A DNA stretch of 64,000 bases from assembly GCF_016598595.1 (NCBI RefSeq), contig NZ_CP066786.1:2379501-2443500 (forward strand), given 5' to 3'. The position numbers and the translations under genes are program-made. Under the pieces are notes generated by a model. That model saw only the letters and a list, made by a program, of their open reading frames with translations, was not told the DNA's origin and did not search any database. Each line of letters starts with the position of its first letter. Within the stretch, counting starts at the first letter, position 1. Positions 1-64,000 of the stretch are shown piece by piece. Source of the DNA: Martelella lutilitoris (GTDB taxonomy: Bacteria; Pseudomonadota; Alphaproteobacteria; Rhizobiales; Rhizobiaceae).

Positions 1-997
1 GCAGATAGTCCCGGATCGGCCGGGCCGGATTCCCCCCTATGCGGGCGCCGGCCGGCACGGAGGTCAGCACGCCGCTCTTCGCGGCGATCTGCGCGCCGCT
101 GCCGATCTCGATATGGCCGTTCAGCCCAGCCTGTCCGCCGATCATCACGCCATCGCCGATCCTGGTGCTGCCGGCAATTCCAACCTGGCTGACAATTCCG
201 CAATGCCGGCCGATCTGCACATTGTGCCCGATCTGCACGAGATTATCGATCTTTGTACCCTCGCCGATCACGGTATCGTCCATCGCGCCGCGGTCAATCG
301 TGCTGTTCGCGCCAATCTCGACATCGTCCTGAATGATGACCCGGCCGATCTGCGGCAGTTTCACCATGCCGGTCGGTCCGGGCGCATAGCCGAAGCCGTC
401 CTGACCGATGCGCGCGCCGGTGTGAATGATCACATTATTCCCGATCAACGCATTGGAGACAGAAACATGCGCTCCCAGGGTGACATTGCGGCCAATCTTG
501 ACATCCGCTCCCACGACCGTGCCGCACAGGATGCGACTTCCCGCGCCGATCACGGCGCGCGCGCCGACCACGGCAAACGGCGCGATCTCCACGCTCTTCT
601 CGATGACGGCCGAATCGTCAATAACGGCCTGCGCGGAGATGCCGCTTTGGCGCTGCATCACCGGCTGCGGTCGCATGGCGGCCGGATAGAGCTGTGCCGC
701 CGCGCGGGCAAAGGCAAGCTGCGGCATATCGGAAACGAGCGACGGCAAGGACGCCGGAATATGCTTTTTCATTTCCGGGGAACAGATCACCGCCGCTGCC
801 CTGCAGCTCTTCAACTGGTCAATGCTGTGCCGGGACAGGATGTAGCAAATATCATAGGGACCTGCGCGATAGATGGGCGCAACGGATTCCACCATCCGCT
901 CGCCGGCATCCGCGTTCGACAAAACAGATCCGATGCGCGACGCCAACTCGTCGAGACGAATTGACTGTCGCGCACCGAAAAACTGGTTCTGATCCAT
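1..997 (-). CDS. lpxD: UDP-3-O-(3-hydroxyacyl)glucosamine N-acyltransferase, 3' end cut by window
   Basis: LpxD adds the second acyl chain to UDP-acyl-glucosamine in cytoplasmic lipid A synthesis. The minus-strand frame is open from an ATG at 997 to the window edge, about 332 residues against a usual length near 350, so only the last 20 or so residues are missing. It starts [11 protein letters not shown], has an N-terminal uridine-binding region, and then a long run of hexapeptide repeats (IG-x-x-V/A-type, for example IGRNVTLGA and [11 protein letters not shown]) that build the left-handed beta helix. The catalytic-type His lies in the [10 protein letters not shown] stretch. It follows bamA by 45 bp, the normal alphaproteobacterial order bamA-lpxD-fabZ-lpxA. 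The missing C-terminus and the next genes lie outside the window. Confidence 0.95.
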
Positions 998-1042
998 TCA
1001 ATCTCTCCAGAACGGAAACGATATGAGCTCTGGACAGCAATA

Positions 1043-3382
1043 TCAGAAGGTGTTGGCAATTCCGAACCGGAACCGCTGGGTTTCGTCGAAATCTTCCTTG
1101 GCGAAGGGAATGGCGTAGTCGAAGCGCAGGTCGCCGAAGGGCGAATTCCAGATGAGGCCGACGCCGCCGGATGCACGGATCGAGAAATCCGTTCCCTCGA
1201 TGGCCGTATTGGCAAGCTCAACGGCATTACCCCAGGCCGAACCGGCATCCACATAGGCCGCCCCGCGCAGATTGATGTCCTCGGGGATACCCGGCAGCGG
1301 GAAATTCGCCTCGGCCGAAATCGTGGTGTAGTACTGCGAGCCGAGCGCATCGCCCTGCTGCACCGTGCGCGGACCAAGGCCGTTCTGCTTGAAGCCGCGG
1401 ATTTCCTGACCACCGATCGTGAACTGGTCGAACACGTTCAGATTGCTGTCGAACGGGGTCACGAGACCGCCGCGCGCCGTCAGCGAGCCGATGATGTCGG
1501 CCTGATCGGAAATCATCTGATACCAGCGGACCTTACCCGTCAGCGCATAATAGTGCGAATCGCCGCCAAGACCGGCCACGGTATTGGTGAGATTGGCGAG
1601 AATGCCCTCGCGCGGCTGCTGGTAATTGTCGACGCTAGAGAAGTTGAAGGCCTGTTCGACCGAGGACACCGTCCACGGGCTGCCGTCGATCAGGTTCTGG
1701 AAGATCGGAGACAGGTTGTTCGGGTTCTGCCAGTCGCCCGTGCCGTCATATTCGAACTGCTGATAGACATATTTGATCGTCGAGCTCAGCTCGTCGGTCA
1801 GCGGCGCCGTCAGGCGGATATCGCCGGCCGTCTCCGCATAGGTATAGTAGTCCTGCGAAGCCGAATAGGCGCGATAGAGATCGAAACCTGCCGCCACGCG
1901 ATAACCGAGGAAGAAAGGCTCGGTGAAGGAGAAGTTGTAAATCTGCGAATCGTTGTCGCCGAGACCGGCCGACGCGCGGATGAACTGGCCGCGGCCGAGG
2001 AAGTTGCGCTCCGACACCGAAAGCTCGACAACCAGCGAATCGCCTTCAGCATCGTAGCCGGCGCCGATCGAGAACGCGCCGGTCGGCTCGTCGGTCACAT
2101 CAACGACGATGACGACGCGGTCCGGCGCGCTGCCGGGCTGCGTCGAGATATCGACATTGCTGAAATAGCCCAGCGCCTCGAGGCGACGCTTGGCGCGGGC
2201 GATCATTTCGCGATTATAGGCATCGCCCTCGGCGAGGTCGAACTCGCGGCGGATCACATAATCGCGGGTGCGGGTGTTGCCGACGATCTCGATGCGCTCG
2301 ATATAGGCGCGCACGCCCTGGTCGATCTCATAGTTCACCGAGAAGGTGTCGTTGCTGAAGTTGCGATCGCCGCGCGGATTGACCTGCGCGAAGGGATAGC
2401 CCTGCGAGGAAACCGATGCCGCGATCGATTCCGAGGTCTTCTGAATGTCGTCGGCATCGTAGATCTTGCCGGACCTGGTCTTGATGTCGCCCTTCAGCGT
2501 GTCGATATCGACGCCTTCCACGGTCGAGGCCACGCCAATGTCGCCGAAGCGATAGCGATCGCCCTCGGACATGGTGAAGGTGATCGAATAGGAATTGTCT
2601 TCCTCGTCATAATCGACATCGGTCGAGATCAGACGGAAATCCGGGAAGCCGTGATTGTTGTAGAACTCGCGCAGCAGGGTTTCGTCGTGACGCACCTTGT
2701 CCGGATTGTAGATATCCTTGCGGGTCAGGAAGGACAGCGGCGTCGAGCGCTTGGTCGAGATCACCGAGGCAAGGCGCGCGTCGCCGAAGGTGTTGTTGCC
2801 TTCGAAGTTGATCTTCCGCGTCTTGGTGCGGCCGCCTTCGTCGATGACGAAGGCCACGTTGATTCGATTGTCCTGCACGGTCGCCGTCTCGATGGAGACC
2901 TCGACGTCGGCGCGTCCGATCTGCGCATAGGCGTCCTTGATGCGCTGGATGTCGACCTGGGCCTGCGCCTGATTGTAGGGGCCGAGCGAATGCAGCTGGA
3001 CAACGCCTTCGAGCTTCTTGTCGTTGACCTTGCGGTTGCCGTTGAAGACCACCTGGTTGATCAGCTGGTTCTCGGTGACATTGACCACAAGCGTCGAACC
3101 GGAAACCGAAATCTTGACATCGGAGAAATAGCCGGTGCTGTAGAGATTACGGATGGACTGGTTGATATCGGCATCGGTGAAGCTGCGCCCCGGCTGGATG
3201 GTCAGCTTCGACCTGATCGCATCAGAACCGGCCTGCCCCGTTCCGTTGACCACGATGTTACTGACAACAGCGGCGTATGCGCTCGTGGGCACAGCAACGG
3301 CGGCGACGACCCCCCCGGACACGGCGACTGCCAATGAAAGCGCCGCACCTGAAACTGTGTTCAAAAATCTTGAACCGGCCAT
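1043..3382 (-). CDS. bamA: Outer membrane protein assembly factor BamA
   Basis: BamA is the Omp85 barrel that inserts beta-barrel proteins into the outer membrane. The 779-residue product has a signal peptide ending near residue 37 (SAYAA). Repeated POTRA-type segments fill about residues 38-400, and a 16-strand barrel follows, ending in the C-terminal phenylalanine (GIANTF) expected for an outer-membrane barrel. It lies between rseP and lpxD on the same strand. The 318-bp gap upstream suggests its own promoter. The ATG at 3382 opens MAGSRFLNTVSG, a plausible basic n-region, so I kept it. The giant autotransporter at 29765 would be a likely client. Confidence 0.97.
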   Translation of the reverse strand: MAGSRFLNTVSGAALSLAVAVSGGVVAAVAVPTSAYAAVVSNIVVNGTGQAGSDAIRSKLTIQPGRSFTDADINQSIRNLYSTGYFSDVKISVSGSTLVVNVTENQLINQVVFNGNRKVNDKKLEGVVQLHSLGPYNQAQAQVDIQRIKDAYAQIGRADVEVSIETATVQDNRINVAFVIDEGGRTKTRKINFEGNNTFGDARLASVISTKRSTPLSFLTRKDIYNPDKVRHDETLLREFYNNHGFPDFRLISTDVDYDEEDNSYSITFTMSEGDRYRFGDIGVASTVEGVDIDTLKGDIKTRSGKIYDADDIQKTSESIAASVSSQGYPFAQVNPRGDRNFSNDTFSVNYEIDQGVRAYIERIEIVGNTRTRDYVIRREFDLAEGDAYNREMIARAKRRLEALGYFSNVDISTQPGSAPDRVVIVVDVTDEPTGAFSIGAGYDAEGDSLVVELSVSERNFLGRGQFIRASAGLGDNDSQIYNFSFTEPFFLGYRVAAGFDLYRAYSASQDYYTYAETAGDIRLTAPLTDELSSTIKYVYQQFEYDGTGDWQNPNNLSPIFQNLIDGSPWTVSSVEQAFNFSSVDNYQQPREGILANLTNTVAGLGGDSHYYALTGKVRWYQMISDQADIIGSLTARGGLVTPFDSNLNVFDQFTIGGQEIRGFKQNGLGPRTVQQGDALGSQYYTTISAEANFPLPGIPEDINLRGAAYVDAGSAWGNAVELANTAIEGTDFSIRASGGVGLIWNSPFGDLRFDYAIPFAKEDFDETQRFRFGIANTF

Positions 3383-3700
3383 GCTACTATCTACCCTTTA
3401 TGATCGCTCAATATCAGCGTTTTACAGGCTTCGTGGTCTTTTGTTCTAAAGACTTCACACCCCCACGCAATAGAAAGCCGTGCGACTTATGCAACTTCCG
3501 CCCCAAGCGTGGCCAAATCGCCACGATCTTTTCGACTTATGGTAAACGGAAGGCTACACCAATCGACAACCTGTCTCCTATGCGTTTCCTATCATCTCCC
3601 GCGCCAAAGGCAAGGCCACAATCTCACAACCGGCGACCTTCGACAAGATCATGGGCCCCTCCTGTTAATCAAACAGTGTCAAAGGGTTAAAATGTAAACC
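3383..3700. other. Intergenic region upstream of bamA
   Basis: This is a 318-bp gap between the rseP stop and the bamA start. On the minus strand there is a TTGACA hexamer shortly after the rseP stop, and a Shine-Dalgarno-like AGGAGGGG precedes a 24-codon reading frame (listed separately). No tRNA and no convincing longer gene is visible. It probably carries the bamA promoter and leader. Confidence 0.5.
3578..3652 (-). CDS. Possible 24-residue leader peptide upstream of bamA
   Basis: An ATG at 3652 sits 3 bp after AGGAGGGG on the minus strand and opens 24 codons ending in TAG at 3578. The peptide begins MILSKVAGCEIV. I do not recognise it. The strong ribosome-binding site is the only positive evidence. 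It could be a regulatory upstream ORF for bamA or a chance match. No other translated feature lies between it and bamA, 195 bp downstream. Confidence 0.25.
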   Translation of the reverse strand: MILSKVAGCEIVALPLAREMIGNA

Positions 3701-4825
3701 TCAGCCCATCCGGCCCAGCGTGTCGTTCCATGTGGCGAAAACCATCAGCGCCAGAACCAGAAACAGCCCGACCCGAAAGGCGAATTCCTGGACGCGGGCC
3801 GACAGAGGCCGGCCGCGAACCGCCTCGATCGCATAGAACAGCAGATGACCGCCGTCCAGCATCGGCACGGGAAGCAGATTGAAGAGGCCGACCGAGACGG
3901 ACAGAATCGCCGCGAAATTGGCGAAAGCGACGATGCCGAGCGAGGCCATCTGCCCCGCCATCGTCGCCACGCGCACCGGGCCGCCGATCTGGTCAGCCTT
4001 CATCCGTCCGGCAAAGACGTTGGTGATATAGTCATAGGTGCTGACGACGATGTGCCAGCTCTGCAGCGCGCCCTGCCCGATCGCCTCCAGCGGCTGGTAG
4101 CGCTCCACCCTGAAATTGCCCGAATCGCGCGTTCCGACCACGCCGATCCGGCCGAGCTCCATCGCATTGCCGAACTGGTCCTCTTCCTCGATTCGCTCCG
4201 GCACCACCGTCATTTCGATCGGCGCCCCGTCGCGCTCGACGGTCAGGTCGATCGGCACGCCCGGTCGGACGCTCACATAGCGCACCACCGCATCGAAGGT
4301 CCCGACCTTCTGGCCGTCCAGCGCCACCATGATATCGCCGGGCTTCACGCCCGCCGCCGCAGCCGGGCCGTCCGGCACCACCTCGCCGACCACGGGGTCG
4401 GAGACGCCGCGCCCGTAGACGGAGAAAATGACGGCGAAAATGGCGATCGCCAGAAGGAAATTCGCGATCGGGCCGGCGGCGACGGTCAGCGTCCGCTTCC
4501 ACAGCGCCGCGCCGTTGAACGTCCTCGCCCGCTCCTCCGGCGGCAAGGCCTCAACCCCGGCGAAATCCGGGCGGCTTGCGGCATCCTCGTCGCCGTAAAA
4601 GCGCACATAGCCGCCAAGCGGTATGGCGCAGACTTTCCAGCGCGTTCCATGCCTGTCCGTACGCCCGACGATCTCCGGGCCAAAGCCGAGCGAAAAGGCC
4701 AGAATGCGGATGCCGCACCAGCGCGCCACCAGATAGTGGCCGAGTTCGTGGAAAAAGACGAGAAAGGAGATCGCGACCAGAAAGGCAACGATCATTCCGG
4801 GCGCGTTTGTAAATCCGATACCCAA
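3701..4825 (-). CDS. rseP: RIP metalloprotease RseP (site-2 protease)
   Basis: This is an inner-membrane site-2 zinc protease that cleaves anti-sigma factors or signal peptides within the membrane. The 374-residue product has the zinc motif HELGH at residues 26-30 inside the first membrane segment. A PDZ domain lies near residues 130-210 (VVGEVVPDGPAAAAGVKPGD). The third ligand motif LDGGH is near the C-terminus (LLPVPMLDGGHLLFY). Length and layout are normal for the family. The stop of cdsA at 4827 lies just upstream of the start at 4825, so the two are almost certainly co-transcribed. Confidence 0.96.
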   Translation of the reverse strand: MGIGFTNAPGMIVAFLVAISFLVFFHELGHYLVARWCGIRILAFSLGFGPEIVGRTDRHGTRWKVCAIPLGGYVRFYGDEDAASRPDFAGVEALPPEERARTFNGAALWKRTLTVAAGPIANFLLAIAIFAVIFSVYGRGVSDPVVGEVVPDGPAAAAGVKPGDIMVALDGQKVGTFDAVVRYVSVRPGVPIDLTVERDGAPIEMTVVPERIEEEDQFGNAMELGRIGVVGTRDSGNFRVERYQPLEAIGQGALQSWHIVVSTYDYITNVFAGRMKADQIGGPVRVATMAGQMASLGIVAFANFAAILSVSVGLFNLLPVPMLDGGHLLFYAIEAVRGRPLSARVQEFAFRVGLFLVLALMVFATWNDTLGRMG

Positions 4826-4826
4826 A

Positions 4827-5705
4827 TCAGGCTCCGTTTAGAGGCGGCAAGGCCGCGAGGCCGCTCCACCGATAAAGCACGGCGCCGACACTGTCGCCCG
4901 CGCCGAAGACCATCGCAAAACAGGCCATGATGAACATCGCGCTCGCGGCGGCTACAAGTCCGTCGACGCGGTCCAGCACTCCGCCGTGACCGGGAATGAG
5001 ATGGCTGGAATCCTTGGCTCCGCACCGGCGCTTGAGGGCCGATTCAAACAGGTCGCCGGCCTGGCCGACGGCGGAGAGAACGAGGGCCAGCAGGGCCAGA
5101 AGCAGGGATGGCGTGCCGCCATAGGCCAGGCACAGCCCAAGGGCGGCCGCGACGCCGAAGAACGCTCCGCCGATGGCGCCCGACCATGTCTTGCCGGGAG
5201 AGATCGACGGCGCAAGTTTGGGGCCGCCAAGCGCCCGGCCGACGAAATAAGCCATGATGTCGGTCGCCCAGACAACGGCGAACACGAAGAGGATCGTGTA
5301 AAGCCCGGCCGCACCGCCGTTTCTGATCGCCGCGAGCGAAACCATTGCAAGGCCGGCATAGACGATCGCGCCTGAAAACCAGAACGGCGCCGGTCTTTTG
5401 CGGCCATAGGCATGGGCGCAGGCCGCGGAGACGACCGCAAGCGACAGCGCCGGCAGGAAGAGTTCGAGAAAGGTCAGGATGGCGGTTGCGATCATCACCG
5501 CCCAGCCGGCGAGCAGGACCGTCATCGTTCCTTCGCCGCGGCCGGCGGGCCGAGCCCGGCTCATCGCCAGCCATTCATGAAAGGCAAGAAGCCCGATCGC
5601 GACGGAAAGAAGCAGAAAGGCGGCGCCGCCGAACCAGGTCGCCAGAAGAACGACGACGGCAAGAACCGCGCCCGACATCACGCGCAGCTTGAGTTCGCGC
5701 TCCAT
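4827..5705 (-). CDS. cdsA: Phosphatidate cytidylyltransferase (CDP-diglyceride synthase)
   Basis: CdsA makes CDP-diacylglycerol from CTP and phosphatidate at the inner membrane, the branch point for phospholipids. The 292-residue product is almost entirely hydrophobic with several membrane segments. It carries the family signature near the C-terminus: GQAGDLFESALKRR followed by KDSSHLIPGHGGVLDRVDG, with the conserved acidic residues. Its start ATG shares a base with the uppS stop at 5705, an operon-type overlap. Confidence 0.95.
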   Translation of the reverse strand: MERELKLRVMSGAVLAVVVLLATWFGGAAFLLLSVAIGLLAFHEWLAMSRARPAGRGEGTMTVLLAGWAVMIATAILTFLELFLPALSLAVVSAACAHAYGRKRPAPFWFSGAIVYAGLAMVSLAAIRNGGAAGLYTILFVFAVVWATDIMAYFVGRALGGPKLAPSISPGKTWSGAIGGAFFGVAAALGLCLAYGGTPSLLLALLALVLSAVGQAGDLFESALKRRCGAKDSSHLIPGHGGVLDRVDGLVAAASAMFIMACFAMVFGAGDSVGAVLYRWSGLAALPPLNGA

Positions 5706-6463
5706 CAGGACCCCGTCAGCGCTGCGGCCGGCTGAACGACGCCGCCGAACCGGCGCGAGCGCCGGGCATATTCGGCAAGCGCCTCGTCAAAGCTCTCCTG
5801 CGAGAACTCCGGCCACAGGCAGGGCAGGAACACGAGCTCGGAATAGGCCGACTGCCACATCAGGAAGTTCGACAGCCGCTGCTCGCCGCTGGTGCGGATG
5901 ATCAGGTCCGGGTCGGGAATGCCGGCCGTATCGAGCCGGCCGGTGATCATGGCTTCATCGATCTCGTCCGGCGATATCCGCCCCGCCACGGCCTCCCGCG
6001 CGAGAGCGGCAGCAGCCCGGGCGATCTCGGCGCGCGAGCCGTAATTGACGGCGACGACGACATGAAGCCCGGTGTTGTTTCGGGTCAGTTCCTCGGCCGT
6101 CGCCAGCGCGCCGAGCACCTTGGGGCCAAGCCCCGCGCGCTCGCCGATCATCTGGAAGCGCATGTTCTGGCGGTGATAGGTCTGCAGCTCGCGATGAATG
6201 AAGATCGCGATCAGTTCCATGATATCGCTGACTTCATCCTCGGGCCGTTTCCAGTTTTCCGAGGAGAAGGCAAAAAGCGTGAGATGCTTGATCCTTGCGT
6301 CCCGCGCCGCGTCGACGGCGCGACGCACCGCCTCGACGCCCTTGCGGTGCCCGAAAATACGCTTCAACCCCCGCCCGCTGGCCCATCGGCCGTTGCCATC
6401 CATGATAATCGCAACATGATCAGGTTTTGCAGGATCTGCGTAAGGGGTCATATCGTGGCTCAA
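5705..6463 (-). CDS. uppS: Isoprenyl (undecaprenyl diphosphate) transferase
   Basis: This cis-prenyltransferase extends farnesyl-PP to undecaprenyl-PP, the lipid carrier for peptidoglycan and polysaccharide synthesis. The 252-residue product has the signature HVAIIMDGNGRWA with catalytic Asp22. Further conserved blocks are LTLFAFSSENW and the C-terminal DLIIRTSGEQRLSNFLMWQ with the conserved Arg residues. It sits between frr and cdsA. The start at 6463 (MSHDMTPY) fits family length; a second ATG four codons on is possible. Confidence 0.96.
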   Translation of the reverse strand: MSHDMTPYADPAKPDHVAIIMDGNGRWASGRGLKRIFGHRKGVEAVRRAVDAARDARIKHLTLFAFSSENWKRPEDEVSDIMELIAIFIHRELQTYHRQNMRFQMIGERAGLGPKVLGALATAEELTRNNTGLHVVVAVNYGSRAEIARAAAALAREAVAGRISPDEIDEAMITGRLDTAGIPDPDLIIRTSGEQRLSNFLMWQSAYSELVFLPCLWPEFSQESFDEALAEYARRSRRFGGVVQPAAALTGS

Positions 6464-6489
6464 ATTCTTGAAAAAATGCAGGTTAAAAA

Positions 6490-7056
6490 TCAGACCTGCA
6501 TGATTTCTTTTTCTTTCTCCGCAAGCAAGTGGTCAATGCGAGAAATTGCGCCGTCGGTCAGCTTCTGCACGTCATCGGACAGAGAACGGCTGTCGTCCTG
6601 GCTGATATCCCCGTCTTTCTCGGCCTTTTTCAGGGCATCCATGCCGTCGCGGCGCACATGACGGATCGCAACCTTGGCCTTTTCGGCATATTCATGAGCA
6701 ACTTTGACCAAAGAACGGCGGCGCTCCTCGTTCAGCTCCGGCAGCGGAATGCGCAGGTTCTGGCCGTCCATGATCGGATTGAGGCCGAGATGGCTCTCGC
6801 GGATCGCCCGGTCGACGGCGCTCACCATGCCCTTGTCCCAGACATTGACCGCCAGCATCCGCGACTCGGGCACGGTGATGTTGGCAACCTGGTTGATCGG
6901 CATCTTCGATCCATAGGCCTCGACCAGAACCGGATCGAGGATATTCGCCGACGCCCGTCCGGTGCGCAGCGAGGTAATGTCGCCGACAAAGGCGTTCACT
7001 GCACCCTCCATGCGGCGCTCGAGGTCTTTCAGATCGGTTGCATCGCTCATCGTCAT
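6490..7056 (-). CDS. frr: Ribosome recycling factor
   Basis: RRF splits the post-termination ribosome with EF-G. The 188-residue product matches the family length of about 185. It contains the conserved [17 protein letters not shown] block and the C-terminal [19 protein letters not shown] region. It lies 48 bp after pyrH in the order pyrH-frr-uppS that is usual in bacteria. Confidence 0.97.
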
Positions 7057-7104
7057 TCTCCCGTCTTGCGCCCGGCCTTCCCTTTAGGGCCTCAGGCGCC
7101 GTCA

Positions 7105-7830
7105 TCACTCGTCGGTTACAATCGTCTTGCGGCCGCCGCCGGCCATGATCTGGCCGAAACCGCCGCGCTCGTGGATTGAAAACACGATAATCGGAATATT
7201 GTTCTCCCGCGCCACCGCAACGGCGGCGACATCCATCACCTGAAGGCCGCGCTCCAGCACCTGGCGGTGGGTCAGCGCCTCGAACCGGGTCGCGTCCGGA
7301 TCCTTCTTCGGGTCGGCGGAATAGATGCCGTCGACCTGCGTGCCCTTGAAGATCGCCTCCGCGCCGATCTCGGCTGCGCGCAGCGCGGCGGCTGAATCCG
7401 TGGTGAAGAAGGGGTTGCCCGTACCGCCTGCAAAGATCACCACCTTGCCCGCATCCATATGGGAACGCGTCGCCCGCTGCGAGAACGACTGGCAGATCTC
7501 CGGCATGGCGATCGCCGACAGGACGACCGTATCGACATCCATCTTGCGCAGAGAGGTTGCGAGCGCGAGCGCGTTGATCACCGTGCCGAGCATGCCCATG
7601 TGGTCGCCGGTCACCCGTTCGCCGCCCTTGGAGGCCACGGCGACGCCGCGGAAAATATTGCCGCCGCCGACCACGATGCCGACCTCGACGCCCATGGCGC
7701 GAACCTCGGCGATATCGGATGCAATCCGGTCGGCAACGGCAACGTCGATGCCGAAACCCTGATTGCCCATCAGGGCCTCGCCGGAAACCTTCAGCAGAAC
7801 GCGCTTGAAAATCGGATTCGTCAAAGTCAC
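7105..7830 (-). CDS. pyrH: UMP kinase
   Basis: PyrH phosphorylates UMP to UDP in the cytoplasm. The 241-residue product has the amino-acid-kinase fold motifs: VLLKVSGEALMG at the N-terminus, VGGGNIFRG, GTGNPFFTTDSAAALRA and the DGIYSADPKKDP loop. Length is normal. It is separated from tsf by 88 bp containing a strong hairpin, and from frr by 48 bp. Confidence 0.97.
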   Translation of the reverse strand: MTLTNPIFKRVLLKVSGEALMGNQGFGIDVAVADRIASDIAEVRAMGVEVGIVVGGGNIFRGVAVASKGGERVTGDHMGMLGTVINALALATSLRKMDVDTVVLSAIAMPEICQSFSQRATRSHMDAGKVVIFAGGTGNPFFTTDSAAALRAAEIGAEAIFKGTQVDGIYSADPKKDPDATRFEALTHRQVLERGLQVMDVAAVAVARENNIPIIVFSIHERGGFGQIMAGGGRKTIVTDE

Positions 7831-7866
7831 AAACTCCTAAAAAGCAATGCCATCCGGATACACGAA

Positions 7867-7892
7867 GGGCGCCGCGTTGTCACGCGGCGCCC
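7867..7892 (-). terminator. GC-rich hairpin between tsf and pyrH
   Basis: A perfect 10-bp stem (7867-7876 with 7883-7892, GGGCGCCGCG/CGCGGCGCCC) has a 6-base loop. It lies 27 bp past the tsf stop. No clear T-run follows on the minus strand, so it may attenuate or protect the transcript rather than stop it completely. Confidence 0.5.
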
Positions 7893-7918
7893 CTTCAAAT
7901 TCCAAGCCTTTCGGGCAA

Positions 7919-8845
7919 TCAGCCCTTGGCCGTCGCGGCGACTTCGGCAGCGAAGTCGCTCTCTTCCTTCTCGACGCCCTCGCCGAGCGCCAGACGTGCA
8001 ATGGCAGCCACCTTGATCGGCGCGCCCGCTTCCTTCTCGGCTTCCTTGACCGCCTCTTCAACCGTCAGGTCGGGATTGATGACGAAGGACTGCGAGAGAA
8101 GCGCGACTTCCTCGAAGAACTTGCGCATGCGGCCTTCAACCATCTTTTCGGCAATGTTGGCCGGCTTGCCGGACTCCTTCGCCTGCTCCAGGAACACCGC
8201 GCGTTCGCGGTCGGCAATATCCTTGTCGACCTCGTCGGCGCGCACGGCGAGCGGGTTGGTCGCGGCAACATGCATGGCGACCTGCCGGCCGATCGCAGCC
8301 AGAACCGCCTTGTCGCCTTCCGATTCGAGCGCGACCAGAACGCCGAGCTTGCCGAGACCGTCAGCGACGGAATTGTGGACATAGGAAGCGACAACGCCGG
8401 AGCCGACCGAAAGCTTGGCGGCACGGCGCAGCGTCATGTTCTCGCCGATCGTGCCGATGGCGTCCTTGATGCTGTCGGCAACGCTCTTGCCGGTGGCCGG
8501 ATAGGTTGCGGCGCTGATCGCGTCGACCGAGCCATCGGTCGACAGCGCGACTTCGGCGATGCCGGAAACCATCGCCTGGAACGCCTCGTTGCGGGCAACG
8601 AAATCGGTCTCGGAGTTGACTTCGACGACGACAGCTTCCGTACCCTTCTCGGCGATGCCGATCAGGCCTTCGGCGGCCGTGCGGCCGGACTTCTTGTCGG
8701 CCTTGGAGATGCCCTTGGCGCGCAGCCAGTCGATCGCCGCTTCCATGTCGCCGTCATTCTCGGCGAGCGCCTTCTTACAGTCCATCATGCCTGCGCCGCT
8801 CTTCTCGCGCAGTTCCTTCACCATTGCAGCCGTAATCGTGCTCAT
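7919..8845 (-). CDS. tsf: Translation elongation factor Ts
   Basis: EF-Ts is the nucleotide exchange factor for EF-Tu. The open frame extends further upstream, but the real start is the ATG at 8845, giving [27 protein letters not shown], the family N-terminus, and 308 residues, the family length. The exchange motif [10 protein letters not shown] is present. The gene is 274 bp downstream of rpsB on the same strand. Confidence 0.97.
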
Positions 8846-9083
8846 AACTTGCCTCTTGTCCATTCGCTCGGCGGCGCTTGTCGCATCAAAGCGCGGCCTG
8901 TTGGGCAACGAAGTGTACCCATACTGTGACAGGGTGATGAAACCCTTGCTGCCGACGGCCGATGTCCGACGGCTCAAAAGTCCAAAGGCAAACGCATCGG
9001 CAATCCCGATGCGCCTGCCTGCGTCCGGTTGGCCTCGACTGCGCATTGCGCGGCCGGCCCGAAACCGGATCGGAATTTCAAAC

Positions 9084-9106
9084 GGGCCGCGAGCATGCCG
9101 CGGCCC
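9084..9106 (-). terminator. Hairpin directly after rpsB
   Basis: An 8-bp stem (9084-9091 with 9099-9106, GGGCCGCG/CGCGGCCC) starts 13 bp past the rpsB stop. On the minus strand it is followed by GTTTGAAATT. This is a weak intrinsic terminator, likely a partial stop that adjusts the rpsB to tsf ratio. Confidence 0.5.
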
Positions 9107-9119
9107 AAGGCCAGATGCC

Positions 9120-9917
9120 TTATTCGGCCGGCTTCTCGGCGGAAGCATCCTCGGCCGGCGCCTCGTCTTCCAGCGCGGTTTCTGCGGGCGCTTCGGAAGC
9201 GGCGCCAAGGTCGATGCCCTGGGCGCCCTGCTGGCGGGCGATGCCGTCGATGGCAGCGCGCGAGATCAGGTCGCAGTAAAGGGCGATGGCGCGCGAAGCG
9301 TCGTCATTGCCGGGGATCGGGTAATCGACTTCATCCGGATCGCAGTTGGAATCGACGATGGCGACGACCGGAATGCCAAGGCGCTTCGCCTCTTCGATGG
9401 CGATCTTTTCCTTGTTGGTGTCGATGATGAAGATCAGGTCCGGAACGCCGCCCATGTCGCGGATGCCGCCAAGGGCGCGGTCGAGCTTTTCACGCTCGCG
9501 GTCGAGATTCAGGCGTTCCTTCTTGGTGAAGCCCTGTGCCTCGTTGGCGAGGATTTCGTCAAGCTTGCGCAGACGCTGGATCGAGTTCGAGATCGTGCGC
9601 CAGTTGGTCAGCATGCCGCCGAGCCAGCGGGCGTTCACGTAATACTGCGCCGAACGCTGGGCGCTGTCGGCGATGATCTCGGACGCCTGACGCTTGGTGC
9701 CGACCATCAGCACGCGGCCGTTGCGGGCAACGGTGTCGGAAACGATCTGCAGCGCGCGCGACAGCATCGGAACCGTCTGGGCAAGGTCGATAATGTGGAT
9801 GTTATTGCGGTCGCCAAAGATGTAGGGCTTCATCTTCGGGTTCCAGCGATGGGTCTGGTGACCAAAATGTACGCCTGCTTCCAGCAGCTGGCGCATGGTA
9901 AAGTCGGGCAATGCCAT
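9120..9917 (-). CDS. rpsB: 30S ribosomal protein S2
   Basis: S2 is a structural protein of the small subunit. The 265-residue product begins [29 protein letters not shown] sequence and includes the [12 protein letters not shown] and [12 protein letters not shown] blocks. The last 30 or so residues form an acidic, alanine-rich tail, typical of alphaproteobacterial S2. A Shine-Dalgarno AAAAGGAGAAAAGG stretch lies just before the ATG at 9917. The 208-bp leader to 10125 probably carries the promoter for the whole downstream cluster. Confidence 0.97.
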
Positions 9918-10125
9918 GCCTTTTCTCCTTTTCCGGTTGAACCTCCGCAGACCTGAGACCAGACGTCAATGACGCCTGACACCGGCGGAACGCACCGGAT
10001 TTCTCCCGGAACATCCCATGGCCTGCGTGTGGAATGAGGGCGCGATACCCCGTTTCGCGGCAAATTGCAAGAGGCGCGGCGCCGCGAAAGGCCGGACGCA
10101 TGCCCGCCCACACCGATGAAGGGCC

Positions 10126-10935
10126 TCAAGGCTTGGACGAGAGTGCTTCCGGCGGAGCCTCGCAGCCTGCCGGTTCAAGCGGTTCGAGACGCGTGAGCTC
10201 TCCCGCCATCTTGAAGTCGCCGAAATCCATGACGATGTCGCGGCTCACGCCCTCCGCCGAGAGCAGCATGGAGACGGTGTAGTCGGGCGTTTCGTCGCCC
10301 GAGACCATGCCCATGGGAAAATAGGCCGTGGTGATCGGCCAGCCGGCCCTGCCGCCTTCCGTCTCCTCGCGGCCGCCGATCAGGGTGATGGCGCGCATCG
10401 TCTCCTCGCCGGAGCCGTCGAAGGAAACCGCTTCATAGGCGCGCCGTCCGTTCTGGGCGGCAAGAATCACATTGGCCATGTATTCGGTCGGAAACTCGGC
10501 ATCCTGAAGTTCGACCGCCCTCGCCTCGTCGCCGCCGAAGGTGACGGAGATCGCGCGCTTTTCGGTGCGCTGGGCCTCGCCGACGGTCTCCGATTGCAGG
10601 GCGTTGTCGGAAAACAGCGTGCTGGAGAAGGCGAAGGCGCCTTTCTCTTCAAAGGACGACGACACCTGGTCGGTGACGACAGCGCCGTATTCCCGGGCAA
10701 TATCGGTGACCATGCGCATCTCGGTCACATAGCCGGCGCAATCGCTGCCGGTGAAGGAATAGACGAAGCGGCCGTCAAGCCCCTCGACCCCGGACTGCGC
10801 CGAAGCCCATTCAAGCGAAAGATCATAAACCGCGCGGTGCGGCAGCAGCGACACGGCGCTGACCGCCGGTCCCGCCGACTGCGCGCCGGCCGCGAGTATG
10901 GTCCAGAAAATCCCCGTCGCCATGACTGTCCGCAT
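10126..10935 (-). CDS. eipB: Cell envelope integrity protein EipB (DUF1849)
   Basis: EipB is a periplasmic beta-spiral protein that supports envelope integrity in Brucella and relatives. The frame is open further upstream, but the ATG at 10935 is 7 bp after AAGGGG and gives a signal peptide MRTVMATGIFWTILAAGA, so I use it (269 residues). The mature part starts HRAVYDLSLEWA, the DUF1849 hallmark. It contains two cysteines (DCAGYVTEMR and a C-terminal EPAGCEAPPE) that could form a disulfide. It is divergent from the RidA gene, whose start is 95 bp away. Confidence 0.85.
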   Translation of the reverse strand: MRTVMATGIFWTILAAGAQSAGPAVSAVSLLPHRAVYDLSLEWASAQSGVEGLDGRFVYSFTGSDCAGYVTEMRMVTDIAREYGAVVTDQVSSSFEEKGAFAFSSTLFSDNALQSETVGEAQRTEKRAISVTFGGDEARAVELQDAEFPTEYMANVILAAQNGRRAYEAVSFDGSGEETMRAITLIGGREETEGGRAGWPITTAYFPMGMVSGDETPDYTVSMLLSAEGVSRDIVMDFGDFKMAGELTRLEPLEPAGCEAPPEALSSKP

Positions 10936-11030
10936 GAACATTCCCCTTGGTTTTGGAGACCAATCGTATAGAAAAGTCCCGGTTCTGCCAATGTTGTTGA
11001 ATCCCTTTCCCGAGAAGCCCGGAGCCAGAT

Positions 11031-11498
11031 ATGCCAAACGTCGTTTCAGACCGCCTGAAGGCCCTTTCCATCACCCTGCCGCAAGCCTCCGCCCCCGCCG
11101 CCAACTATCTTCCCTTCACCCGGTCGGAGAACCTGCTCTTCATCTCCGGACAGTTGCCGACGGAAAACGGCAAGATGATCGCCACCGGACGTCTTGGCGC
11201 GGATGTCTCGCTTGAGGAGGGTCGGAAGGCCGCGCGCGCCTGCGCCATCAACATCATCGCGCAGATCAATGCCGCGCTTGACGGTGACCTCGACCGGGTC
11301 AAACGTGTCCTCAAGCTTTCGGGCTTCGTCGCCTCCGCGCCGGATTTCACCGACCAGCATCTCGTCATCAACGGCGCCTCGGACCTGATCGCGGACGTCT
11401 TCGGCGAGGCCGGCAAGCATGCCCGCGCCGCCGTCGGCATGGCCGCCCTTCCCTTGAACGCCGCCGTCGAGATCGACGCCATCGTGGAGATCGACTGA
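11031..11498 (+). CDS. RidA family (YjgF/YER057c/UK114) protein
   Basis: RidA proteins are trimeric enamine/imine deaminases that clear reactive 2-aminoacrylate-type intermediates, although many subfamily members have other substrates. The 155-residue product has the fold's conserved blocks: LLFISGQLP near the N-terminus, INIIAQINAALDGDLDRVKRVLKLSGFV, and the C-terminal ARAAVGMAALPLNAAVEIDAIVEI. The conserved Arg (ARAAVG) that binds the carboxylate is present. It is longer than canonical RidA (about 130), as in the YjgH/TdcF-like group. Its TGA overlaps the ATG of the next gene. Confidence 0.9.
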   Translation: MPNVVSDRLKALSITLPQASAPAANYLPFTRSENLLFISGQLPTENGKMIATGRLGADVSLEEGRKAARACAINIIAQINAALDGDLDRVKRVLKLSGFVASAPDFTDQHLVINGASDLIADVFGEAGKHARAAVGMAALPLNAAVEIDAIVEID

Positions 11499-12208
11499 TG
11501 CCGCTGCATGACTGGCTGACGGCCCGGCCGATCGCCCATCGCGGCTATCACGACATGAACGGCGCGGTCTTCGAGAACACGATGCCGGCCTTTGAGCGCG
11601 CCATCGCCAATGACTTCGCCATCGAATGCGATGTCCGCCTTTCCGCCGACGGCAAGGTGATCGTGTTTCACGACGATGACCTGAGCCGGCTCTGCGGTCG
11701 CCCCGACACGATCGAGGCGCTTGACGCCGAAGCGATCAACGGGATCCGCGTCGGCACGGGCGAGGCCGGAATTCCGCGCCTTGAGGCACTGCTTGAGGCC
11801 ACGGCCGGGCGCGTGCCGCTGATCATCGAACTGAAGTCCGGCCCGACCGATCCCGACGTCTTTGCCCGGGCCGTCATTGCCGAAACCGCGCACTATGACG
11901 GTCCTCTGGCGCTGATGAGTTTCGAGCCTGCGCTGCTTGCCGCCCTCAAACGCGCCGGCGCGGCCTGCCCGCTCGGCCTGACGGCCGACGGCCATGATGA
12001 AGGTTCCTTCAATGCGCATCGCAAGACGATGTCGATCGGCCTTGATTTTGTCTCCTATTCTTATGATGATCTGCCCAACGACTTCGTCGCGGGCCTGCGC
12101 GACAGCGGCGTGCCGGTGATCACCTGGACCGTCCGCAACGAGCGCGCCCGCCAGATCACATTCCAATATGCCGACCAGATGACGTTCGAGGGTTTCGACC
12201 CCGCGTAA
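11498..12208 (+). CDS. Glycerophosphodiester phosphodiesterase family protein
   Basis: GDPD enzymes hydrolyse deacylated phospholipids to glycerol-3-phosphate and an alcohol. The 236-residue TIM barrel shows the family start RPIAHRGYHD (catalytic His-Arg), the metal-binding ENTMPAFERAI and ECDVRLSADGKVIVFHDDDLSRLCG. The C-terminal VPVITWTVRNE block is also present. There is no signal peptide, so it acts in the cytoplasm. The start overlaps the RidA stop (TGATG), indicating translational coupling. Confidence 0.92.
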   Translation: MPLHDWLTARPIAHRGYHDMNGAVFENTMPAFERAIANDFAIECDVRLSADGKVIVFHDDDLSRLCGRPDTIEALDAEAINGIRVGTGEAGIPRLEALLEATAGRVPLIIELKSGPTDPDVFARAVIAETAHYDGPLALMSFEPALLAALKRAGAACPLGLTADGHDEGSFNAHRKTMSIGLDFVSYSYDDLPNDFVAGLRDSGVPVITWTVRNERARQITFQYADQMTFEGFDPA

Positions 12209-12219
12209 CGGTTCGAGCC

Positions 12220-13407
12220 TTGAGAGTTCTGTTGAGCGAAAACCTGCAAATCCGCATCGAAAAAAGCTTTTCCGCCATTGCAAAAGCGGAGTGGGACACG
12301 CTTGTCGGCACGCGCCCGAACCTTGACGGCGTCGGCTACACCCCCTTCCTGTCCCACGCCTTCCTCTCATCACTGGAGGAATCGGGATCGGCCTCGCCCG
12401 AGACAGGCTGGCTCGGTCACCACCTTCTGCTGGAGACGGAAGACGGAAAACTGATCGGCGCGCTGCCGTGCTATCTGAAGAACCACAGCCAGGGCGAATA
12501 TGTGTTCGACCACGGCTGGGCCGATGCCTTCGAGCGCGCCGGCGGGCGCTATTACCCGAAGCTGCAGGCCTCCCTGCCCTTCACCCCGGCAACCGCCCCG
12601 CGTCTTCTCGTGCGCGAGGGCTATGACAGGGCGACGGTGCAGAAGGTTCTGGCGGACGCATTGGTGACGGTCAGCGAGCGGCTCAATGTTTCCTCAGCCC
12701 ACGTCACCTTCGTGCCGGAGGAGGAAACGCCGGTTTTCGAGGCGGCGGGCTATCTTCACCGCACCGACCAGCAGTTCCATTTCCTCAACAAGGGTTATGC
12801 CCGCTATGACGACTTTCTCGACACGCTGGCCTCGCGCAAGCGCAAGGCGCTGAAGAAGGAGCGCCGCGCGGCGCTTGAGGCCGGCATCACCGTCGACTGG
12901 CTCACCGGCGATGACCTGACCGAGGACATCTGGGACCAGTTCTTCGAATTCTACATGGATACCGGCAGCCGCAAATGGGGCCGCCCCTACCTGACGCGCG
13001 CATTCTATTCGCTGATCGGCGAACGCATGCCGCGTGACATTCTTCTGGTCATGGCCAAGCGCGACGGACGCTACATCGCCGGCGCGATCAACTTCATCGG
13101 CTCTGATGCCCTCTACGGTCGCCATTGGGGCTGTATCGAGGATCATCGCTACCTGCATTTCGAGGTCTGCTATCACCAGGCCATCGATTTCGCCATCGCC
13201 AACAATCTTGCCCGCGTCGAGGCCGGCGCCCAGGGCGAGCACAAGCTGGCGCGCGGCTATGTGCCCGTCACCACCCACTCCGCCCACTACATCACCCACG
13301 AGGGGTTACGGGACGCGGTCGCCGCGTTTCTCGTTCACGAACGGGAGGACGTCGCGCATTTCAATGATATCCTGAGCGCGCACGCGCCCTACAAGAAGGG
13401 CGAATGA
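12220..13407 (+). CDS. FemAB-like / DUF482 GNAT-fold N-acyltransferase
   Basis: The 395-residue product matches the DUF482 (PF04339) group, often labelled peptidoglycan biosynthesis or recognition protein. It has an acyl-CoA or aminoacyl-tRNA transferase fold but no firm substrate. Visible conserved blocks are QQFHFLNKGYARYDDFLDTL, SRKRKALKKERR and GRHWGCIEDHRYLHFEVCYHQ. The last block is EAGAQGEHKLARGYVPV. Translation probably starts at TTG 12220, 11 bp past the GDPD stop, without a strong ribosome-binding site; a TTG at 12232 is an alternative. A cytoplasmic role coupled to the two upstream genes is likely by position only. Confidence 0.85.
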   Translation: MRVLLSENLQIRIEKSFSAIAKAEWDTLVGTRPNLDGVGYTPFLSHAFLSSLEESGSASPETGWLGHHLLLETEDGKLIGALPCYLKNHSQGEYVFDHGWADAFERAGGRYYPKLQASLPFTPATAPRLLVREGYDRATVQKVLADALVTVSERLNVSSAHVTFVPEEETPVFEAAGYLHRTDQQFHFLNKGYARYDDFLDTLASRKRKALKKERRAALEAGITVDWLTGDDLTEDIWDQFFEFYMDTGSRKWGRPYLTRAFYSLIGERMPRDILLVMAKRDGRYIAGAINFIGSDALYGRHWGCIEDHRYLHFEVCYHQAIDFAIANNLARVEAGAQGEHKLARGYVPVTTHSAHYITHEGLRDAVAAFLVHEREDVAHFNDILSAHAPYKKGE

Positions 13408-13434
13408 AGCGCCGGCAACAACGGAGTGAACACC

Positions 13435-13872
13435 ATGGCAGACGAAACGCATATCGCCGAATATGAAGACGACAACATCTTCGCCAAGATTCTGCGCGGC
13501 GAGATCCCGGCCACGAAGCTTTACGAGGATGACGACGTCATCGCCATCATGGATGTGATGCCGCAGGCGCCGGGCCATGTTCTGGTCATCCCGTGCAAGC
13601 CCTCGCGCAACCTGCTCGATGCCGATCCCGTGGTTGTCGGCAAGGCCATGGCCGTGGTGCAGAAAATGGCACAGGCGGTGAAAGCCGCGTTCAAGGCTGA
13701 CGGCGTCTTCATCGCCCAGTTCAACGAGCCGGCCGCCGGCCAGACCGTCTTCCACCTCCACTTCCACGTCATTCCGCGCCATGAGGGCGTGGACCTGAAG
13801 CGCCACTCGGGCGTTATGGAAGAAAGCGCGGTCCTTTCGGCCAATGCCGAAAAGATCAGGGAGCACCTCTGA
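13435..13872 (+). CDS. HIT family nucleotide hydrolase
   Basis: Histidine-triad proteins hydrolyse nucleoside phosphoramidates and similar nucleotide conjugates. The 145-residue product has the triad HLHFH at residues 107-111, followed by VIPR, and the N-terminal IFAKILRGEIPA block typical of the HINT-like group. The frame opens at a GTG (13426), but I use the ATG at 13435, spaced 8 bp from CGGAG. It lies 27 bp downstream of the DUF482 gene in a probable operon. Confidence 0.93.
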   Translation: MADETHIAEYEDDNIFAKILRGEIPATKLYEDDDVIAIMDVMPQAPGHVLVIPCKPSRNLLDADPVVVGKAMAVVQKMAQAVKAAFKADGVFIAQFNEPAAGQTVFHLHFHVIPRHEGVDLKRHSGVMEESAVLSANAEKIREHL

Positions 13873-13890
13873 CATCAAACAAGGAGAACG

Positions 13891-14403
13891 ATGGAAGCCC
13901 TGATAGACGATATCACCACCACAGGCGGTAGTGAAAATCTGGTCTTCTTCGTCCGCCTGGTGGGCGCGGCCCTGTTCGGCGGGCTGATCGGCCTCGAACG
14001 GGAAATGCAGAACCATGCCGCGGGGCTGCGCACCCACATTCTCGTCAGCCTCGCCGCCGCCCTCTTCGTCATCGTCTCCACGGAAGTGCCGGACCTGATG
14101 CCGGAGGTTTCCGATGTGCTCAGGATCGACCCGACCCGCGTGATCCAGTCGATCACCGAGGGCGTTGCCTTTCTCGCAGCCGGCATCGTGTTTTTCCAGA
14201 AGGGCACGGTCAAGGGGCTGACAACCGGGGCCGGGCTCTGGTTGTCCGGCGCAATCGGTCTCACCATCGGGCTCGGACTCTGGACACTGGGAATCTTTTC
14301 CTCTGTCCTCGGCGTCATCGTCCTGCTCGTGCTGCACAGAATAGAGGTGCGCACGAAGCTCAGCCGTCGCAAGACGAAGGACAATCGCTCCGGCGAAGCG
14401 TGA
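13891..14403 (+). CDS. MgtC/SapB family membrane protein
   Basis: The 170-residue product has four or five membrane segments and the MgtC signature: GGLIGLEREMQNHAAGLRTHILVSL-type sequence at about residues 30-55. A further block is VIQSITEGVAFLAAGIVFFQKG. Family members affect magnesium homeostasis, F-ATPase regulation or virulence; the function of this short form is not settled. A GGAGAACG ribosome-binding site precedes the ATG. It converges on the minus-strand yhaN-like gene, with the stops one base apart. Confidence 0.9.
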   Translation: MEALIDDITTTGGSENLVFFVRLVGAALFGGLIGLEREMQNHAAGLRTHILVSLAAALFVIVSTEVPDLMPEVSDVLRIDPTRVIQSITEGVAFLAAGIVFFQKGTVKGLTTGAGLWLSGAIGLTIGLGLWTLGIFSSVLGVIVLLVLHRIEVRTKLSRRKTKDNRSGEA

Positions 14404-17400
14404 TCAGCGCTCCAGCATCACGATATCGGCCCTGTCGCCAAGCTCGCTCCGAGCTATGTCGACAAGGCTTTTTTCATGGGTGAACAGGATCGTCTGGATA
14501 TCGCCGCCAAGGCCCGTGAGCGCCTTCAGGCCGGCGGCACTGCGGACATCGTCGAAGGTCTGGAAGATATCGTCGACGATCAGCGGCGCCGGTTCGTTTC
14601 GACTGGCGTAATCCTCAAGGAAAGCGAGGCGCAGCGCCAGCCAGAGCTGATCGCGCGTGCCGTCGCTCAAACCAGCCACCGGCACCTCGCTGCCATCAGT
14701 CCGACGGGCGGAGAGCAGCAGCGCGTCATTGGCGCCATAATTCTGCAGCAGCCTGTCGAAGCCGCCCATCGTGAGCGCGGAAAAATGCCGCCCGGCCTTT
14801 TCAAGGATGGGATCGGCGCGGCCCTGGCGATAGCGCTCCATCGCCTGATCGAGCAGATTGCCCGCAAGCTTCAGCACCACCCATTCGCGGGCAAGCTCTC
14901 GCGCTTCCTCCTCGGCGGAGCCCCGGTCGAAGGCCGCCTGTTCGGCGCTTTCGCCGCGCCCGAGCTCCTGCTTCTTGTGGCGGCATTCGGCACGTCGCTG
15001 CAACAGTTCCTCGCGCACGCCCTCGTCCTCGGCCTCTTCGGCGGCAAGCGCTTCACGCTCCTGCCGGCAGGCGATCACATCCAGCCCCTCGGCCAACTTG
15101 CGCGTTTCCTCCGCGTCCGCGCCTTCGCTGCCGTCATCGAAGCGCCGCTTCGCCTCGGCAAGCGCGTTCTTCAGGGCGGCCCGCTCCTCAAGGCGCGCGG
15201 GAAGTCCTTCCATGACGACACCCGGCGGCAGGGCCTCGGCGATTTTCGCGATTTTTCCCCTGCAGGAAGCAAGGTCATCCTCGAGCGCCTCAATCTCCGC
15301 GTTCAAGGTCGCGGCAGCCTCTTCGAGCGCCTTGCGGCGGGCGGCACCCGACGTGTCGCGGTCGATGCGTTCGCCAAGGATGCGGACACTCTCTTCGGCG
15401 TCGCGCCCGGCAAGGTCCGGCGCCAGCGCCTCGGCGAGTGCATCGACAGCCGAACGGAAACGCGCGACACGCGCCCGGCCTGCCGCAATCTCGCGCTCGA
15501 GCCTGTTCTTTCTTTCCAGAAGCTGCGGCACCCTGCCCCAGAGCCCAAGCGCGGTTTCGGCCGCCGCAAGCCCGGTTCCCGGCTTCAGTCCGACATCGGC
15601 AAGGCAGGCTTCATAACGCCCGGCAAAATCGCGGCGCACGGCCTTCAATGCCTCAAGCTCCTGCTCCCGCCGCGCGATGGCCTGACGGGCGGCGGCAATC
15701 TCCGCCTGCTGCCGGCGCGCATCCTCCCAGCGCTCGGCAAGACGCTCGATCCGGGCTTCGGCAAGGCGCGCCAGCGCCGGAACCGGCATCTCGGCATCCG
15801 TCTCGTCCGCAAGCGGTAGAAGGCTTGCGCGCAACTCGTCCTTCAGCTTGTCCAGTCCGGACTGCCGATCGATGAGGCTCAACAATTGCGCGCGCTGATC
15901 AAGCAGCACGGCAATCTGACGCAGCCATTCGAGCATGTCATCCGGCGCGCCGGCCTCGACGCCTGCGGCGCGGAAAAGCGCCCGGTGGGCTTCGCGCTCC
16001 GCTGCAAGCTCTGCGGTCAGCCGCTCAGCTTCACGCTCTGCGGCTTCACGATCCCGCGCCAGCGCCGCGAGACGTTTGCGGTATTCACCATGTCGGGCCA
16101 CCGTGTCGGCATTGTCGAGGGCGCTGTCGGCAAGCCCATCGGCGGCCTTTACCGCCGCGACGTAGCGCGCATGATCGCCGTTTCCTGCGGCAAACGCATC
16201 GAAAAGCCTGTCGCGCTCAAGCCGGCCGGCCGCAATGTCCTCGCGCGTCGGCACGGGCGCGTCGCCTGCCTCCCCGGCGACCAGCTCCTCGATTTGCAGG
16301 CGCTCCTGATCGCCTTCGGCCTTCCTGCGCTCCAGTGTCTCCAGAGAGCTGCGGATCGCCGAAATCGTCTCGCCCGCCGCCCGCACCGCCGCCTGATCCG
16401 GCAGCGTCGCGCGGGAAAGGCCGAAGATATCGGATACGGCCGGGCGCAGCAGTGCCGCATTTTCCGCCAGGGCGCGGCGACGACCGGCAATATCGGCATC
16501 CAGCGCCTCGGCATCGTCGAATTTTGCAATGTCGGGCCGCAGGGCATCGAAGCGGCGGCGCAGCGGCGCCGGATCGGTCAATTGACCGCCGCCGCCTTCG
16601 CCCTCGAGGTTTTCGAGTGAGGCGCGGCTATCGGCAAGACCCTTTTCAAGCGCGGATGCCTCGCGTTCCAGCCGCCTTGCCTCTTCGATCACCGCGTCCA
16701 GTTCGGCAAGCACGATATTGTCCGGCCGGTTCTGTTCCAGACGTTCGATGTCGGAAATGCCAAGCTCCGCGGCCAGGATGGAAAGCGCGGAAAGCGTTTC
16801 TTCCAGTCCGGCTTCGCGCTCCGGCAGGCCGCTGACAGCCTCGGCATAAAGCCCGCTTTCGCCGTGGAGACGGCGGATTTCCTCGCGACGGGCGAGCAGC
16901 CGGTCGTCGATCTTCAGCGCTTCAAGATCGCGCCGCAGCGCAGCGAGCCGCCCGGCCTTGCCTTCGATCTCGCTCTTGCGCTGGTCTTGGCGCGCATGGA
17001 GCCTCTCGAGTTCCGCGCCGGTCTCGTCCACGACCGATTCCAGATCGGCAAAGGCCTGCAAGGCGCGCTCATGGCCGTCGATCTCGGCAACGAGACCGCG
17101 CAGCCGCTGCAGACGGTCGAGCGTTTCCATGCGGGTACGGCGCGCGTGCTGACGTTCGCCAAGCGCCGCAAGCTCCTCCTCGATTTCGCTTTCCTCGCGC
17201 AACAACGCCTTCCAGTCGCTGGCGTTCAATTCCAGCGCCCGCTCGGCCTTGCGCGCCGCGTCATGCCGGTCGAGCGCCTGGTAGAAACTGCGGTTCTGCG
17301 ACCGGCGCGGGCCGTAGATGCCGTCGGCATCCGCTTCAAGCCTCTGCGCGATTGCCCTGAGCCCCGTCAGTCCGGAGGCTGCGGAAAACAGGATCTGCCC

Positions 17401-17841
17401 GATTTCGCCGCCATCGGCGAGCATTTCGTCAGCCCCTGCCCGCAGCCGTTCGCTGTCAAGCCCAAAGGCCCGCTCAAAGACGGTGCGGTCGAGACTGCCG
17501 AGATAGGCGGAGAGCGCATCGTCATTGAGCGCGGTCTCGCTGTCGCCGCCGGCAGCCAGCAGCGTGTCCTTGCGGCCCTTGCGGCGGCGGAAGGCAAGCG
17601 TCTCGCCGGAGCGCGCGCGTATTTCCGCGCCGATCCTCAGATCACGCGCCGGATGCAGAAAATCATAGCCGACATCGCGATCGGGAAAACCGAAGAGAAG
17701 ATCGGAAAAGGCCGCGAGTGCGGAGGATTTTCCCGCCTCGTTCGGCCCGTAGACGATATGCAGCGCGGCATCGGGCCTGAAGGTGATGGAACGGCCGGAA
17801 AAATGTCCGTAGCGCAGGAGATCGAGGGAGAGAAACCGCAT
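14404..17841 (-). CDS. YhaN-type AAA ATPase (SbcC/Rad50-like)
   Basis: The 1145-residue product has a Walker A motif GPNEAGKSS at residues 32-40 and very long charged coiled coils in the middle. At the C-terminus are an ABC-type signature region (GLSDGTRDQLWLALRLAFLE) and Walker B (PLIVDDIFQTFDD). This is the YhaN layout, a relative of SbcC/Rad50. No zinc-hook CxxC is obvious in the coiled coil. It starts 3 bp after the stop of the nuclease gene at 17845, so the two proteins probably form an SbcCD-like DNA end-processing complex. Confidence 0.9.
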   Translation of the reverse strand: MRFLSLDLLRYGHFSGRSITFRPDAALHIVYGPNEAGKSSALAAFSDLLFGFPDRDVGYDFLHPARDLRIGAEIRARSGETLAFRRRKGRKDTLLAAGGDSETALNDDALSAYLGSLDRTVFERAFGLDSERLRAGADEMLADGGEIGQILFSAASGLTGLRAIAQRLEADADGIYGPRRSQNRSFYQALDRHDAARKAERALELNASDWKALLREESEIEEELAALGERQHARRTRMETLDRLQRLRGLVAEIDGHERALQAFADLESVVDETGAELERLHARQDQRKSEIEGKAGRLAALRRDLEALKIDDRLLARREEIRRLHGESGLYAEAVSGLPEREAGLEETLSALSILAAELGISDIERLEQNRPDNIVLAELDAVIEEARRLEREASALEKGLADSRASLENLEGEGGGGQLTDPAPLRRRFDALRPDIAKFDDAEALDADIAGRRRALAENAALLRPAVSDIFGLSRATLPDQAAVRAAGETISAIRSSLETLERRKAEGDQERLQIEELVAGEAGDAPVPTREDIAAGRLERDRLFDAFAAGNGDHARYVAAVKAADGLADSALDNADTVARHGEYRKRLAALARDREAAEREAERLTAELAAEREAHRALFRAAGVEAGAPDDMLEWLRQIAVLLDQRAQLLSLIDRQSGLDKLKDELRASLLPLADETDAEMPVPALARLAEARIERLAERWEDARRQQAEIAAARQAIARREQELEALKAVRRDFAGRYEACLADVGLKPGTGLAAAETALGLWGRVPQLLERKNRLEREIAAGRARVARFRSAVDALAEALAPDLAGRDAEESVRILGERIDRDTSGAARRKALEEAAATLNAEIEALEDDLASCRGKIAKIAEALPPGVVMEGLPARLEERAALKNALAEAKRRFDDGSEGADAEETRKLAEGLDVIACRQEREALAAEEAEDEGVREELLQRRAECRHKKQELGRGESAEQAAFDRGSAEEEARELAREWVVLKLAGNLLDQAMERYRQGRADPILEKAGRHFSALTMGGFDRLLQNYGANDALLLSARRTDGSEVPVAGLSDGTRDQLWLALRLAFLEDYASRNEPAPLIVDDIFQTFDDVRSAAGLKALTGLGGDIQTILFTHEKSLVDIARSELGDRADIVMLER

Positions 17842-17844
17842 CGT

Positions 17845-19080
17845 TCAGCCCTCGCCCGCAAGCCGCGCGCGCAGGATGTCGCGCGCTTCCGCCAGAAGCT
17901 CGGCCGCGCTGGCGCCAAGCGGCTCCTCGTCCGCCGCCACGCCGCCCGGCAGCTTTCGGGAGATCTCGCCGACGAGTTCGCTGATGCCGGCGTCTTCGCC
18001 CGCTGCGATCGATCCGACCAGCGCATCGATATCGACCGCGAGGTCACCTGCCGCAGCGGGCCTTTCCGTGCCAGCTGCCTCAAGCGCGATCACAAGCTTT
18101 TCGAGCCAGAGGTCGGCGTGAATGCGGTGGCATGCAGCCTGAACGTCATCGCGCCACTGTGACCGTTCCGCCTTGATCCGCTCGGCTGACGCATGACGGC
18201 CGGAAAGCGTGACCCTGAGCGCGTGAGGCCGCTCATCCGCCGCCTCGGCAAAGGGCGAGAGCGCCGCCTCGATTGCGCCGGGAATGGCGCTTTCGGGCAG
18301 GTTTTCGGCAAGCGTCACCTCCACCGTCTCGAACCGGGCGCAATCCAGCATCACCCGCTCATAGCGCGGACGGCCGCCCTCAACGCTCACCAGCACCGCG
18401 CCCTTCGCCCCGGTCTCACGGATATTGCGGCCTTGCAGATTGCCCGGATAGAGCGTCAGCGGATCGGCCGAAACCTCTTCGAACGCATGGACATGGCCGA
18501 GCGCCCAGTAGTCATAGCCGCGCGAGGCGAGATCGACGACCGAACACGGCGCATAGACGGCATGCGGCGGGCGGCCGGACAGCGAGGTGTGCAGCACGCC
18601 GATGTTGAAATGGCCGGGCACGGCCGGCGGATAGGAGAGCGCCAGATTGTCGGCCGCCACGCGCTCGGCAAAGCCCTGACCGTGCAGCGCCACTTTCAGA
18701 TGTTCTATGACAAACGTCTGCGGTCTTCGGGCGGAGAATTCATGGACGCCTTCCGGCATGGCGATGGTGCGGGCAACGATACTCTCGGCGTCATGATTGC
18801 CGCGCAGGTAATAGACGGGAATGCCGGCGCGCGACAATCGCGCGACCTCGCGGTTGAAGAACAGGCCGATATGATTGTCCTTCCAGGCGCCGTCATAGAC
18901 GTCGCCGGCGATCACCAGGAAATCCACCTGCGCGGCGAGCGCATAGTCAACCAGCGCGGAAAAGGCATCGCGGCCGGCGGCGGCGAAGCGTTCCGCCATC
19001 TGCCGGTCCTTCAGCATCAGCCCGGAAAGCGGGCTGCCCAGATGCAGATCGGCGGCATGAATGAAGCGGAAGGACGTCAC
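17845..19080 (-). CDS. Metallophosphoesterase, YhaM/SbcD-like DNA exonuclease
   Basis: The 411-residue product has the calcineurin-like phosphoesterase motifs in order: FIHAADLHLGSPL (residues 6-18), VIAGDVYDG, YLRGNHD and ALGHVHAFE, which bind two metal ions. A C-terminal capping domain follows. Family members cut double-strand DNA ends with an SbcC-type partner, and the partner gene follows directly. The start at 19080 has AGGTGATTTGTGACG upstream; an upstream in-frame ATG is much weaker. Confidence 0.9.
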   Translation of the reverse strand: MTSFRFIHAADLHLGSPLSGLMLKDRQMAERFAAAGRDAFSALVDYALAAQVDFLVIAGDVYDGAWKDNHIGLFFNREVARLSRAGIPVYYLRGNHDAESIVARTIAMPEGVHEFSARRPQTFVIEHLKVALHGQGFAERVAADNLALSYPPAVPGHFNIGVLHTSLSGRPPHAVYAPCSVVDLASRGYDYWALGHVHAFEEVSADPLTLYPGNLQGRNIRETGAKGAVLVSVEGGRPRYERVMLDCARFETVEVTLAENLPESAIPGAIEAALSPFAEAADERPHALRVTLSGRHASAERIKAERSQWRDDVQAACHRIHADLWLEKLVIALEAAGTERPAAAGDLAVDIDALVGSIAAGEDAGISELVGEISRKLPGGVAADEEPLGASAAELLAEARDILRARLAGEG

Positions 19081-19224
19081 AAATCACCTTTCCCTGTTTT
19101 TTCTTCGGCCCTTGCGGCGTAAAAGACCTTAGGTTCACACCGCAAGCCCAAACAAGCGCCGGACCGGCGCCTTGTCCCGTCCGCCTCTTTGAGGGCGGGA
19201 ATCAGACATTCACCGGAGGAACGC

Positions 19225-20211
19225 ATGCATTATCACAATTTCGGACGCACCGGACGCCCCGTCTCCAATATCGGCTTCGGCGCCTGGCAGATCGGCGGCT
19301 CGTGGGGTTCCGTCAGCGAGGAAGACGGCCGTGCGGCGCTGAACGCCGCGCTCGATGCCGGCATCAATTTCATCGACACGGCCGATGTCTATGGCGACGG
19401 CCGCTCGGAAAAGATCATTGCCGACGTTCTTGCAAATCGCGGCGGCGAAAAGCCCTTCGTCGCCACCAAGGCCGGACGCCGCCTCAATCCGCATACGGCC
19501 GACGGCTACAATCGCGAGAACCTCGAAGGCTTCATCGATCGCAGCCTGAAGAACCTGAAGACGGAACGGCTCGACCTGGTGCAGCTCCACTGCCCGCCGA
19601 CCGAGGCCTTCTACCGGCCGGAGGTGTTCGAGGCGCTGGACGCCATCAAGGCCAAGGGCAAGATCGCCAATTACGGCGTCAGCGTCGAAAAGGTTGAGGA
19701 AGCGCTGAAGGCGATCGAGTTTCCGGGCGTCGCCAGCGTGCAGATCATCTACAACATCTTCCGCCAGCGCCCGGCCTCGCTGTTCCTGCCGGAAGCGAAA
19801 CGGAAGAACATTGCCGTCATCGTGCGCGTGCCGCTCGCCTCCGGGCTTCTGTCGGGAAAGATCACGCGGGACACTGAGTTCGACAAGGAAGACCACCGCA
19901 ACTTCAACCGTTCCGGCGAGGCCTTCGATGTCGGCGAGACCTTTGCCGGCGTGCCCTTCGAGATAGCGCTCGATGCGGTGGAGGAAGTGCGCAAGCATGT
20001 TCCCGGCGGGGAAAGCATGGCGGCCTTCGCGCTGCGCTGGATCCTGATGAACGAGGCGGTCACCGTCGCCATTCCGGGCGCGCGCAATGCCGAACAGGCC
20101 AGGGGCAATGCGCGGGCCTCCGACCTTCCGGTGATCGGCGCCGATGTGATGGCGGCGATGGAGGAGATCTATCGCAGCCGCATCGCGCCCCACGTCCACC
20201 AGCGCTGGTAG
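19225..20211 (+). CDS. Aldo/keto reductase
   Basis: NADPH-dependent oxidoreductase of the AKR superfamily, 328 residues. Conserved elements are INFIDTADVYGDGRSE (catalytic Asp and Tyr), FVATKAG (Lys) and DLVQLHCPP (His). The C-terminal coenzyme site is VAIPGARNAEQARGN. The frame opens at 19189, but the ATG at 19225 follows GGAGGA by 4 bp and gives the typical MHYHNFGRTGRPVSNIGFG start. The substrate is unknown. It is divergent from the nuclease gene and convergent with valS across a shared terminator. Confidence 0.93.
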   Translation: MHYHNFGRTGRPVSNIGFGAWQIGGSWGSVSEEDGRAALNAALDAGINFIDTADVYGDGRSEKIIADVLANRGGEKPFVATKAGRRLNPHTADGYNRENLEGFIDRSLKNLKTERLDLVQLHCPPTEAFYRPEVFEALDAIKAKGKIANYGVSVEKVEEALKAIEFPGVASVQIIYNIFRQRPASLFLPEAKRKNIAVIVRVPLASGLLSGKITRDTEFDKEDHRNFNRSGEAFDVGETFAGVPFEIALDAVEEVRKHVPGGESMAAFALRWILMNEAVTVAIPGARNAEQARGNARASDLPVIGADVMAAMEEIYRSRIAPHVHQRW

Positions 20212-20224
20212 AGAGAAGTAAAAG

Positions 20225-20257
20225 GAAGGGGCGGAGCGCGCAACGCTCCGCCCCTTC
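20225..20257. terminator. Bidirectional terminator between aldo/keto reductase and valS
   Basis: A perfect 14-bp stem (20225-20238 with 20244-20257, GAAGGGGCGGAGCG and its complement) has a 5-base loop. It lies between convergent genes, 14 bp from one stop and 27 bp from the other, so it can serve both. Confidence 0.85.
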
Positions 20258-20283
20258 TCGTCATTTCATCGGCCGAAGCCTGA

Positions 20284-23196
20284 TCACCCGGCTTCGCTCA
20301 CCCGCGTCAGGGCCACGGCAAGCTGTTCGCGTTGCGTCTTCAGTTCGGCAAAACGTTCGCGTTCGGTCTCGACGACTTCCGGATCGGCATTGGCGATGAA
20401 CTTCTCGTTGTCGAGTTTCTTGCCCGAACGCTCGATATCCTTGTCCACCTTGCCGATCGCCTTTTCCAGACGCGCGGTTTCGGCGGCGACATCGATCAGG
20501 TTGCCGAGCGGAATGCACGCCGTGGCCTCGCCGATGATCACCTGGGCCGCGCCCTTCGGCGTCGTCTTTTCGAAGTCGAGCGAATCGACGCGCGCAAGGC
20601 GCTCGATCGCCGGGAAATGCCGGGCGCTGCGCTCGCGCGTCGTCGAGTTGGCCCCGACGAAGATCAGCGGCGCCTTGGCCGATGGCGGAACGTTCATTTC
20701 GGCGCGGGCGGAACGGATGCCGGAAACGAGATCGACCAGCCAGTTGATCTCATCGGCAGCCGTGTCATCGCGATGGAGCGGCACATGCCAGTCGGCGTGG
20801 CAAAGCAGGCCCTCGCCGCCGATATGGGCCCAGAGCTCCTCGGTCATGAACGGCATGAACGGATGCAGAAGCTTGTAGGTCTCGGCCAGAACATAGGCGA
20901 CGCAGGCCTGCGCCTCGGCCTTGGCGGCCTCGTCGTCGCCCATGAAGACGGGCTTCAGCAGTTCCAGATACCAGTCGCAGAGTTCATGCCAGACGAAATG
21001 ATAAAGGGCGCCCGCCGCCTCGTTGAAGCGATAGGATTCGATCGCCCGCGTGACCTCCTCGGCCGTCTTCGAAAGCTCGGTCAGGATCCAGCGATTGATC
21101 GTCTGCGTCGCCTTTTCCGGGCGGAAGGAAGCGTCCAACTTCATGCCGTTCATCTCGGCAAAGCGCGTGGCGTTCCACAGCTTGGTGCCGAAATTGCGGT
21201 AGCCGGCGATGCGGCTCGTATCGAGTTTCACGTCGCGGCCCTGAGCCGCCATGATCGCCAGCGTGAAGCGCAGCGCATCCGCGCCATACTCGTCAATCAG
21301 GTCGAGCGGGTTGATGACATTGCCCTTCGACTTCGACATCTTCTGCCCGTTCTTGTCGCGCACCAGGGCGTGGACATAGACGGTATGGAAAGGCTCGATC
21401 GGATTGCCGTGTTCATCCTTCATGAAATGCAGCGCATCCATCATCATGCGCGCGACCCAGAAGAAGATGATGTCGAAACCGGTGACGAGAACGCTGGTCG
21501 GATAGTAGCGCGCCAGTTCCTCCGTCTTTTCCGGCCAGCCGAGCGTGGAGAAGGGCCAGAGACCGGAGGAGAACCAGGTGTCGAGAACGTCTTCGTCCCG
21601 GGTCAGGATGTTGCCGGGTTCGTAATTCTCAAGCTGCTCCTCGACCCAGGCCTTCCACGGACCTTCGTGGGAAATATAGTGCTGGATGGCCGCCTCGAGC
21701 GCTTCTTCCTCGGTCTTCTCGACGAAGACGGAACCATCCGGGCCGTACCAGGCCGGGATCTGGTGTCCCCACCACAGCTGGCGCGAAATGCACCACGGCT
21801 CGATGTTTTCCATCCACTCGAAATAGGTCTTTTCCCAGTTCTTCGGCACGAACTTCGTGCGGCCCTCGCGAACGGAAGCGATCGCCGGCTCGGCCAGCGT
21901 CTTGGCATCGGCGAACCATTGGTCGGTGAGCATCGGCTCGATGACGACGCCGGAACGGTCGCCATGGGGCTGCATGATCTTCTTGCTCTCGACGAAGGGG
22001 ATATCATTACCCTCCTCGTCCTTCACGGTCACGGCAAGACCCTCGGCATTGATGGCATCGACGATGCGCTTGCGCGCCGCGTAGCGGTCGAGGCCGCGAT
22101 ATTCATCGGGCACGAGATTGATGTCGTCGACGTCGGCCTCGCCCGGCAGTTCGCCGGATTTCGCGATCTGCATGGCCTGGCCGGCACAGGTCGCGTAGGG
22201 CTCGCCATCCGCGCGCATCGCCGCCTTCTCGTCCATCAAGCGATAGAGCGGAATGTGGTTGCGGCGGGCGACCTGGTAGTCGTTGAAGTCATGCGCGCCG
22301 GTGATCTTGACCGCGCCGGAGCCGAAATCCGGATCCGGATATTCATCGGTGATGATCGGGATCAGACGGCGATGTTCCTTCGGACCGACCGGGATTTCAC
22401 AGAATTTTCCGACAATTGGCGCATATCGCTCGTCTGACGGATGAACCGCGACCGCGCCGTCGCCGAGCATGGTTTCCGGGCGCGTGGTGGCAATCGAGAT
22501 GTAGTCGCGTTCCTCCTGGAGGATGACGTTCCCGTCCTCGTCCTTCTCGACATAGGTGTAGGTCTCGCCATCGGCCAGCGGATATTTGAAATGCCACATA
22601 TGGCCGTCGGTCTCGCGGTTCTCGACCTCGAGATCGGAGATCGCGGTCTCGAACTGCGGATCCCAGTTGACGAGACGCTTGCCGCGGTAGATCAGGCCCT
22701 GCTTGTAGAGCGTGACGAAGACTTCGAGAACGGCTTGCGAAAGCCCCTCATCCATGGTGAAGCGCTCGCGCGACCAGTCGCAGGAGGCGCCGAGGCGCTT
22801 CAGCTGGTTGAGGATCTGCCCGCCGGATTCATCCTTCCACTCCCAGACCTTGTCGATGAAAGCCTCGCGGCCCATTTCGCGCCGGCCGGGAAGCTGTCTT
22901 TCCATCAACTGGCGTTCTACGACCATCTGCGTGGCGATGCCCGCATGGTCCATGCCGGGCTGCCAGAGCGTATCCTTGCCGCGCATGCGCTCGAAGCGCA
23001 CCAGAATGTCCTGCAGCGTGTTGTTGAGCGCGTGACCCATATGCAGCGAGCCGGTCACGTTCGGCGGCGGAATCACAATGCTGAAAGACTCCGCACCCGG
23101 CCTGGCGTTGGCGCCCGCGCGGAAGGCGTCGGCCTCCTGCCAGCGATCCGCGATCTTCGGTTCGACGCTGTTCGCGTCATAGGTCTTGTCAAGCAT
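20284..23196 (-). CDS. valS: Valyl-tRNA synthetase
   Basis: Class I synthetase charging tRNA-Val, 970 residues. The ATP motif HIGH appears as HMGHALNN in PPPNVTGSLHMGH, and KMSKSKGN is present near residue 570. The editing domain contains TTRPETMLGD. A C-terminal anticodon-binding domain and a coiled-coil tRNA-binding arm (LEKAIGKVDKDIERSGKKL) complete the enzyme. The 216-bp gap upstream contains the popZ terminator, so valS likely has its own promoter. Confidence 0.97.
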   Translation of the reverse strand: MLDKTYDANSVEPKIADRWQEADAFRAGANARPGAESFSIVIPPPNVTGSLHMGHALNNTLQDILVRFERMRGKDTLWQPGMDHAGIATQMVVERQLMERQLPGRREMGREAFIDKVWEWKDESGGQILNQLKRLGASCDWSRERFTMDEGLSQAVLEVFVTLYKQGLIYRGKRLVNWDPQFETAISDLEVENRETDGHMWHFKYPLADGETYTYVEKDEDGNVILQEERDYISIATTRPETMLGDGAVAVHPSDERYAPIVGKFCEIPVGPKEHRRLIPIITDEYPDPDFGSGAVKITGAHDFNDYQVARRNHIPLYRLMDEKAAMRADGEPYATCAGQAMQIAKSGELPGEADVDDINLVPDEYRGLDRYAARKRIVDAINAEGLAVTVKDEEGNDIPFVESKKIMQPHGDRSGVVIEPMLTDQWFADAKTLAEPAIASVREGRTKFVPKNWEKTYFEWMENIEPWCISRQLWWGHQIPAWYGPDGSVFVEKTEEEALEAAIQHYISHEGPWKAWVEEQLENYEPGNILTRDEDVLDTWFSSGLWPFSTLGWPEKTEELARYYPTSVLVTGFDIIFFWVARMMMDALHFMKDEHGNPIEPFHTVYVHALVRDKNGQKMSKSKGNVINPLDLIDEYGADALRFTLAIMAAQGRDVKLDTSRIAGYRNFGTKLWNATRFAEMNGMKLDASFRPEKATQTINRWILTELSKTAEEVTRAIESYRFNEAAGALYHFVWHELCDWYLELLKPVFMGDDEAAKAEAQACVAYVLAETYKLLHPFMPFMTEELWAHIGGEGLLCHADWHVPLHRDDTAADEINWLVDLVSGIRSARAEMNVPPSAKAPLIFVGANSTTRERSARHFPAIERLARVDSLDFEKTTPKGAAQVIIGEATACIPLGNLIDVAAETARLEKAIGKVDKDIERSGKKLDNEKFIANADPEVVETERERFAELKTQREQLAVALTRVSEAG

Positions 23197-23345
23197 TTCC
23201 GTGCCAATTCCTGTTTTGAAAGGAGGGCCGGCGCGCGCGGCCGACCATCTTTTCCGGTTTTTGACGACCCCCGGTTTTGCCAGCAGAAAGCCGGTCGAGA
23301 GCCAGATGTTGTTAAGCGTTTGGCGCGAAGCCTGTCAACAACAAA

Positions 23346-23366
23346 GCCGCCCCGAAAAGGGACGGC
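23346..23366 (-). terminator. Intrinsic terminator after the popZ-family gene
   Basis: On the minus strand GCCGTCCC pairs with GGGGCGGC (one mismatch) around TTTTC, followed by TTTGTTGTTG. It is about 47 bp past the popZ stop. A second small hairpin (GGGCC/GGCCC, 23371-23384) with TTTTTT on its 5' side lies just before it. Confidence 0.65.
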
Positions 23367-23412
23367 CCGGGGGCCCGAAGGCCCTAAAAAACAGGCGAGC
23401 GGCGCGGTGCAA

Positions 23413-24159
23413 TCAGCGCCGGCGCATGCGCTCGAGTTCGCGCGCGACCACATTCTCGACGATCGAGGGCATATGGGTTTCGAGCCAGTTGCTCAGGAGC
23501 GGACGGAGCTCTTCGGCGACGATTTCCTCGATGCTGCGCGCGCCCTCGCGTTCGAGCGCGAAGGAGAGTTCGCGCAACGCCTCGGAAATCCGCATCTCCG
23601 ATTCAGCGGACAGCAGCGGTGCGTCGTCGCCCGCGGCTTCCGATGCGTCCTGCTCGTCGCCCGGCTCGAACTGGCCGGACGCCTCGCGCACCTGGCGGGC
23701 GACCTCGCCCATCGTGCCCGGATAGACCGCCTGGAAGGACTGCCGGTCGTCGGAAGCTCCTTCATGGGAAGTTTCCTGCCGATAGGTCGGCTCTTCCGGC
23801 GCGGGCTGCGTCTGTTCCTCCACGCGATAGACCTGCTGTTCGGCCATCGGCGGCTCCTGCCGCACCGGCTCGGGCTGAGCCGGCTCCTCGGAGGCTGCGG
23901 CCGGCCCGTCGCCGGCGTGATGGCGCGAAACGATCACCGGCTCGCTCGCGCGCTCGTCTTCGCGCTGATACCAGTCATCTTCGCGATGGCCTGAAGGCTG
24001 CTGACGCGCCTCGTCGCTGCGGTTCTCAGCGCTCTCGCGCGTCTGCGGGGATCGGTAGCCCGGCGAACGCCCGGCATCCTCGCCGCTATCGATGATCCGC
24101 CGAATGGACGCCAGAATCTCTTCCATCGTCGGCTCTTGCTGCAACTTCGGCTGCGCCAT
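23413..24159 (-). CDS. PopZ family (DUF2497) polar organising protein
   Basis: The 248-residue product has the two conserved ends of the family: N-terminal PTMEEILASIRRIID (near residues 10-25) and a C-terminal helical block (IEEIVAEELRPLLSNWLE, then PSIVENVVARELERM). Between them is a long, low-complexity segment rich in Glu, Pro and Gln. PopZ assembles a pole scaffold in alphaproteobacteria. The short conserved helices bind partners and oligomerise, and the acidic linker keeps the condensate fluid. It is immediately upstream of valS, as is usual in Rhizobiaceae. Confidence 0.88.
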   Translation of the reverse strand: MAQPKLQQEPTMEEILASIRRIIDSGEDAGRSPGYRSPQTRESAENRSDEARQQPSGHREDDWYQREDERASEPVIVSRHHAGDGPAAASEEPAQPEPVRQEPPMAEQQVYRVEEQTQPAPEEPTYRQETSHEGASDDRQSFQAVYPGTMGEVARQVREASGQFEPGDEQDASEAAGDDAPLLSAESEMRISEALRELSFALEREGARSIEEIVAEELRPLLSNWLETHMPSIVENVVARELERMRRR

Positions 24160-24240
24160 GACAAACCTTTCTGCGCGCTTATGCGAGTTTTCCGTCGACC
24201 CGAATCATACCCGAGGATAAACCCGTTCCAACAGGCCCCG

Positions 24241-24265
24241 CCCTGAAAACATCATGTTTTCAGGG
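24241..24265 (-). terminator. 11-bp hairpin in the pcm-popZ gap
   Basis: A perfect inverted repeat (CCCTGAAAACA, 3-base spacer, TGTTTTCAGGG). It lies 45 bp past the pcm stop in the direction of transcription. No T-run follows on the minus strand. It may end the pcm transcript or be an operator. Confidence 0.45.
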
Positions 24266-24309
24266 CTGTACACAGTTTTTTGGAAATGAACTGTCTTGAT
24301 GACGCTCGC

Positions 24310-24981
24310 TCAGAACTCAAACGCCTTTTCGCGCGTGAAGCCCGGCAGCGGCTTCACCGCGGCATTGAAGGACAGGAACTCGGAAAAGACGTCGCCATCG
24401 CGACGATAGATCTTGGCGCGCGCGGCATTGCCTGCGCCTTCGACGCAGACCAGTCGCCCGCCGTCGCGCAGCTGTTCGAGCAGCGCGTCCGGAATGTATT
24501 CAACCGCGCCGTTGACGAAGATCACGTCATAGGGCGCTTCCGAAGGGTAGCCCGCCGTCAGGTCGCCGACGACAGCGGCGGCATTGTCATAGCCGAGCTC
24601 CAGAAAATTGTCGCTCGCCGACTGAACCAGTTCCTCGTCACTGTCGATGCCGACGACCGACTGGGCGAGAAGGGAGAGCACCGCGGCGGCGTACCCCTCA
24701 CCCGTGCCGACGACGAGAACCACATCCTTTTTGGACACTTCGACCAGTTGAATCAGCTTTGCAAGCGGCGACGGCTCCATCATGTAGCGGGCGGGACTTT
24801 CGGCGGTGGCCGGCTTCACCTGGATATCCTCGTCGATATAGGCAAGCGGCTTCAGCCCGGCAGGAAGGAATGCCTCGCGCGGGACCGAGAGAAACGCGGA
24901 GATCACCGGATGCGCCGTGACATCGGTGGTGCGGATCTGGCACTCCACCATCTTTTCACGCGCCGTTTCGAAATTCATCAT
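24310..24981 (-). CDS. pcm: Protein-L-isoaspartate O-methyltransferase family protein
   Basis: This SAM-dependent methyltransferase repairs isoaspartyl residues in aged proteins. The product (223 residues from ATG 24981) begins MMNFETAREKMVECQIRTTDV, the family start. It has the SAM-binding loop VVLVVGTGEGYAAAVLSLLA, where a Gly-rich GTGEGY replaces the commoner GTGSGY. The window also allows starts at 24987 and 24978; a GAGG element lies nearest to 24981. In many Rhizobiaceae tolC follows pcm, but here popZ follows directly. Confidence 0.88.
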   Translation of the reverse strand: MMNFETAREKMVECQIRTTDVTAHPVISAFLSVPREAFLPAGLKPLAYIDEDIQVKPATAESPARYMMEPSPLAKLIQLVEVSKKDVVLVVGTGEGYAAAVLSLLAQSVVGIDSDEELVQSASDNFLELGYDNAAAVVGDLTAGYPSEAPYDVIFVNGAVEYIPDALLEQLRDGGRLVCVEGAGNAARAKIYRRDGDVFSEFLSFNAAVKPLPGFTREKAFEF

Positions 24982-25235
24982 CGCCATCAACCTCACAGTG
25001 CATTTTCGCCAGCCATCGGGAGCCACGGGAAACCGTCACGCCGCCTGAGCATTTTTCTTAAATGCGCCGCCGCCCCGTGGCAAGACGTGAGTGCGCCGCA
25101 TCGCCAATTTGCGGCGTTTGCCGGCAAGACCGTTTCCGCCTTGGACGGAGCCGCAGAACCGATCCAGACGCTTGTTTCGACGCATTTTCGCGGATGGCCG
25201 ATGTTTCCACCTGACTGTGAAATGCTGACATGAAA

Positions 25236-25258
25236 AAGGGCGCGTCGCCCGCGCCCTT
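25236..25258 (-). terminator. Intrinsic terminator of the secreted repeat protein gene
   Basis: A perfect 9-bp stem AAGGGCGCG/CGCGCCCTT with a 5-base loop. It is followed on the minus strand by a T-run (25231-25235) and sits 31 bp beyond the stop of the gene at 25289. Confidence 0.8.
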
Positions 25259-25288
25259 CCCGATGGTTCGCAATTCAATATTCGATTG

Positions 25289-26029
25289 TCAGCGGAATTC
25301 ATGCACCAGATTGCACAGACGCTGGAGACCCTGATCGTAGTTGTCAGGCGTGCGCATCACGCTGCCGCACTGGCGGCGCACCACTTGCTGCTCTTCGCCG
25401 GAGAGCTGATCGAAGGCCGTCACCAGGCGCTGGTCGTCGCGGCCGGACGGCATTTCGCCGCCGCCGGCCGTGCCGCCGCCGCCTGTACCGCCGCCATTGC
25501 CTCCGCTGCCGTCGCCGGAGCCGCCGCCATTGTCGCCGCCGCCGCCGCCTATCGGGCCGCCGGGTGCGCCGCCGTCATCCGAACCGCCGATGCCGACATC
25601 GACATCCGCGCCGATGCCCGATCCGCCGCCGACATTGGCGTCGGCCGAGGCGTTGACGCCGGAAGAGCCGCCGACGCTGGCATCCACGTCCGCGCCGATC
25701 CCGGAGCCGCCGCCGACATCGGCATCCGCGCTCGCATTGACGCCACTGTCGCCGCCGACGCTGGCATCGACACCCGCATCGACGGCCTGACCGCCCCCGA
25801 CATCGGCGCCGGCATCGGCGTTGACGCCATTGTCGCCGCCGACGCTGGCGCCGACATCAGCGCCAACGCCGCCGTCCGCGTTCTGACCGACGTCGACGCT
25901 GGCATTGATGCCGTTCTCGCCGCCGATGCTGACGTCGAGCGCGCTTGCCGTTCCTGCGCCCGAAAGAACAATTGCGCCCGCAAACACGACGCTGGCCAGC
26001 AGTTTCGATTTATGACTGAATGCAAACAT
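25289..26029 (-). CDS. Secreted Gly/Asp/Val-rich repeat protein with conserved C-terminal Cys domain
   Basis: A 246-residue protein of unknown function. The frame is open further upstream, but the ATG at 26029 follows AAGGAGGAAAAC and gives a signal peptide (MFAFSHKSKLLASVVFAG, cleavage near SALD). Residues about 30-145 hold four imperfect 28-residue repeats built on VGG-x-x-GVNA and VGGGSGIGAD motifs. A polyglycine stretch follows. The last 46 residues (from LVTAFDQLSG) look like an independent domain with two cysteines 22 residues apart (RRQCGSV and QRLCNLV). It has its own terminator and stands alone, so it is probably a single-gene transcript. A periplasmic or surface role is inferred from the signal peptide. 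Confidence 0.8.
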   Translation of the reverse strand: MFAFSHKSKLLASVVFAGAIVLSGAGTASALDVSIGGENGINASVDVGQNADGGVGADVGASVGGDNGVNADAGADVGGGQAVDAGVDASVGGDSGVNASADADVGGGSGIGADVDASVGGSSGVNASADANVGGGSGIGADVDVGIGGSDDGGAPGGPIGGGGGDNGGGSGDGSGGNGGGTGGGGTAGGGEMPSGRDDQRLVTAFDQLSGEEQQVVRRQCGSVMRTPDNYDQGLQRLCNLVHEFR

Positions 26030-26360
26030 GTTTTCCTCCTTGCGGACCGCGCGATATTCAGGCGCACCCTGAAACGACGGCTCCATTCCCAAGTATCATA
26101 GGCCTTTGCTGCGACTCCTCTCGGCCGCGTGACAGTTGAACGGCCGCCAACGGAAAAAGGTTCCTGGAAAGTCAGGTATTCGCAAAAGGCATATGATTTC
26201 AGGAATATATTTCTGAAGAAAAATATCCGGGCAGAGCTGCTTCAGACCTTGCAGAAGTCATGACAGCGCAATCACTTCTTGGAAGACTACAGAAGAAAGG
26301 CGCTTTCGGCATTGACAGGATCCCGTTGGCGAGGACGCGGACCTCGCGCCCGCCCCTTTT

Positions 26361-28877
26361 TCACTGCCTGCGAAAGCGGAACAGCCCGAAACGCCTTTCC
26401 CGTCCCTTTTCCGCGGGGCCGGAGGGGCTGTACTGCTCATCCTCGGGCGGGGCGCCTTCGGGCGGAAAGTCGAGCGTGTCCCGGAGAGCGGAAACCTCGC
26501 TCGCCGCGAGGTTCGGGAACGGAAGCTTTCCCTCGTCGCGCCAGCCTGCCACAGCCTGTTCGGCAGCCTCTCCCTTGTCGGCGTCGATGCCGCGATCACG
26601 CGCGAGATAGAGGGTGCGGGCCGGAGATGCGAATTCGCTCCCGGACTTTTCGACGATATCCATCATCCGCAGGATCACGTCTTCCTGAATGGCGAGAAAG
26701 TCAGAATAGTCGACGGTGCGGATATAGGCGAAGATTTCGTATTCGATTCGGTTCTCGCTGATCCCGAGAAGGCGCACGCGCGCCGGATCCGGCAGGACCT
26801 TGGGATGTGCGATCAGCATGCGCCGGATTTCGGTCAAGAGATAGCGCAGCTGGTCCCGGCCGGTCTCCGGCCTCAGGGCAAAGCGCCGGCGCATCAGCAC
26901 ACTGTCGCGACGGGTGAAATTCTCGATGCTGTCGGAGATGAAATCGGAATTCGGAATGGTCAGCAGCGTGCGATCCAGCGTTCGAATGACGGTCGCCCTG
27001 AGCCCTATATGCTCGATCGTTCCGATCCGACCGTCGAAACGGCCGAGGTCATTGACGTCGACGGGTCGGTCGACGAACAGGATAAAGGCCGAGATCACGT
27101 TTTCCAGCGTCGAACGCGCCGCAAAGGCGATGGCGATGCCGGAGATGCCGAGGCCGGCAATCGCCGCGCCATAGGGAATGGAGAGCGCGTCGGCAAACAA
27201 AAGGATATTGGCGCAGACCACCAGAACCTTGGCAACGCCCACCAGAAGCGACGCCAGGATCGCCCCGCGCTGATTGATCAGTCCGGCGCGATCGATGGCG
27301 TGATGAAGCCGGTCGACCAGCCAGAATTCGATCGGGATCGCGCCCGCGATCATCATCAGGACCGCCATCGACTTGATCGCACTGCCGAATTCGGAGGGCA
27401 GGCCAAGAATGGCGAAGCCGAGATAGTTGATGACGCCGAAGGCGAGAAGGCGAAATCCCCAGATCGCAAAGGCGCGGCTGCTCGCCGCCTTCTCCGTCGG
27501 ATGGCCAAGCCGCGCGGCAACCGAAAGGAGAAGTCCGACAACAAGGGCGGCGACAACGGCGACGATGAAGATGGCGACAAGGCCGGCCCATTGCCAGGCC
27601 TCCAGCGGGCCGACCGGCTGCAGCGCCGCGGGCGCCGCCCCGGCGACAATCGCGCGGATCCTGAAATACGGCGCTTTCGAATGGGCATCATAGGGCAGAA
27701 CCCGCACGGATGGCGGCAGGTTTTCCGTCGCCGCGTAAAGCCCGCGCACGGACCGCACGGTTTCGGGCGTGAACTTCCATTCCACTCCGTCATCCGTCTC
27801 GGTCGGGGCCAGCACGATATCGCCGGCCGGGTGGGTAAAATAGACAAAGGGCTCCAGCGAACCGGGATCATTGGGAATTTCCTGGAACACGACCTCGCCG
27901 ATCCTGGCGATCACCTCGTTCAGATATTCGGCGACAAGCACCGACTGGCGGTCGCGCACCACCGTCGGCATCTCGGAAAGATCGAGCGCAGCAATCGCGG
28001 TGTCCTGCATGGCGGGGCCGGCGCGCATGGCGTCAACGAAGCTCTCCATGGCGGCGCGCGGCGTCGAGCCTTCGAAACGGCCGCCGCCCTTGTAGCCGCC
28101 GCTTTGCGCGGTCGCCGCGATCTCGGAAAACAGCTCTTTGACGAAATCGGCCTGCGGCGCGACCATGAACCAGTCCTCGCCGACACGGCGGAACTGCAAT
28201 GGCAGCGTCCTGCCGTCAAAGCGCGTCAGCACGAGCTCGGCCTCATCGGCCTCGGGCGCCTTCGTCTCGAAAATGTCCGGATCGACGGTGAACTGGTCGA
28301 GCAGAAGCACGAGCGGCGCCAGTTCGCGGGCGTGGTTCTCGCGCCCGCCCTCCGGAAAGATCAGCATCGAAAGGAGATCGTCCTGGTATTCCAGCCGCCC
28401 GCTTTCCACCGCCTCCGCGGCAATCAGGAAAGTGCGCAGCGTCTCGGAGGGCGAGGACTGAAAGGCGCGAAGGGCCTGGTCATGATCAGTGCTGATCCGC
28501 GCGCCCGTCCACCACTGCTTGTTGCCGAGCCGCCCGACAAAACTGCTGCCGTCCTCCGAGAGGATGAACTCGAACGAGCCGCTGCCCTTCGGCGTGGCCC
28601 ATGTCCCGACAAGCCGCCTGCCCTCGGCCTCGCCTTCGAGCCGGCCATTATAGGCCGGGTATCGCCCGGTGACATGCGTGCCGTCCTGCTGCATGTAGAC
28701 CCGCGCGCCGCCATCGAACCAGCGGGAATCCCAGGCGCCGGTCCATGAAGCGGGCGCTGCCGTTGCCAGCGCGGCAAGCCCAAGGAAAAGAAGGATGAGG
28801 ATCGAGAGGACGACGGCAAGACAGGCGCGCTCCGAGACGGGCCGGTCAACCCTCACCTTCGCCAGTTCGTTCTCCAT
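26361..28877 (-). CDS. MscS-type mechanosensitive channel with large periplasmic N-terminal domain
   Basis: The 838-residue product has one N-terminal membrane segment, then a beta-rich domain (WTGAWDSRWFDGGARVYMQ to FVGRLGNKQWWTGAR, about residues 45-135). A periplasmic helical region contains AAMESFVDAMRAGP, and several membrane segments follow. The C-terminal MscS core includes YGAAIAGLGISGIAIAFAA (the pore-lining helix), FVDRPVDVNDLGRFDG and DSIENFTRRD. MscS channels release solutes on hypo-osmotic shock; a domain this large suggests additional sensing. The start at 28877 is 14 bp after the upstream stop, better than the frame's earlier ATG, which overlaps that gene. Confidence 0.88.
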   Translation of the reverse strand: MENELAKVRVDRPVSERACLAVVLSILILLFLGLAALATAAPASWTGAWDSRWFDGGARVYMQQDGTHVTGRYPAYNGRLEGEAEGRRLVGTWATPKGSGSFEFILSEDGSSFVGRLGNKQWWTGARISTDHDQALRAFQSSPSETLRTFLIAAEAVESGRLEYQDDLLSMLIFPEGGRENHARELAPLVLLLDQFTVDPDIFETKAPEADEAELVLTRFDGRTLPLQFRRVGEDWFMVAPQADFVKELFSEIAATAQSGGYKGGGRFEGSTPRAAMESFVDAMRAGPAMQDTAIAALDLSEMPTVVRDRQSVLVAEYLNEVIARIGEVVFQEIPNDPGSLEPFVYFTHPAGDIVLAPTETDDGVEWKFTPETVRSVRGLYAATENLPPSVRVLPYDAHSKAPYFRIRAIVAGAAPAALQPVGPLEAWQWAGLVAIFIVAVVAALVVGLLLSVAARLGHPTEKAASSRAFAIWGFRLLAFGVINYLGFAILGLPSEFGSAIKSMAVLMMIAGAIPIEFWLVDRLHHAIDRAGLINQRGAILASLLVGVAKVLVVCANILLFADALSIPYGAAIAGLGISGIAIAFAARSTLENVISAFILFVDRPVDVNDLGRFDGRIGTIEHIGLRATVIRTLDRTLLTIPNSDFISDSIENFTRRDSVLMRRRFALRPETGRDQLRYLLTEIRRMLIAHPKVLPDPARVRLLGISENRIEYEIFAYIRTVDYSDFLAIQEDVILRMMDIVEKSGSEFASPARTLYLARDRGIDADKGEAAEQAVAGWRDEGKLPFPNLAASEVSALRDTLDFPPEGAPPEDEQYSPSGPAEKGRERRFGLFRFRRQ

Positions 28878-28890
28878 CAGCGCCAAGATT

Positions 28891-29679
28891 TCAGCCCTCC
28901 CCCGGTTTTGCCACCGCGCCGGGCGGACTGTTGCGCAGAACAAGACAGGGCACGACCGACCAGATCACGAGAAGGGCAAAATAGCCCATTTCCGGAATGA
29001 CATGGAAATAGCCTGCCGCCAGCAGGCCGGCAAACATGATGATATGGGCGATGACGCCCCAGCCGACGCTGGCAACGACCTCCCGTCGGCTGGCGATACC
29101 CGCCTTCAGGAAACGGTGATAGATGGCGAGCGAAAGCGGGAAGAACAGGACGATTGCCGTCAACAGGCCCGGATTGTAGCCGCCCCGGATGATCGCCATA
29201 CCGACATGGCTGACGGCGTTCACCAGAACGATCGACACCATGCACAGCGCCGGGAACAGGTGGTGGCGGGATCTCAGGATCGCCAGCGCCGCCACAAGCC
29301 AGACCAGCGAGGTGTTGATGACGAAAACCCCGGCATCGGTGAGCGGCGGCGGCGTGCCGGCCGGGGCCCGCATCAGGTCAAGCAGCACCATGTTGACATA
29401 GGGCTTGAAGGCGTAGACCTGGCCGAAGAGATCGACCCAGTGCTCCTCGAACTGGTGAATGATATAGGCGATCCAAAGGATCAGCGCATAGAGGCCGATA
29501 TCGTTGTCGGAGAGCCGCAAGGGCCTGTCGGAAAAGGCAAAGGCCAGGAATACCAGCAACGGCGCCATGAAGGTGCCGAGCTTCATCCAGCCGGCGAGCA
29601 GAAATTCATGCTGGCCGAGCGGCAGCCACAGCATGGCGAAGGCCAGAGCCAGAAAGATGAACGCCCGATTTTCCGCCAT
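28891..29679 (-). CDS. HXXEE domain membrane protein
   Basis: A 262-residue integral membrane protein with seven or so membrane segments. It carries the motif that names the family (PF13787): HQFEEH near residue 75. Further conserved parts are NAVSHVGMAIIRGGYNPGL and the VLFFPLSLAIYHRF helix. The biochemical role is unknown; the His and Glu residues suggest metal binding in the membrane. It lies 14 bp upstream of the MscS gene on the same strand, so the two are probably co-expressed. Confidence 0.8.
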   Translation of the reverse strand: MAENRAFIFLALAFAMLWLPLGQHEFLLAGWMKLGTFMAPLLVFLAFAFSDRPLRLSDNDIGLYALILWIAYIIHQFEEHWVDLFGQVYAFKPYVNMVLLDLMRAPAGTPPPLTDAGVFVINTSLVWLVAALAILRSRHHLFPALCMVSIVLVNAVSHVGMAIIRGGYNPGLLTAIVLFFPLSLAIYHRFLKAGIASRREVVASVGWGVIAHIIMFAGLLAAGYFHVIPEMGYFALLVIWSVVPCLVLRNSPPGAVAKPGEG

Positions 29680-29742
29680 GCCCTGCCTCCGCCGCGTTTC
29701 CCCCGTGCAACCCGAGGTTAGCGTTGCCTGAAATTATCGCAA

Positions 29743-29761
29743 GCTCCGCCGGGGCGGAAGC
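29743..29761 (-). terminator. Possible terminator of the autotransporter gene
   Basis: On the minus strand GCTTCCGCC pairs with GGCGGAGC with one bulged T and a 2-base loop, followed by TTGCGATAATTT. It begins 4 bp past the autotransporter stop. Confidence 0.4.
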
Positions 29762-29764
29762 CGG

Positions 29765-32700
29765 TCAGAACCGGTAGCCGAACCTGATCGAGCCGGTATG
29801 CGACTGGTAGTCATCGGCAAAGGCGCCGTCATACTGGAATTTCAGCTCCATGCCCTGCCGCTTGGCAAGGTCCAGCCCGAGCGTGACATGGCCAACCGTG
29901 TCGGCGATCGGGGTGAAGGTGGAGAAACTGTCCATCGACGAGAGACCGGCAAAGCGCGATGTCGTCTCCCAGCTATCGGCCGTCAGGAACGAAACCCCGA
30001 GATCGCCGTAGAGCCGCGCCGGCCAATCCTCGCGGAACGGAATCCGCGCGCCGAACTCGACACCCGGGGTAACCCCGAAGGCGGTATCCGAATTCCCGTC
30101 GACCATCAGGTTCATCGCCCCCGCTCCGGTCTCGGTATAGCTGAACTGGTGCATGTTGATGACGTCGAAATCGACCTTCGGACGCATGTAGTAATCATCG
30201 CCGAAGGCAAATTCATAGGAAGCGCGGGCGCGGGCGAAGACCATTGCCGAATCCGGTTCGCCGCGCGCGGTGGCCGAAAGTGTGTCGAGATTGATGTAGC
30301 GCTTCGAATCGCCCCAGTTGTAGCCTGCGCCGCCGACAAAACCGAAGAGCCAGGGACCGGCCTCCTTCTTCAGCGCCACCGCGCCGGTGAAGGATTGCTG
30401 TTCCATCTTTTCAGAGCCGCTGTCATTGCGGAACCAGCTGTTCTCGTAGGTCAGGCCCGAGCCGAGGAACCAGCCATCGGCCAGCGCCGCCTGCCCGCCG
30501 AACTGCAATCCGCCGACCGATTGGGTATAGCCTGAGGAATCGCCGTGCTGGCCCTGCGTGGTCTCGCCGCCAAGCGCGCGGCTCCACACGCACGAGCCCT
30601 CGTCCATCATCACGCCGGTTGTCGCAAAGGCCGGGCAGGAAAGCACGCTGTTGGCAGCCGCGATCGCTGCCGAGGGCGAGTTCGCCAGAGGGGCGGCCGC
30701 CGTCTGCGAGGCAAGCTCCAGCAACATGTCGTCGAATGTGTCGGGATCGGCCTGATGGAACGCGCCGAAGGCCGCGCCGAGCGAAATTTCGTCCTCGGCG
30801 AATTTCACTTCCGTCGCGCTGCCGTCCGCGATCCTGTCCCAGGCCTGCTGCAGCGCCCGCGAGACGCCGCCTGCATTTCTGCCGAGCGATACGCCGTTGT
30901 CGGCAAAATGCGCGTCAGCCACGGAGAACCCATGCCAGCCCTCGGCCGATTTCGTCACGTCGGTGAAGTCGAAGACCAGGGAGGAGAGCGCCGAGAGTTC
31001 GGCCGTATCCATTCCCTCAGCCTTCAGGAACTCGGTGCGCGTGTTTGGCAGCAGAGCGTTGGCGTTGATGTCGACGCCCCAGGTGCCGGCAAAATCACCT
31101 TCGATCAGAAGCGTGTCGGCCGTGCCGTTCTCCATGTCGACGTCGAGCCCGGTCAGAAGTCCGCCCTTGCTCGAATTTTCGGTGCGCCAGTCGATCCGTC
31201 TGTTGCGCTCGAAATAGCTGAAGGGCGAGAAGGCGGTCGACAGGCCGAGATCGGCAACGTCATAGGCGCTGCCCGCATCTTTCGTGCCGACGCCGAGAAG
31301 GTCCCCGGTCACGCGCGTCCGGATCGTGTTCCACGCCCCGCCCGGATTGATGTCGCCGGCGTTGAGGATGCCGCCCGCATCGGCAATGTGGCCGGTCACG
31401 AACGTGCCCGTGCCCTGATTGACGAACAGGCTGGAACCGGCGCGCGCCGCCGTCTGCATCACGCCATCGGCGGCCGAGGAGGCACCTGCGAACTTGTGGT
31501 GGACAATATTCCCGGTCACCGTGCCGTGATTGTATTGCATCAGCACGGTTCGGTCGGCGCCGGAGGAATAGATCGCGCCGCCGCCATATTCACCATTGCT
31601 GGCCGCCGCCGTCGAGCCGGAGAGAACGCCGCCGCTACCGACCGTCAACGTCATCGCCGGACCGGTTGCCTGCGACCAGAGCCCCCAGGCGGTCGGATCG
31701 GAAACCTTGACGCTGCCGTTGATCGTGACTTCGAGATTGCCATTCTGCGCATTGCCGGCAACCTTCGAGTCCTGCTGATTGTTGAAATTGGCGAGCGTGC
31801 CGGCGTAGGTCTTGCCGTTCTGCAGGAAGATGCCGCCGGAGCCGCCGACCGCCTGTGCGACAACGCCATGGGCATATTTCCCGCTGGTGCTGACGCTGCC
31901 GTCGACCGTCACCGCGACGTAGCCGGTCTGATCGGCAATGCCGGAATCGTTGGAATAGTAATACTGGCTGTTGGTGAAAGTGCCGCCGTAGGAGCGGTAG
32001 AAAGCGTTCAGCTTCTGGGCGAGATCGGCCGAAACGCCGCCGCCGCCGGAAACAGTTTGCGCAAGAATGCCGAAGGCGCCATCGCCGGAGGTGACGATCG
32101 AGGCGTTTTCCTTGACGCTGATATTGACGGTGTGGGCACTGGATGGCGCCTGCTTCTGCACGAAACCGGACTGGTCGAAATTGTTGGCGGCCGCCGTAAG
32201 AAAACCGCCGCCGCCGCTGATCGACTGGCCGGCAATGCCGACGGAGCGTTTGCCTGATGTATTGATCGAACCGTAATGGTTGACGATGACATTCTGCCCG
32301 TCGGCGTGACCGTTGTCACTGCCGCCGCCGAAGATGGAGCTGATGACGCCGGAGATGCTTTCATCATTCACCGCATTGTAGGTGCCGAGCGCGACGCCGG
32401 CGAAACCGCCGCCGCCGCCGATCGACTGGCCGAGAATGCCGTTGGCATTGTCGCCTGAGGTGGTGATCTTTGTGCCGCCGATCGTCTCGACCAGCACATT
32501 GCCGCCGTTGCGCGTGCCGTCGGACTGGCCCTGCGCCCCGAACTTGATCGAGACCTTGTCCATGGCATAGCCGGTCTGGATCGCATGTCCGCCGCCGCCG
32601 CCGAGCGACTGGGCAATCACGCCATTGGCGGCAAAGCCCTGGGTGTAGATATTCGCCGCATAGACCGTGACATTTCCGCCGTCGCCTGCCGCGCCGTTCG

Positions 32701-35700
32701 TCGCCCCGAAGGAAATCGTCGAGATATCAAGGTCGGCTTCCGGTCCGGAAACCGTGACGCTGTTGGCGCTGGACGACGTCGAAACCGCACCGCCGCCGCC
32801 GCCGATCGACTGCGCCAGAACGCCGTGGGAGAAGGAGCCGTATGTCGTGGTCGTGCCCTTCGACTGCGACGAGCCCTTTTTCTCGACGCCGACATAGACA
32901 TTGCCCCCGTAACCGCCATCGCCGCCGGAAGCCCCGGTATTGGCCGATAGCGTGACGCCGACATCGAAGGAGGGGTGCGCCTTGACCCATTCGGAGAACT
33001 TGACCTTGGTTTCCTTCTCGAATTCGAAGGCGTGGCCGATGGAACTGGTGCCGGAGCCCCCCTGCCCGCCGCCGCCGCCGATCGACTGAGCAACCAGGCC
33101 GGGAGAAGAATCGCCCTTGGTCAGGACCGTGCCGTTGTTCCAGGCATAGACGCTGCCGCCATCGCCGCCCGCGCCGCCGGTGGCGCCGATGCCGACCTCA
33201 AGCTTGTTGTCAGCGTCGACATCGCCGGTTCCGCCGCCGCCCTTGCCGCCGCCGCCGCCGATTGAGTGAACGAAGAGGCCGGTTGAATTCGCGCCATAGG
33301 TCCTCACCGCGCCGGTATCGGCAACGCCGCCATAGGCCGAGCCGCCGTCGCTGCCGCTGCCGGCATTGCCGCCAATGGAGAGCGAAAGATTGAAGGTGGA
33401 GCTGCCGAAGTAATCGATGCCGTCGGTCTCGCCGGTTCCGCCCTGGCCGCCGCCGCCGCCGATCGATTGCACCAGCATGCCGTCGGCAAAATCGCCGCTG
33501 GTCTTGATGGTCCCGTAATTATGCGCGTAGGCCTTGCCGCCCGCTCCCGCCGCGCCGCCATCGCCGCCGAGAGAGAAGGTCAGCGAAGCGGTGACGGATT
33601 CGCCCTCGAGTTTCTTCTGAAGCTCGGCCTCGCCGTCCGTCAGCTTGGCGAAAGCGCTCTGCAGCGTCGCGGTTCCGGCCGCAGCCGTCGAATCGCCGCC
33701 CTGGCCGCCGCCGCCGCCGATCGATTGCACGTGGAGGCCAAGCGAACCCTTCTCGGCGGTTGTAACCGCGCTGCCCTTCTCCAGGATCGCCTTGGCTTCT
33801 CCGCCGTCGCCGGCGACGCCGCCGTCTCCGCCATGGGAGACGGACATGGAAAGCGCGAAACTGTCACCCTTCTCATCGAAGGGCAGGCCGAAGGCGAGCG
33901 CACTTGCACTCGACGCGCCGCCGCTGCCGCCGCCACCGCCGATCGACTGCACGAGAAGCGCGGTCGCATCATAGCCGGAGGTCGAAACCGCGCCGGAATG
34001 GGTCAACTCCGCTTCTCCGCCATTGCCGCCGTCACCACCGGTGCCGCCGGTCGCAATCGCGATGTCGAAGGTCTTGCCGGCGGAAACCGACTTGGCCGCG
34101 CCGCCCGAGCCACCGCCGCCGCCGATGGACTGGATCACTATCCCGAGAGCATTGACGCCTGCCGTTGAAACCGTGGTTCCGGACGACGTGGTGACACTTG
34201 CCGTATCGCCATTGCCTCCGCTACCGCCGCTGCCGCCGACGGCATCCGAAAAGCCGATACCCCAGGCCGTGGCCTTGCCCCCGGCGCCGCCGCCGCCGCC
34301 GATCGACTGCGCGATAATGCCGGCCGCGTAACTTCCGTTCGTGGTGATATTGCCGTTGGAGGTGATCGTAACCTCATTGCCATCCCCGCCATTGCCGCCA
34401 TCGCCGCCGACGGCAACAAAAAGCCCGCTCTTGTTGCGGCCCGTGCCGCCGCCGCCGCCGATCGACTGGGCGACGATGCCGTGCGCATCCGCGCCGTAGG
34501 TTGTCAGCACGCCGTAGTTCTGGACCGAAGCCGTGCCGCCGTCGGAGCCGTTGCCGCCGGACTTGCCGCTTCCGCCAATGCCGCCGATCGCGCCCGAACC
34601 GGTGTTGTCGCCGCCGCCGCCGCCAATCGACTGGGCCAGAATGGCGATGCCGCCGCCCAGCAGAACATCGCCTGTGCTCTGCGTGCCGGTCTTGCCCGCC
34701 GCATATCCGCCATGGGTGGTGACCGCCGCCTTGTTGGTCACCGTGACGCCTGCCGCATAGGCGCCGCTTGACGCGCCGCCGACCTGTTGCGAAGCGGAGT
34801 TGGTCACCGCCGAATAATAGCTGTAGGACTGCGTGGCGATCTCGCCGCTCGACGTCAAAAGCCCGCCGCCGCCGCCGATCGACATCGCCACGATGCCGTG
34901 GGAATCGACGCCGTAGACGTCGATTGCCCCATAATTCTTGACGGTGACTTCTCCGCTTGTGTTCGACGCGATATTGGCGTCGCCCCACTGGAACCCGCCA
35001 TTGCCGTCCCAGACATAAACGCCGCCGCCCGCCCCGGACGAGATTGCCGCGATGCCGTGGGAATGATCACCCTTGGTGGTGATCGCGAAGTCGCTCTTGA
35101 CGTAAACGCTGCCGCCGGTGCCGCCCTTGCCGTTCTGCGTCGTCGTCGCCGTCGAGGCAACCTGGCCCAGCCCGCCGAGCGAGGTGGCCTGAATGCCGCT
35201 GGAATGGGCACCCGTCGTGGCAATCGAGCCGCCGCCCGTGACCTGGGCATAGACGGCGCCCGCCGCACCGCCTTTCTTCGAGGCATCATAATAGTTCAGG
35301 CTGGAGCCGCCATAGCTGGCCGCAACGATGCCGCCCGAATCGTCTCCGGACGTCTTGATCGTGGTGCCGGATGCACCGTAGACCGTCACGGAGGCCTTGC
35401 CGCCATTGCCGCCGTCATAACCGCCGCCCGAGCCATTCGTGTTGACCGGGCCCTGCCCGCCATAGCTTATGGCCGTCAGCGCAGCGCCAGTCTCACGCTT
35501 GTCAAAGGTCCAGTCATCACCAATCTTGCCGGCGGCAACCGTCGAAACCGTACCGGTAAAGGCACTGTCGCTCGAACCGAGCGTCACCGTCGCGGCGTCC
35601 GCATTCCCGCCGGTCCCGCCTTCCATGCGGTTCCAGGAAATATTGTTCGGGCTGTTGCCGCCGTAGGAGGCTGCGAGGATGCCGCCGCCCGCATTGCTCG

Positions 35701-36544
35701 AGGCGATCGTATTGACGTCGCCCGACACCGTCACGGTGGCGGTATTGCCCGAACCGCCGGTCAGCGCCCAGGTCGCGCCTCCGCGACTGATGGCGACGAT
35801 GCCGAAACCGTTCGCCGAGATATCGGCTGTGGTGCCCACCGTGACCGCGCCGGCATTGCCGCCATAGGTCGCATAGGCCGTGCCGCCGCCGCTGACGACA
35901 TAGATGCCGTGGCGGGCCGCGTTCTGAATGATCGCCTTGTTGTAGACGGCAACGGAGCCGCCCGCCCCGCCGGAATATTTGTCGGCGTCCTTGACCTCGC
36001 CGCGGAAGGCGTTGCTGCCTGCGGAGACAACGCCGATCGCATCGGAATGCCTCCGGGTGTAGAAATGCGTTCCGCCCGGCGCACTGAAGGAAATCATCGA
36101 AGCGACATCCGCTTCCGCCGAAACGTCGATCGTCGCGGTGTTGGTGATCGTGATGTTCAGGCCCTGCTGCGGGTGGACCGGCGGCATGTCGTACTGGCTG
36201 TAGTAGACATTGCTCGACTGGTACCAGGTCATCGCCCCGCCATAGGCATATTGCGGCGCGGTCACGGTCCCGGAGGAGGAGATGGTGCAGGCGAACGTGG
36301 TTGTGCCGATCGCGCCCGAATTGTTGACGTAGTTGCCGGTCGAACTCGGATCGCAGACTGCCTGCGCATAGACCCGGCTGTAGCCGCGCGAATAAAACGG
36401 CACCGGAACGCCGGAAAGCGCGCCGGCAAGCGCCGTGGACTGAAACAGCAGCGAGGAGGCGATCCAGCGTTTCCGCATGCCCGTCCGCACCGGCTTGCCG
36501 GCCTTGCCGTTCCCGGAGCGCTTGCCGCCGACAGCTTTGGTCAT
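29765..36544 (-). CDS. Giant glycine-rich autotransporter
   Basis: A type Va autotransporter of about 2259 residues. The ATG at 36544 follows GGGGGGACGAAAC and gives an extended basic signal region (MTKAVGGKRSGNGKAGK) ending near VYAQA. The passenger is a long stack of repeats of about 50-100 residues, each with a short motif of the type GI-x-AQSIGGGGG. I count about 16 clear SIGGGGG-like copies plus several weaker SYGG/SLGG forms near the N-terminus. The last 280 or so residues form a beta barrel (from about SCVWSRALGG) ending GYRF, with the terminal Phe that BamA recognises. The large size, Gly/Ser/Thr richness and low Cys fit a surface adhesin. No protease triad is seen. Confidence 0.9.
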   Translation of the reverse strand: MTKAVGGKRSGNGKAGKPVRTGMRKRWIASSLLFQSTALAGALSGVPVPFYSRGYSRVYAQAVCDPSSTGNYVNNSGAIGTTTFACTISSSGTVTAPQYAYGGAMTWYQSSNVYYSQYDMPPVHPQQGLNITITNTATIDVSAEADVASMISFSAPGGTHFYTRRHSDAIGVVSAGSNAFRGEVKDADKYSGGAGGSVAVYNKAIIQNAARHGIYVVSGGGTAYATYGGNAGAVTVGTTADISANGFGIVAISRGGATWALTGGSGNTATVTVSGDVNTIASSNAGGGILAASYGGNSPNNISWNRMEGGTGGNADAATVTLGSSDSAFTGTVSTVAAGKIGDDWTFDKRETGAALTAISYGGQGPVNTNGSGGGYDGGNGGKASVTVYGASGTTIKTSGDDSGGIVAASYGGSSLNYYDASKKGGAAGAVYAQVTGGGSIATTGAHSSGIQATSLGGLGQVASTATTTQNGKGGTGGSVYVKSDFAITTKGDHSHGIAAISSGAGGGVYVWDGNGGFQWGDANIASNTSGEVTVKNYGAIDVYGVDSHGIVAMSIGGGGGLLTSSGEIATQSYSYYSAVTNSASQQVGGASSGAYAAGVTVTNKAAVTTHGGYAAGKTGTQSTGDVLLGGGIAILAQSIGGGGGDNTGSGAIGGIGGSGKSGGNGSDGGTASVQNYGVLTTYGADAHGIVAQSIGGGGGTGRNKSGLFVAVGGDGGNGGDGNEVTITSNGNITTNGSYAAGIIAQSIGGGGGAGGKATAWGIGFSDAVGGSGGSGGNGDTASVTTSSGTTVSTAGVNALGIVIQSIGGGGGSGGAAKSVSAGKTFDIAIATGGTGGDGGNGGEAELTHSGAVSTSGYDATALLVQSIGGGGGSGGASSASALAFGLPFDEKGDSFALSMSVSHGGDGGVAGDGGEAKAILEKGSAVTTAEKGSLGLHVQSIGGGGGQGGDSTAAAGTATLQSAFAKLTDGEAELQKKLEGESVTASLTFSLGGDGGAAGAGGKAYAHNYGTIKTSGDFADGMLVQSIGGGGGQGGTGETDGIDYFGSSTFNLSLSIGGNAGSGSDGGSAYGGVADTGAVRTYGANSTGLFVHSIGGGGGKGGGGTGDVDADNKLEVGIGATGGAGGDGGSVYAWNNGTVLTKGDSSPGLVAQSIGGGGGQGGSGTSSIGHAFEFEKETKVKFSEWVKAHPSFDVGVTLSANTGASGGDGGYGGNVYVGVEKKGSSQSKGTTTTYGSFSHGVLAQSIGGGGGAVSTSSSANSVTVSGPEADLDISTISFGATNGAAGDGGNVTVYAANIYTQGFAANGVIAQSLGGGGGHAIQTGYAMDKVSIKFGAQGQSDGTRNGGNVLVETIGGTKITTSGDNANGILGQSIGGGGGFAGVALGTYNAVNDESISGVISSIFGGGSDNGHADGQNVIVNHYGSINTSGKRSVGIAGQSISGGGGFLTAAANNFDQSGFVQKQAPSSAHTVNISVKENASIVTSGDGAFGILAQTVSGGGGVSADLAQKLNAFYRSYGGTFTNSQYYYSNDSGIADQTGYVAVTVDGSVSTSGKYAHGVVAQAVGGSGGIFLQNGKTYAGTLANFNNQQDSKVAGNAQNGNLEVTINGSVKVSDPTAWGLWSQATGPAMTLTVGSGGVLSGSTAAASNGEYGGGAIYSSGADRTVLMQYNHGTVTGNIVHHKFAGASSAADGVMQTAARAGSSLFVNQGTGTFVTGHIADAGGILNAGDINPGGAWNTIRTRVTGDLLGVGTKDAGSAYDVADLGLSTAFSPFSYFERNRRIDWRTENSSKGGLLTGLDVDMENGTADTLLIEGDFAGTWGVDINANALLPNTRTEFLKAEGMDTAELSALSSLVFDFTDVTKSAEGWHGFSVADAHFADNGVSLGRNAGGVSRALQQAWDRIADGSATEVKFAEDEISLGAAFGAFHQADPDTFDDMLLELASQTAAAPLANSPSAAIAAANSVLSCPAFATTGVMMDEGSCVWSRALGGETTQGQHGDSSGYTQSVGGLQFGGQAALADGWFLGSGLTYENSWFRNDSGSEKMEQQSFTGAVALKKEAGPWLFGFVGGAGYNWGDSKRYINLDTLSATARGEPDSAMVFARARASYEFAFGDDYYMRPKVDFDVINMHQFSYTETGAGAMNLMVDGNSDTAFGVTPGVEFGARIPFREDWPARLYGDLGVSFLTADSWETTSRFAGLSSMDSFSTFTPIADTVGHVTLGLDLAKRQGMELKFQYDGAFADDYQSHTGSIRFGYRF

Positions 36545-36993
36545 GTTTCGTCCCCCCGGGCGCATTTTCTGGTTTGCGGAATCTTTTGAGAAAGCCCGGG
36601 AATCACTCTTGATGATTTCCCGTCTCTTAGACAGGCGCAAAATGTCCGTGGCCGGACCTTTTCTGGCGTTTTGCCGCCTTATAGCTGCCGTAAATTGATG
36701 AATTCCCCTAAAAGTTGCACTGTTTTTCGTCGGGCATCGTCATAGGGAATGACCGTCAGATCGCCGTGAAGCGAGTGATGAAATCAGTCTTGCCGCGCAC
36801 GGCGCGCGACCGCCTCGCCCGCCAGGCCGTCAGCCGCATAAACTGGGACGGAATCGGATCAAAGCTGCTGCCCGCCGCAGGGGTGGAAAGCGAACAAACT
36901 GCCACACCACCAGCCACCGATGCATTCCCGACTGCCACACCTGCCAGAAAAATGAAGTAAATACATGCGCTTAGCGCGTATGAAAAGGGAGAG
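36545..36993. other. Intergenic region between the autotransporter and tRNA-Cys
   Basis: A 449-bp stretch that is fairly AT-rich around 36660-36740. It should contain the autotransporter promoter on the minus strand. Reading frames of 80 to 100 codons exist on both strands, but they lack ribosome-binding sites and recognisable motifs, and one simply translates through the tRNA. Confidence 0.5.
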
Positions 36994-37067
36994 TGGAGGC
37001 CTCGGCCGGAATCGAACCGGCGTGCAAGGATTTGCAGTCCTCTGCGTAACCACTCCGCCACGAGGCC
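36994..37067 (-). tRNA. tRNA-Cys (GCA)
   Basis: On the minus strand the acceptor GGCCTCG (37067-37061) pairs with CGAGGCC (37004-36998). The anticodon loop reads CTGCAAA with anticodon GCA, and the T-arm is GGTTCGATTCC. The discriminator is T and CCA is encoded (36996-36994). Confidence 0.97.
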
Positions 37068-37382
37068 CCGCGCTGCTGAAAAGCAAGCGTTGGCGGGCGT
37101 TTAGAATGATTTGCAATTCGGCGCAAGGGGAATCTCCGAAAAATGGCGGCTAAATTGCGCCTGTATCGCTCCTGGCAGCCGCCTCGCTCTTCATGTGCGT
37201 TCGGCGCTCGCGACGCGGCGCTGCCCGCATTGTCCAGACGCCGCGCCTTGCCGGCCCTTCAGGCTTGCGACTTGCGATCTCCGGCAATACTACGTCCGTG
37301 ACCCGATGCAGGAAACCACAGGCATGCCGACGGCTGAAGACAGACGAAACCGGCGCGACCAGTGCGCCGGCGGCGCCCCCGG

Positions 37383-37820
37383 ATGAGCGCCCTGGTTGCC
37401 TATGGCGGCCTGTTTGCCAGCGCGCTGGTCGCCGCGACCATCCTGCCGATGCAATCGGAGGCGGCGCTTTCCGGACTGCTGCTGACGGGAGCCTATCCGG
37501 TTTTCGCGCTGGTGCTCGCCGCCTCGCTCGGCAATGTGCTCGGCTCTGTCGTCAACTGGCTGCTGGGACGCGGCATCGCGCGGTTTCGCGACCGGCGCTG
37601 GTTTCCGGTCGGCCCGCGGGCGCTTGAAAGGGCGGAAGCCTGGTACGGCCGCTACGGCAAATGGTCGCTTCTCCTGAGCTGGGTCCCGATCATCGGCGAT
37701 CCGCTGACCGTTGTCGCCGGCGCCCTGCGCGAGCCCTTTCCCGTCTTCCTCGCCCTCGTCACCATTGCCAAGGTCGGGCGCTATCTCGCGCTGACAGCGG
37801 CGGTCCTCGGCCTGTCGTAA
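37383..37820 (+). CDS. YqaA family (VTT/DedA-like) membrane protein
   Basis: A 145-residue inner-membrane protein with four membrane segments. It has the conserved SLGNVLGSVVNWLLGRG and the loop FRDRRWF-P-x6-R-A-x-x-WYGRYGKWSLLLSWVPIIGDPLTVVAG, which is typical of YqaA. Relatives in the DedA/VTT superfamily act in lipid flipping or proton-dependent transport; the role of YqaA is not settled. The start at 37383 (MSALVAYGG) is chosen over an upstream in-frame ATG that adds a run of arginines. Confidence 0.85.
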   Translation: MSALVAYGGLFASALVAATILPMQSEAALSGLLLTGAYPVFALVLAASLGNVLGSVVNWLLGRGIARFRDRRWFPVGPRALERAEAWYGRYGKWSLLLSWVPIIGDPLTVVAGALREPFPVFLALVTIAKVGRYLALTAAVLGLS

Positions 37821-37960
37821 GAAGACCGGCTGCCGGAAAATCAACAAATTCACATTGGCTGGACACGAATCACGTAAAAAATCAGGTAGGGTTGGCGGCG
37901 GATCGGCGGAATGAGGATCCGGCAGAGATCAATCGCGCAGAGCAGGCAGCGGAGAAAGCG

Positions 37961-39961
37961 ATGCATTCAGACAATTTTTTCCGAACCGGGCGCCGACGCT
38001 CGAACGCTTCGTTCAGCCGATGCGCCTTGCTCGCCCTTGCCCTGCTCTTTGCCTTCCTCGCCCTCTTCCATGCCGATTACGCAACCAGGGCCTATGCCCG
38101 GGAAGCGCCAGCGACGCCCCAGGGGCAACAGGACGCGACGGCTGCGGAACTGGTTCAGGAGATCATCAGCGACGCCTCAGACAATGAGGGCTTGCATTCG
38201 CGTTACCAGCGGCTTGTGACCAACCCGATCTCGCCGCCCGACACGCGCAGCCCGCGCGCCACGCTCGAAAGCTTTCTGGTCATCATGCAGGCGGCCAACA
38301 AGCTCTGGCTCGGCGTGCGCGACGAATTCTTCGCCAATGACAACTTCTTCATGACGGAGGAAGAGAAGGATCAACTGGTTCTCGTCCAGTCCCTGCTCGG
38401 CAAGGCCGCGCAGACCTTCGACCTTTCCGACGTTCCCGCCGCCTCACGCGAGCGTTTCAGCATCGAGACGGTGCTTCAGCTTCAGGAGATCTTCGATCGA
38501 ATCTACCTGCCGCCGCTCGAGGATATTCCCGGTCTGCCGGCAGGCTCCAACGCCCGGGCGGACGCCCTCGGCGGCCCCCTTCCGGACAAATGGATCATCC
38601 CCGGCACAAGCCTCACCATCGAGCGCGTGCAGGACGGGCCCTATTCCGGCCAGTATCTGTTCACCGCGGCGACAGTGGACGAGATTCCGGATGATTACGA
38701 GGCGCTTCAGTCGCTGCCGATCATCGCCGACAGGGGCGAGGACCTCTACCAGTACTACATCTATACCCCCGGAAACCTCGTCGCGCCGCAATGGTATCAG
38801 TTCATACTGGACGGTCCGGGCTGGCTTCAGAACACGTTTGGCGGCCAGGCCTACTGGCAGTGGCTCGCGCTCGCGCTCACCGTGGTCGTGCTGATGCTGG
38901 CGATTGCCCTCTACAGCCGCTGGAATAACCGCCGCCCGGTTCCGCTCGATCCCGCCGCCCGCCAGTCGCGCCGCCTCACGCCGCCGCTTCTCGTGATCCT
39001 CGCCGCGAACCTGTTTCACTATCTCTGCGAGGAGCAGATCAACATCACCGGCGACCTTCTGCAGATCGTGACAACAATCGTCAGCGCCATCATCTGGACG
39101 ACATCGGCCTGGCTCACCTACCAGGTGCTGCAGACGCTCTATATGTGGACGATCCGCAATCCGACCGTCAACAACGCCAGCCTTGATGCCAGCCTGGTGC
39201 GCACCGGCTTCAGGGTCGCCTCCTTCCTGGTGGCGATCGTCGTGCTCGGCTACGGCGCCACCCGGATCGGCATCCCGATCTACGGCGTCGTCGCCGGTCT
39301 CGGCGTCGGCGGCCTGGCCATCGCCCTTGCCGCGCAGCCGACGCTCGAAAACTTCATCAGCGGCCTCATTCTTTATGCTGACAGGATCGTGCGCGTCGGC
39401 GACTTCTTCCAGTTTTCCGACACCGCCGGAACGGTCGAGGAAATCGGCATCCGCTCGACCCGCATCCGCGCGCTCGACCGCACGCTGATCATCGTCGCCA
39501 ATGCCGAGCTGGTGAAACACAAGATCACCAATTACAGCCAGCGCGACGTCTTCCTGTTCCGCCACAAGGTCGGTGTCAGATACGAGACCGACAGCGAAGC
39601 CCTGCACAAGGTGCGCGACAGCATTCACGCAGCCCTGGAAGCGCATGAGAGCGTTCTGGAAAGCCCGCTGCGCGTGCGCCTGGTGGAATATGGCGACTTC
39701 GCCATTCTCTTCGACATCTACGCCAATATCGCGGCGACCGACATGAACGCCTTCCTCGAGGTTCAGGAACAGCTCCTGATCGCGATCCGCGAGGCCGTCG
39801 AGGACAACGGCGCGAGCTTTGCCTTCCCCTCCTCCACTGTCTATCTGTCCCGCGATCAATTGCCGGAACAGAAGACCGTCGACATCGTTGAGAACGAAAG
39901 TGACGAGGAGAGGTCAAAGAGCGCCCCCGCGGAAAAGGCCTATCCCGTCGATGAAACGTAA
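37961..39961 (+). CDS. MscS-type mechanosensitive channel, second paralogue
   Basis: A 666-residue protein. The ATG at 37961 follows GGAGAAAGCG and opens a signal-anchor (CALLALALLFAFLALFHAD). A periplasmic helical domain contains PRATLESFLVIMQAANKLW, clearly related to AAMESFVDAMRAG in the channel at 26361. Membrane segments and a C-terminal MscS core follow: IGIPIYGVVAGLGVGGLAIALAA, YADRIVRVGDFFQFS, and the cytoplasmic vestibule with KHKITNYSQRDVF. It differs from the first paralogue in lacking the beta-rich WTG domain. Likely an osmotic safety valve. Confidence 0.9.
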   Translation: MHSDNFFRTGRRRSNASFSRCALLALALLFAFLALFHADYATRAYAREAPATPQGQQDATAAELVQEIISDASDNEGLHSRYQRLVTNPISPPDTRSPRATLESFLVIMQAANKLWLGVRDEFFANDNFFMTEEEKDQLVLVQSLLGKAAQTFDLSDVPAASRERFSIETVLQLQEIFDRIYLPPLEDIPGLPAGSNARADALGGPLPDKWIIPGTSLTIERVQDGPYSGQYLFTAATVDEIPDDYEALQSLPIIADRGEDLYQYYIYTPGNLVAPQWYQFILDGPGWLQNTFGGQAYWQWLALALTVVVLMLAIALYSRWNNRRPVPLDPAARQSRRLTPPLLVILAANLFHYLCEEQINITGDLLQIVTTIVSAIIWTTSAWLTYQVLQTLYMWTIRNPTVNNASLDASLVRTGFRVASFLVAIVVLGYGATRIGIPIYGVVAGLGVGGLAIALAAQPTLENFISGLILYADRIVRVGDFFQFSDTAGTVEEIGIRSTRIRALDRTLIIVANAELVKHKITNYSQRDVFLFRHKVGVRYETDSEALHKVRDSIHAALEAHESVLESPLRVRLVEYGDFAILFDIYANIAATDMNAFLEVQEQLLIAIREAVEDNGASFAFPSSTVYLSRDQLPEQKTVDIVENESDEERSKSAPAEKAYPVDET

Positions 39962-40006
39962 GCATTGACCTGCCGCAGGGGCCCGGCGGGTCCTTCGGGA
40001 GATGTC

Positions 40007-40678
40007 ATGGTCTGGGGCTGGATCAACGCGAATTCGGGCGCGCTGAGCGCTATTGCGAGCTTCTGCACGCTCGTCATCTGGGCAATCTATCTGCAGCTGA
40101 TCTTCAGCGGCTTTCGCGAGGGCCGGCGCGCGAAGATCCTGATCAATCGCGGCGCCGGCCCGACGCTGGAAGGACACTGCCTGGTCGCCAATATGAGCGC
40201 CAAGCCGATCTATATCGACGCCGTGCTGCTCGATTTCACCCTAAAGGATGAGGACGGCGACAGGAATCTCCGCTATTCCCTGAGCAACCTCAATTTCGAT
40301 GAGGACGGCACGCCTGATCCGCGCAAGCGCTGGTTCCAGGGCCCGCTCGATTCCGGCGAGCATCTCGATCTCGGCTCGTTCAGGACGCTGATCGGCAAGA
40401 TGTCGCCGAAGGGTTTCGATGATTTCGAAAACATCGCCGACGTCAAGCTGACCGTCGTTGCGACCTATACCTCCGAGGACCAGCCGGTGGCCGCCGAACG
40501 CAGCTTCGACATCCTCCGTAAGGAAGGTGACCTGCTGCTGTCGCCCCGCGCCTATTCGGCCACGCAGATCCGCTCCCGCAGCGCCAGACGGCGGATCGAG
40601 AGCGAAATGCGCGCCATGCACAGTTCCGAGCGCGGCGACGGCCCCGAAACGGGCGACGGGGTGCAGCGGCGCGGCTGA
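40007..40678 (+). CDS. Hypothetical single-TM protein
   Basis: A 223-residue protein I do not recognise by name. The ATG at 40007 is preceded by GGGAGATGTC. One N-terminal membrane segment (ALSAIASFCTLVIWAIYLQLIF) is followed by a basic stop (REGRRAKILINRG). A soluble domain then resembles an immunoglobulin-like or beta-sandwich fold (LVANMSAKPIYIDAVLLDF, then VKLTVVATYTSED). The C-terminal tail is rich in Arg and Ser. It lies 45 bp downstream of the MscS gene, so a shared transcript is likely. Confidence 0.75.
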   Translation: MVWGWINANSGALSAIASFCTLVIWAIYLQLIFSGFREGRRAKILINRGAGPTLEGHCLVANMSAKPIYIDAVLLDFTLKDEDGDRNLRYSLSNLNFDEDGTPDPRKRWFQGPLDSGEHLDLGSFRTLIGKMSPKGFDDFENIADVKLTVVATYTSEDQPVAAERSFDILRKEGDLLLSPRAYSATQIRSRSARRRIESEMRAMHSSERGDGPETGDGVQRRG

Positions 40679-40871
40679 GGCCCTGCGGGCCCCTCCCGAT
40701 CGCCGCTCCGGCCGCGGGAGCGGGCCGGCTGGCCGAAGCGAAAAGGGCCTCATTACGGCCTTGCGCGCGAAAGCGGAAGACAATGTTATTTTTTTGCAAA
40801 AAGGGCTTGGCAAACCGCCCGTGCATTTGTATTAACCCGCTCACACCGCAGCGCCCGAGCGGCGCGCATAT

Positions 40872-40946
40872 TCCCTGGTAGCTCAGCGGTAGAGCACTCG
40901 ACTGTTAATCGATAGGTCGTCGGTTCGAATCCGACCCGGGGAGCCA
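40872..40946 (+). tRNA. tRNA-Asn (GTT)
   Basis: Acceptor TCCCTGG pairs with CCGGGGA, the D-arm is AGCTCAGCGGTAGAGC, the anticodon loop is CTGTTAA with anticodon GTT, and the T-arm is GGTTCGAATCC. CCA is encoded at 40944-40946. Confidence 0.97.
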
Positions 40947-41060
40947 CTTATTCTTGATTTGCCGAAAACTTAAAGCATTTCACCTGACAGGCTGTCTATG
41001 CACCTGAATGAATTGGCGTATTCTTCATTCCGAAGACCATGCGAATCATGAAGGCACGCC

Positions 41061-41474
41061 ATGCAGATCACAGTCACAGCCGATCCCGATGCGGACGATA
41101 TCGCCCGGGTCGACGAGAACCTCTCGCGCTTCAACGATGACGACGTCGGGCCGGCGGAGCGCAAGCCGCTGTCCGTTTTCGTGCGTGACGGCGACGGCGT
41201 TGTGATCGCCGGTATCAACGCATTCACCGCCTGGGGCTGGCTCTACGTGCAGCGGCTGTGGGTGGGCGAGGACGCGCGAGGGCAAGGCGTGGCCGGAAAA
41301 ATGCTTTCAGCCGCCGAGAACGCAGCGCGCGCACGCGGTTGTCACGACGCCTTCATCGACACCTTCAATCCGGTCGCGCTCAAGGCCTATCAGCGCTCCG
41401 GCTATGTCGAATTCGGCCGAATGCAGAATTTTGTCGCCGGCCGCGATCGGGTATTCCTGCAGAAAAAACTGTAG
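41061..41474 (+). CDS. GNAT family N-acetyltransferase
   Basis: A 137-residue acetyl-CoA-dependent transferase. The core motif is LYVQRLWVGEDARGQGVAGKML, the acetyl-CoA pyrophosphate loop being R-G-Q-G-V-A-G. It is followed by CHDAFIDTFNPVALKAYQRSGYVEFGR (motif B). The substrate is unknown. It is convergent with anmK, 69 bp between stops, and unlikely to be part of the MurNAc operon. Confidence 0.9.
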   Translation: MQITVTADPDADDIARVDENLSRFNDDDVGPAERKPLSVFVRDGDGVVIAGINAFTAWGWLYVQRLWVGEDARGQGVAGKMLSAAENAARARGCHDAFIDTFNPVALKAYQRSGYVEFGRMQNFVAGRDRVFLQKKL

Positions 41475-41543
41475 CGAACAGGGCAGAAAAGCCTGAACTC
41501 TTCAAATCAAATTTCCGATTTCAGTCCTCTTTTCGGATTTCGG

Positions 41544-42674
41544 TCAACCCGCGACCCGCCCTCCGCTCATCGGCTCGGGCACGCCGGTCGTCGTCGGAAA
41601 GCTGAAGGGAAGGCCGCGCATGGCCCTCACGGCAAGAAAGGCGAAGCATTCGGCTTCGATCGCGTCGCCGCGCCAGCCGACGGATTCCGCCGGCACCGCC
41701 TCGACGCCTGCGCGGGTCTGAAGCATCGCCATGATCGCCGGGTTGCGCCTGCCGCCGCCGCAAACGACGAGACGGTCGGGGCGCGCGGGCAGAAGATCGA
41801 GCGCCTTGCCGACGGCGGCGGCGGTAAAGGCCGTCAGCGTCGCAGCACCCGTTGCAGGATCCAGCCCTTCGGCCATGGCAGAGGAGAAATCGAAACGGTC
41901 GAGCGATTTCGGATAGGGCGCGGCGAGATAGGGATGCCCGAGCAACTTTGAAAGCCGCGCCTCGTCCACCGTGCCGGAAAGCGCAAGCGCGCCGTCACGG
42001 TCCATCTCGCCAAGGCCGTTTTCCTTCATGAAGTCGTTGAGCGGCGCATTCGCCGGGCCGGTATCGAAGGCGATCAGTCGATCGCCGCCGTCCCACCATG
42101 TGACATTGGCAACGCCGCCGAGATTGAGCACCGCCGTTTTGCCGGAGGTATCGAGGCTTTTCAGCAACGCCTGGTGATAGCCGGCCGAAAGCGGCGCGCC
42201 CTGCCCGCCGGCGCGCACATCCGCCGTGCGGAAATCATAGGCCACCTTGCAGCCGAGGATGCGGCTCATCAGCGCCCCGTCGCCCAGCTGGCGGGTATCG
42301 CCCAGGCGATCCTTCGTCGGCGCGCGATGCAGCACGGACTGGCCGTGAAAGCCGACAATGCCGATATCGGCCATCGACAGTCCCTCGGCCTCGACCAACG
42401 CTTTCACCGCGTCGGATTGCGCCCGCGTCAGCACCTTTTCGGCCTCGGCGAAGATCGTCGGCTCCGACCCTTCGAAATTCCAGGCGCGGGCCGCCGCCAG
42501 CGTTTCCTCCAGCAGATCGCGCGTCGCCTGCGGATAGGGAGCCAGCGTATAGGCGCCGAACGTCTCCACGGTGACGCCGTCGGTTTTCAAAAGCGCGACA
42601 TCGATATTGCCGTCGAGCACGGTTCCGGTCATCAGACCGACGGCCCAGACGGGTTTGAAATCCTGCACCATCAT
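41544..42674 (-). CDS. anmK: Anhydro-N-acetylmuramic acid kinase
   Basis: AnmK opens the 1,6-anhydro ring of anhydro-MurNAc and phosphorylates it to MurNAc-6-phosphate, the substrate of MurQ. The 376-residue product has the ASKHA-type N-terminal block [18 protein letters not shown]. The phosphate-2 region is [26 protein letters not shown] is present, and the adenosine motif is [14 protein letters not shown]. The start at 42674 overlaps the preceding stop as ATGA, so translation is coupled. It is the last gene of the operon that begins with murQ. Confidence 0.95.
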
Positions 42675-43687
42675 TCCGCTCCGTTGATAAGGTCGCTGAC
42701 CCGCCGCCTCAGCGTCATGATGCCGCTTTCGGTATGGCGGCTCGGGTGGACACGGTTGGTCAGCAGCGTCCAGGCATGGCCGCGCGCGAAATCCACGCAC
42801 AGCGACGTGCCGGTGAAGCCGGTATGGCCGACCGTCCCTTCGGAGCACAGCGCGCCGCCATGCCAGTTCTCGTAAGGCCGCTCCCAGCCATGGGTCCGTC
42901 TTTCGGACAACGGCTCGCGCATCAGTTTCACCGCTGGATCACCGGCGACATCGCGCTGCAAAAGACCGGTCGCGTGGTCAAGCACGGCATCAACCGTGCC
43001 GAACAGGCCGGCATGGCCGGAGCCCTGAAGCGCGTGGCAATTCTCGTCATGCACCGCGCCGCAGATCACCCGTCCGCGCCAGCTGCAGCACTCGGTGGCC
43101 GCCGTCTTCTCCGGATCGGCGGAAAAGGCAAAGCCCGGCCCCGGATCGAGATCGCGGACGGTCTTGCCGGAAATCCGCTCCAGCGCGATGCCGAGGAGAA
43201 TGAAATTGATGTCGGAATAGACGGGTGTTTCGACCCGTTTCCATTCGCGCTGCAGCACGAAGGCGCGCAGCCGGTCCGGATCGTCGCCATAGGTATAGAT
43301 CGGCTCGACCGCAGGAAAGGGCGTCTGGTGGCCGAGGCACTGGCGGAAGGTGACCTGCCGCTCCCAGCAATCGGGAGCATATTGCCGGAAGTCGGGGATG
43401 CACGCGGTCAGCGGTTCATCGAGGTCGATCGCCCCCTCCCCGGCCAGCGCCAGAATACGCTCCGTGGTGAAAATCACCTTTGTCAGCGAGGCCAGATCGA
43501 ACCATGTTTCGGTCGTCATCGGCCGCGTTTCCGGCTCCAGCGCCGCCGCGCCGCAGGCTTGCGTCAGCCGCCTGCCCTCGCCATCCACAAGCCCGAGAAC
43601 GCCGCCGGGAATGCGGCCTTCGTCAACCGACGCCTTCAACGCGGCGAAGGCCCTGTCGAAGCGATCCGAAAAATTTGAGGTCATCAC
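42671..43687 (-). CDS. Serine hydrolase (class C beta-lactamase/DD-peptidase fold)
   Basis: A 338-residue penicillin-binding-like enzyme without a signal peptide. The catalytic SxxK is SLTK at residues 67-70, and the YxN-type motif is YSD at 157-159. Near the C-terminus [12 protein letters not shown] takes the place of the usual K/HTG box. Such enzymes hydrolyse D-peptides, esters or beta-lactams. Being cytoplasmic and inside a MurNAc operon, the simplest idea is cleavage of a muropeptide or D-amino-acid peptide after uptake; this is inference. It overlaps its neighbours on both sides by ATGA. Confidence 0.88.
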
Positions 43688-45432
43688 GCCTCTTCCCTCC
43701 GCGCCATGTGGTCGTCGCCAAACCGCAGCCAGTCGGCCTTCGGCGGCTCATAGCCCGCCGGGCGCACCAGCGAGGGCACTTCGGTTGTATCAAGCCGATA
43801 CTCCTGCCGTCGCCGGTCGATGCTCGGCACGGCGGCAATCAGCCGCCTGGTGTAAGAGTGCTTCGGCGAAGACAGCACCGAAGCGGCGTCGCCGATCTCG
43901 ACGATCTGCCCGGCATAGACCACGGCGATGCGATGGGCGATGCGCTCGACCACGGCCATGTCGTGGGTGACGAACAGGTAGGAGAGGTTCATGTCGCGCT
44001 GCAGCGCGGTCAGAAGGTCCAGCACCATCGCCTGCACCGAGACGTCGAGGGCGGAGACCGCCTCATCCAGCACCACGACGGAAGGTTTCAGCATCAGCGC
44101 GCGGGCAATGCAGAGGCGCTGGCGCTGGCCGCCGGAAAATTCATGCGGATAGCGGGTGAGCGCGTTTTCGGGCAGGCCGACGCGTTCCAGGAGTTCGGCC
44201 ATGCGGGCGCGGGTCTCGGCGTTCAGACGCCCGCCGGTGGCAATCACCGGTTCGGCGAGGATGCTGTCGACGCGCAGGCGCGGATTAAGCGAGGCGTAGG
44301 GGTTCTGGAACACCATCTGGATCGGATCGCCATGGGCGGCAATGCTTGCCCCCTCGCCCAGATGAAACGCGCCGCGCGTCGGCTGCGTCAGCCCCATGAT
44401 GGCACGCGCCGTGGTCGATTTTCCCGAGCCGCTTTCGCCGACGATGCCGAGCGTTTCACCGGGCATCAGGTCGAAATCGATGCCGTCAACCGCATGCACG
44501 GCACCGCTCTGGCGACGGAAGAAGCCGGAGGTGACGGGAAACCGCACGGTCAGGTCCTCGACGATCAGCGCGGGTCTGGCCTCTCCAGCCTGCGCACGCG
44601 AGAAATCCGTCCGAACGGCGCGGCCGTCGTCGAAGTGCGGCACGGCCTTAAGGAGATGTTGCGTATAGGGATGCTGCGGATTGTCGAGCACGTCATCGGT
44701 CGGCCCCTGCTCCACCGCCTCGCCCTGTTGCATCACCATCACCTTGTCGGCAATGCCGGCGACGAGGCCGATGTCGTGAGTGATGAAGATCAGGCCCATG
44801 TCGCTTTCGCGCTTCAGTTCGGAGAGCAGCGCCAGGATCTGCGCCTGCACGGTCACATCAAGCGCGGTCGTCGGCTCGTCGGCGATCAGAAGGCGCGGAT
44901 TGCAGGAGAGCGCGGTGGCGATCATCACCCGCTGCAACATGCCGCCGGAGAGCTGGTGCGGATGGTATTTCAGCCGCCGCTCGGCATCGGGAATGCGCAC
45001 GCGTTTCAGGGCATCGACGGCTGCGTTCATCGCCTGTCTGCCGGTCAGCCCGTGATGCAGGCGGAAGCTTTCAGCAATCTGCTCGCCGATCGTGTGCACC
45101 GGATTGAGCGAGGTCATCGGCTCCTGGAAGATCATGCCGATCTCGCGGCCCCGGATCCTTGCCAGATCCTTCTCGGGCACAGCGGCAAGGTCCGCGACTT
45201 CGCCGGAACCGAGCGCGAAATCGATCCGTCCCTTGGTGATCCTGCCTCCGCCGAAATCGACAAGCCGGTTGAGGCAAAGCGCGGTGACGGACTTGCCCGA
45301 GCCGCTCTCGCCGACGATCGCCAGCGTCTCGCCCGCATCCAGCGTGAAATCGATGCCGTGGACGACCTCGTTTCTGACCGGGTCCTTGCCGAAGCCCACA
45401 TGCAGGTCGGAGACGGAAAGAAGACGGCTCAT
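43684..45432 (-). CDS. Dipeptide/oligopeptide-type ABC transporter, fused double ATPase
   Basis: A 582-residue fusion of two nucleotide-binding domains, as in GsiA/YejF. Walker A GESGSGKS occurs in both halves (near residues 38 and 330). Signatures are LSGGMLQRV and FSGGQRQRL, and Walker B motifs are LLIADEPTTALD and VVVLDEAVSALD. It energises the two permeases encoded directly upstream. Both junctions are ATGA overlaps. Confidence 0.94.
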   Translation of the reverse strand: MSRLLSVSDLHVGFGKDPVRNEVVHGIDFTLDAGETLAIVGESGSGKSVTALCLNRLVDFGGGRITKGRIDFALGSGEVADLAAVPEKDLARIRGREIGMIFQEPMTSLNPVHTIGEQIAESFRLHHGLTGRQAMNAAVDALKRVRIPDAERRLKYHPHQLSGGMLQRVMIATALSCNPRLLIADEPTTALDVTVQAQILALLSELKRESDMGLIFITHDIGLVAGIADKVMVMQQGEAVEQGPTDDVLDNPQHPYTQHLLKAVPHFDDGRAVRTDFSRAQAGEARPALIVEDLTVRFPVTSGFFRRQSGAVHAVDGIDFDLMPGETLGIVGESGSGKSTTARAIMGLTQPTRGAFHLGEGASIAAHGDPIQMVFQNPYASLNPRLRVDSILAEPVIATGGRLNAETRARMAELLERVGLPENALTRYPHEFSGGQRQRLCIARALMLKPSVVVLDEAVSALDVSVQAMVLDLLTALQRDMNLSYLFVTHDMAVVERIAHRIAVVYAGQIVEIGDAASVLSSPKHSYTRRLIAAVPSIDRRRQEYRLDTTEVPSLVRPAGYEPPKADWLRFGDDHMARREEA

Positions 45433-46268
45433 GCCTCGGCCCTCCTTGAACGCGGGTCAAGAATATCGCGCAGCGCGTCGCCCAGAAGGTTGAAGCCCAA
45501 AATGCCGATCATGATGGCGAAGGCGGGAAAAACCAGCAGCCAGGGCGCCATTTCCATCAGGTTGCGCGCCTCGCTCAGCATCAGCCCGAGGGAGGCTTTC
45601 GGCGGTTGGGTGCCGAGACCGAGGAAGGAAAGCCCGGCCTCAGTCAGAAGCGCCCAGGCGAGCGCCAGCGTCACCTGCACGGTGAGCGGCGCGACCAGAT
45701 TGAGCAGCATGTGGCGCGAGAGAATATAGCGGCGCGACGAACCGAAGGTGCGCGCGGCATCGACGAATTCGCGGGTCTTCAGCGACAGCGCGGGCCCACG
45801 CACCACGCGGGTGAAGATCGGCGTGTAGACGAAGGCGATCGCCATCACGCTCGTCCATGTTCCGGGGCCGACAATGGTGATGATCAGGAGCGCCAGCAGG
45901 ATGGCCGGAAAGGCCAGAAGTACATCCATCAGCCGCATGATCGTGCCGTCCCAATAGCTGCCGAACCAGGCGGCGGCCAGACCCAGCACGATGCCGGCGA
46001 CGGTCGCCAGCGCCACGGAGGCGAAGGAGACGATGAACGACTGGGCGATGCCGATCATCAGGCGGCTCGCGACATCACGGCCGAGAAGGTCGGTGCCCAT
46101 CCAGTAGGTCGCGTTCGGGGCGTGCAGCCGGTCGATGCGGAATTGCATCAGCGGATCGTGCGGCGTGAGCCCGACAAGGCCGAGCACCGCGATGATGATG
46201 TACAGCGTGACGATGGTGCCGCCGATGCGACCGCTCGGATGGGCGAAGATGGAGCGCAGGAGCTGCAT
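45429..46268 (-). CDS. Peptide-type ABC transporter permease (DppC-like)
   Basis: A 279-residue inner-membrane permease with about six membrane segments. The coupling EAA loop is FVDAARTFGSSRRYILSRHMLLN, and the C-terminal signature is GFNLLGDALRDILDPRSR. It pairs with the DppB-like permease whose start codon region it abuts. The order in transcription is binding protein, DppB, DppC, ATPase. Confidence 0.93.
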   Translation of the reverse strand: MQLLRSIFAHPSGRIGGTIVTLYIIIAVLGLVGLTPHDPLMQFRIDRLHAPNATYWMGTDLLGRDVASRLMIGIAQSFIVSFASVALATVAGIVLGLAAAWFGSYWDGTIMRLMDVLLAFPAILLALLIITIVGPGTWTSVMAIAFVYTPIFTRVVRGPALSLKTREFVDAARTFGSSRRYILSRHMLLNLVAPLTVQVTLALAWALLTEAGLSFLGLGTQPPKASLGLMLSEARNLMEMAPWLLVFPAFAIMIGILGFNLLGDALRDILDPRSRRAEA

Positions 46269-47227
46269 TACTTGCCTCCCAGCCGGATGCGCGGATCGAG
46301 CGCCGCATAGGCGAGATCCACCAGCAGATTGACGATCATGAAATTGAAGGCGATGAAGAGGACGCTGCCCTGCACCAGCGCGTAATCACGCTGCAGGATC
46401 GCTTCCAGCACGGTGCGCCCGAGGCCCGGCAGCGCAAACACCTGTTCGACGATGACGGCGCCGCCCAGAAGATAACCGAACTCGACGCCCGAGACGGTCA
46501 CCACCGGGATCAGCGCATTCGGCAGCGCGTGGTGCCAGATGACGGAACGCGCCGGCACGCCCTTGGCGCGCGCCGTGCGGATGTAATCATCGGAGAGAAT
46601 ATCGAGCATCGCCGAGCGGGAAATGCGGGTGACGGCGGCGGCGAAGGCAAAGCCGAGCGTCAGCGCCGGCAGGATCATCTGCGCGAGGTTCTTCAGCGGG
46701 TCTTGCCAGAGCGGCGTGAACGTGCCCATGGCGGGCAGAACGCCGAACCAGACGGATAGCGCATAGATCGCCAGCAACGCGACGACGAAACTCGGCGTCG
46801 ACTGGCCGACCATGGCGACGATCCGGACGATGAGATCGGACGGCTTTTCCGCATGGGTGGCGGCGTAAATGCCGGCGGGAAGGCCGACGGCGAGCGCGAC
46901 GACCATGGACAGAAGCGCCAGTTCCAGCGTCAGCGGAAAGACGCGCAGGATAACCTCCATCACCGGCCTGCCATAGGTGACCGAGATGCCGAGATTGCCG
47001 TGCAGCACGCCGCCGAGCCAGTGCCAGTACTGGCCGAACCAGCTCTGGTCCATTCCGAAATAGGTTTCCAGTGACGCCCGCTGCGCCGGTGTCAGAAGGC
47101 CGGCCTCGGTTCCCAGCATCGCCGTGATGGCATCGCCGGGAACCAGCCTGATCGAGACGAAGACGAGGACGGATACCCCGAGCATGACCACAGGGAAGGT
47201 CACCAGTCGCCGGGTCAGATAGTTCAT
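46268..47227 (-). CDS. Peptide-type ABC transporter permease (DppB-like)
   Basis: A 319-residue permease with the DppB N-terminus (RRLVTFPVVMLGVSVLVFVSIRLVPGD). The coupling loop is DYIRTARAKGVPARSVIWHHALPNALIP, and GLGRTVLEAILQRDYALVQG is typical of the subunit. It follows the binding protein gene by 33 bp. Confidence 0.93.
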   Translation of the reverse strand: MNYLTRRLVTFPVVMLGVSVLVFVSIRLVPGDAITAMLGTEAGLLTPAQRASLETYFGMDQSWFGQYWHWLGGVLHGNLGISVTYGRPVMEVILRVFPLTLELALLSMVVALAVGLPAGIYAATHAEKPSDLIVRIVAMVGQSTPSFVVALLAIYALSVWFGVLPAMGTFTPLWQDPLKNLAQMILPALTLGFAFAAAVTRISRSAMLDILSDDYIRTARAKGVPARSVIWHHALPNALIPVVTVSGVEFGYLLGGAVIVEQVFALPGLGRTVLEAILQRDYALVQGSVLFIAFNFMIVNLLVDLAYAALDPRIRLGGK

Positions 47228-47260
47228 GGGGTATGCGCCTCTTGCTTCTTTTCTGCCCGG

Positions 47261-48784
47261 TTATTCGCTGACAGTAACGGCGGAAAGGCCGAAGAGCGAG
47301 CCCGTCGGGTTGGCCTCGAAACCGCTTACCTTGTCGTTTGCCGCGGTGTAGCTGTAGCCGGTGTAAAGCCAGATCCAGGGCGAGACCTCGGTGATGTGCC
47401 TGGAGAACTCGGCAAAGATCTCCTTGCGCTTCGCCGGGTCGGTCTCGACGCGGCCGTCCTGCATCAGGCTGTCGAGCGTGTCGTCGCCGTAATGGGCGAC
47501 ATGGGCGAGGTTGCCGTCCTTTGTCCAGTAGCGGTTATACATGGTATAGGGGTCGGTGCGCCCGCCGTTCAGCGCCACGGCCATGTCGAAATCGCCCTTC
47601 AGCCAGCGGTCGATATAGACGTTGAGTTCCATCATCTCGATTTCGAGGTCGATGCCGATCTCGCCAAGCTGCGACTGGATCACCTGCGCTTCGGCGGCTG
47701 CCGTCGGCGGCTCGCCGGTCGCCGCCATCACCTTGGCGGAAAAGCCGTCCTCATAGCCGGCCTCGGCCATCAGCGCCTTTGCCTTTTCGAGATCGGGCGT
47801 ATAGCAGAAGAGCTCGGACGGATCGGTCGCATAGGCAGGCATGGTCAGCGGCCCGGTTACCTTGCCCTCGCCCAGGAGCGCGGCGTCCAGCACGTCCTGA
47901 CGGTCGATGGCGCAGGAGATTGCCTGGCGGACCTTTTTTTCGGTCATCGCCCCGCGATCGGCGTTCAGCTGCAGCACATGATAGTTCAGCACCGGTTCGC
48001 GCGTCAGCGTCAGTCCCGGATTGTTCGGCACGAGCGTGGCGACCAGCGGATCATTGATCAGCGCGAAATCCACCTGATTGGTGCGCAGCGCCGCGAGGAT
48101 CGCGGTCTCATCGGGCAGGACCGAGATGTTGATGCCGTCGACGCCAACCTCGCCGCCCGCCCAGTTCGCGTTGGCGGCGAGCACCTCTCGGGAGTTCGGC
48201 TCCCAGCTTGTCAGAACGAAGGGGCCGGAGCCGAGCGTTTCCGTGCCGATCGTGCCCGCTTCGATGGCGCTTGCCGGCACGATCGCGGCATTGATCGAGG
48301 ACATCGCCGTCAGAAGCGGCACATCCGGCTGCGACAGATTGAAGACCACGGTCCCGTCATCCGGCGTGTCGATGCTTTCGATGGAGAGGAAGTTGGCGCG
48401 GGCCGAGGCACCGGTTTCCTCATTCAGGATCCGTTCGAAAGATGCTTTCACATCCGCCGGCATCACCTTGTCGCCATTGGAGAATTTCGCATCCGGGTCA
48501 AGCTTGAAGGTCAGCGTTCGGCCGTCTTCCGAGAATTCCCAGGACGTGGCGATCGCCGGCGCGATGTTGAGTTCGCTATCGGTGCGCACCAACGGCTCGT
48601 AGACGAGTTCCAGCAGGCGCAGCGACGAAAAAGCCGTCTGCTTGTGCGGGTCGAGACCGGTCGCATCCTGCGACCAGGCCATGTTCAGCGTTGCCGCGGC
48701 GGCCGGAACCGCCGCGCCCGCGACGCCGAGCGCTGCGGCAACGGCGACGGCGGAAACCAGATTCTTGAAACGGGGTCTTCCCAT
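47261..48784 (-). CDS. Periplasmic solute-binding protein, SBP_bac_5 (DppA/OppA) family
   Basis: A 507-residue binding protein. The frame opens at 48790, but GAGGGAA is best spaced from the ATG at 48784. The signal peptide ends near AAA-TLNMAWSQD. Family features are LDPHKQTAF, AIATSWEFSEDGRTLTFKLDPDAKFSNGD and VRQAISCAIDRQDVLDAALLG. The family binds peptides, nickel, glutathione or muropeptides. Position next to murQ and anmK suggests peptidoglycan fragments as ligand, not shown by sequence. Confidence 0.93.
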   Translation of the reverse strand: MGRPRFKNLVSAVAVAAALGVAGAAVPAAAATLNMAWSQDATGLDPHKQTAFSSLRLLELVYEPLVRTDSELNIAPAIATSWEFSEDGRTLTFKLDPDAKFSNGDKVMPADVKASFERILNEETGASARANFLSIESIDTPDDGTVVFNLSQPDVPLLTAMSSINAAIVPASAIEAGTIGTETLGSGPFVLTSWEPNSREVLAANANWAGGEVGVDGINISVLPDETAILAALRTNQVDFALINDPLVATLVPNNPGLTLTREPVLNYHVLQLNADRGAMTEKKVRQAISCAIDRQDVLDAALLGEGKVTGPLTMPAYATDPSELFCYTPDLEKAKALMAEAGYEDGFSAKVMAATGEPPTAAAEAQVIQSQLGEIGIDLEIEMMELNVYIDRWLKGDFDMAVALNGGRTDPYTMYNRYWTKDGNLAHVAHYGDDTLDSLMQDGRVETDPAKRKEIFAEFSRHITEVSPWIWLYTGYSYTAANDKVSGFEANPTGSLFGLSAVTVSE

Positions 48785-48847
48785 GATCATTTCCCTCGAG
48801 ATTATTGAGCGTTGCCGATGCGGCCTCCTGCCGGCACCGGAGAGACT

Positions 48848-49780
48848 TCAGCTATCGCGGCTTGTCGCCGTCTTCTGGTTGATCGCCTTGCGCAGGAAGC
48901 CGCCGGTCTCGTCCAGGAGATCGCGGCCCTCCTGCAGTTCCATATCCGTCAGCGCCAGGAGGATGGCGAGCTTGACGTCGTTTTTCGTCTTTTCGAGCAA
49001 TTTTTCAGCGGTTTCGGCCGGAACGTCCGCCGCCTCCATGACGATGCGAACGGCGCGCGCGTAAAGCTTGGCGTTGGAGACCGTCACATCGACCATCAGG
49101 TTCTCGTAGACCTTGCCGATGCGGACCATGCTGGCGGTGCTCAGCATGTTGAGGACGAGTTTCTGCGCCGTGCCGGATTTCAGCCTTGTGGAACCGGCCA
49201 GCACTTCCGGGCCGACGACCGGCGCAATCGAGATGTCGGCGATTTCGGCGATGGCGGAAGACGGATTGCAGGAAAGCGCGACAGTCGCCGCTCCGGTTTC
49301 CTTCGCATAGGTCAGGGCCCCGATGACGTAGGGCGTGCGCCCGCTGACCGCGATGCCGACGACGACATCCCGCGCCGTCAGGCCGATGGCCTTCAGGTCG
49401 GCAGCGCCCAGCGCCGGATCATCCTCTGCCCCTTCGACGGCGGTGGTCAGCGCCCTCTCGCCGCCGGCGATCAGGCCGACGACCATGCCGGGGGGAACGG
49501 AGAAGGTGGGCGGGCATTCGGAGGCATCGAGAACGCCGAGCCGGCCGCTCGTGCCCGCGCCGATATAGACAAGCCGGCCGCCGGCATCGAAGGCCTCGAC
49601 GATGCGATCGACAGCGCTCGCAATGGCGTCGGCCTCGCGGCCGACGGCAATCGCGGCCTCGCCATCCTCGGCATTGATCTTTCCGATGATTTCACGCGTC
49701 GACAGCAGGTCGAGATCAAGCGTGCGCGGATTGCGCCCCTCGGACACCAGCTTTTCCAGCTCGCCGGCCAGCAAATTCAT
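48848..49780 (-). CDS. murQ: N-acetylmuramic acid 6-phosphate etherase
   Basis: MurQ cleaves the D-lactyl ether of MurNAc-6-P to GlcNAc-6-P and lactate in the cytoplasm. The 310-residue SIS-domain protein has the signature [26 protein letters not shown], with Glu88 in the place of the catalytic acid of the family. It also has the second conserved block [29 protein letters not shown] lies 9 bp before the ATG at 49780. It is the first gene of the operon, facing the regulator gene across 271 bp. Confidence 0.96.
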
Positions 49781-50051
49781 GAATGCATTCCCCTTGTCTG
49801 CCGCGCGATGCGTTATTTTTATTGTCTTTCATCGCAGCGCTCGGGAAAGGCTATAATCACAAATTCCATTTGTCAAATTCATTACAGAATATTTTATTCC
49901 AATCGGCTCTGGCTCGTTTGTGCTGAAGAGTCCGGGCTCGCGCCCGCCTGCGTGAGGCCGTGAAACCGTTACGCTTTCGCAATCATTCCGTTGTATTCCG
50001 CGAAAAGGAATTTATTATTCCGGCATTTACACCGGCCGACCGAGGAAAACC
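49781..50051. promoter_or_regulatory. Divergent promoter region of murQ operon and murR-like gene
   Basis: An AT-rich 271-bp region between divergent genes. It contains GAATA-TTT-TATTC, a perfect inverted repeat at 49887-49899, and a cluster of ATTCC/GGAAT half-sites at 49985, 49995, 50007 (inverted) and 50017. The half-sites are spaced 10, 12 and 10 bp, one helical turn apart. GGAAT-N5-ATTCC at 50007-50021 resembles GGAA/TTCC palindromes known for RpiR-type regulators. The cluster lies 30 to 67 bp before the regulator's start. Assignment as its operator is inference. Confidence 0.65.
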
Positions 50052-50909
50052 GTGTCCGTTCTCAATGTGATAGAAGCCCAGCTTGACAATCTGGCTCCGG
50101 CGGACCGGCAGATCGGCCGTTTCATCCTCGACAATCCCGACGAGGTTCTCCGGCTTTCCTCCGCGCGCCTTGCCGAACGGACCGGCCGCAGCCAGTCGAG
50201 CGTGGTGAAATTCGCCCAGAAATTCGGCTTTTCCGGCTATCAGGAGATGAAACTCGCCGTCAGCAAGGCGAGAGCGCACGCCTGGCGGCCGCCCGGCGCG
50301 CTGCACAGCACGATAGAACTCGGCGACAGCCCGGCGGCGGTGGCGCAGAAGCTGCTTTCGAGCAAGATGCACGCCATGCAGCAGACCATCGCCGCCAATG
50401 ACGAGCGCGACATCGCCCGCGTCATGGACCTGGTCGACACGGCGGGCCGCATTCACGTGGCCGGCGTCGGCGCCTCCTCGCTGGTGGCGCGCGATTTCTG
50501 CCTCAAACTGCAAAAGCTTGGCCGTTATGCGCTTCACGATGCCGACAGCCATGTGCAGATGGCCAATGTCTCCGCCTCGAAGACCGGCGACGTTCTCTTT
50601 GCCCTTTCCCATTCGGGTACAAGCATCGAGACCGTGCGGATCGCCGAGCTTGCCGCAAGACGCGGCGCGACCGTCGTCTCGATCACCGGGCCGCAGCAGA
50701 ACCCGGTCGCGCGCGGCGCTGGCGTCACGCTCTACACGATTGCCGACGAGGAACGGGTGCGCTCGTCCGCCATCACCGCCCGCGACGCGCAGCTGATGCT
50801 GACGGATTTCCTGTTCATTCTGCTGCTGCAGCGGCAAAAGGATGCCGGCGATTATATCGCCGGCAGCGGCGAGGCGGTGACCGCGCTCAAGCTCGGCGCA
50901 GACAAATAG
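50052..50909 (+). CDS. MurR/RpiR family transcriptional regulator
   Basis: A 285-residue regulator with an N-terminal HTH_6 domain (LARLAERTGRSQSSVVKFAQKFGFSGYQEMK-type segment, about residues 35-70) and a C-terminal SIS sugar-phosphate-binding domain (HVAGVGASSLVARDFCLKLQKLG and FALSHSGTSIETVRIAE). It starts with GTG after GAGGAAAACC. Being divergent from murQ, it probably represses or activates the operon in response to MurNAc-6-P, as E. coli MurR does. Confidence 0.93.
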   Translation: MSVLNVIEAQLDNLAPADRQIGRFILDNPDEVLRLSSARLAERTGRSQSSVVKFAQKFGFSGYQEMKLAVSKARAHAWRPPGALHSTIELGDSPAAVAQKLLSSKMHAMQQTIAANDERDIARVMDLVDTAGRIHVAGVGASSLVARDFCLKLQKLGRYALHDADSHVQMANVSASKTGDVLFALSHSGTSIETVRIAELAARRGATVVSITGPQQNPVARGAGVTLYTIADEERVRSSAITARDAQLMLTDFLFILLLQRQKDAGDYIAGSGEAVTALKLGADK

Positions 50910-50915
50910 GCGCGC

Positions 50916-51770
50916 TCAGCCCTTCATCGGCACGCAGATCTCCGTGATCAGTTCTGCGGGCGGCGTATCGCGCGGATCGTTGCGATAGATTTCGCAGGGC
51001 GGAGCGTCGGCGGGCTCGTGACCGGCGGCGGGAAGCCAGCTGCCATAGAACCAGTGATAGGCCTTGTGCAGCTCGGCATAGGGGCCCTTGTGGGTGAGCA
51101 CCGCATAGCGACCGCTCGAAACCACGCGGGCCTCCAGCCCTTGCGGCACATCGGCGCCGTCGGCGAGCGTGAGGCCCGCGAAGGCATTGAGGTCCTTCTC
51201 CTCCGTCAGGCCGGGGTCGTCATAGTAGATTCCGATCATCTCCGTTTGCGGACCGAGGGCCCCGGCAGCGGCCATCATGCCCGCCGCCGGACCGAAGGCC
51301 CTGTCGATTTCCATATAGGAGCCGCGGTGCGGCAGGCCCGCAAGCCGCCGCTCTTCCATATCGCGCAAGGTGACGTCATACATGTCATGGTTCCTTTCAG
51401 GGACCGGTTGATCAAACATCGTGTGCCGGCCGGCCTTCCTGTAGGCGGCCGGGGTGTTGCCGTAGGTGGTCTTGAAAAGACGGGTGAACGCCGGTACGCC
51501 GGATGATCCGGCCCGTTTCGCGATCGCCTCGACCGGCGCATCCGAATTGACGAGTTCGCCGGCTGCCCGGTGCAGGCGCAAACGCCTCACGGTCGCGGCG
51601 ATCGTCTCGCCCTGGATGCCGCGATAGATGCGGTGCCAGTGCCACGGCGACAGACAGGCGATTTCGGCGAGCCTGGCGAAATCGAGCTCCTCGTCGAGGT
51701 GTTCGTGAATATAGGCGATGACCCGCATGAGCCTTTGCTGATAGGTTTGAAAATCCGGCGCGTTGTTCAT
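50916..51770 (-). CDS. AraC family regulator with GyrI-like ligand domain
   Basis: A 284-residue regulator. The N-terminal AraC HTH pair (LDFARLAEIACLSPWHWHRIYRGIQGETIAATVRRLRLHRA, then FKTTYGNTPAAYRKA) is followed by a GyrI/SOUL-like effector domain starting DVTLRDMEERRLAGLPHRGSYM. Relatives include Rob and SbmC-like drug sensors. The start at 51770 follows GGAAAGAAGAG and gives MNNAPDFQTYQQRLMRVIAYIHEHLD. The stop lies 7 bp from the convergent regulator's stop. The target is unknown. Confidence 0.9.
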   Translation of the reverse strand: MNNAPDFQTYQQRLMRVIAYIHEHLDEELDFARLAEIACLSPWHWHRIYRGIQGETIAATVRRLRLHRAAGELVNSDAPVEAIAKRAGSSGVPAFTRLFKTTYGNTPAAYRKAGRHTMFDQPVPERNHDMYDVTLRDMEERRLAGLPHRGSYMEIDRAFGPAAGMMAAAGALGPQTEMIGIYYDDPGLTEEKDLNAFAGLTLADGADVPQGLEARVVSSGRYAVLTHKGPYAELHKAYHWFYGSWLPAAGHEPADAPPCEIYRNDPRDTPPAELITEICVPMKG

Positions 51771-51936
51771 CTCTTCTTTCCGTTTCCACTTGGCGGCATG
51801 GTTGAAGCACACGCCGGTTTGACAAATCTTGCGGAATTGTTCGGCGTACCGGAAATCGTTACGCTGGCCTTGCCAGCGGCAACAGGTTTGCTAAACATAC
51901 ATCGATCATCCCCTCCCCGCGCAAGGTTGCCAGGCC

Positions 51937-53592
51937 ATGCCCACCCGTCTCGTTCCCAAAACCGTCAGCGTCCTGAAGGAGGGCTATGGCCTTTCCCGGC
52001 TGAAGGCCGACACCATTGCCGGCCTCACCGTTGCCATCGTCGCCCTGCCGCTCTCCATGGCCATCGCGATTGCCTGCGGCGTCTCCCCCGATCGCGGACT
52101 TTACGCGGCGATCATCGGCGGCTTCTTCGTCTCGCTCTTCGGCGGCAGCCGGCACCAGATCGGCGGACCTGCCGGCGCTTTCATCGTACTGGTGGCGGCG
52201 TCCGTGGAACGCCACGGCGTCGACGGGCTGATGCTGGCGGTGATCCTCTCCGGCCTGATCATGATCGCGGCCGGCTATCTGAGGCTCGGCGCCTATATCC
52301 GCTTCATCCCCTACCCCGTGACGGTCGGCTTTACCGCGGGCATCGCCATCATCATCTTCGCCAGCCAGCTTTCGGCCATTCTCGGCCTTGACCTGCCAGA
52401 AAAGGAGCCGGGCCCCTTCGCCGACAAGATTGCCTATCTGGCGCGGTTCGTCGGCACGACCAATGTCGCAGCCCTTGCGATCGCCATCGGCACCATCGCC
52501 CTGATCATCGCGCTCCGAAAGGTCAGGCCCGGCTGGCCCGGCATGCTGATCGCCGTTGCCGTCGCGACGCTGGCCGCAACCCTTCTGAACCTTCCGGTGG
52601 AAACCATCGGCAGCCAGTTCGGCGGGCTGCCGCGCGGCCTGCAGGCGCCTGCGGTCCCGACGCTCTCGCTCGAAAAGGTCATCTCGGTCCTGCCGGACGC
52701 CTTCGCCTTCGCGCTTTTGGGGTCCATCGAATCGCTGCTGTCCGCTGTCGTCGCCGACGGCATGACCGGGCGACGCCACCGCTCGAACATGGAGCTGATC
52801 GGCCAGGGCATCGCCAACATCGCCTCCGGCCTGTTCGGCGGCATCTCGGTCACCGGCACGATCGCCCGCACGGCGACCAATGTGCGCGCCGGCGCCACCA
52901 GCCCGTTTTCGGGCATGCTGCACGCCCTCTTCCTGCTGGTCTTCATGCTGGTCGCGGCGCCCCTTGCCCGCTTCATTCCGCTTGCAGCCCTTTCGGGCGT
53001 CCTGGCGGTCGTCGCCTGGAGCATGGTCGAAAAACCGGCAATCCGGGCCCTCTTCAGGAGTTCGCGCGGCGATGCGGTGATCCTCACCGTGACGTTGCTG
53101 CTCGTCGTCTTCCGCGACCTGACCGAGGGCATTGTCGCCGGTTTTGCGCTGGGCGCCGTGCTCTTCATCGACCGCATGGGCCGCAATGTCGCCGTCAGTC
53201 CCTATGACGACTACAATGCCAAAAGCGAGCACCCGATCGTCAACACCGACCCCGACACGATCGTCTACCGCATTTCCGGCGCCTTCTTTTTCGGGGCAGC
53301 CTCCACCGTCGGCTCGGTTCTGGACCGGATTGCCGACCGGGCGAAGAATTTCGTGCTCGACCTTTCGGACGTCTCCTACATGGATTCCTCGGCCGCGAAC
53401 GTGCTCGAAAGCACGGTCCGTCGGGCGCGCGCGCGCAATGTCCGTGTCTTCCTCACGGGCGTCGCGCCGCCGGTGAAAGCCATCCTTGTCGCCCATCACA
53501 TCGACGAAGACCACGTCACCTACAGCGCCGACCTCGATGCCGCCGCCGCCCTGATTGCGGCAGGCGCGGACAGGGCGGACGAAAACCATTGA
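51937..53592 (+). CDS. SulP family anion transporter with STAS domain
   Basis: A 551-residue transporter of the SLC26/SulP family. The membrane part starts with YGLSRLKADTIAGLTVAIVALPLSMAIAIACGVSPDRGLYAAI and includes GGSRHQIGGPAGAFIVLV. The C-terminal STAS domain is at about residues 440-545 (FVLDLSDVSYMDSSAANVLES). Substrates in the family are sulfate, bicarbonate or dicarboxylates; which one applies here cannot be told. Confidence 0.93.
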   Translation: MPTRLVPKTVSVLKEGYGLSRLKADTIAGLTVAIVALPLSMAIAIACGVSPDRGLYAAIIGGFFVSLFGGSRHQIGGPAGAFIVLVAASVERHGVDGLMLAVILSGLIMIAAGYLRLGAYIRFIPYPVTVGFTAGIAIIIFASQLSAILGLDLPEKEPGPFADKIAYLARFVGTTNVAALAIAIGTIALIIALRKVRPGWPGMLIAVAVATLAATLLNLPVETIGSQFGGLPRGLQAPAVPTLSLEKVISVLPDAFAFALLGSIESLLSAVVADGMTGRRHRSNMELIGQGIANIASGLFGGISVTGTIARTATNVRAGATSPFSGMLHALFLLVFMLVAAPLARFIPLAALSGVLAVVAWSMVEKPAIRALFRSSRGDAVILTVTLLLVVFRDLTEGIVAGFALGAVLFIDRMGRNVAVSPYDDYNAKSEHPIVNTDPDTIVYRISGAFFFGAASTVGSVLDRIADRAKNFVLDLSDVSYMDSSAANVLESTVRRARARNVRVFLTGVAPPVKAILVAHHIDEDHVTYSADLDAAAALIAAGADRADENH

Positions 53593-53680
53593 TCCACACC
53601 TCTCTTGCGCCCGAAACATAAACCGAACACGGGACGAAAAACCTTTATATTTCAATGATTCTAGGGGGATTGAAAAAAGA

Positions 53681-53695
53681 GAACAAATAGGGTAC
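53681..53695. promoter_or_regulatory. Degenerate SOS (LexA) box upstream of recA
   Basis: GAAC at 53681-53684 is followed 7 bases later by GTAC at 53692-53695. The alphaproteobacterial LexA consensus is GTTC-N7-GTTC (complement GAAC-N7-GAAC), so the second half has one mismatch. It lies 56 bp before the recA start, in the right place for an operator. Confidence 0.6.
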
Positions 53696-53750
53696 GAATA
53701 GGTAAATCAGGGCCTCACCTAGGCGGCGGGCGAAACAAGGGATAAAGTCG

Positions 53751-54833
<1,083 letters not shown>

Positions 54834-54882
54834 TTGAGGCTTCCGTCCGGCGCGCGATCCGGGTGCCTGTGAGATGTACTGA

Positions 54883-54908
54883 CAGCGGCTTTGCGGAGCC
54901 GCTGTTTT
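54883..54908 (+). terminator. Intrinsic terminator of recA
   Basis: A perfect 8-bp stem CAGCGGCT/AGCCGCTG with a 6-base loop, followed by TTTT. It begins 50 bp past the recA stop. Confidence 0.88.
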
Positions 54909-54996
54909 GTCCTGTCTGGACAGTGGCGACACCTGCCGCTAAAAGCCCGGGAAAGTCTCGGCAGACAACACCGATATATGAAGGGGCGTGGCACTC

Positions 54997-57651
54997 ATGA
55001 GTGGCGTGAATGAAATCCGGTCGACATTTCTCGACTTCTTCAAGCGGAACGGACACGAGGTCGTCGCTTCCAGCCCGCTTGTGCCGCATAACGACCCGAC
55101 CCTGATGTTCACCAATGCCGGCATGGTGCCGTTCAAGAACGTCTTCACCGGGCTTGAGCACCGTCCCTATTCGACCGCGACGACGGCGCAGAAATGTGTG
55201 CGCGCCGGCGGCAAGCACAACGATCTCGACAATGTCGGCTACACCGCGCGCCACCACACTTTCTTCGAGATGATGGGCAACTTCTCCTTCGGCGACTATT
55301 TCAAGGAACAGGCGATCTCGCTTGCCTGGGAGTTGATCACAAAGGAATTCGGCCTGCCGAAGGACAAGCTGCTGGCAACCGTCTACCACGAGGATGACGA
55401 GGCGTTCGAGCTCTGGCGCAAGATTGCCGGTCTCCCCGAGGACCGGATCATCCGCATTCCGACCTCCGACAATTTCTGGTCGATGGGCGATACCGGGCCC
55501 TGCGGCCCCTGCTCGGAAATCTTCTACGACCACGGCGAGCATATCTGGGGCGGGCCGCCCGGCTCCGCGGAAGAGGACGGCGACCGCTTCATCGAGATCT
55601 GGAATCTCGTCTTCATGCAGTACGAGCAGATCACGCCGGAACGCCGCGAGAACCTGCCGCGCCCCTCGATCGACACCGGCATGGGCCTCGAGCGCGTCGC
55701 CGCCGTGCTGCAGGGCAAGCATGACAATTACGATATCGACCTGTTTCAGAGACTGATCGGCGCTTCGGTCGAACTGACCGGGGTGAAGGCCGAGGGCGAG
55801 CGGCAGGCCAGCCACCGCGTGATCGCCGACCATCTGCGCGCCTCCGCCTTCCTGATCGCCGACGGCGTCCTGCCCTCCAACGAGGGCCGCGGCTACGTGC
55901 TGCGCCGCATCATGCGCCGCGCCATGCGCCACGCCGAGCTTCTCGGCGCCCGCGAGCCGATCATCTACCGCCTGCTGCCGACGCTTGTCAGCGAGATGGG
56001 CCGCGCCTATCCGGAACTCCAGCGCGCCGAGGCGCTGATCTCCGAGACGCTGAAGCTGGAGGAAACCCGCTTCCGCAAGACGCTGGACCGCGGCCTGACG
56101 CTTCTGGAAGAGGCGACCCGTGACCTCTCCAAGGGCGACAGCCTCGACGGCGAGACCGCCTTCAAGCTCTACGACACCTATGGCTTCCCGCTTGACCTGA
56201 CCCAGGACGCGCTCAGGGCGCGCGACATCCATGTCGATCTGACCGGCTTCCAGGACGCCATGCACCGCCAGCGCGCCGAGGCCCGCGCCCACTGGGCCGG
56301 CTCCGGCGACACGGCGACGGAGACCATCTGGTTCGAGCTGGGCGAGAAGCACGAGGCGACCGAGTTTCTGGGCTACGAAACCGAGAAGGCCGAGGGCGTG
56401 GTGCTGGCTCTCGTCAGGGACGGCGCCGCCGTGGAGAAGGCCGAGGCCGGCGATACGGTTGCCGTCGTCGTCAACCAGACGCCGTTTTACGGCGAGTCGG
56501 GCGGCCAGATGGGCGACACCGGCACGATCGCGACCGACGCGGCCAGGCTCCGGGTGACCGATACGCAGAAGAAGGGCAACGGCCTCTTCATTCATTTTTG
56601 CGAAGTCCTGGAGGGCGCCGTGGCGCTGGGCGAACCGGTCAGTCTTGAAGTCGATCATGCACGGCGCGCGCGGCTGCGCGCCAACCACTCCGCGACCCAT
56701 CTGATCCATGAGGCCTTGCGTCAGAAGCTCGGCTCGCATGTGGCCCAGAAGGGCTCGCTGGTCGCGCCCGAACGGCTGCGCTTCGACATTTCGCACCCCA
56801 AGCCGATGACGAGCGAGGAGCTCGCCGTGGTCGAGGACATGGCCAATGAGATCGTGCTGCAGAATGCGCCGGTTTCCACCCGGCTGATGGGCGTTGACGA
56901 CGCCATCGCCGAAGGTGCCATGGCGCTGTTCGGCGAGAAGTACGGCGACGAGGTGCGCGTCGTTTCCATGGGCACGGCCACCGCCGGCGAGAAGGCCGGC
57001 AAGACCTACTCACTCGAACTGTGCGGCGGAACCCATGTGCGCGCCACCGGCGAGATCGGACTGATCCGCATCGTCGGCGAGAGTGCGGTGGGCGCCGGCG
57101 TGCGCCGCATCGAGGCGCTGACCGGCGTGGATGCGCGCCGCTACCTCACCCGGCAGGATGATAAGGTGAAGGCGCTCGCCGCCGCCCTCAAGGTGCAGCC
57201 GGACGAGGTGGCAAACCGCGTCTCGGCCCTGGCCGAGGAGCGGCGCCGGCTGGAACGCGAGCTTGCCGAAGCGCGCAAGCAGATCGCGCTCGGCGGCTCC
57301 GGCCCGTCCGACGAAGCGGAAAGGATCGGCGACATTTCGCTTGCCGCCAAGGTGCTTTCGGGCGTTGCCGCCAAGGAGCTGAAGGGCCTTGCCGACAGCG
57401 CCAAGAAGGACAGGAGCCGCACCGTGGTCGTCTTCATCAGCGTGGCGGAAGACAACAAGGCCAGCGTCGTGGTTTCCGTCACGGCGGACCTCACCGACAG
57501 CGTCTCCGCGGTCGACCTCGTGCGCGCGGCCTCGGAAGCGCTTGGCGGCAAGGGCGGCGGCGGCAGGCCGGACATGGCCCAGGCGGGCGGCCCGGACGGC
57601 GACAAGGCGGAAGCCGCAATTGCCGCCATCCGCAACACGCTCCAGGGCTGA
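54997..57651 (+). CDS. alaS: Alanyl-tRNA synthetase
   Basis: Class II synthetase, 884 residues. The aminoacylation domain begins [29 protein letters not shown]. The editing domain carries the zinc motif [11 protein letters not shown] and [13 protein letters not shown]. The C-Ala (DHHA1) domain ends [13 protein letters not shown]. The frame opens at a GTG (54988), but the ATG at 54997 has better spacing from AAGGGG. The recA-alaS order is common in alphaproteobacteria. Confidence 0.97.
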
Positions 57652-57668
57652 GGCCTATTGCGCAAGAA

Positions 57669-57695
57669 GAACCGCGTTTCCCGGAAACGCGGTTC
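57669..57695 (+). terminator. Hairpin after alaS
   Basis: A perfect 12-bp stem GAACCGCGTTTC/GAAACGCGGTTC with a 3-base loop, 17 bp past the alaS stop, followed by TCGGTTTGC. It likely ends the alaS transcript. Similar CCGCGTTTCCCGG sequence recurs near 57882. Confidence 0.7.
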
Positions 57696-57716
57696 TCGGT
57701 TTGCTGACAAGCCCCT

Positions 57717-57910
57717 TTCCCGGTCATCTTCGGACTTGACCCGGCCGGCGCGTCACAAGCTTGGTCGGCAGTCTCGAAGCGTTTCCAGGAAAAATGGATA
57801 CCGGTTCTCCGTGCTGAATTGCGCAAGACAACAGATTTGGCGCTCTCGCGCTTCGCAGAGAAGCGGAAGCGCCCCCGGGACCGCGTTTCCCGGCACCGCG
57901 ATTCTGAGCT
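57717..57910. repeat. Mosaic of intergenic repeat elements
   Basis: This stretch lies between alaS and dusA. It holds CCGGTCATCTTCGGACTTGA (57720 region), then GCGTTTCCAGGAAAAATGGA (57779) leading into ACCGGTTCTCCGTGCTGAAT and GCGCAAGACA. After that comes a CTTCGCAGAGAAGCGGAAGC hairpin and a second CCGCGTTTCCCGG copy. Sequences of this kind are dispersed intergenic repeats in rhizobial genomes. Predicted frames across it look like misread repeats, not genes. Confidence 0.65.
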
Positions 57911-57945
57911 ATTCGTCTGTCTGATGGCCGAACGATGCCGAAGCG

Positions 57946-58956
57946 TCACGCCGTCTCGGCATCGAAAGCCACTGCCGCAAAAGCCTCCGCGATCACTTCG
58001 GGGCCCGCGCCGGGCCTCACAGCGTCGCTCGAAAGGATCTGGCGGTAGCGCCGCGCGCCGGAATAGCCACTGAACAATCCGATCATGTGGCGGGTGATCT
58101 GCGACAGGCGAACGCCCTCCCCAATCTGCCGCGTCGCATAAGCCATCATCGCGCGGCAGAGCGCGTCCGGATCGAACGGCTTCCCAGGCATGCCGAAGAG
58201 GCGGCGGTCGACCTCGGCCAGAAGACGCGGCGTCTGGTAGGCGGCACGCCCCAGCATCACGCCGTCGACATGGCCGAGATGCGCTTCCGCTTCCTCAAGC
58301 GTGGCGATGCCGCCATTGATGCCGATGAAAAGGTCCGGATTTTCCGCCTTCATGCGATAGACCAGCGGATAATCGAGCGGCGGGATCGTCCGGTTCTCCT
58401 TGGGGCTCAGCCCTTTCAGCCAGGCCTTTCGGGCGTGGATCCACACCGCGTCCGCCCCTGCCCCGGCCATGCGGGCGACAAAATCGGGCAGCACCGTTTC
58501 CGGCTCCTGCTCGTCAACGCCGATACGGCACTTGACCGAAACCGGCACATCGACCGCCGCCTTCATTGCCGCCACGGCCTTCTCGACGATCCCGGGCGTC
58601 TGCATCAGGCAGGCGCCGAACGTACCGGATTGCACGCGGTCGGAGGGGCAACCGACATTCAGCCCGATCTCGTCATAGCCGTACCCGGCGCCGATCTTCG
58701 CTGCCTCGGCAAGCTTTAGCGGATCGGAGCCGCCGAGTTGCAGCACCACGGGATGCTCGATGGCATCAAACCCCAACAGCCGCTCCCGGTCGCCGCGCAG
58801 GATCGCATCCGCGACAATCATCTCGCTATAGACCTGCCCCCCGGCCATCATCTGCCGATGAAAATACCGACAATGCCGATCCGTCCAATCGATCATAGGT
58901 GCAACGGCAAAGCGGGAAGCCGTTGGAAACTCCTGTTTTTCAGTTTTTTCAGCCAC
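57946..58956 (-). CDS. dusA: tRNA-dihydrouridine(20/20a) synthase
   Basis: DusA reduces uridine 20/20a in the tRNA D-loop using FMN and NADPH. The 336-residue product has the FMN barrel start FAVAPMIDWTDRHCRYFHRQM. The catalytic cysteine is in GTFGACLMQ within NVGCPSDRVQSG. Other blocks are VSVKCRIGVDEQEPETV, WIHARKAWLKGLSPKENR and INGGIATLEEAEAHLG. The gene looks intact. Its 5' end is 120 bp from a divergent tyrosine recombinase, consistent with dusA serving as an integration site. Confidence 0.96.
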   Translation of the reverse strand: MAEKTEKQEFPTASRFAVAPMIDWTDRHCRYFHRQMMAGGQVYSEMIVADAILRGDRERLLGFDAIEHPVVLQLGGSDPLKLAEAAKIGAGYGYDEIGLNVGCPSDRVQSGTFGACLMQTPGIVEKAVAAMKAAVDVPVSVKCRIGVDEQEPETVLPDFVARMAGAGADAVWIHARKAWLKGLSPKENRTIPPLDYPLVYRMKAENPDLFIGINGGIATLEEAEAHLGHVDGVMLGRAAYQTPRLLAEVDRRLFGMPGKPFDPDALCRAMMAYATRQIGEGVRLSQITRHMIGLFSGYSGARRYRQILSSDAVRPGAGPEVIAEAFAAVAFDAETA

Positions 58957-59024
58957 TTAGAAGAACCTGATAATCCGTCTTATTCCAGCTCATTATGCTC
59001 CAAATCCGCTAATTTTGACACTGG

Positions 59025-59065
59025 ATTTGGTCCCGTGGACCAAATACAATCACGTGGACCAAATA
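59025..59065. repeat. Palindrome plus direct repeat between dusA and the integrase
   Basis: ATTTGGTCC (59025-59033), CGT spacer, GGACCAAAT (59037-59045) form a perfect 9-bp inverted repeat. The 13-base word CGTGGACCAAATA occurs at 59034-59046 and again at 59053-59065, 19 bp apart. The second copy runs to within 12 bp of the chosen integrase start. It could be a regulatory operator or recombinase arm-binding site. Confidence 0.65.
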
Positions 59066-59076
59066 TGGAGACCAAT

Positions 59077-60147
59077 ATGGGCTCAATTACCACACGCAAA
59101 CGCAGGGATGGAAGTCAAAGCTACAGGGCACGTGTACGCGTGATGCGCGAGGGCTCCGTCTATCATGAAACGAAGACTTTTGACAGACGCCCTGCCGCAA
59201 CCGCCTGGATAAAGAAACGCGAGAAAGAGCTGGCCAGACCTGGCGCGCTGGAGGAGTTAAACGCATATGATCCGCCGCTGTCCAAGGCCATCGAGCGCTA
59301 TACCGAAGAAGCGGTCAAAGAAATCGGACGCACGAAGGCACAAGTCCTGAAGACCATCTCGACCTATCCGATCGCCGACATGTCCTGCTCCGCCATCAGG
59401 TCGAAGAATATCATCGAATTCCTCCAGTCTCTTCCCGGGCAACCACAAACCGTCGGTAATTACGCAAGCCACCTCGCCTCCATATTCGCCATCGCGCGGC
59501 CGATGTGGGATTTCCGACTTGACGACAGGGAAATGAGAGACGCCATCACGGTGGCGCGCCGCATGGGGATCATATCCCGCTCAGCTCAGCGGCAACGCAG
59601 ACCCACCCTCGCCGAACTCGACCGATTATTGACGCATTTCATCGATCGGCGCCGAAGAACACCTCAGGCCATGCCAATGCACAAGGTGATCGTTTTCGCT
59701 CTTTTCTCGACCCGCCGACAGGCAGAGATCACCCGCCTCACCTGGGCAGATTTCCAGAAACAACACAAACGCATCCTGGTCCGTGACATGAAGCACCCGG
59801 GTGAGAAGTTTGGCAATGATACATGGGTCGACCTGCCCGACGAAGCCATCCGTATCATCGACAGCATGCCCCAGCGTAAATCGGAGATATTCCCCTACTC
59901 CCCGGATGCAATCACAGCGAACTTCACGCGGGCTTGCAAGCTGCTTGGAATTGAAGACCTGCACTTCCACGATCTGCGCCATGACGGCATCTCGCGCCTG
60001 TTCGAGATGGGCTGGAACATCCCGCATGTCGCAGCGGTCAGCGGACACAGGTCCTGGGTGAGCCTTAAACGTTATACCCATATCCGTGAGACCGGCGACA
60101 AATATGCCAATTGGCCGGGCTTGCAACTCGCGAGCGGAAACGACTGA
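59077..60147 (+). CDS. Tyrosine recombinase/integrase, dusA-associated
   Basis: A 356-residue phage-type integrase. The catalytic set is visible: Arg214 (TRRQAEITRL), Lys239 (MKHPGEK), His298-x-x-Arg301 (FHDLRHDGISRL), His324 (SGHRSW) and nucleophile Tyr333 (LKRYTHI). The N-terminal arm-binding part starts GSITTRKRRDGSQSYRARVRVM. The frame is open much further upstream, into dusA; the ATG at 59077 is 6 bp after GGAG, so I use it (59065 is an alternative). Location next to the 5' end of dusA fits the known class of dusA-associated integrases. It appears complete and is probably the only intact mobility gene here. Confidence 0.92.
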   Translation: MGSITTRKRRDGSQSYRARVRVMREGSVYHETKTFDRRPAATAWIKKREKELARPGALEELNAYDPPLSKAIERYTEEAVKEIGRTKAQVLKTISTYPIADMSCSAIRSKNIIEFLQSLPGQPQTVGNYASHLASIFAIARPMWDFRLDDREMRDAITVARRMGIISRSAQRQRRPTLAELDRLLTHFIDRRRRTPQAMPMHKVIVFALFSTRRQAEITRLTWADFQKQHKRILVRDMKHPGEKFGNDTWVDLPDEAIRIIDSMPQRKSEIFPYSPDAITANFTRACKLLGIEDLHFHDLRHDGISRLFEMGWNIPHVAAVSGHRSWVSLKRYTHIRETGDKYANWPGLQLASGND

Positions 60148-60550
60148 ACGCCCCCGGTGGCTCACTGGTTTATCTCTTTGAGATAAGCCCGATCGGTTGA
60201 AGCGTTACGCGTCTGCGCCCTAAGCCTATGCCTGTTTGGGACGGCCCTTTCGCGCATCGCGCAGCATCCGCCGGTTTCATCTACACCCTGTGCCTTTCAC
60301 AGCGCCGCAACGAATGACAGATCGCTCGGGCAAGCATCTGAACGGCTGCAATAGTTGCAAGGCGGCCGCCCAAATTCGGCATTGACCTGAATCTTCATTT
60401 TGAAGCACATGGTAATATATCACGCTGCAGAGCGGTTGCGGGAGGGCGCACCCATCGCAACTTGCTGCCGAACGCTCGACCCGTGGAGGCAGGTAACGTT
60501 GGCGAGATCGCCAAGCAAATGAGCCTCGTCGCGCAGGAATGTGCAGATCT
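60148..60550. other. Intergenic stretch downstream of the integrase
   Basis: A 403-bp gap. TTATCTC-TTT-GAGATAA (60170-60186) is a small inverted repeat 22 bp past the integrase stop, perhaps its terminator. An AT-rich patch lies near 60385-60425. I see no convincing gene; a short plus-strand frame ending near 60580 has no recognisable motif. Confidence 0.5.
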
Positions 60551-60787
60551 TCAACTGCTATTTCGATCGGCGGCGTAGCGCTGCGTGCGATATAGCGGCA
60601 AGGCTATCCGCGCGACATGGCCCTCGAAAAGGTCGTGGACGATGACGAAAGGCGGAATGCCTTCGGTCCCCGCACCGATGCCTTGAAACAGGCGCGCAAC
60701 GAGAATCTGCGCGAGGGCGCATCCGAAACCTGCGAGGGTGAAGATCAAAGAGCCGGCCAGCAGCGCCAGCCTGCGCCCGAAACGGGC
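60551..60787 (-). pseudogene. MFS transporter fragment (Bcr/CflA-like)
   Basis: On the minus strand the segment ARFGRRLALLAGSLIFTLAG, continuing through CALAQILVARLFQGIGAG, is the loop 2-3 motif and helices 3-4 of a drug-exporter-type MFS protein. After VHDLFEGHVARI the similarity stops. Only about 70 of some 400 residues remain and there is no start codon of its own, so it is a gene remnant. It joins directly to the relaxase remnant in a different frame. Confidence 0.65.
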
Positions 60788-60900
60788 TGGCCGAGCTTCT
60801 CCTCCAGTCCCGGCGACCACGGCACGAGCTGGAAACCCAGCACATCGTCGATCATGGCGAAGCGGCCGGACACGAGACAGTGAGCCGCCGCTGGTAGGTG
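60776..60900 (-). pseudogene. Relaxase (DUF3363-type) fragment near its C-terminus
   Basis: On the minus strand a frame reads VSGRFAMIDDVLGFQLVPWS followed by PGLEEKLGQPVSG. To my knowledge this is the characteristic near-C-terminal block of DUF3363-containing relaxases of mobilisable elements. It is cut at about 60785 by the MFS remnant and has no recognisable upstream part, so it is a broken leftover of a mobilisation gene. Confidence 0.55.
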
Positions 60901-60927
60901 CAACGCCCCTACAATAAGTTGGTCTCC

Positions 60928-61123
60928 CTTTGGCGTGGCGAGTGCCCGACTGGCTCGTGCGGCTGTCTGCCTTATTCGACCCGGTCACCCGATCCCGCCT
61001 GTTCGAACTCGGCAAGTCTCGTCCTGTCTCAAGCGCGAAAGCGTTCCGGGACTTTGGGTGGGAGCCGAGGCAACGACAATACGGGACACGGCGGCAAGTC
61101 TGGAAAGATCAAATTAAGGCATG
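60928..61123 (+). pseudogene. NAD-dependent epimerase/reductase C-terminal fragment with frameshift
   Basis: The plus-strand frame WRVPDWLVRLSALFDPVTRS, continuing RLFELGKSRPVSSAKAFRDF then GWEPR, matches the tail of extended short-chain dehydrogenase/epimerases. After GWEPR the expected ending (TTIRDTAASLERS) continues in another frame, so a frameshift is present. The N-terminal Rossmann part is missing. Confidence 0.6.
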
Positions 61124-61256
61124 ACCGGCCCGACGGAATAGGTGAACAGGCTGATACGGCGGGGGCGCGGCTCAGTCTGCCAATCGCGTCGCCAGGTCGC
61201 TCAAAAGCGTGATGCGGTTCGGATGGGCCTAGCTCGACCCCGGCCGAACAGCTGCG

Positions 61257-61814
61257 CTACGCTGTCAAAACGCGAACCTCATCGAAAGCAAGCTGGACCT
61301 GTTGTCGGAAATCACCGCCGCCGTCTTCGAGCCAAGCCTCGAAAGCTTTGCCGAACGCGGCCATGCCGACCTGCGCTGCGAGAAGGGCCGAGGCGTTTGA
61401 AAGCCCCCGTTCGGTCAAGGCGCCGGCCAGTGCAAGGCTCAAAACCATGGCTTTGGTGAGTTCGCGCTCTCGCAGTGCGGGACTGGCGGCGATCACTGCT
61501 CGCCGTGCCGCCGCAAGATCAGCGCTATCGGTCATGATGCTGTCCGTCGCCTCAAATGCCTGCCGAAGCGTTGCCCATGTTCTGAGCGTTGCAGGGCTTT
61601 CCTTTACGGCCGTGATCAGGACCGCGCTCAATGCGTCCTGACCATCGAACAGCACTTCGCGCTTGTCGGGGAAGTGGCGGAAGAACGTACGTTCGGTGAC
61701 GCCCGCCCGCTCTGCGATCTGGGCGGCTGTCGTCTGTTCGTATCCGACCGAGCCGTACAATTCCAACGCCGCCATTTGCAGTCGGCGGCGCACCTTTTCG
61801 CGATCGCGTGGCAT
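61257..61814 (-). CDS. TetR family transcriptional regulator
   Basis: A 185-residue regulator. The N-terminal HTH is RRRLQMAALELYGSVGYEQTTAAQIAERAGVTERTFFRHFPDKREVLFDG, the TetR signature. The C-terminal helical ligand domain is unassigned. It is divergent from the oxidoreductase at 61933, and two near-identical palindromes lie in between, a typical arrangement for autorepression and control of the neighbour. Confidence 0.92.
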   Translation of the reverse strand: MPRDREKVRRRLQMAALELYGSVGYEQTTAAQIAERAGVTERTFFRHFPDKREVLFDGQDALSAVLITAVKESPATLRTWATLRQAFEATDSIMTDSADLAAARRAVIAASPALRERELTKAMVLSLALAGALTERGLSNASALLAAQVGMAAFGKAFEAWLEDGGGDFRQQVQLAFDEVRVLTA

Positions 61815-61824
61815 CTCACCTCTT

Positions 61825-61862
61825 GTCAGTCACTGACGATACGATTATTGTCAGTGACTGAC
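61825..61862. promoter_or_regulatory. Twin TetR operators
   Basis: GTCAGTCACTGAC (61825-61837) and GTCAGTGACTGAC (61850-61862) are 13-bp palindromes that differ only at the central base. Their centres are 25 bp apart. They lie 11 bp before the TetR start and 70 bp before the oxidoreductase start. Confidence 0.85.
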
Positions 61863-61932
61863 TATACCACGATAACCGGGCTGCACAACCCGTTTCGGCC
61901 GCACGTTTGATCGGCCCAACCTGGAGAAGACG

Positions 61933-62898
61933 ATGCCAGATACCCAAGAAACGAATATGCGCGCGCTGCATTTTGACAGTCACGGCGAATGGTCGGAGGT
62001 GCTGCATCTTGTCGACGCTCCGGTCCCGGCGCCGGGGGCGAACCAGATTCGCATCAAGGTCCATGCCTGCGCCCTCAATCCGATGGATTGGGTGCTCTGC
62101 CTCGGATGGATGCCGGGTCCGCTGCCGGGCGGGATCGGGCTCGACGTGTCGGGAACGGTGGAGGCCATCGGCGAAGGCGTAACGAACGTCAAGGTCGGTG
62201 ACAACGTGTTCGGCGTTCCCGACTATCTCGGCTTTCCGAACGCCGGCGTGGCGGAATCCGCTGTCCTGTCGATCTGGGAACCCGTTCCGGCGGGTCTGGA
62301 TATGCTCGCCGCGGCTACCTTGCCGATGGCCGTGGAGACAGCGACACGAAGCCTCGACCTTCTCGGTGTTTCCACGGGCCAGACAGTGCTGATCAACGGC
62401 GGCGGAACGATGGTCGGCTTCGCGGCGGTTCAGATCGCGCTCGCGCGCGGCGCGCGCGTCATTGCGGCCGCCGGCAAGACCTTCGAAAATGAACTGCGCG
62501 GGTTCGGCACCGAGGTCACGCCCTATGGCGAGGGACTGGTCGAGCGGATGCGCGAGATCGCGGGCGGCAAGGTGGACCGGGTGCTGCAAACGGCGCTCGC
62601 CCCCGGCCAGCTCCATGACTTTATCAAGATCGTCGATGGCGAGCCCAAGCATGTCATAAGCATCACCGACTTCGACGACGAAGGTCTCGGGATCAAGACC
62701 ACCGGCCGCGAGGAAGATCTGGTCCCTCGCTACGACGTCCTGAGTTCCTATGCGCAGCTTGCCGCGGAGGGGCGCTTCGTCATTCCCGTCGCGCGGACGT
62801 TTAGCCTGGATCAATGGCGTGAAGCACTTGAGCTATGCCACTCCGGACACGCGCACGGCAAGCTTTTGATCCTCCCGGGTCAGGGCGATGCCAGCTAG
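61933..62898 (+). CDS. NADP-dependent quinone oxidoreductase-like protein (MDR family)
   Basis: A 321-residue medium-chain reductase of the zinc-free quinone-reductase group. Features are HACALNPMDWVLCLG, the GroES-like domain (GIGLDVSGTVEAIGEGVTNVKVGDNVFG), and the nucleotide-binding Rossmann domain (TVLINGGGTMVGFAAVQIALARGARVIAAAG). A GGAGAAGACG ribosome-binding site precedes the ATG. It is probably induced when the divergent TetR protein binds an electrophile or quinone-like ligand; this is inferred from layout. Confidence 0.9.
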   Translation: MPDTQETNMRALHFDSHGEWSEVLHLVDAPVPAPGANQIRIKVHACALNPMDWVLCLGWMPGPLPGGIGLDVSGTVEAIGEGVTNVKVGDNVFGVPDYLGFPNAGVAESAVLSIWEPVPAGLDMLAAATLPMAVETATRSLDLLGVSTGQTVLINGGGTMVGFAAVQIALARGARVIAAAGKTFENELRGFGTEVTPYGEGLVERMREIAGGKVDRVLQTALAPGQLHDFIKIVDGEPKHVISITDFDDEGLGIKTTGREEDLVPRYDVLSSYAQLAAEGRFVIPVARTFSLDQWREALELCHSGHAHGKLLILPGQGDAS

Positions 62899-63028
62899 GA
62901 CGCCGTTGAGTTGAGAGACCTGAAACCGGCCGTTTTCGAGGAAGGCGTCTCCAGTTTCGGATCTCGGCGGGGTTTCGATCGTCCATGTAAAAGAGGCAGC
63001 ATGTAATGATCGGGAGTGTAGAGCGCAA

Positions 63029-63438
63029 TCGGGCCACTGGCGGCCATCAAGTCCGGCAGACAGATCGAAGCCATCGTTGACGACATGAAGTGCCTGGAAG
63101 CCCGGAAGGCAGCACTCACCGCGTTCCTGGCGACGGCAGATGACCCGCCCGCCGCCTCTGCTGCCCCCCTCGATGGCACAGCTCTACCGCTCGCGCGCCC
63201 AGAGCCTTTACGATGCGCTGCAAGATGAAGACAAAGGGAAGAGCACGGAGGCCGCCGATATCATCAAGACGCCCGTGGATGGCAAGGTGGGGATCGATGT
63301 TCGCGGCGATCTCAGTGGAATCTTTACGCTTTCGGCCCAAACGAAAACCCCGCCGGTCGGGCGGGGTCATCGCAAGTAACGCTGGTTGCGGGGGCCCGCA
63401 ACCACCGATACCGACATTCGCTGCAAGTTCCTGTATGA
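63029..63438 (+). pseudogene. Serine recombinase C-terminal fragment, frameshifted
   Basis: Pieces of a large serine recombinase tail lie in three frames. The first is AIKSGRQIEAIVDDMKCLEA followed by RKAALTAFLATADDPPA; the second is MAQLYRSRAQSLYDALQDED with a stop at 63377-63379; the third is QVTLVAGARNHRYRHSLQV ending at 63438. In intact proteins these follow one another in one frame, so at least two frameshifts are present. The catalytic N-terminal resolvase domain is missing. It marks a second decayed mobile element. Confidence 0.65.
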
Positions 63439-63680
63439 GGCGTGGTTAGTAGAAAGCCATTGAGACCGCCAACGCAATGACCGGAGCGGGGCCGTAAACC
63501 GTCAGGCAGGTTTCCGGATGGCCAGACGGCAAAGCGGACATCATCCTACATTGCGTGCTGCTACGCTTGCTGACATTTACCTGATAATATGACGCTACGG
63601 CGTAGGCCGCCGTAGCCGCCGTTTATTGCATCTGCGAAGACGGGTGACCTCCAGAGGCCATCGAGCGGAAAAATCGGCCA

Positions 63681-64000
63681 TTAGCGCGGTGTCAGATCAA
63701 GTGGCTCGACCCACTCGTGACGGGACTCAGGGTGGACTTCTTTGCTGGGTTTCGGAAAACCTGGTTCACCGAACGAACCAACGCCAATTGCGACCATGTC
63801 CGGTTTTCGTGACGGCTCCCAGAAAACAGTTGAGCCACAGTTCTCACAAAAGTGGAAAACCAATTCAAAACCAGCGTCTGAAGAACGCCGATAACTCTTG
63901 TAACTCCCACTGACCTTGATGCTTCCTTTTGGAAAAAAGGCTGCAATTCCATAAGGGGCGCCAGTACGCTTTTGGCAGGCAATGCAGTGGCAAAGCGAGA
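63681..64000 (-). CDS. GFA/CENP-V domain protein, 5' end cut by window
   Basis: The minus-strand frame is open from the window edge to a stop at 63681, 106 codons. It shows the zinc-binding cysteines of the GFA fold: CHCIACQKRTGAPYG and FHFCENCGSTVFWE. The C-terminal part is VAIGVGSFGEPGFPKPSKEV. Such proteins were first described as glutathione-dependent formaldehyde-activating enzymes, but most have no proven activity. About 10-25 N-terminal residues are missing. Confidence 0.88.
   Translation of the reverse strand, partial: SLCHCIACQKRTGAPYGIAAFFPKGSIKVSGSYKSYRRSSDAGFELVFHFCENCGSTVFWEPSRKPDMVAIGVGSFGEPGFPKPSKEVHPESRHEWVEPLDLTPR

Follow-up and report, generated by a model that had tools for sequence, protein, structure and literature searches.

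Organization of the locus

Within the window, that is, the whole 64,000-nucleotide stretch of the Martelella lutilitoris genome analysed here, seven genes follow one another on the minus strand in the order murQ, SBP_bac_5 binding protein, two permeases, fused ATPase, PF00144 hydrolase and anmK, with murR divergent from them:

50052..50909, plus strand: murR, divergent MurR/RpiR-family regulator, HTH_6 and SIS domains (Pfam, NCBIfam)
50007..50021, unstranded: candidate MurR operator 1, murR side, one mismatch to GGAATA-N3-TATTCC
49886..49900, unstranded: candidate MurR operator 2, murQ side, one mismatch to GGAATA-N3-TATTCC
48848..49780, minus strand: murQ, MurNAc-6-phosphate etherase, 310 aa (TIGR00274)
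47261..48790, minus strand: binding protein, SBP_bac_5 (Pfam), with an N-terminal signal-like stretch
46268..47227, minus strand: permease B, Opp/Dpp type, BPD_transp_1 (Pfam)
45429..46268, minus strand: permease C, Opp/Dpp type, BPD_transp_1 (Pfam)
43684..45432, minus strand: fused two-domain ATPase, two ABC_tran stretches (Pfam, NCBIfam)
42671..43684, minus strand: class C-type serine hydrolase, 337 aa (PF00144)
41544..42674, minus strand: anmK, anhydro-MurNAc kinase, 376 aa (PF03702, NF007141)

In transcription order from murQ to anmK the intergenic gaps are 57, 33, -1, -4, -1 and -4 bases, with ATGA overlaps at two junctions (permease C-ATPase and hydrolase-anmK) and 1-base overlaps at another two. 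A preliminary description had named these genes and noted their tight one-strand packing, ATGA overlaps and divergent MurR/RpiR regulator; profile matches in Pfam and NCBIfam bear out the coordinates and families, and the gaps of 57 to -4 bases bear out the packing. The listed anmK reading frame is overlong, and translation likely starts at the ATG at 42674, giving 376 aa; that of the hydrolase likely starts at 43684, giving 337 aa. No PTS protein of the kind of the MurP importer is found among the seven operon genes (41544 to 49780), which encode an ABC importer instead.

The MurR regulator and its candidate operators

In E. coli, MurNAc-6-P relieves MurR. The window MurR shares 39% identity with its E. 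coli counterpart over 247 columns and, at 170 bits, falls short of the 408 bits that NCBIfam requires of a MurR equivalog. The murR-murQ spacer carries two copies of the palindrome GGAATA-N3-TATTCC, each with one mismatch, as compared to a mean of 0.02 matches in the shuffled 64 kb. Of 31 alphaproteobacterial loci, 30 carry the same palindrome in their murR/murQ control regions, and 49 of 54 sites fall within the 29,900 bases of control region out of 630,821 bases searched. Across the whole genome, the motif occurs at 11 places with at most one mismatch, compared to 1 with a reversed control. A wider MurR regulon was considered, and no further targets are proposed, as among the 10 of these 11 places that the inspection covered, two are those of the window and eight lie mostly in or beside unrelated genes as judged by eye.

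AnmK and MurQ as the probable outlet for wall MurNAc

AnmK opens and phosphorylates anhMurNAc to yield MurNAc-6-P, a reaction that requires the peptide-free sugar, and MurQ takes D-lactate off MurNAc-6-P to yield GlcNAc-6-P. Both assignments rest on profile matches: AnmK scores 238 bits against PF03702 and 481 bits against NF007141 (cut-off 352), and MurQ scores 406 bits against TIGR00274 (cut-off 302), is 53% identical to E. coli MurQ and retains the two glutamates that align with positions 83 and 114 of the E. coli enzyme, which we take to be catalytic. The only AnmK match in the window's genome is the one inside the operon; of 11 further genomes with the operon, 10 likewise have a single anmK, at the operon's place.

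The same genome also encodes two AmpD-like proteins and a NagZ-type protein, and has zero matches to the AmpG family. AmgK is absent from all four Martelella genomes examined, and no MurU was recognised in the window's genome. The MurU profile, NF045761, is unspecific, since at E <= 1e-25 it also matches 6 of 14 control genomes and its cut-off is passed nowhere; the judgement therefore leaned on neighbouring genes and on AmgK. Five of the six NF045761 matches in the window's genome were inspected in this way (C1:2055865 being left out) and rejected as MurU: the top one, at 88 bits, is a heptose-1-phosphate guanylyltransferase-like protein, the second adjoins dTDP-sugar-type genes, and the others resemble GalU or other nucleotidyltransferases, as named by eye. 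Because AmgK is missing in 4/4 genomes, MurQ is probably the sole MurNAc outlet in Martelella, and the AnmK-MurQ pair probably its only outlet for MurNAc from the wall, so that the operon would serve recycling of the cell's own wall as well as scavenging. Furthermore, a single anmK in a probably inducible operon, together with AmgK loss, predicts that wall MurNAc is burned and not reused directly.

The ABC transporter and its binding protein

The binding protein is assigned to SBP_bac_5 by both its Pfam match (291 bits) and its fold. Its closest solved sequences are generic SBP_bac_5 proteins, and its structural neighbours include a sialic acid protein (5za4) and an agropinic acid protein (6hlx) of the same family. 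The stretch N408-G409-G410-R411 is invariant in alignment A2, with Gly410 aligned to the Asp through which DppA binds the peptide alpha-amine. Unlike in the DppA/OppA importers, where DppA has this Asp, the position is occupied by Gly in the window protein and throughout the operon binding proteins (52/52). Taken by itself, the missing Asp would speak for a ligand other than a dipeptide, but 17 of the 18 other binding proteins of the window's genome also lack the residue, which makes its absence weak evidence on the ligand.

The window's genome additionally encodes a Yej-like cluster and an orphan YepA-like binding protein. The operon binding protein scores 37 and 41 bits against the YejA-like (L049) and YepA-like (L048) proteins. 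These two, whose mutual score is 417 bits, were named from their size, their gene order and their resemblance to each other within this genome, not against A. tumefaciens sequences.

A signal-less class C-type serine hydrolase

The hydrolase matches PF00144 with 111 bits and carries the SxxK, YxN-like and HTG motifs of class C-type enzymes as S66-x-x-K69, Y156-S-D158 and H287-T-G289, to which we presumptively assign catalytic roles. Across 37 aligned proteins S66, K69, Y156-S-D158, H287 and G289 are invariant and T288 nearly so. No signal peptide is visible on the window protein, which for that reason probably acts in the cytoplasm. Its top curated family is that of PBP4B, yet far under the cut-off (65 vs 385 bits), and its identity to E. 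coli PBP4B/YfeW is 27% over 309 columns. A predicted structure model with a mean pLDDT of 93.4 matched esterases, D-peptidases (including the R61 DD-peptidase) and beta-lactamases alike, so that the fold search does not tell amidase, carboxypeptidase and esterase apart; homologue searches returned abundant matches with generic names.

Conservation of the gene set

The co-location of anmK, murQ and this transporter, from which the preliminary description had argued, holds well beyond the window, since 28 of 37 related loci carry the complete seven-gene set. The converse, a transporter conserved without anmK or murQ, would count against that argument and is seen only marginally: the binding protein stands alone in three of the 37 loci, all from Anaerolineae MAGs (L031, L034 and L036), and one further locus (L035) has permeases without anmK or murQ on a contig that starts inside the binding-protein gene. 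Sets comprising binding protein, permeases, hydrolase, anmK and murQ are also carried by Chloroflexota (L030, Anaerolineae) and Actinomycetota (L130 and L131), built from distant versions of the genes and, in the actinomycete loci, with weak hydrolase matches (52 and 41 bits). Within the order, the binding-protein ortholog occurs in 16 of 397 genomes, indicating a patchy operon. At the level of sequence, these data support the assignment of the transporter to an operon for (anhydro)MurNAc breakdown.

The hydrolase is found in 25 of the 397 order genomes at E <= 1e-80, and 24 fetched neighbourhoods plus the window form a second sample (n=25), which overlaps the first in that three of the 24 lie on contigs equal in length to those of L022-L024. 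Nearby genes include anmK in 22/25 (lacking in L108, L110 and L111), an SBP_bac_5 protein in 23/25 (lacking in L110 and L113) and murQ in 18/25, as counted from phmmer comparisons to the proteins of the window and of the loci, by which distant types may be missed. The transporter is of the window type in 16 neighbourhoods and of other types in seven, and five of these seven (L106, L107, L109, L112 and L114) also have anmK; such differing transporter types beside anmK point to function and not to one inherited block. Finally, a dipeptide-epimerase-like gene of the enolase superfamily is present in five of the 24 neighbourhoods and adjoins the clusters of Anaerolineae L030 and Embleya L131, a minority of clusters in which it fits a peptide-bearing substrate.

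Comparison with known systems

Muropeptide uptake by an ABC system has a precedent in the same order, where YejBEF-YepA is reported to fulfil this role in Agrobacterium tumefaciens (PMC9790009). The window system is similar in being an ABC importer whose binding protein is of the peptide type, here with a putative muropeptide substrate. It differs in that YepA is encoded separately and served by yejBEF, whereas the window has a complete transporter inside a murR-murQ-anmK operon, and in that the two binding proteins of Yej/Yep type in this genome are not close relatives of the operon one. The preliminary description had opposed an ABC route to the AmpG and MurP routes of E. coli; the transporter's place in an (anhydro)MurNAc operon stands, and the more pertinent comparison is with YejBEF-YepA.

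A murQ operon with a PF00144 hydrolase is likewise known from E. coli, in which murR is divergent from murQ-murP-yfeW (PMC5061867; locus L133), and the hydrolase is thus not the addition to a murQ operon for which it had been taken. The two systems share the divergent murR, murQ and a related serine hydrolase; different from E. coli, by sequence, are an ABC importer in place of the PTS importer MurP, a hydrolase without the signal-like start of YfeW, and anmK within the operon. The B. subtilis cluster murQ-murR-murP-amiE-nagZ-ybbC is described as including a MurNAc-L-alanine amidase gene (PMC5061867). It resembles that of the window in murQ, murR and an amidase gene, AmiE being likened by description and not by sequence, and differs in its PTS importer and extracellular degradation, with anmK not among the genes named in that source. 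The hydrolase of the window and AmiE would both be PF00144 proteins, as we presume AmiE to be. MppA-OppBCDF imports free murein tripeptide and is not known to lie in a MurNAc operon, whereas the window transporter lies within one. In titles and abstract openings of the open-licence literature, no importer of this type in a murQ/anmK operon was found.

A proposed muropeptide import route and its alternatives

We consider it fairly probable that the operon constitutes a MurR-controlled importer of (anhydro)muropeptides coupled to an amidase-like hydrolase that would act in the cytoplasm and supply AnmK and MurQ; both the substrate and the hydrolase activity are inferred. In the periplasm, the binding protein would capture (anhydro)MurNAc-peptides, whether or not these carry GlcNAc, and the two permeases and fused ATPase would move them inward. 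The hydrolase would then split the lactyl-L-Ala amide as an AmiE-kind amidase or trim the peptide, after which AnmK and MurQ, by family knowledge, would convert anhMurNAc to MurNAc-6-P and further to GlcNAc-6-P; by analogy with E. coli, MurNAc-6-P would lift MurR control. Against this reading, a minimal pathway could do without both the importer and the hydrolase, since the genome also has the Yej-like cluster, the YepA-like protein, two AmpD-like proteins and a NagZ-type protein.

That the transporter takes up a free sugar, anhMurNAc or MurNAc, in replacement of MurP, with the hydrolase acting on another target, appears rather unlikely: the sugar importer MurP does share its operon with a PF00144-related protein, and the sialic and agropinic acid proteins are structural neighbours, but the hydrolases of these operons lack the signal-like start of YfeW, are kept alongside anmK in 22 of 25 genomes and have epimerase-like neighbours in some clusters. 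Import of free murein peptide in the fashion of MppA-Opp, with the place beside anmK and murQ reflecting shared regulation only, is improbable in our estimate, as such an importer requires neither gene; the Gly in place of the alpha-amine Asp in 52/52 operon proteins adds weakly to this, given its loss in 17/18 others. We give very little weight to an ordinary dipeptide, nickel or opine transporter placed in the operon by chance, which the generic closest solved sequences would allow and against which stand the seven genes together in 28 of 37 loci and the comparable sets in other phyla. A separate question, compatible with muropeptide import and overlapping it in probability, is whether the hydrolase is a DD/LD-carboxypeptidase or esterase and not an amidase. 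This is a real possibility that we place short of even: PBP4B is its best curated family, albeit at 65 of 385 bits, and R61 DD-peptidase, D-peptidases and esterases are among its fold neighbours, while the need of AnmK for peptide-free sugar and the overlap of the hydrolase gene with anmK argue for an amidase, yet the AmpD-like proteins could supply that sugar.

By what route cells without AmpG or MurP take up wall fragments, their own and those of others, is a question that arises in several lineages: for mycobacteria, an as yet unnamed MurNAc transporter is postulated in a 2026 preprint (PMC13041923), and S. coelicolor is reported to have MurQ and to lack MurP (PMC5061867). As a tentative joint reading, this operon may represent a further class of muropeptide importer, distinct from both AmpG and YejBEF-YepA, in which an ABC system inducible under MurR control is paired with a serine amidase of the cytoplasm; the binding protein would be marked by the signature NGG(R/S)xDP and the amidase would act beside or instead of zinc AmpD. 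In the same reading, this class may have spread across Alphaproteobacteria, Chloroflexota and Actinomycetota, may have replaced the AmgK-MurU shunt in Martelella, and could be the missing MurNAc-peptide importer of actinomycetes with MurQ and without MurP. The operon thus offers a concrete candidate importer with its regulator, enzymes and candidate operator, and a copy of it is found in a laboratory strain, Rhizobium tropici CIAT 899.

Organization and Conservation of the Operon

The operon and its regulator gene occupy the following positions in the window:

49780 to 41544, minus strand: murQ, SBP_bac_5 binding protein, two permeases, fused ATPase, PF00144 serine hydrolase and anmK (confirmed)
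50052-50909, divergent from the operon: MurR/RpiR-type regulator gene (confirmed)

Gene calls and intergenic gaps of 57, 33, -1, -4, -1 and -4 bases bear out the packed minus-strand arrangement with divergent murR that the preliminary description had read from the sequence. Judged by reading the sequence, a signal-like stretch is present at the N-terminus of the binding protein and not at that of the serine hydrolase. The window's binding protein shares 96% identity with its Martelella lutilitoris counterpart, in line with a Martelella-like genome.

A contig scan with the window's binding protein, found in 16 of 397 genomes of the order at E <= 1e-130, yielded 37 loci, whose gene content we scored against the window's proteins. 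All seven genes are present in 28 of the 37 (Martelella, Nitratireductor, Agrobacterium, Neorhizobium, Rhizobium, Pannonibacter, Devosia, Aminobacter and others). Three of the nine remaining loci (L008, L016, L025) are incomplete at contig ends, and in L035, where the contig starts inside the binding-protein gene, permeases are present and anmK and murQ were not found. Two Anaerolineae loci (L030, L037) hold the binding protein, permeases, hydrolase and anmK, with murQ as well in L030, and no window-type ATPase was found in either. Their binding proteins are fairly close to the window's (55 and 61% identity, respectively), but the hydrolase and anmK matches, at about 90 and 140 bits, are distant, which suggests separate assembly of the gene set there. 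In three Anaerolineae MAGs (L031, L034, L036) a binding protein of the same clade stands alone, with no permease, anmK or murQ matches within the locus.

Beyond these loci, 17 records of a plasmid collection match the binding protein at E <= 1e-100. Of these, 15 come from Rhizobium or Allorhizobium, at 60-80% identity; the other two are actinomycete replicons, at about 40%. Gene content was examined in three: Rhizobium tropici CIAT 899 pRtrCIAT899c carries the full set plus murA and a NagK-like gene; Nonomuraea has binding protein, permeases, ATPase, anmK and murQ together with a MurR-type gene, and its hydrolase match is weak (52 bits); Embleya has these same parts, with more than one ATPase, plus an epimerase-like gene, and its hydrolase match is again weak (41 bits). 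With the Nonomuraea protein as query, 1306 of 7996 proteins scored reach E <= 1e-60, and the organisms named among the 120 matches listed are actinomycetes.

Apparent Transporter Exchange beside the Hydrolase

Of 397 genomes in the order, 25 carry the serine hydrolase at E <= 1e-80, and 24 neighborhoods were retrieved. Among these, anmK lies near the hydrolase in 21 (22 of 25 with the window; not found in L108, L110, L111), an SBP_bac_5 protein in 22 (23 of 25; not found in L110, L113), and murQ in 17 (18 of 25), including matches of only 200-220 bits in L107 and L114. The transporter is of the window's type in 15 neighborhoods, as in the window itself, and of other types in seven: divergent with separate ATPases in L106, L107, L108 and L114, downstream of anmK in L109 and L112, and of a more distant type in L111. 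In five of these seven anmK is also present. The importer has apparently been exchanged beside the same hydrolase, and this variety of same-superfamily transporters next to one hydrolase-anmK pair is the strongest evidence for a role of the transporter in the pathway.

The most economical account is that muropeptides would be imported, that the peptide would be removed in the cytoplasm, and that AnmK and then MurQ would process the remaining sugar. A peptide-bearing substrate would fit the epimerase-like gene found in five of the 24 hydrolase neighborhoods and adjoining the L030 and Embleya (L131) clusters. The L030 protein scores 112 and 115 bits with two L-Ala-D/L-Glu epimerase models and 208 bits with N-acetyl-D-Glu racemase DgcA, and because each score lies under its cut-off, the epimerase name is a family-level guess.

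Control Regions and Inserted Genes

The window's murR-murQ spacer contains two GGAATA-N3-TATTCC sites, each with one mismatch, against a mean of 0.02 matches in shuffled 64 kb. Across 31 alphaproteobacterial loci (630,821 bases) there are 54 sites, of which 49 fall in control regions that total 29,900 bases. In 30 loci the control region has at least one site, L023 being the sole exception without one; as control windows were defined after the motif was seen, this enrichment shows consistency rather than an independent test. Additional operator-like sites occur beyond the control windows in L019 and L022.

A murA-family gene and a NagK-like kinase gene are inserted between murR and murQ at L011:6746-8883, and in the same place in L013-L018, L020, L025-L028, L033 and L132; the L011 gene scores 532 bits with TIGR01072 (cut-off 393). 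Such loci mostly have two sites, one ahead of murR/murA and one ahead of murQ. This insertion places a committed step of wall synthesis within a breakdown operon. In L011, L019, L022, L033, L110, L111 and L108, murR or the hydrolase has sugar-type ABC genes next to it (SBP_bac_1-like protein, permeases and MalK-like ATPase, some of these names given by eye).

Recycling Genes Elsewhere in Operon-Bearing Genomes

The window's genome (3 contigs, 4,787,079 bases) has a single AnmK match, one NagZ-type protein above family cut-off, two AmpD-like proteins, both under family cut-offs, and no AmpG-family match. A Yej-like cluster (L049) is also present, and an orphan protein (L048) is related to the cluster's binding protein at 417 bits. 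AnmK matches at the operon's coordinates in all 11 other operon-bearing genomes and is the single match in ten, Pannonibacter (L019) having a second.

With the MurU model NF045761, eight of the 11 genomes give one match each, of 120-168 bits, and the three Martelella among them give none at E <= 1e-25. The model is unspecific: at that threshold it also matches 6 of 14 control genomes, and no match in any genome passes its cut-off. Gene context supports the eight matches: AddB adjoins all eight and a TsaE-AmgK fusion seven (the exception being Devosia, L074). Used as query, this fusion matches over its full length in Agrobacterium cavarae, and only in its TsaE part in four of four Martelella (L076, L078, L079 and, for the window's genome, L077). 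TsaE is directly followed by AddB in the window's genome, with amgK and murU absent from between; no AddB was found inside the 1.5 kb flank of TsaE in the other three. Judged from these alignments the AmgK step is lost in Martelella, which therefore appears dependent on MurQ for wall MurNAc. Caulobacter, for comparison, has no MurQ; its route is AmgK-MurU (PMC13046382, PMC11980594).

Relation to Known Systems and Genomic Setting

The main inference of the preliminary description, import through a dedicated ABC system, is probably correct, but import of muropeptides by an ABC system already has precedent in these bacteria: it was shown for A. tumefaciens YejBEF-YepA (PMC9790009; also PMC10838918), which the operon's transporter would resemble in this respect. 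The portions available on YejBEF-YepA, on the murQ clusters of E. coli and B. subtilis (PMC5061867), on AmgK-MurU and on mycobacterial recycling (PMC6572805, PMC13041923), the last of which postulates an unknown transporter, contain no description of this operon. New here are how the operon is composed and controlled, the occurrence of comparable sets across three phyla, the location of a single anmK within the operon, and the loss of the AmgK step in Martelella.

In the window, a minus-strand open frame of 2291 aa (29765-36640), with no match in a Pfam search at E <= 1e-8, may, as a guess, encode one of the large rhizobial proteins of polar growth. A few kb off murR lie recA, alaS and dusA (53751-58956), a neighborhood that appears to be core chromosomal.
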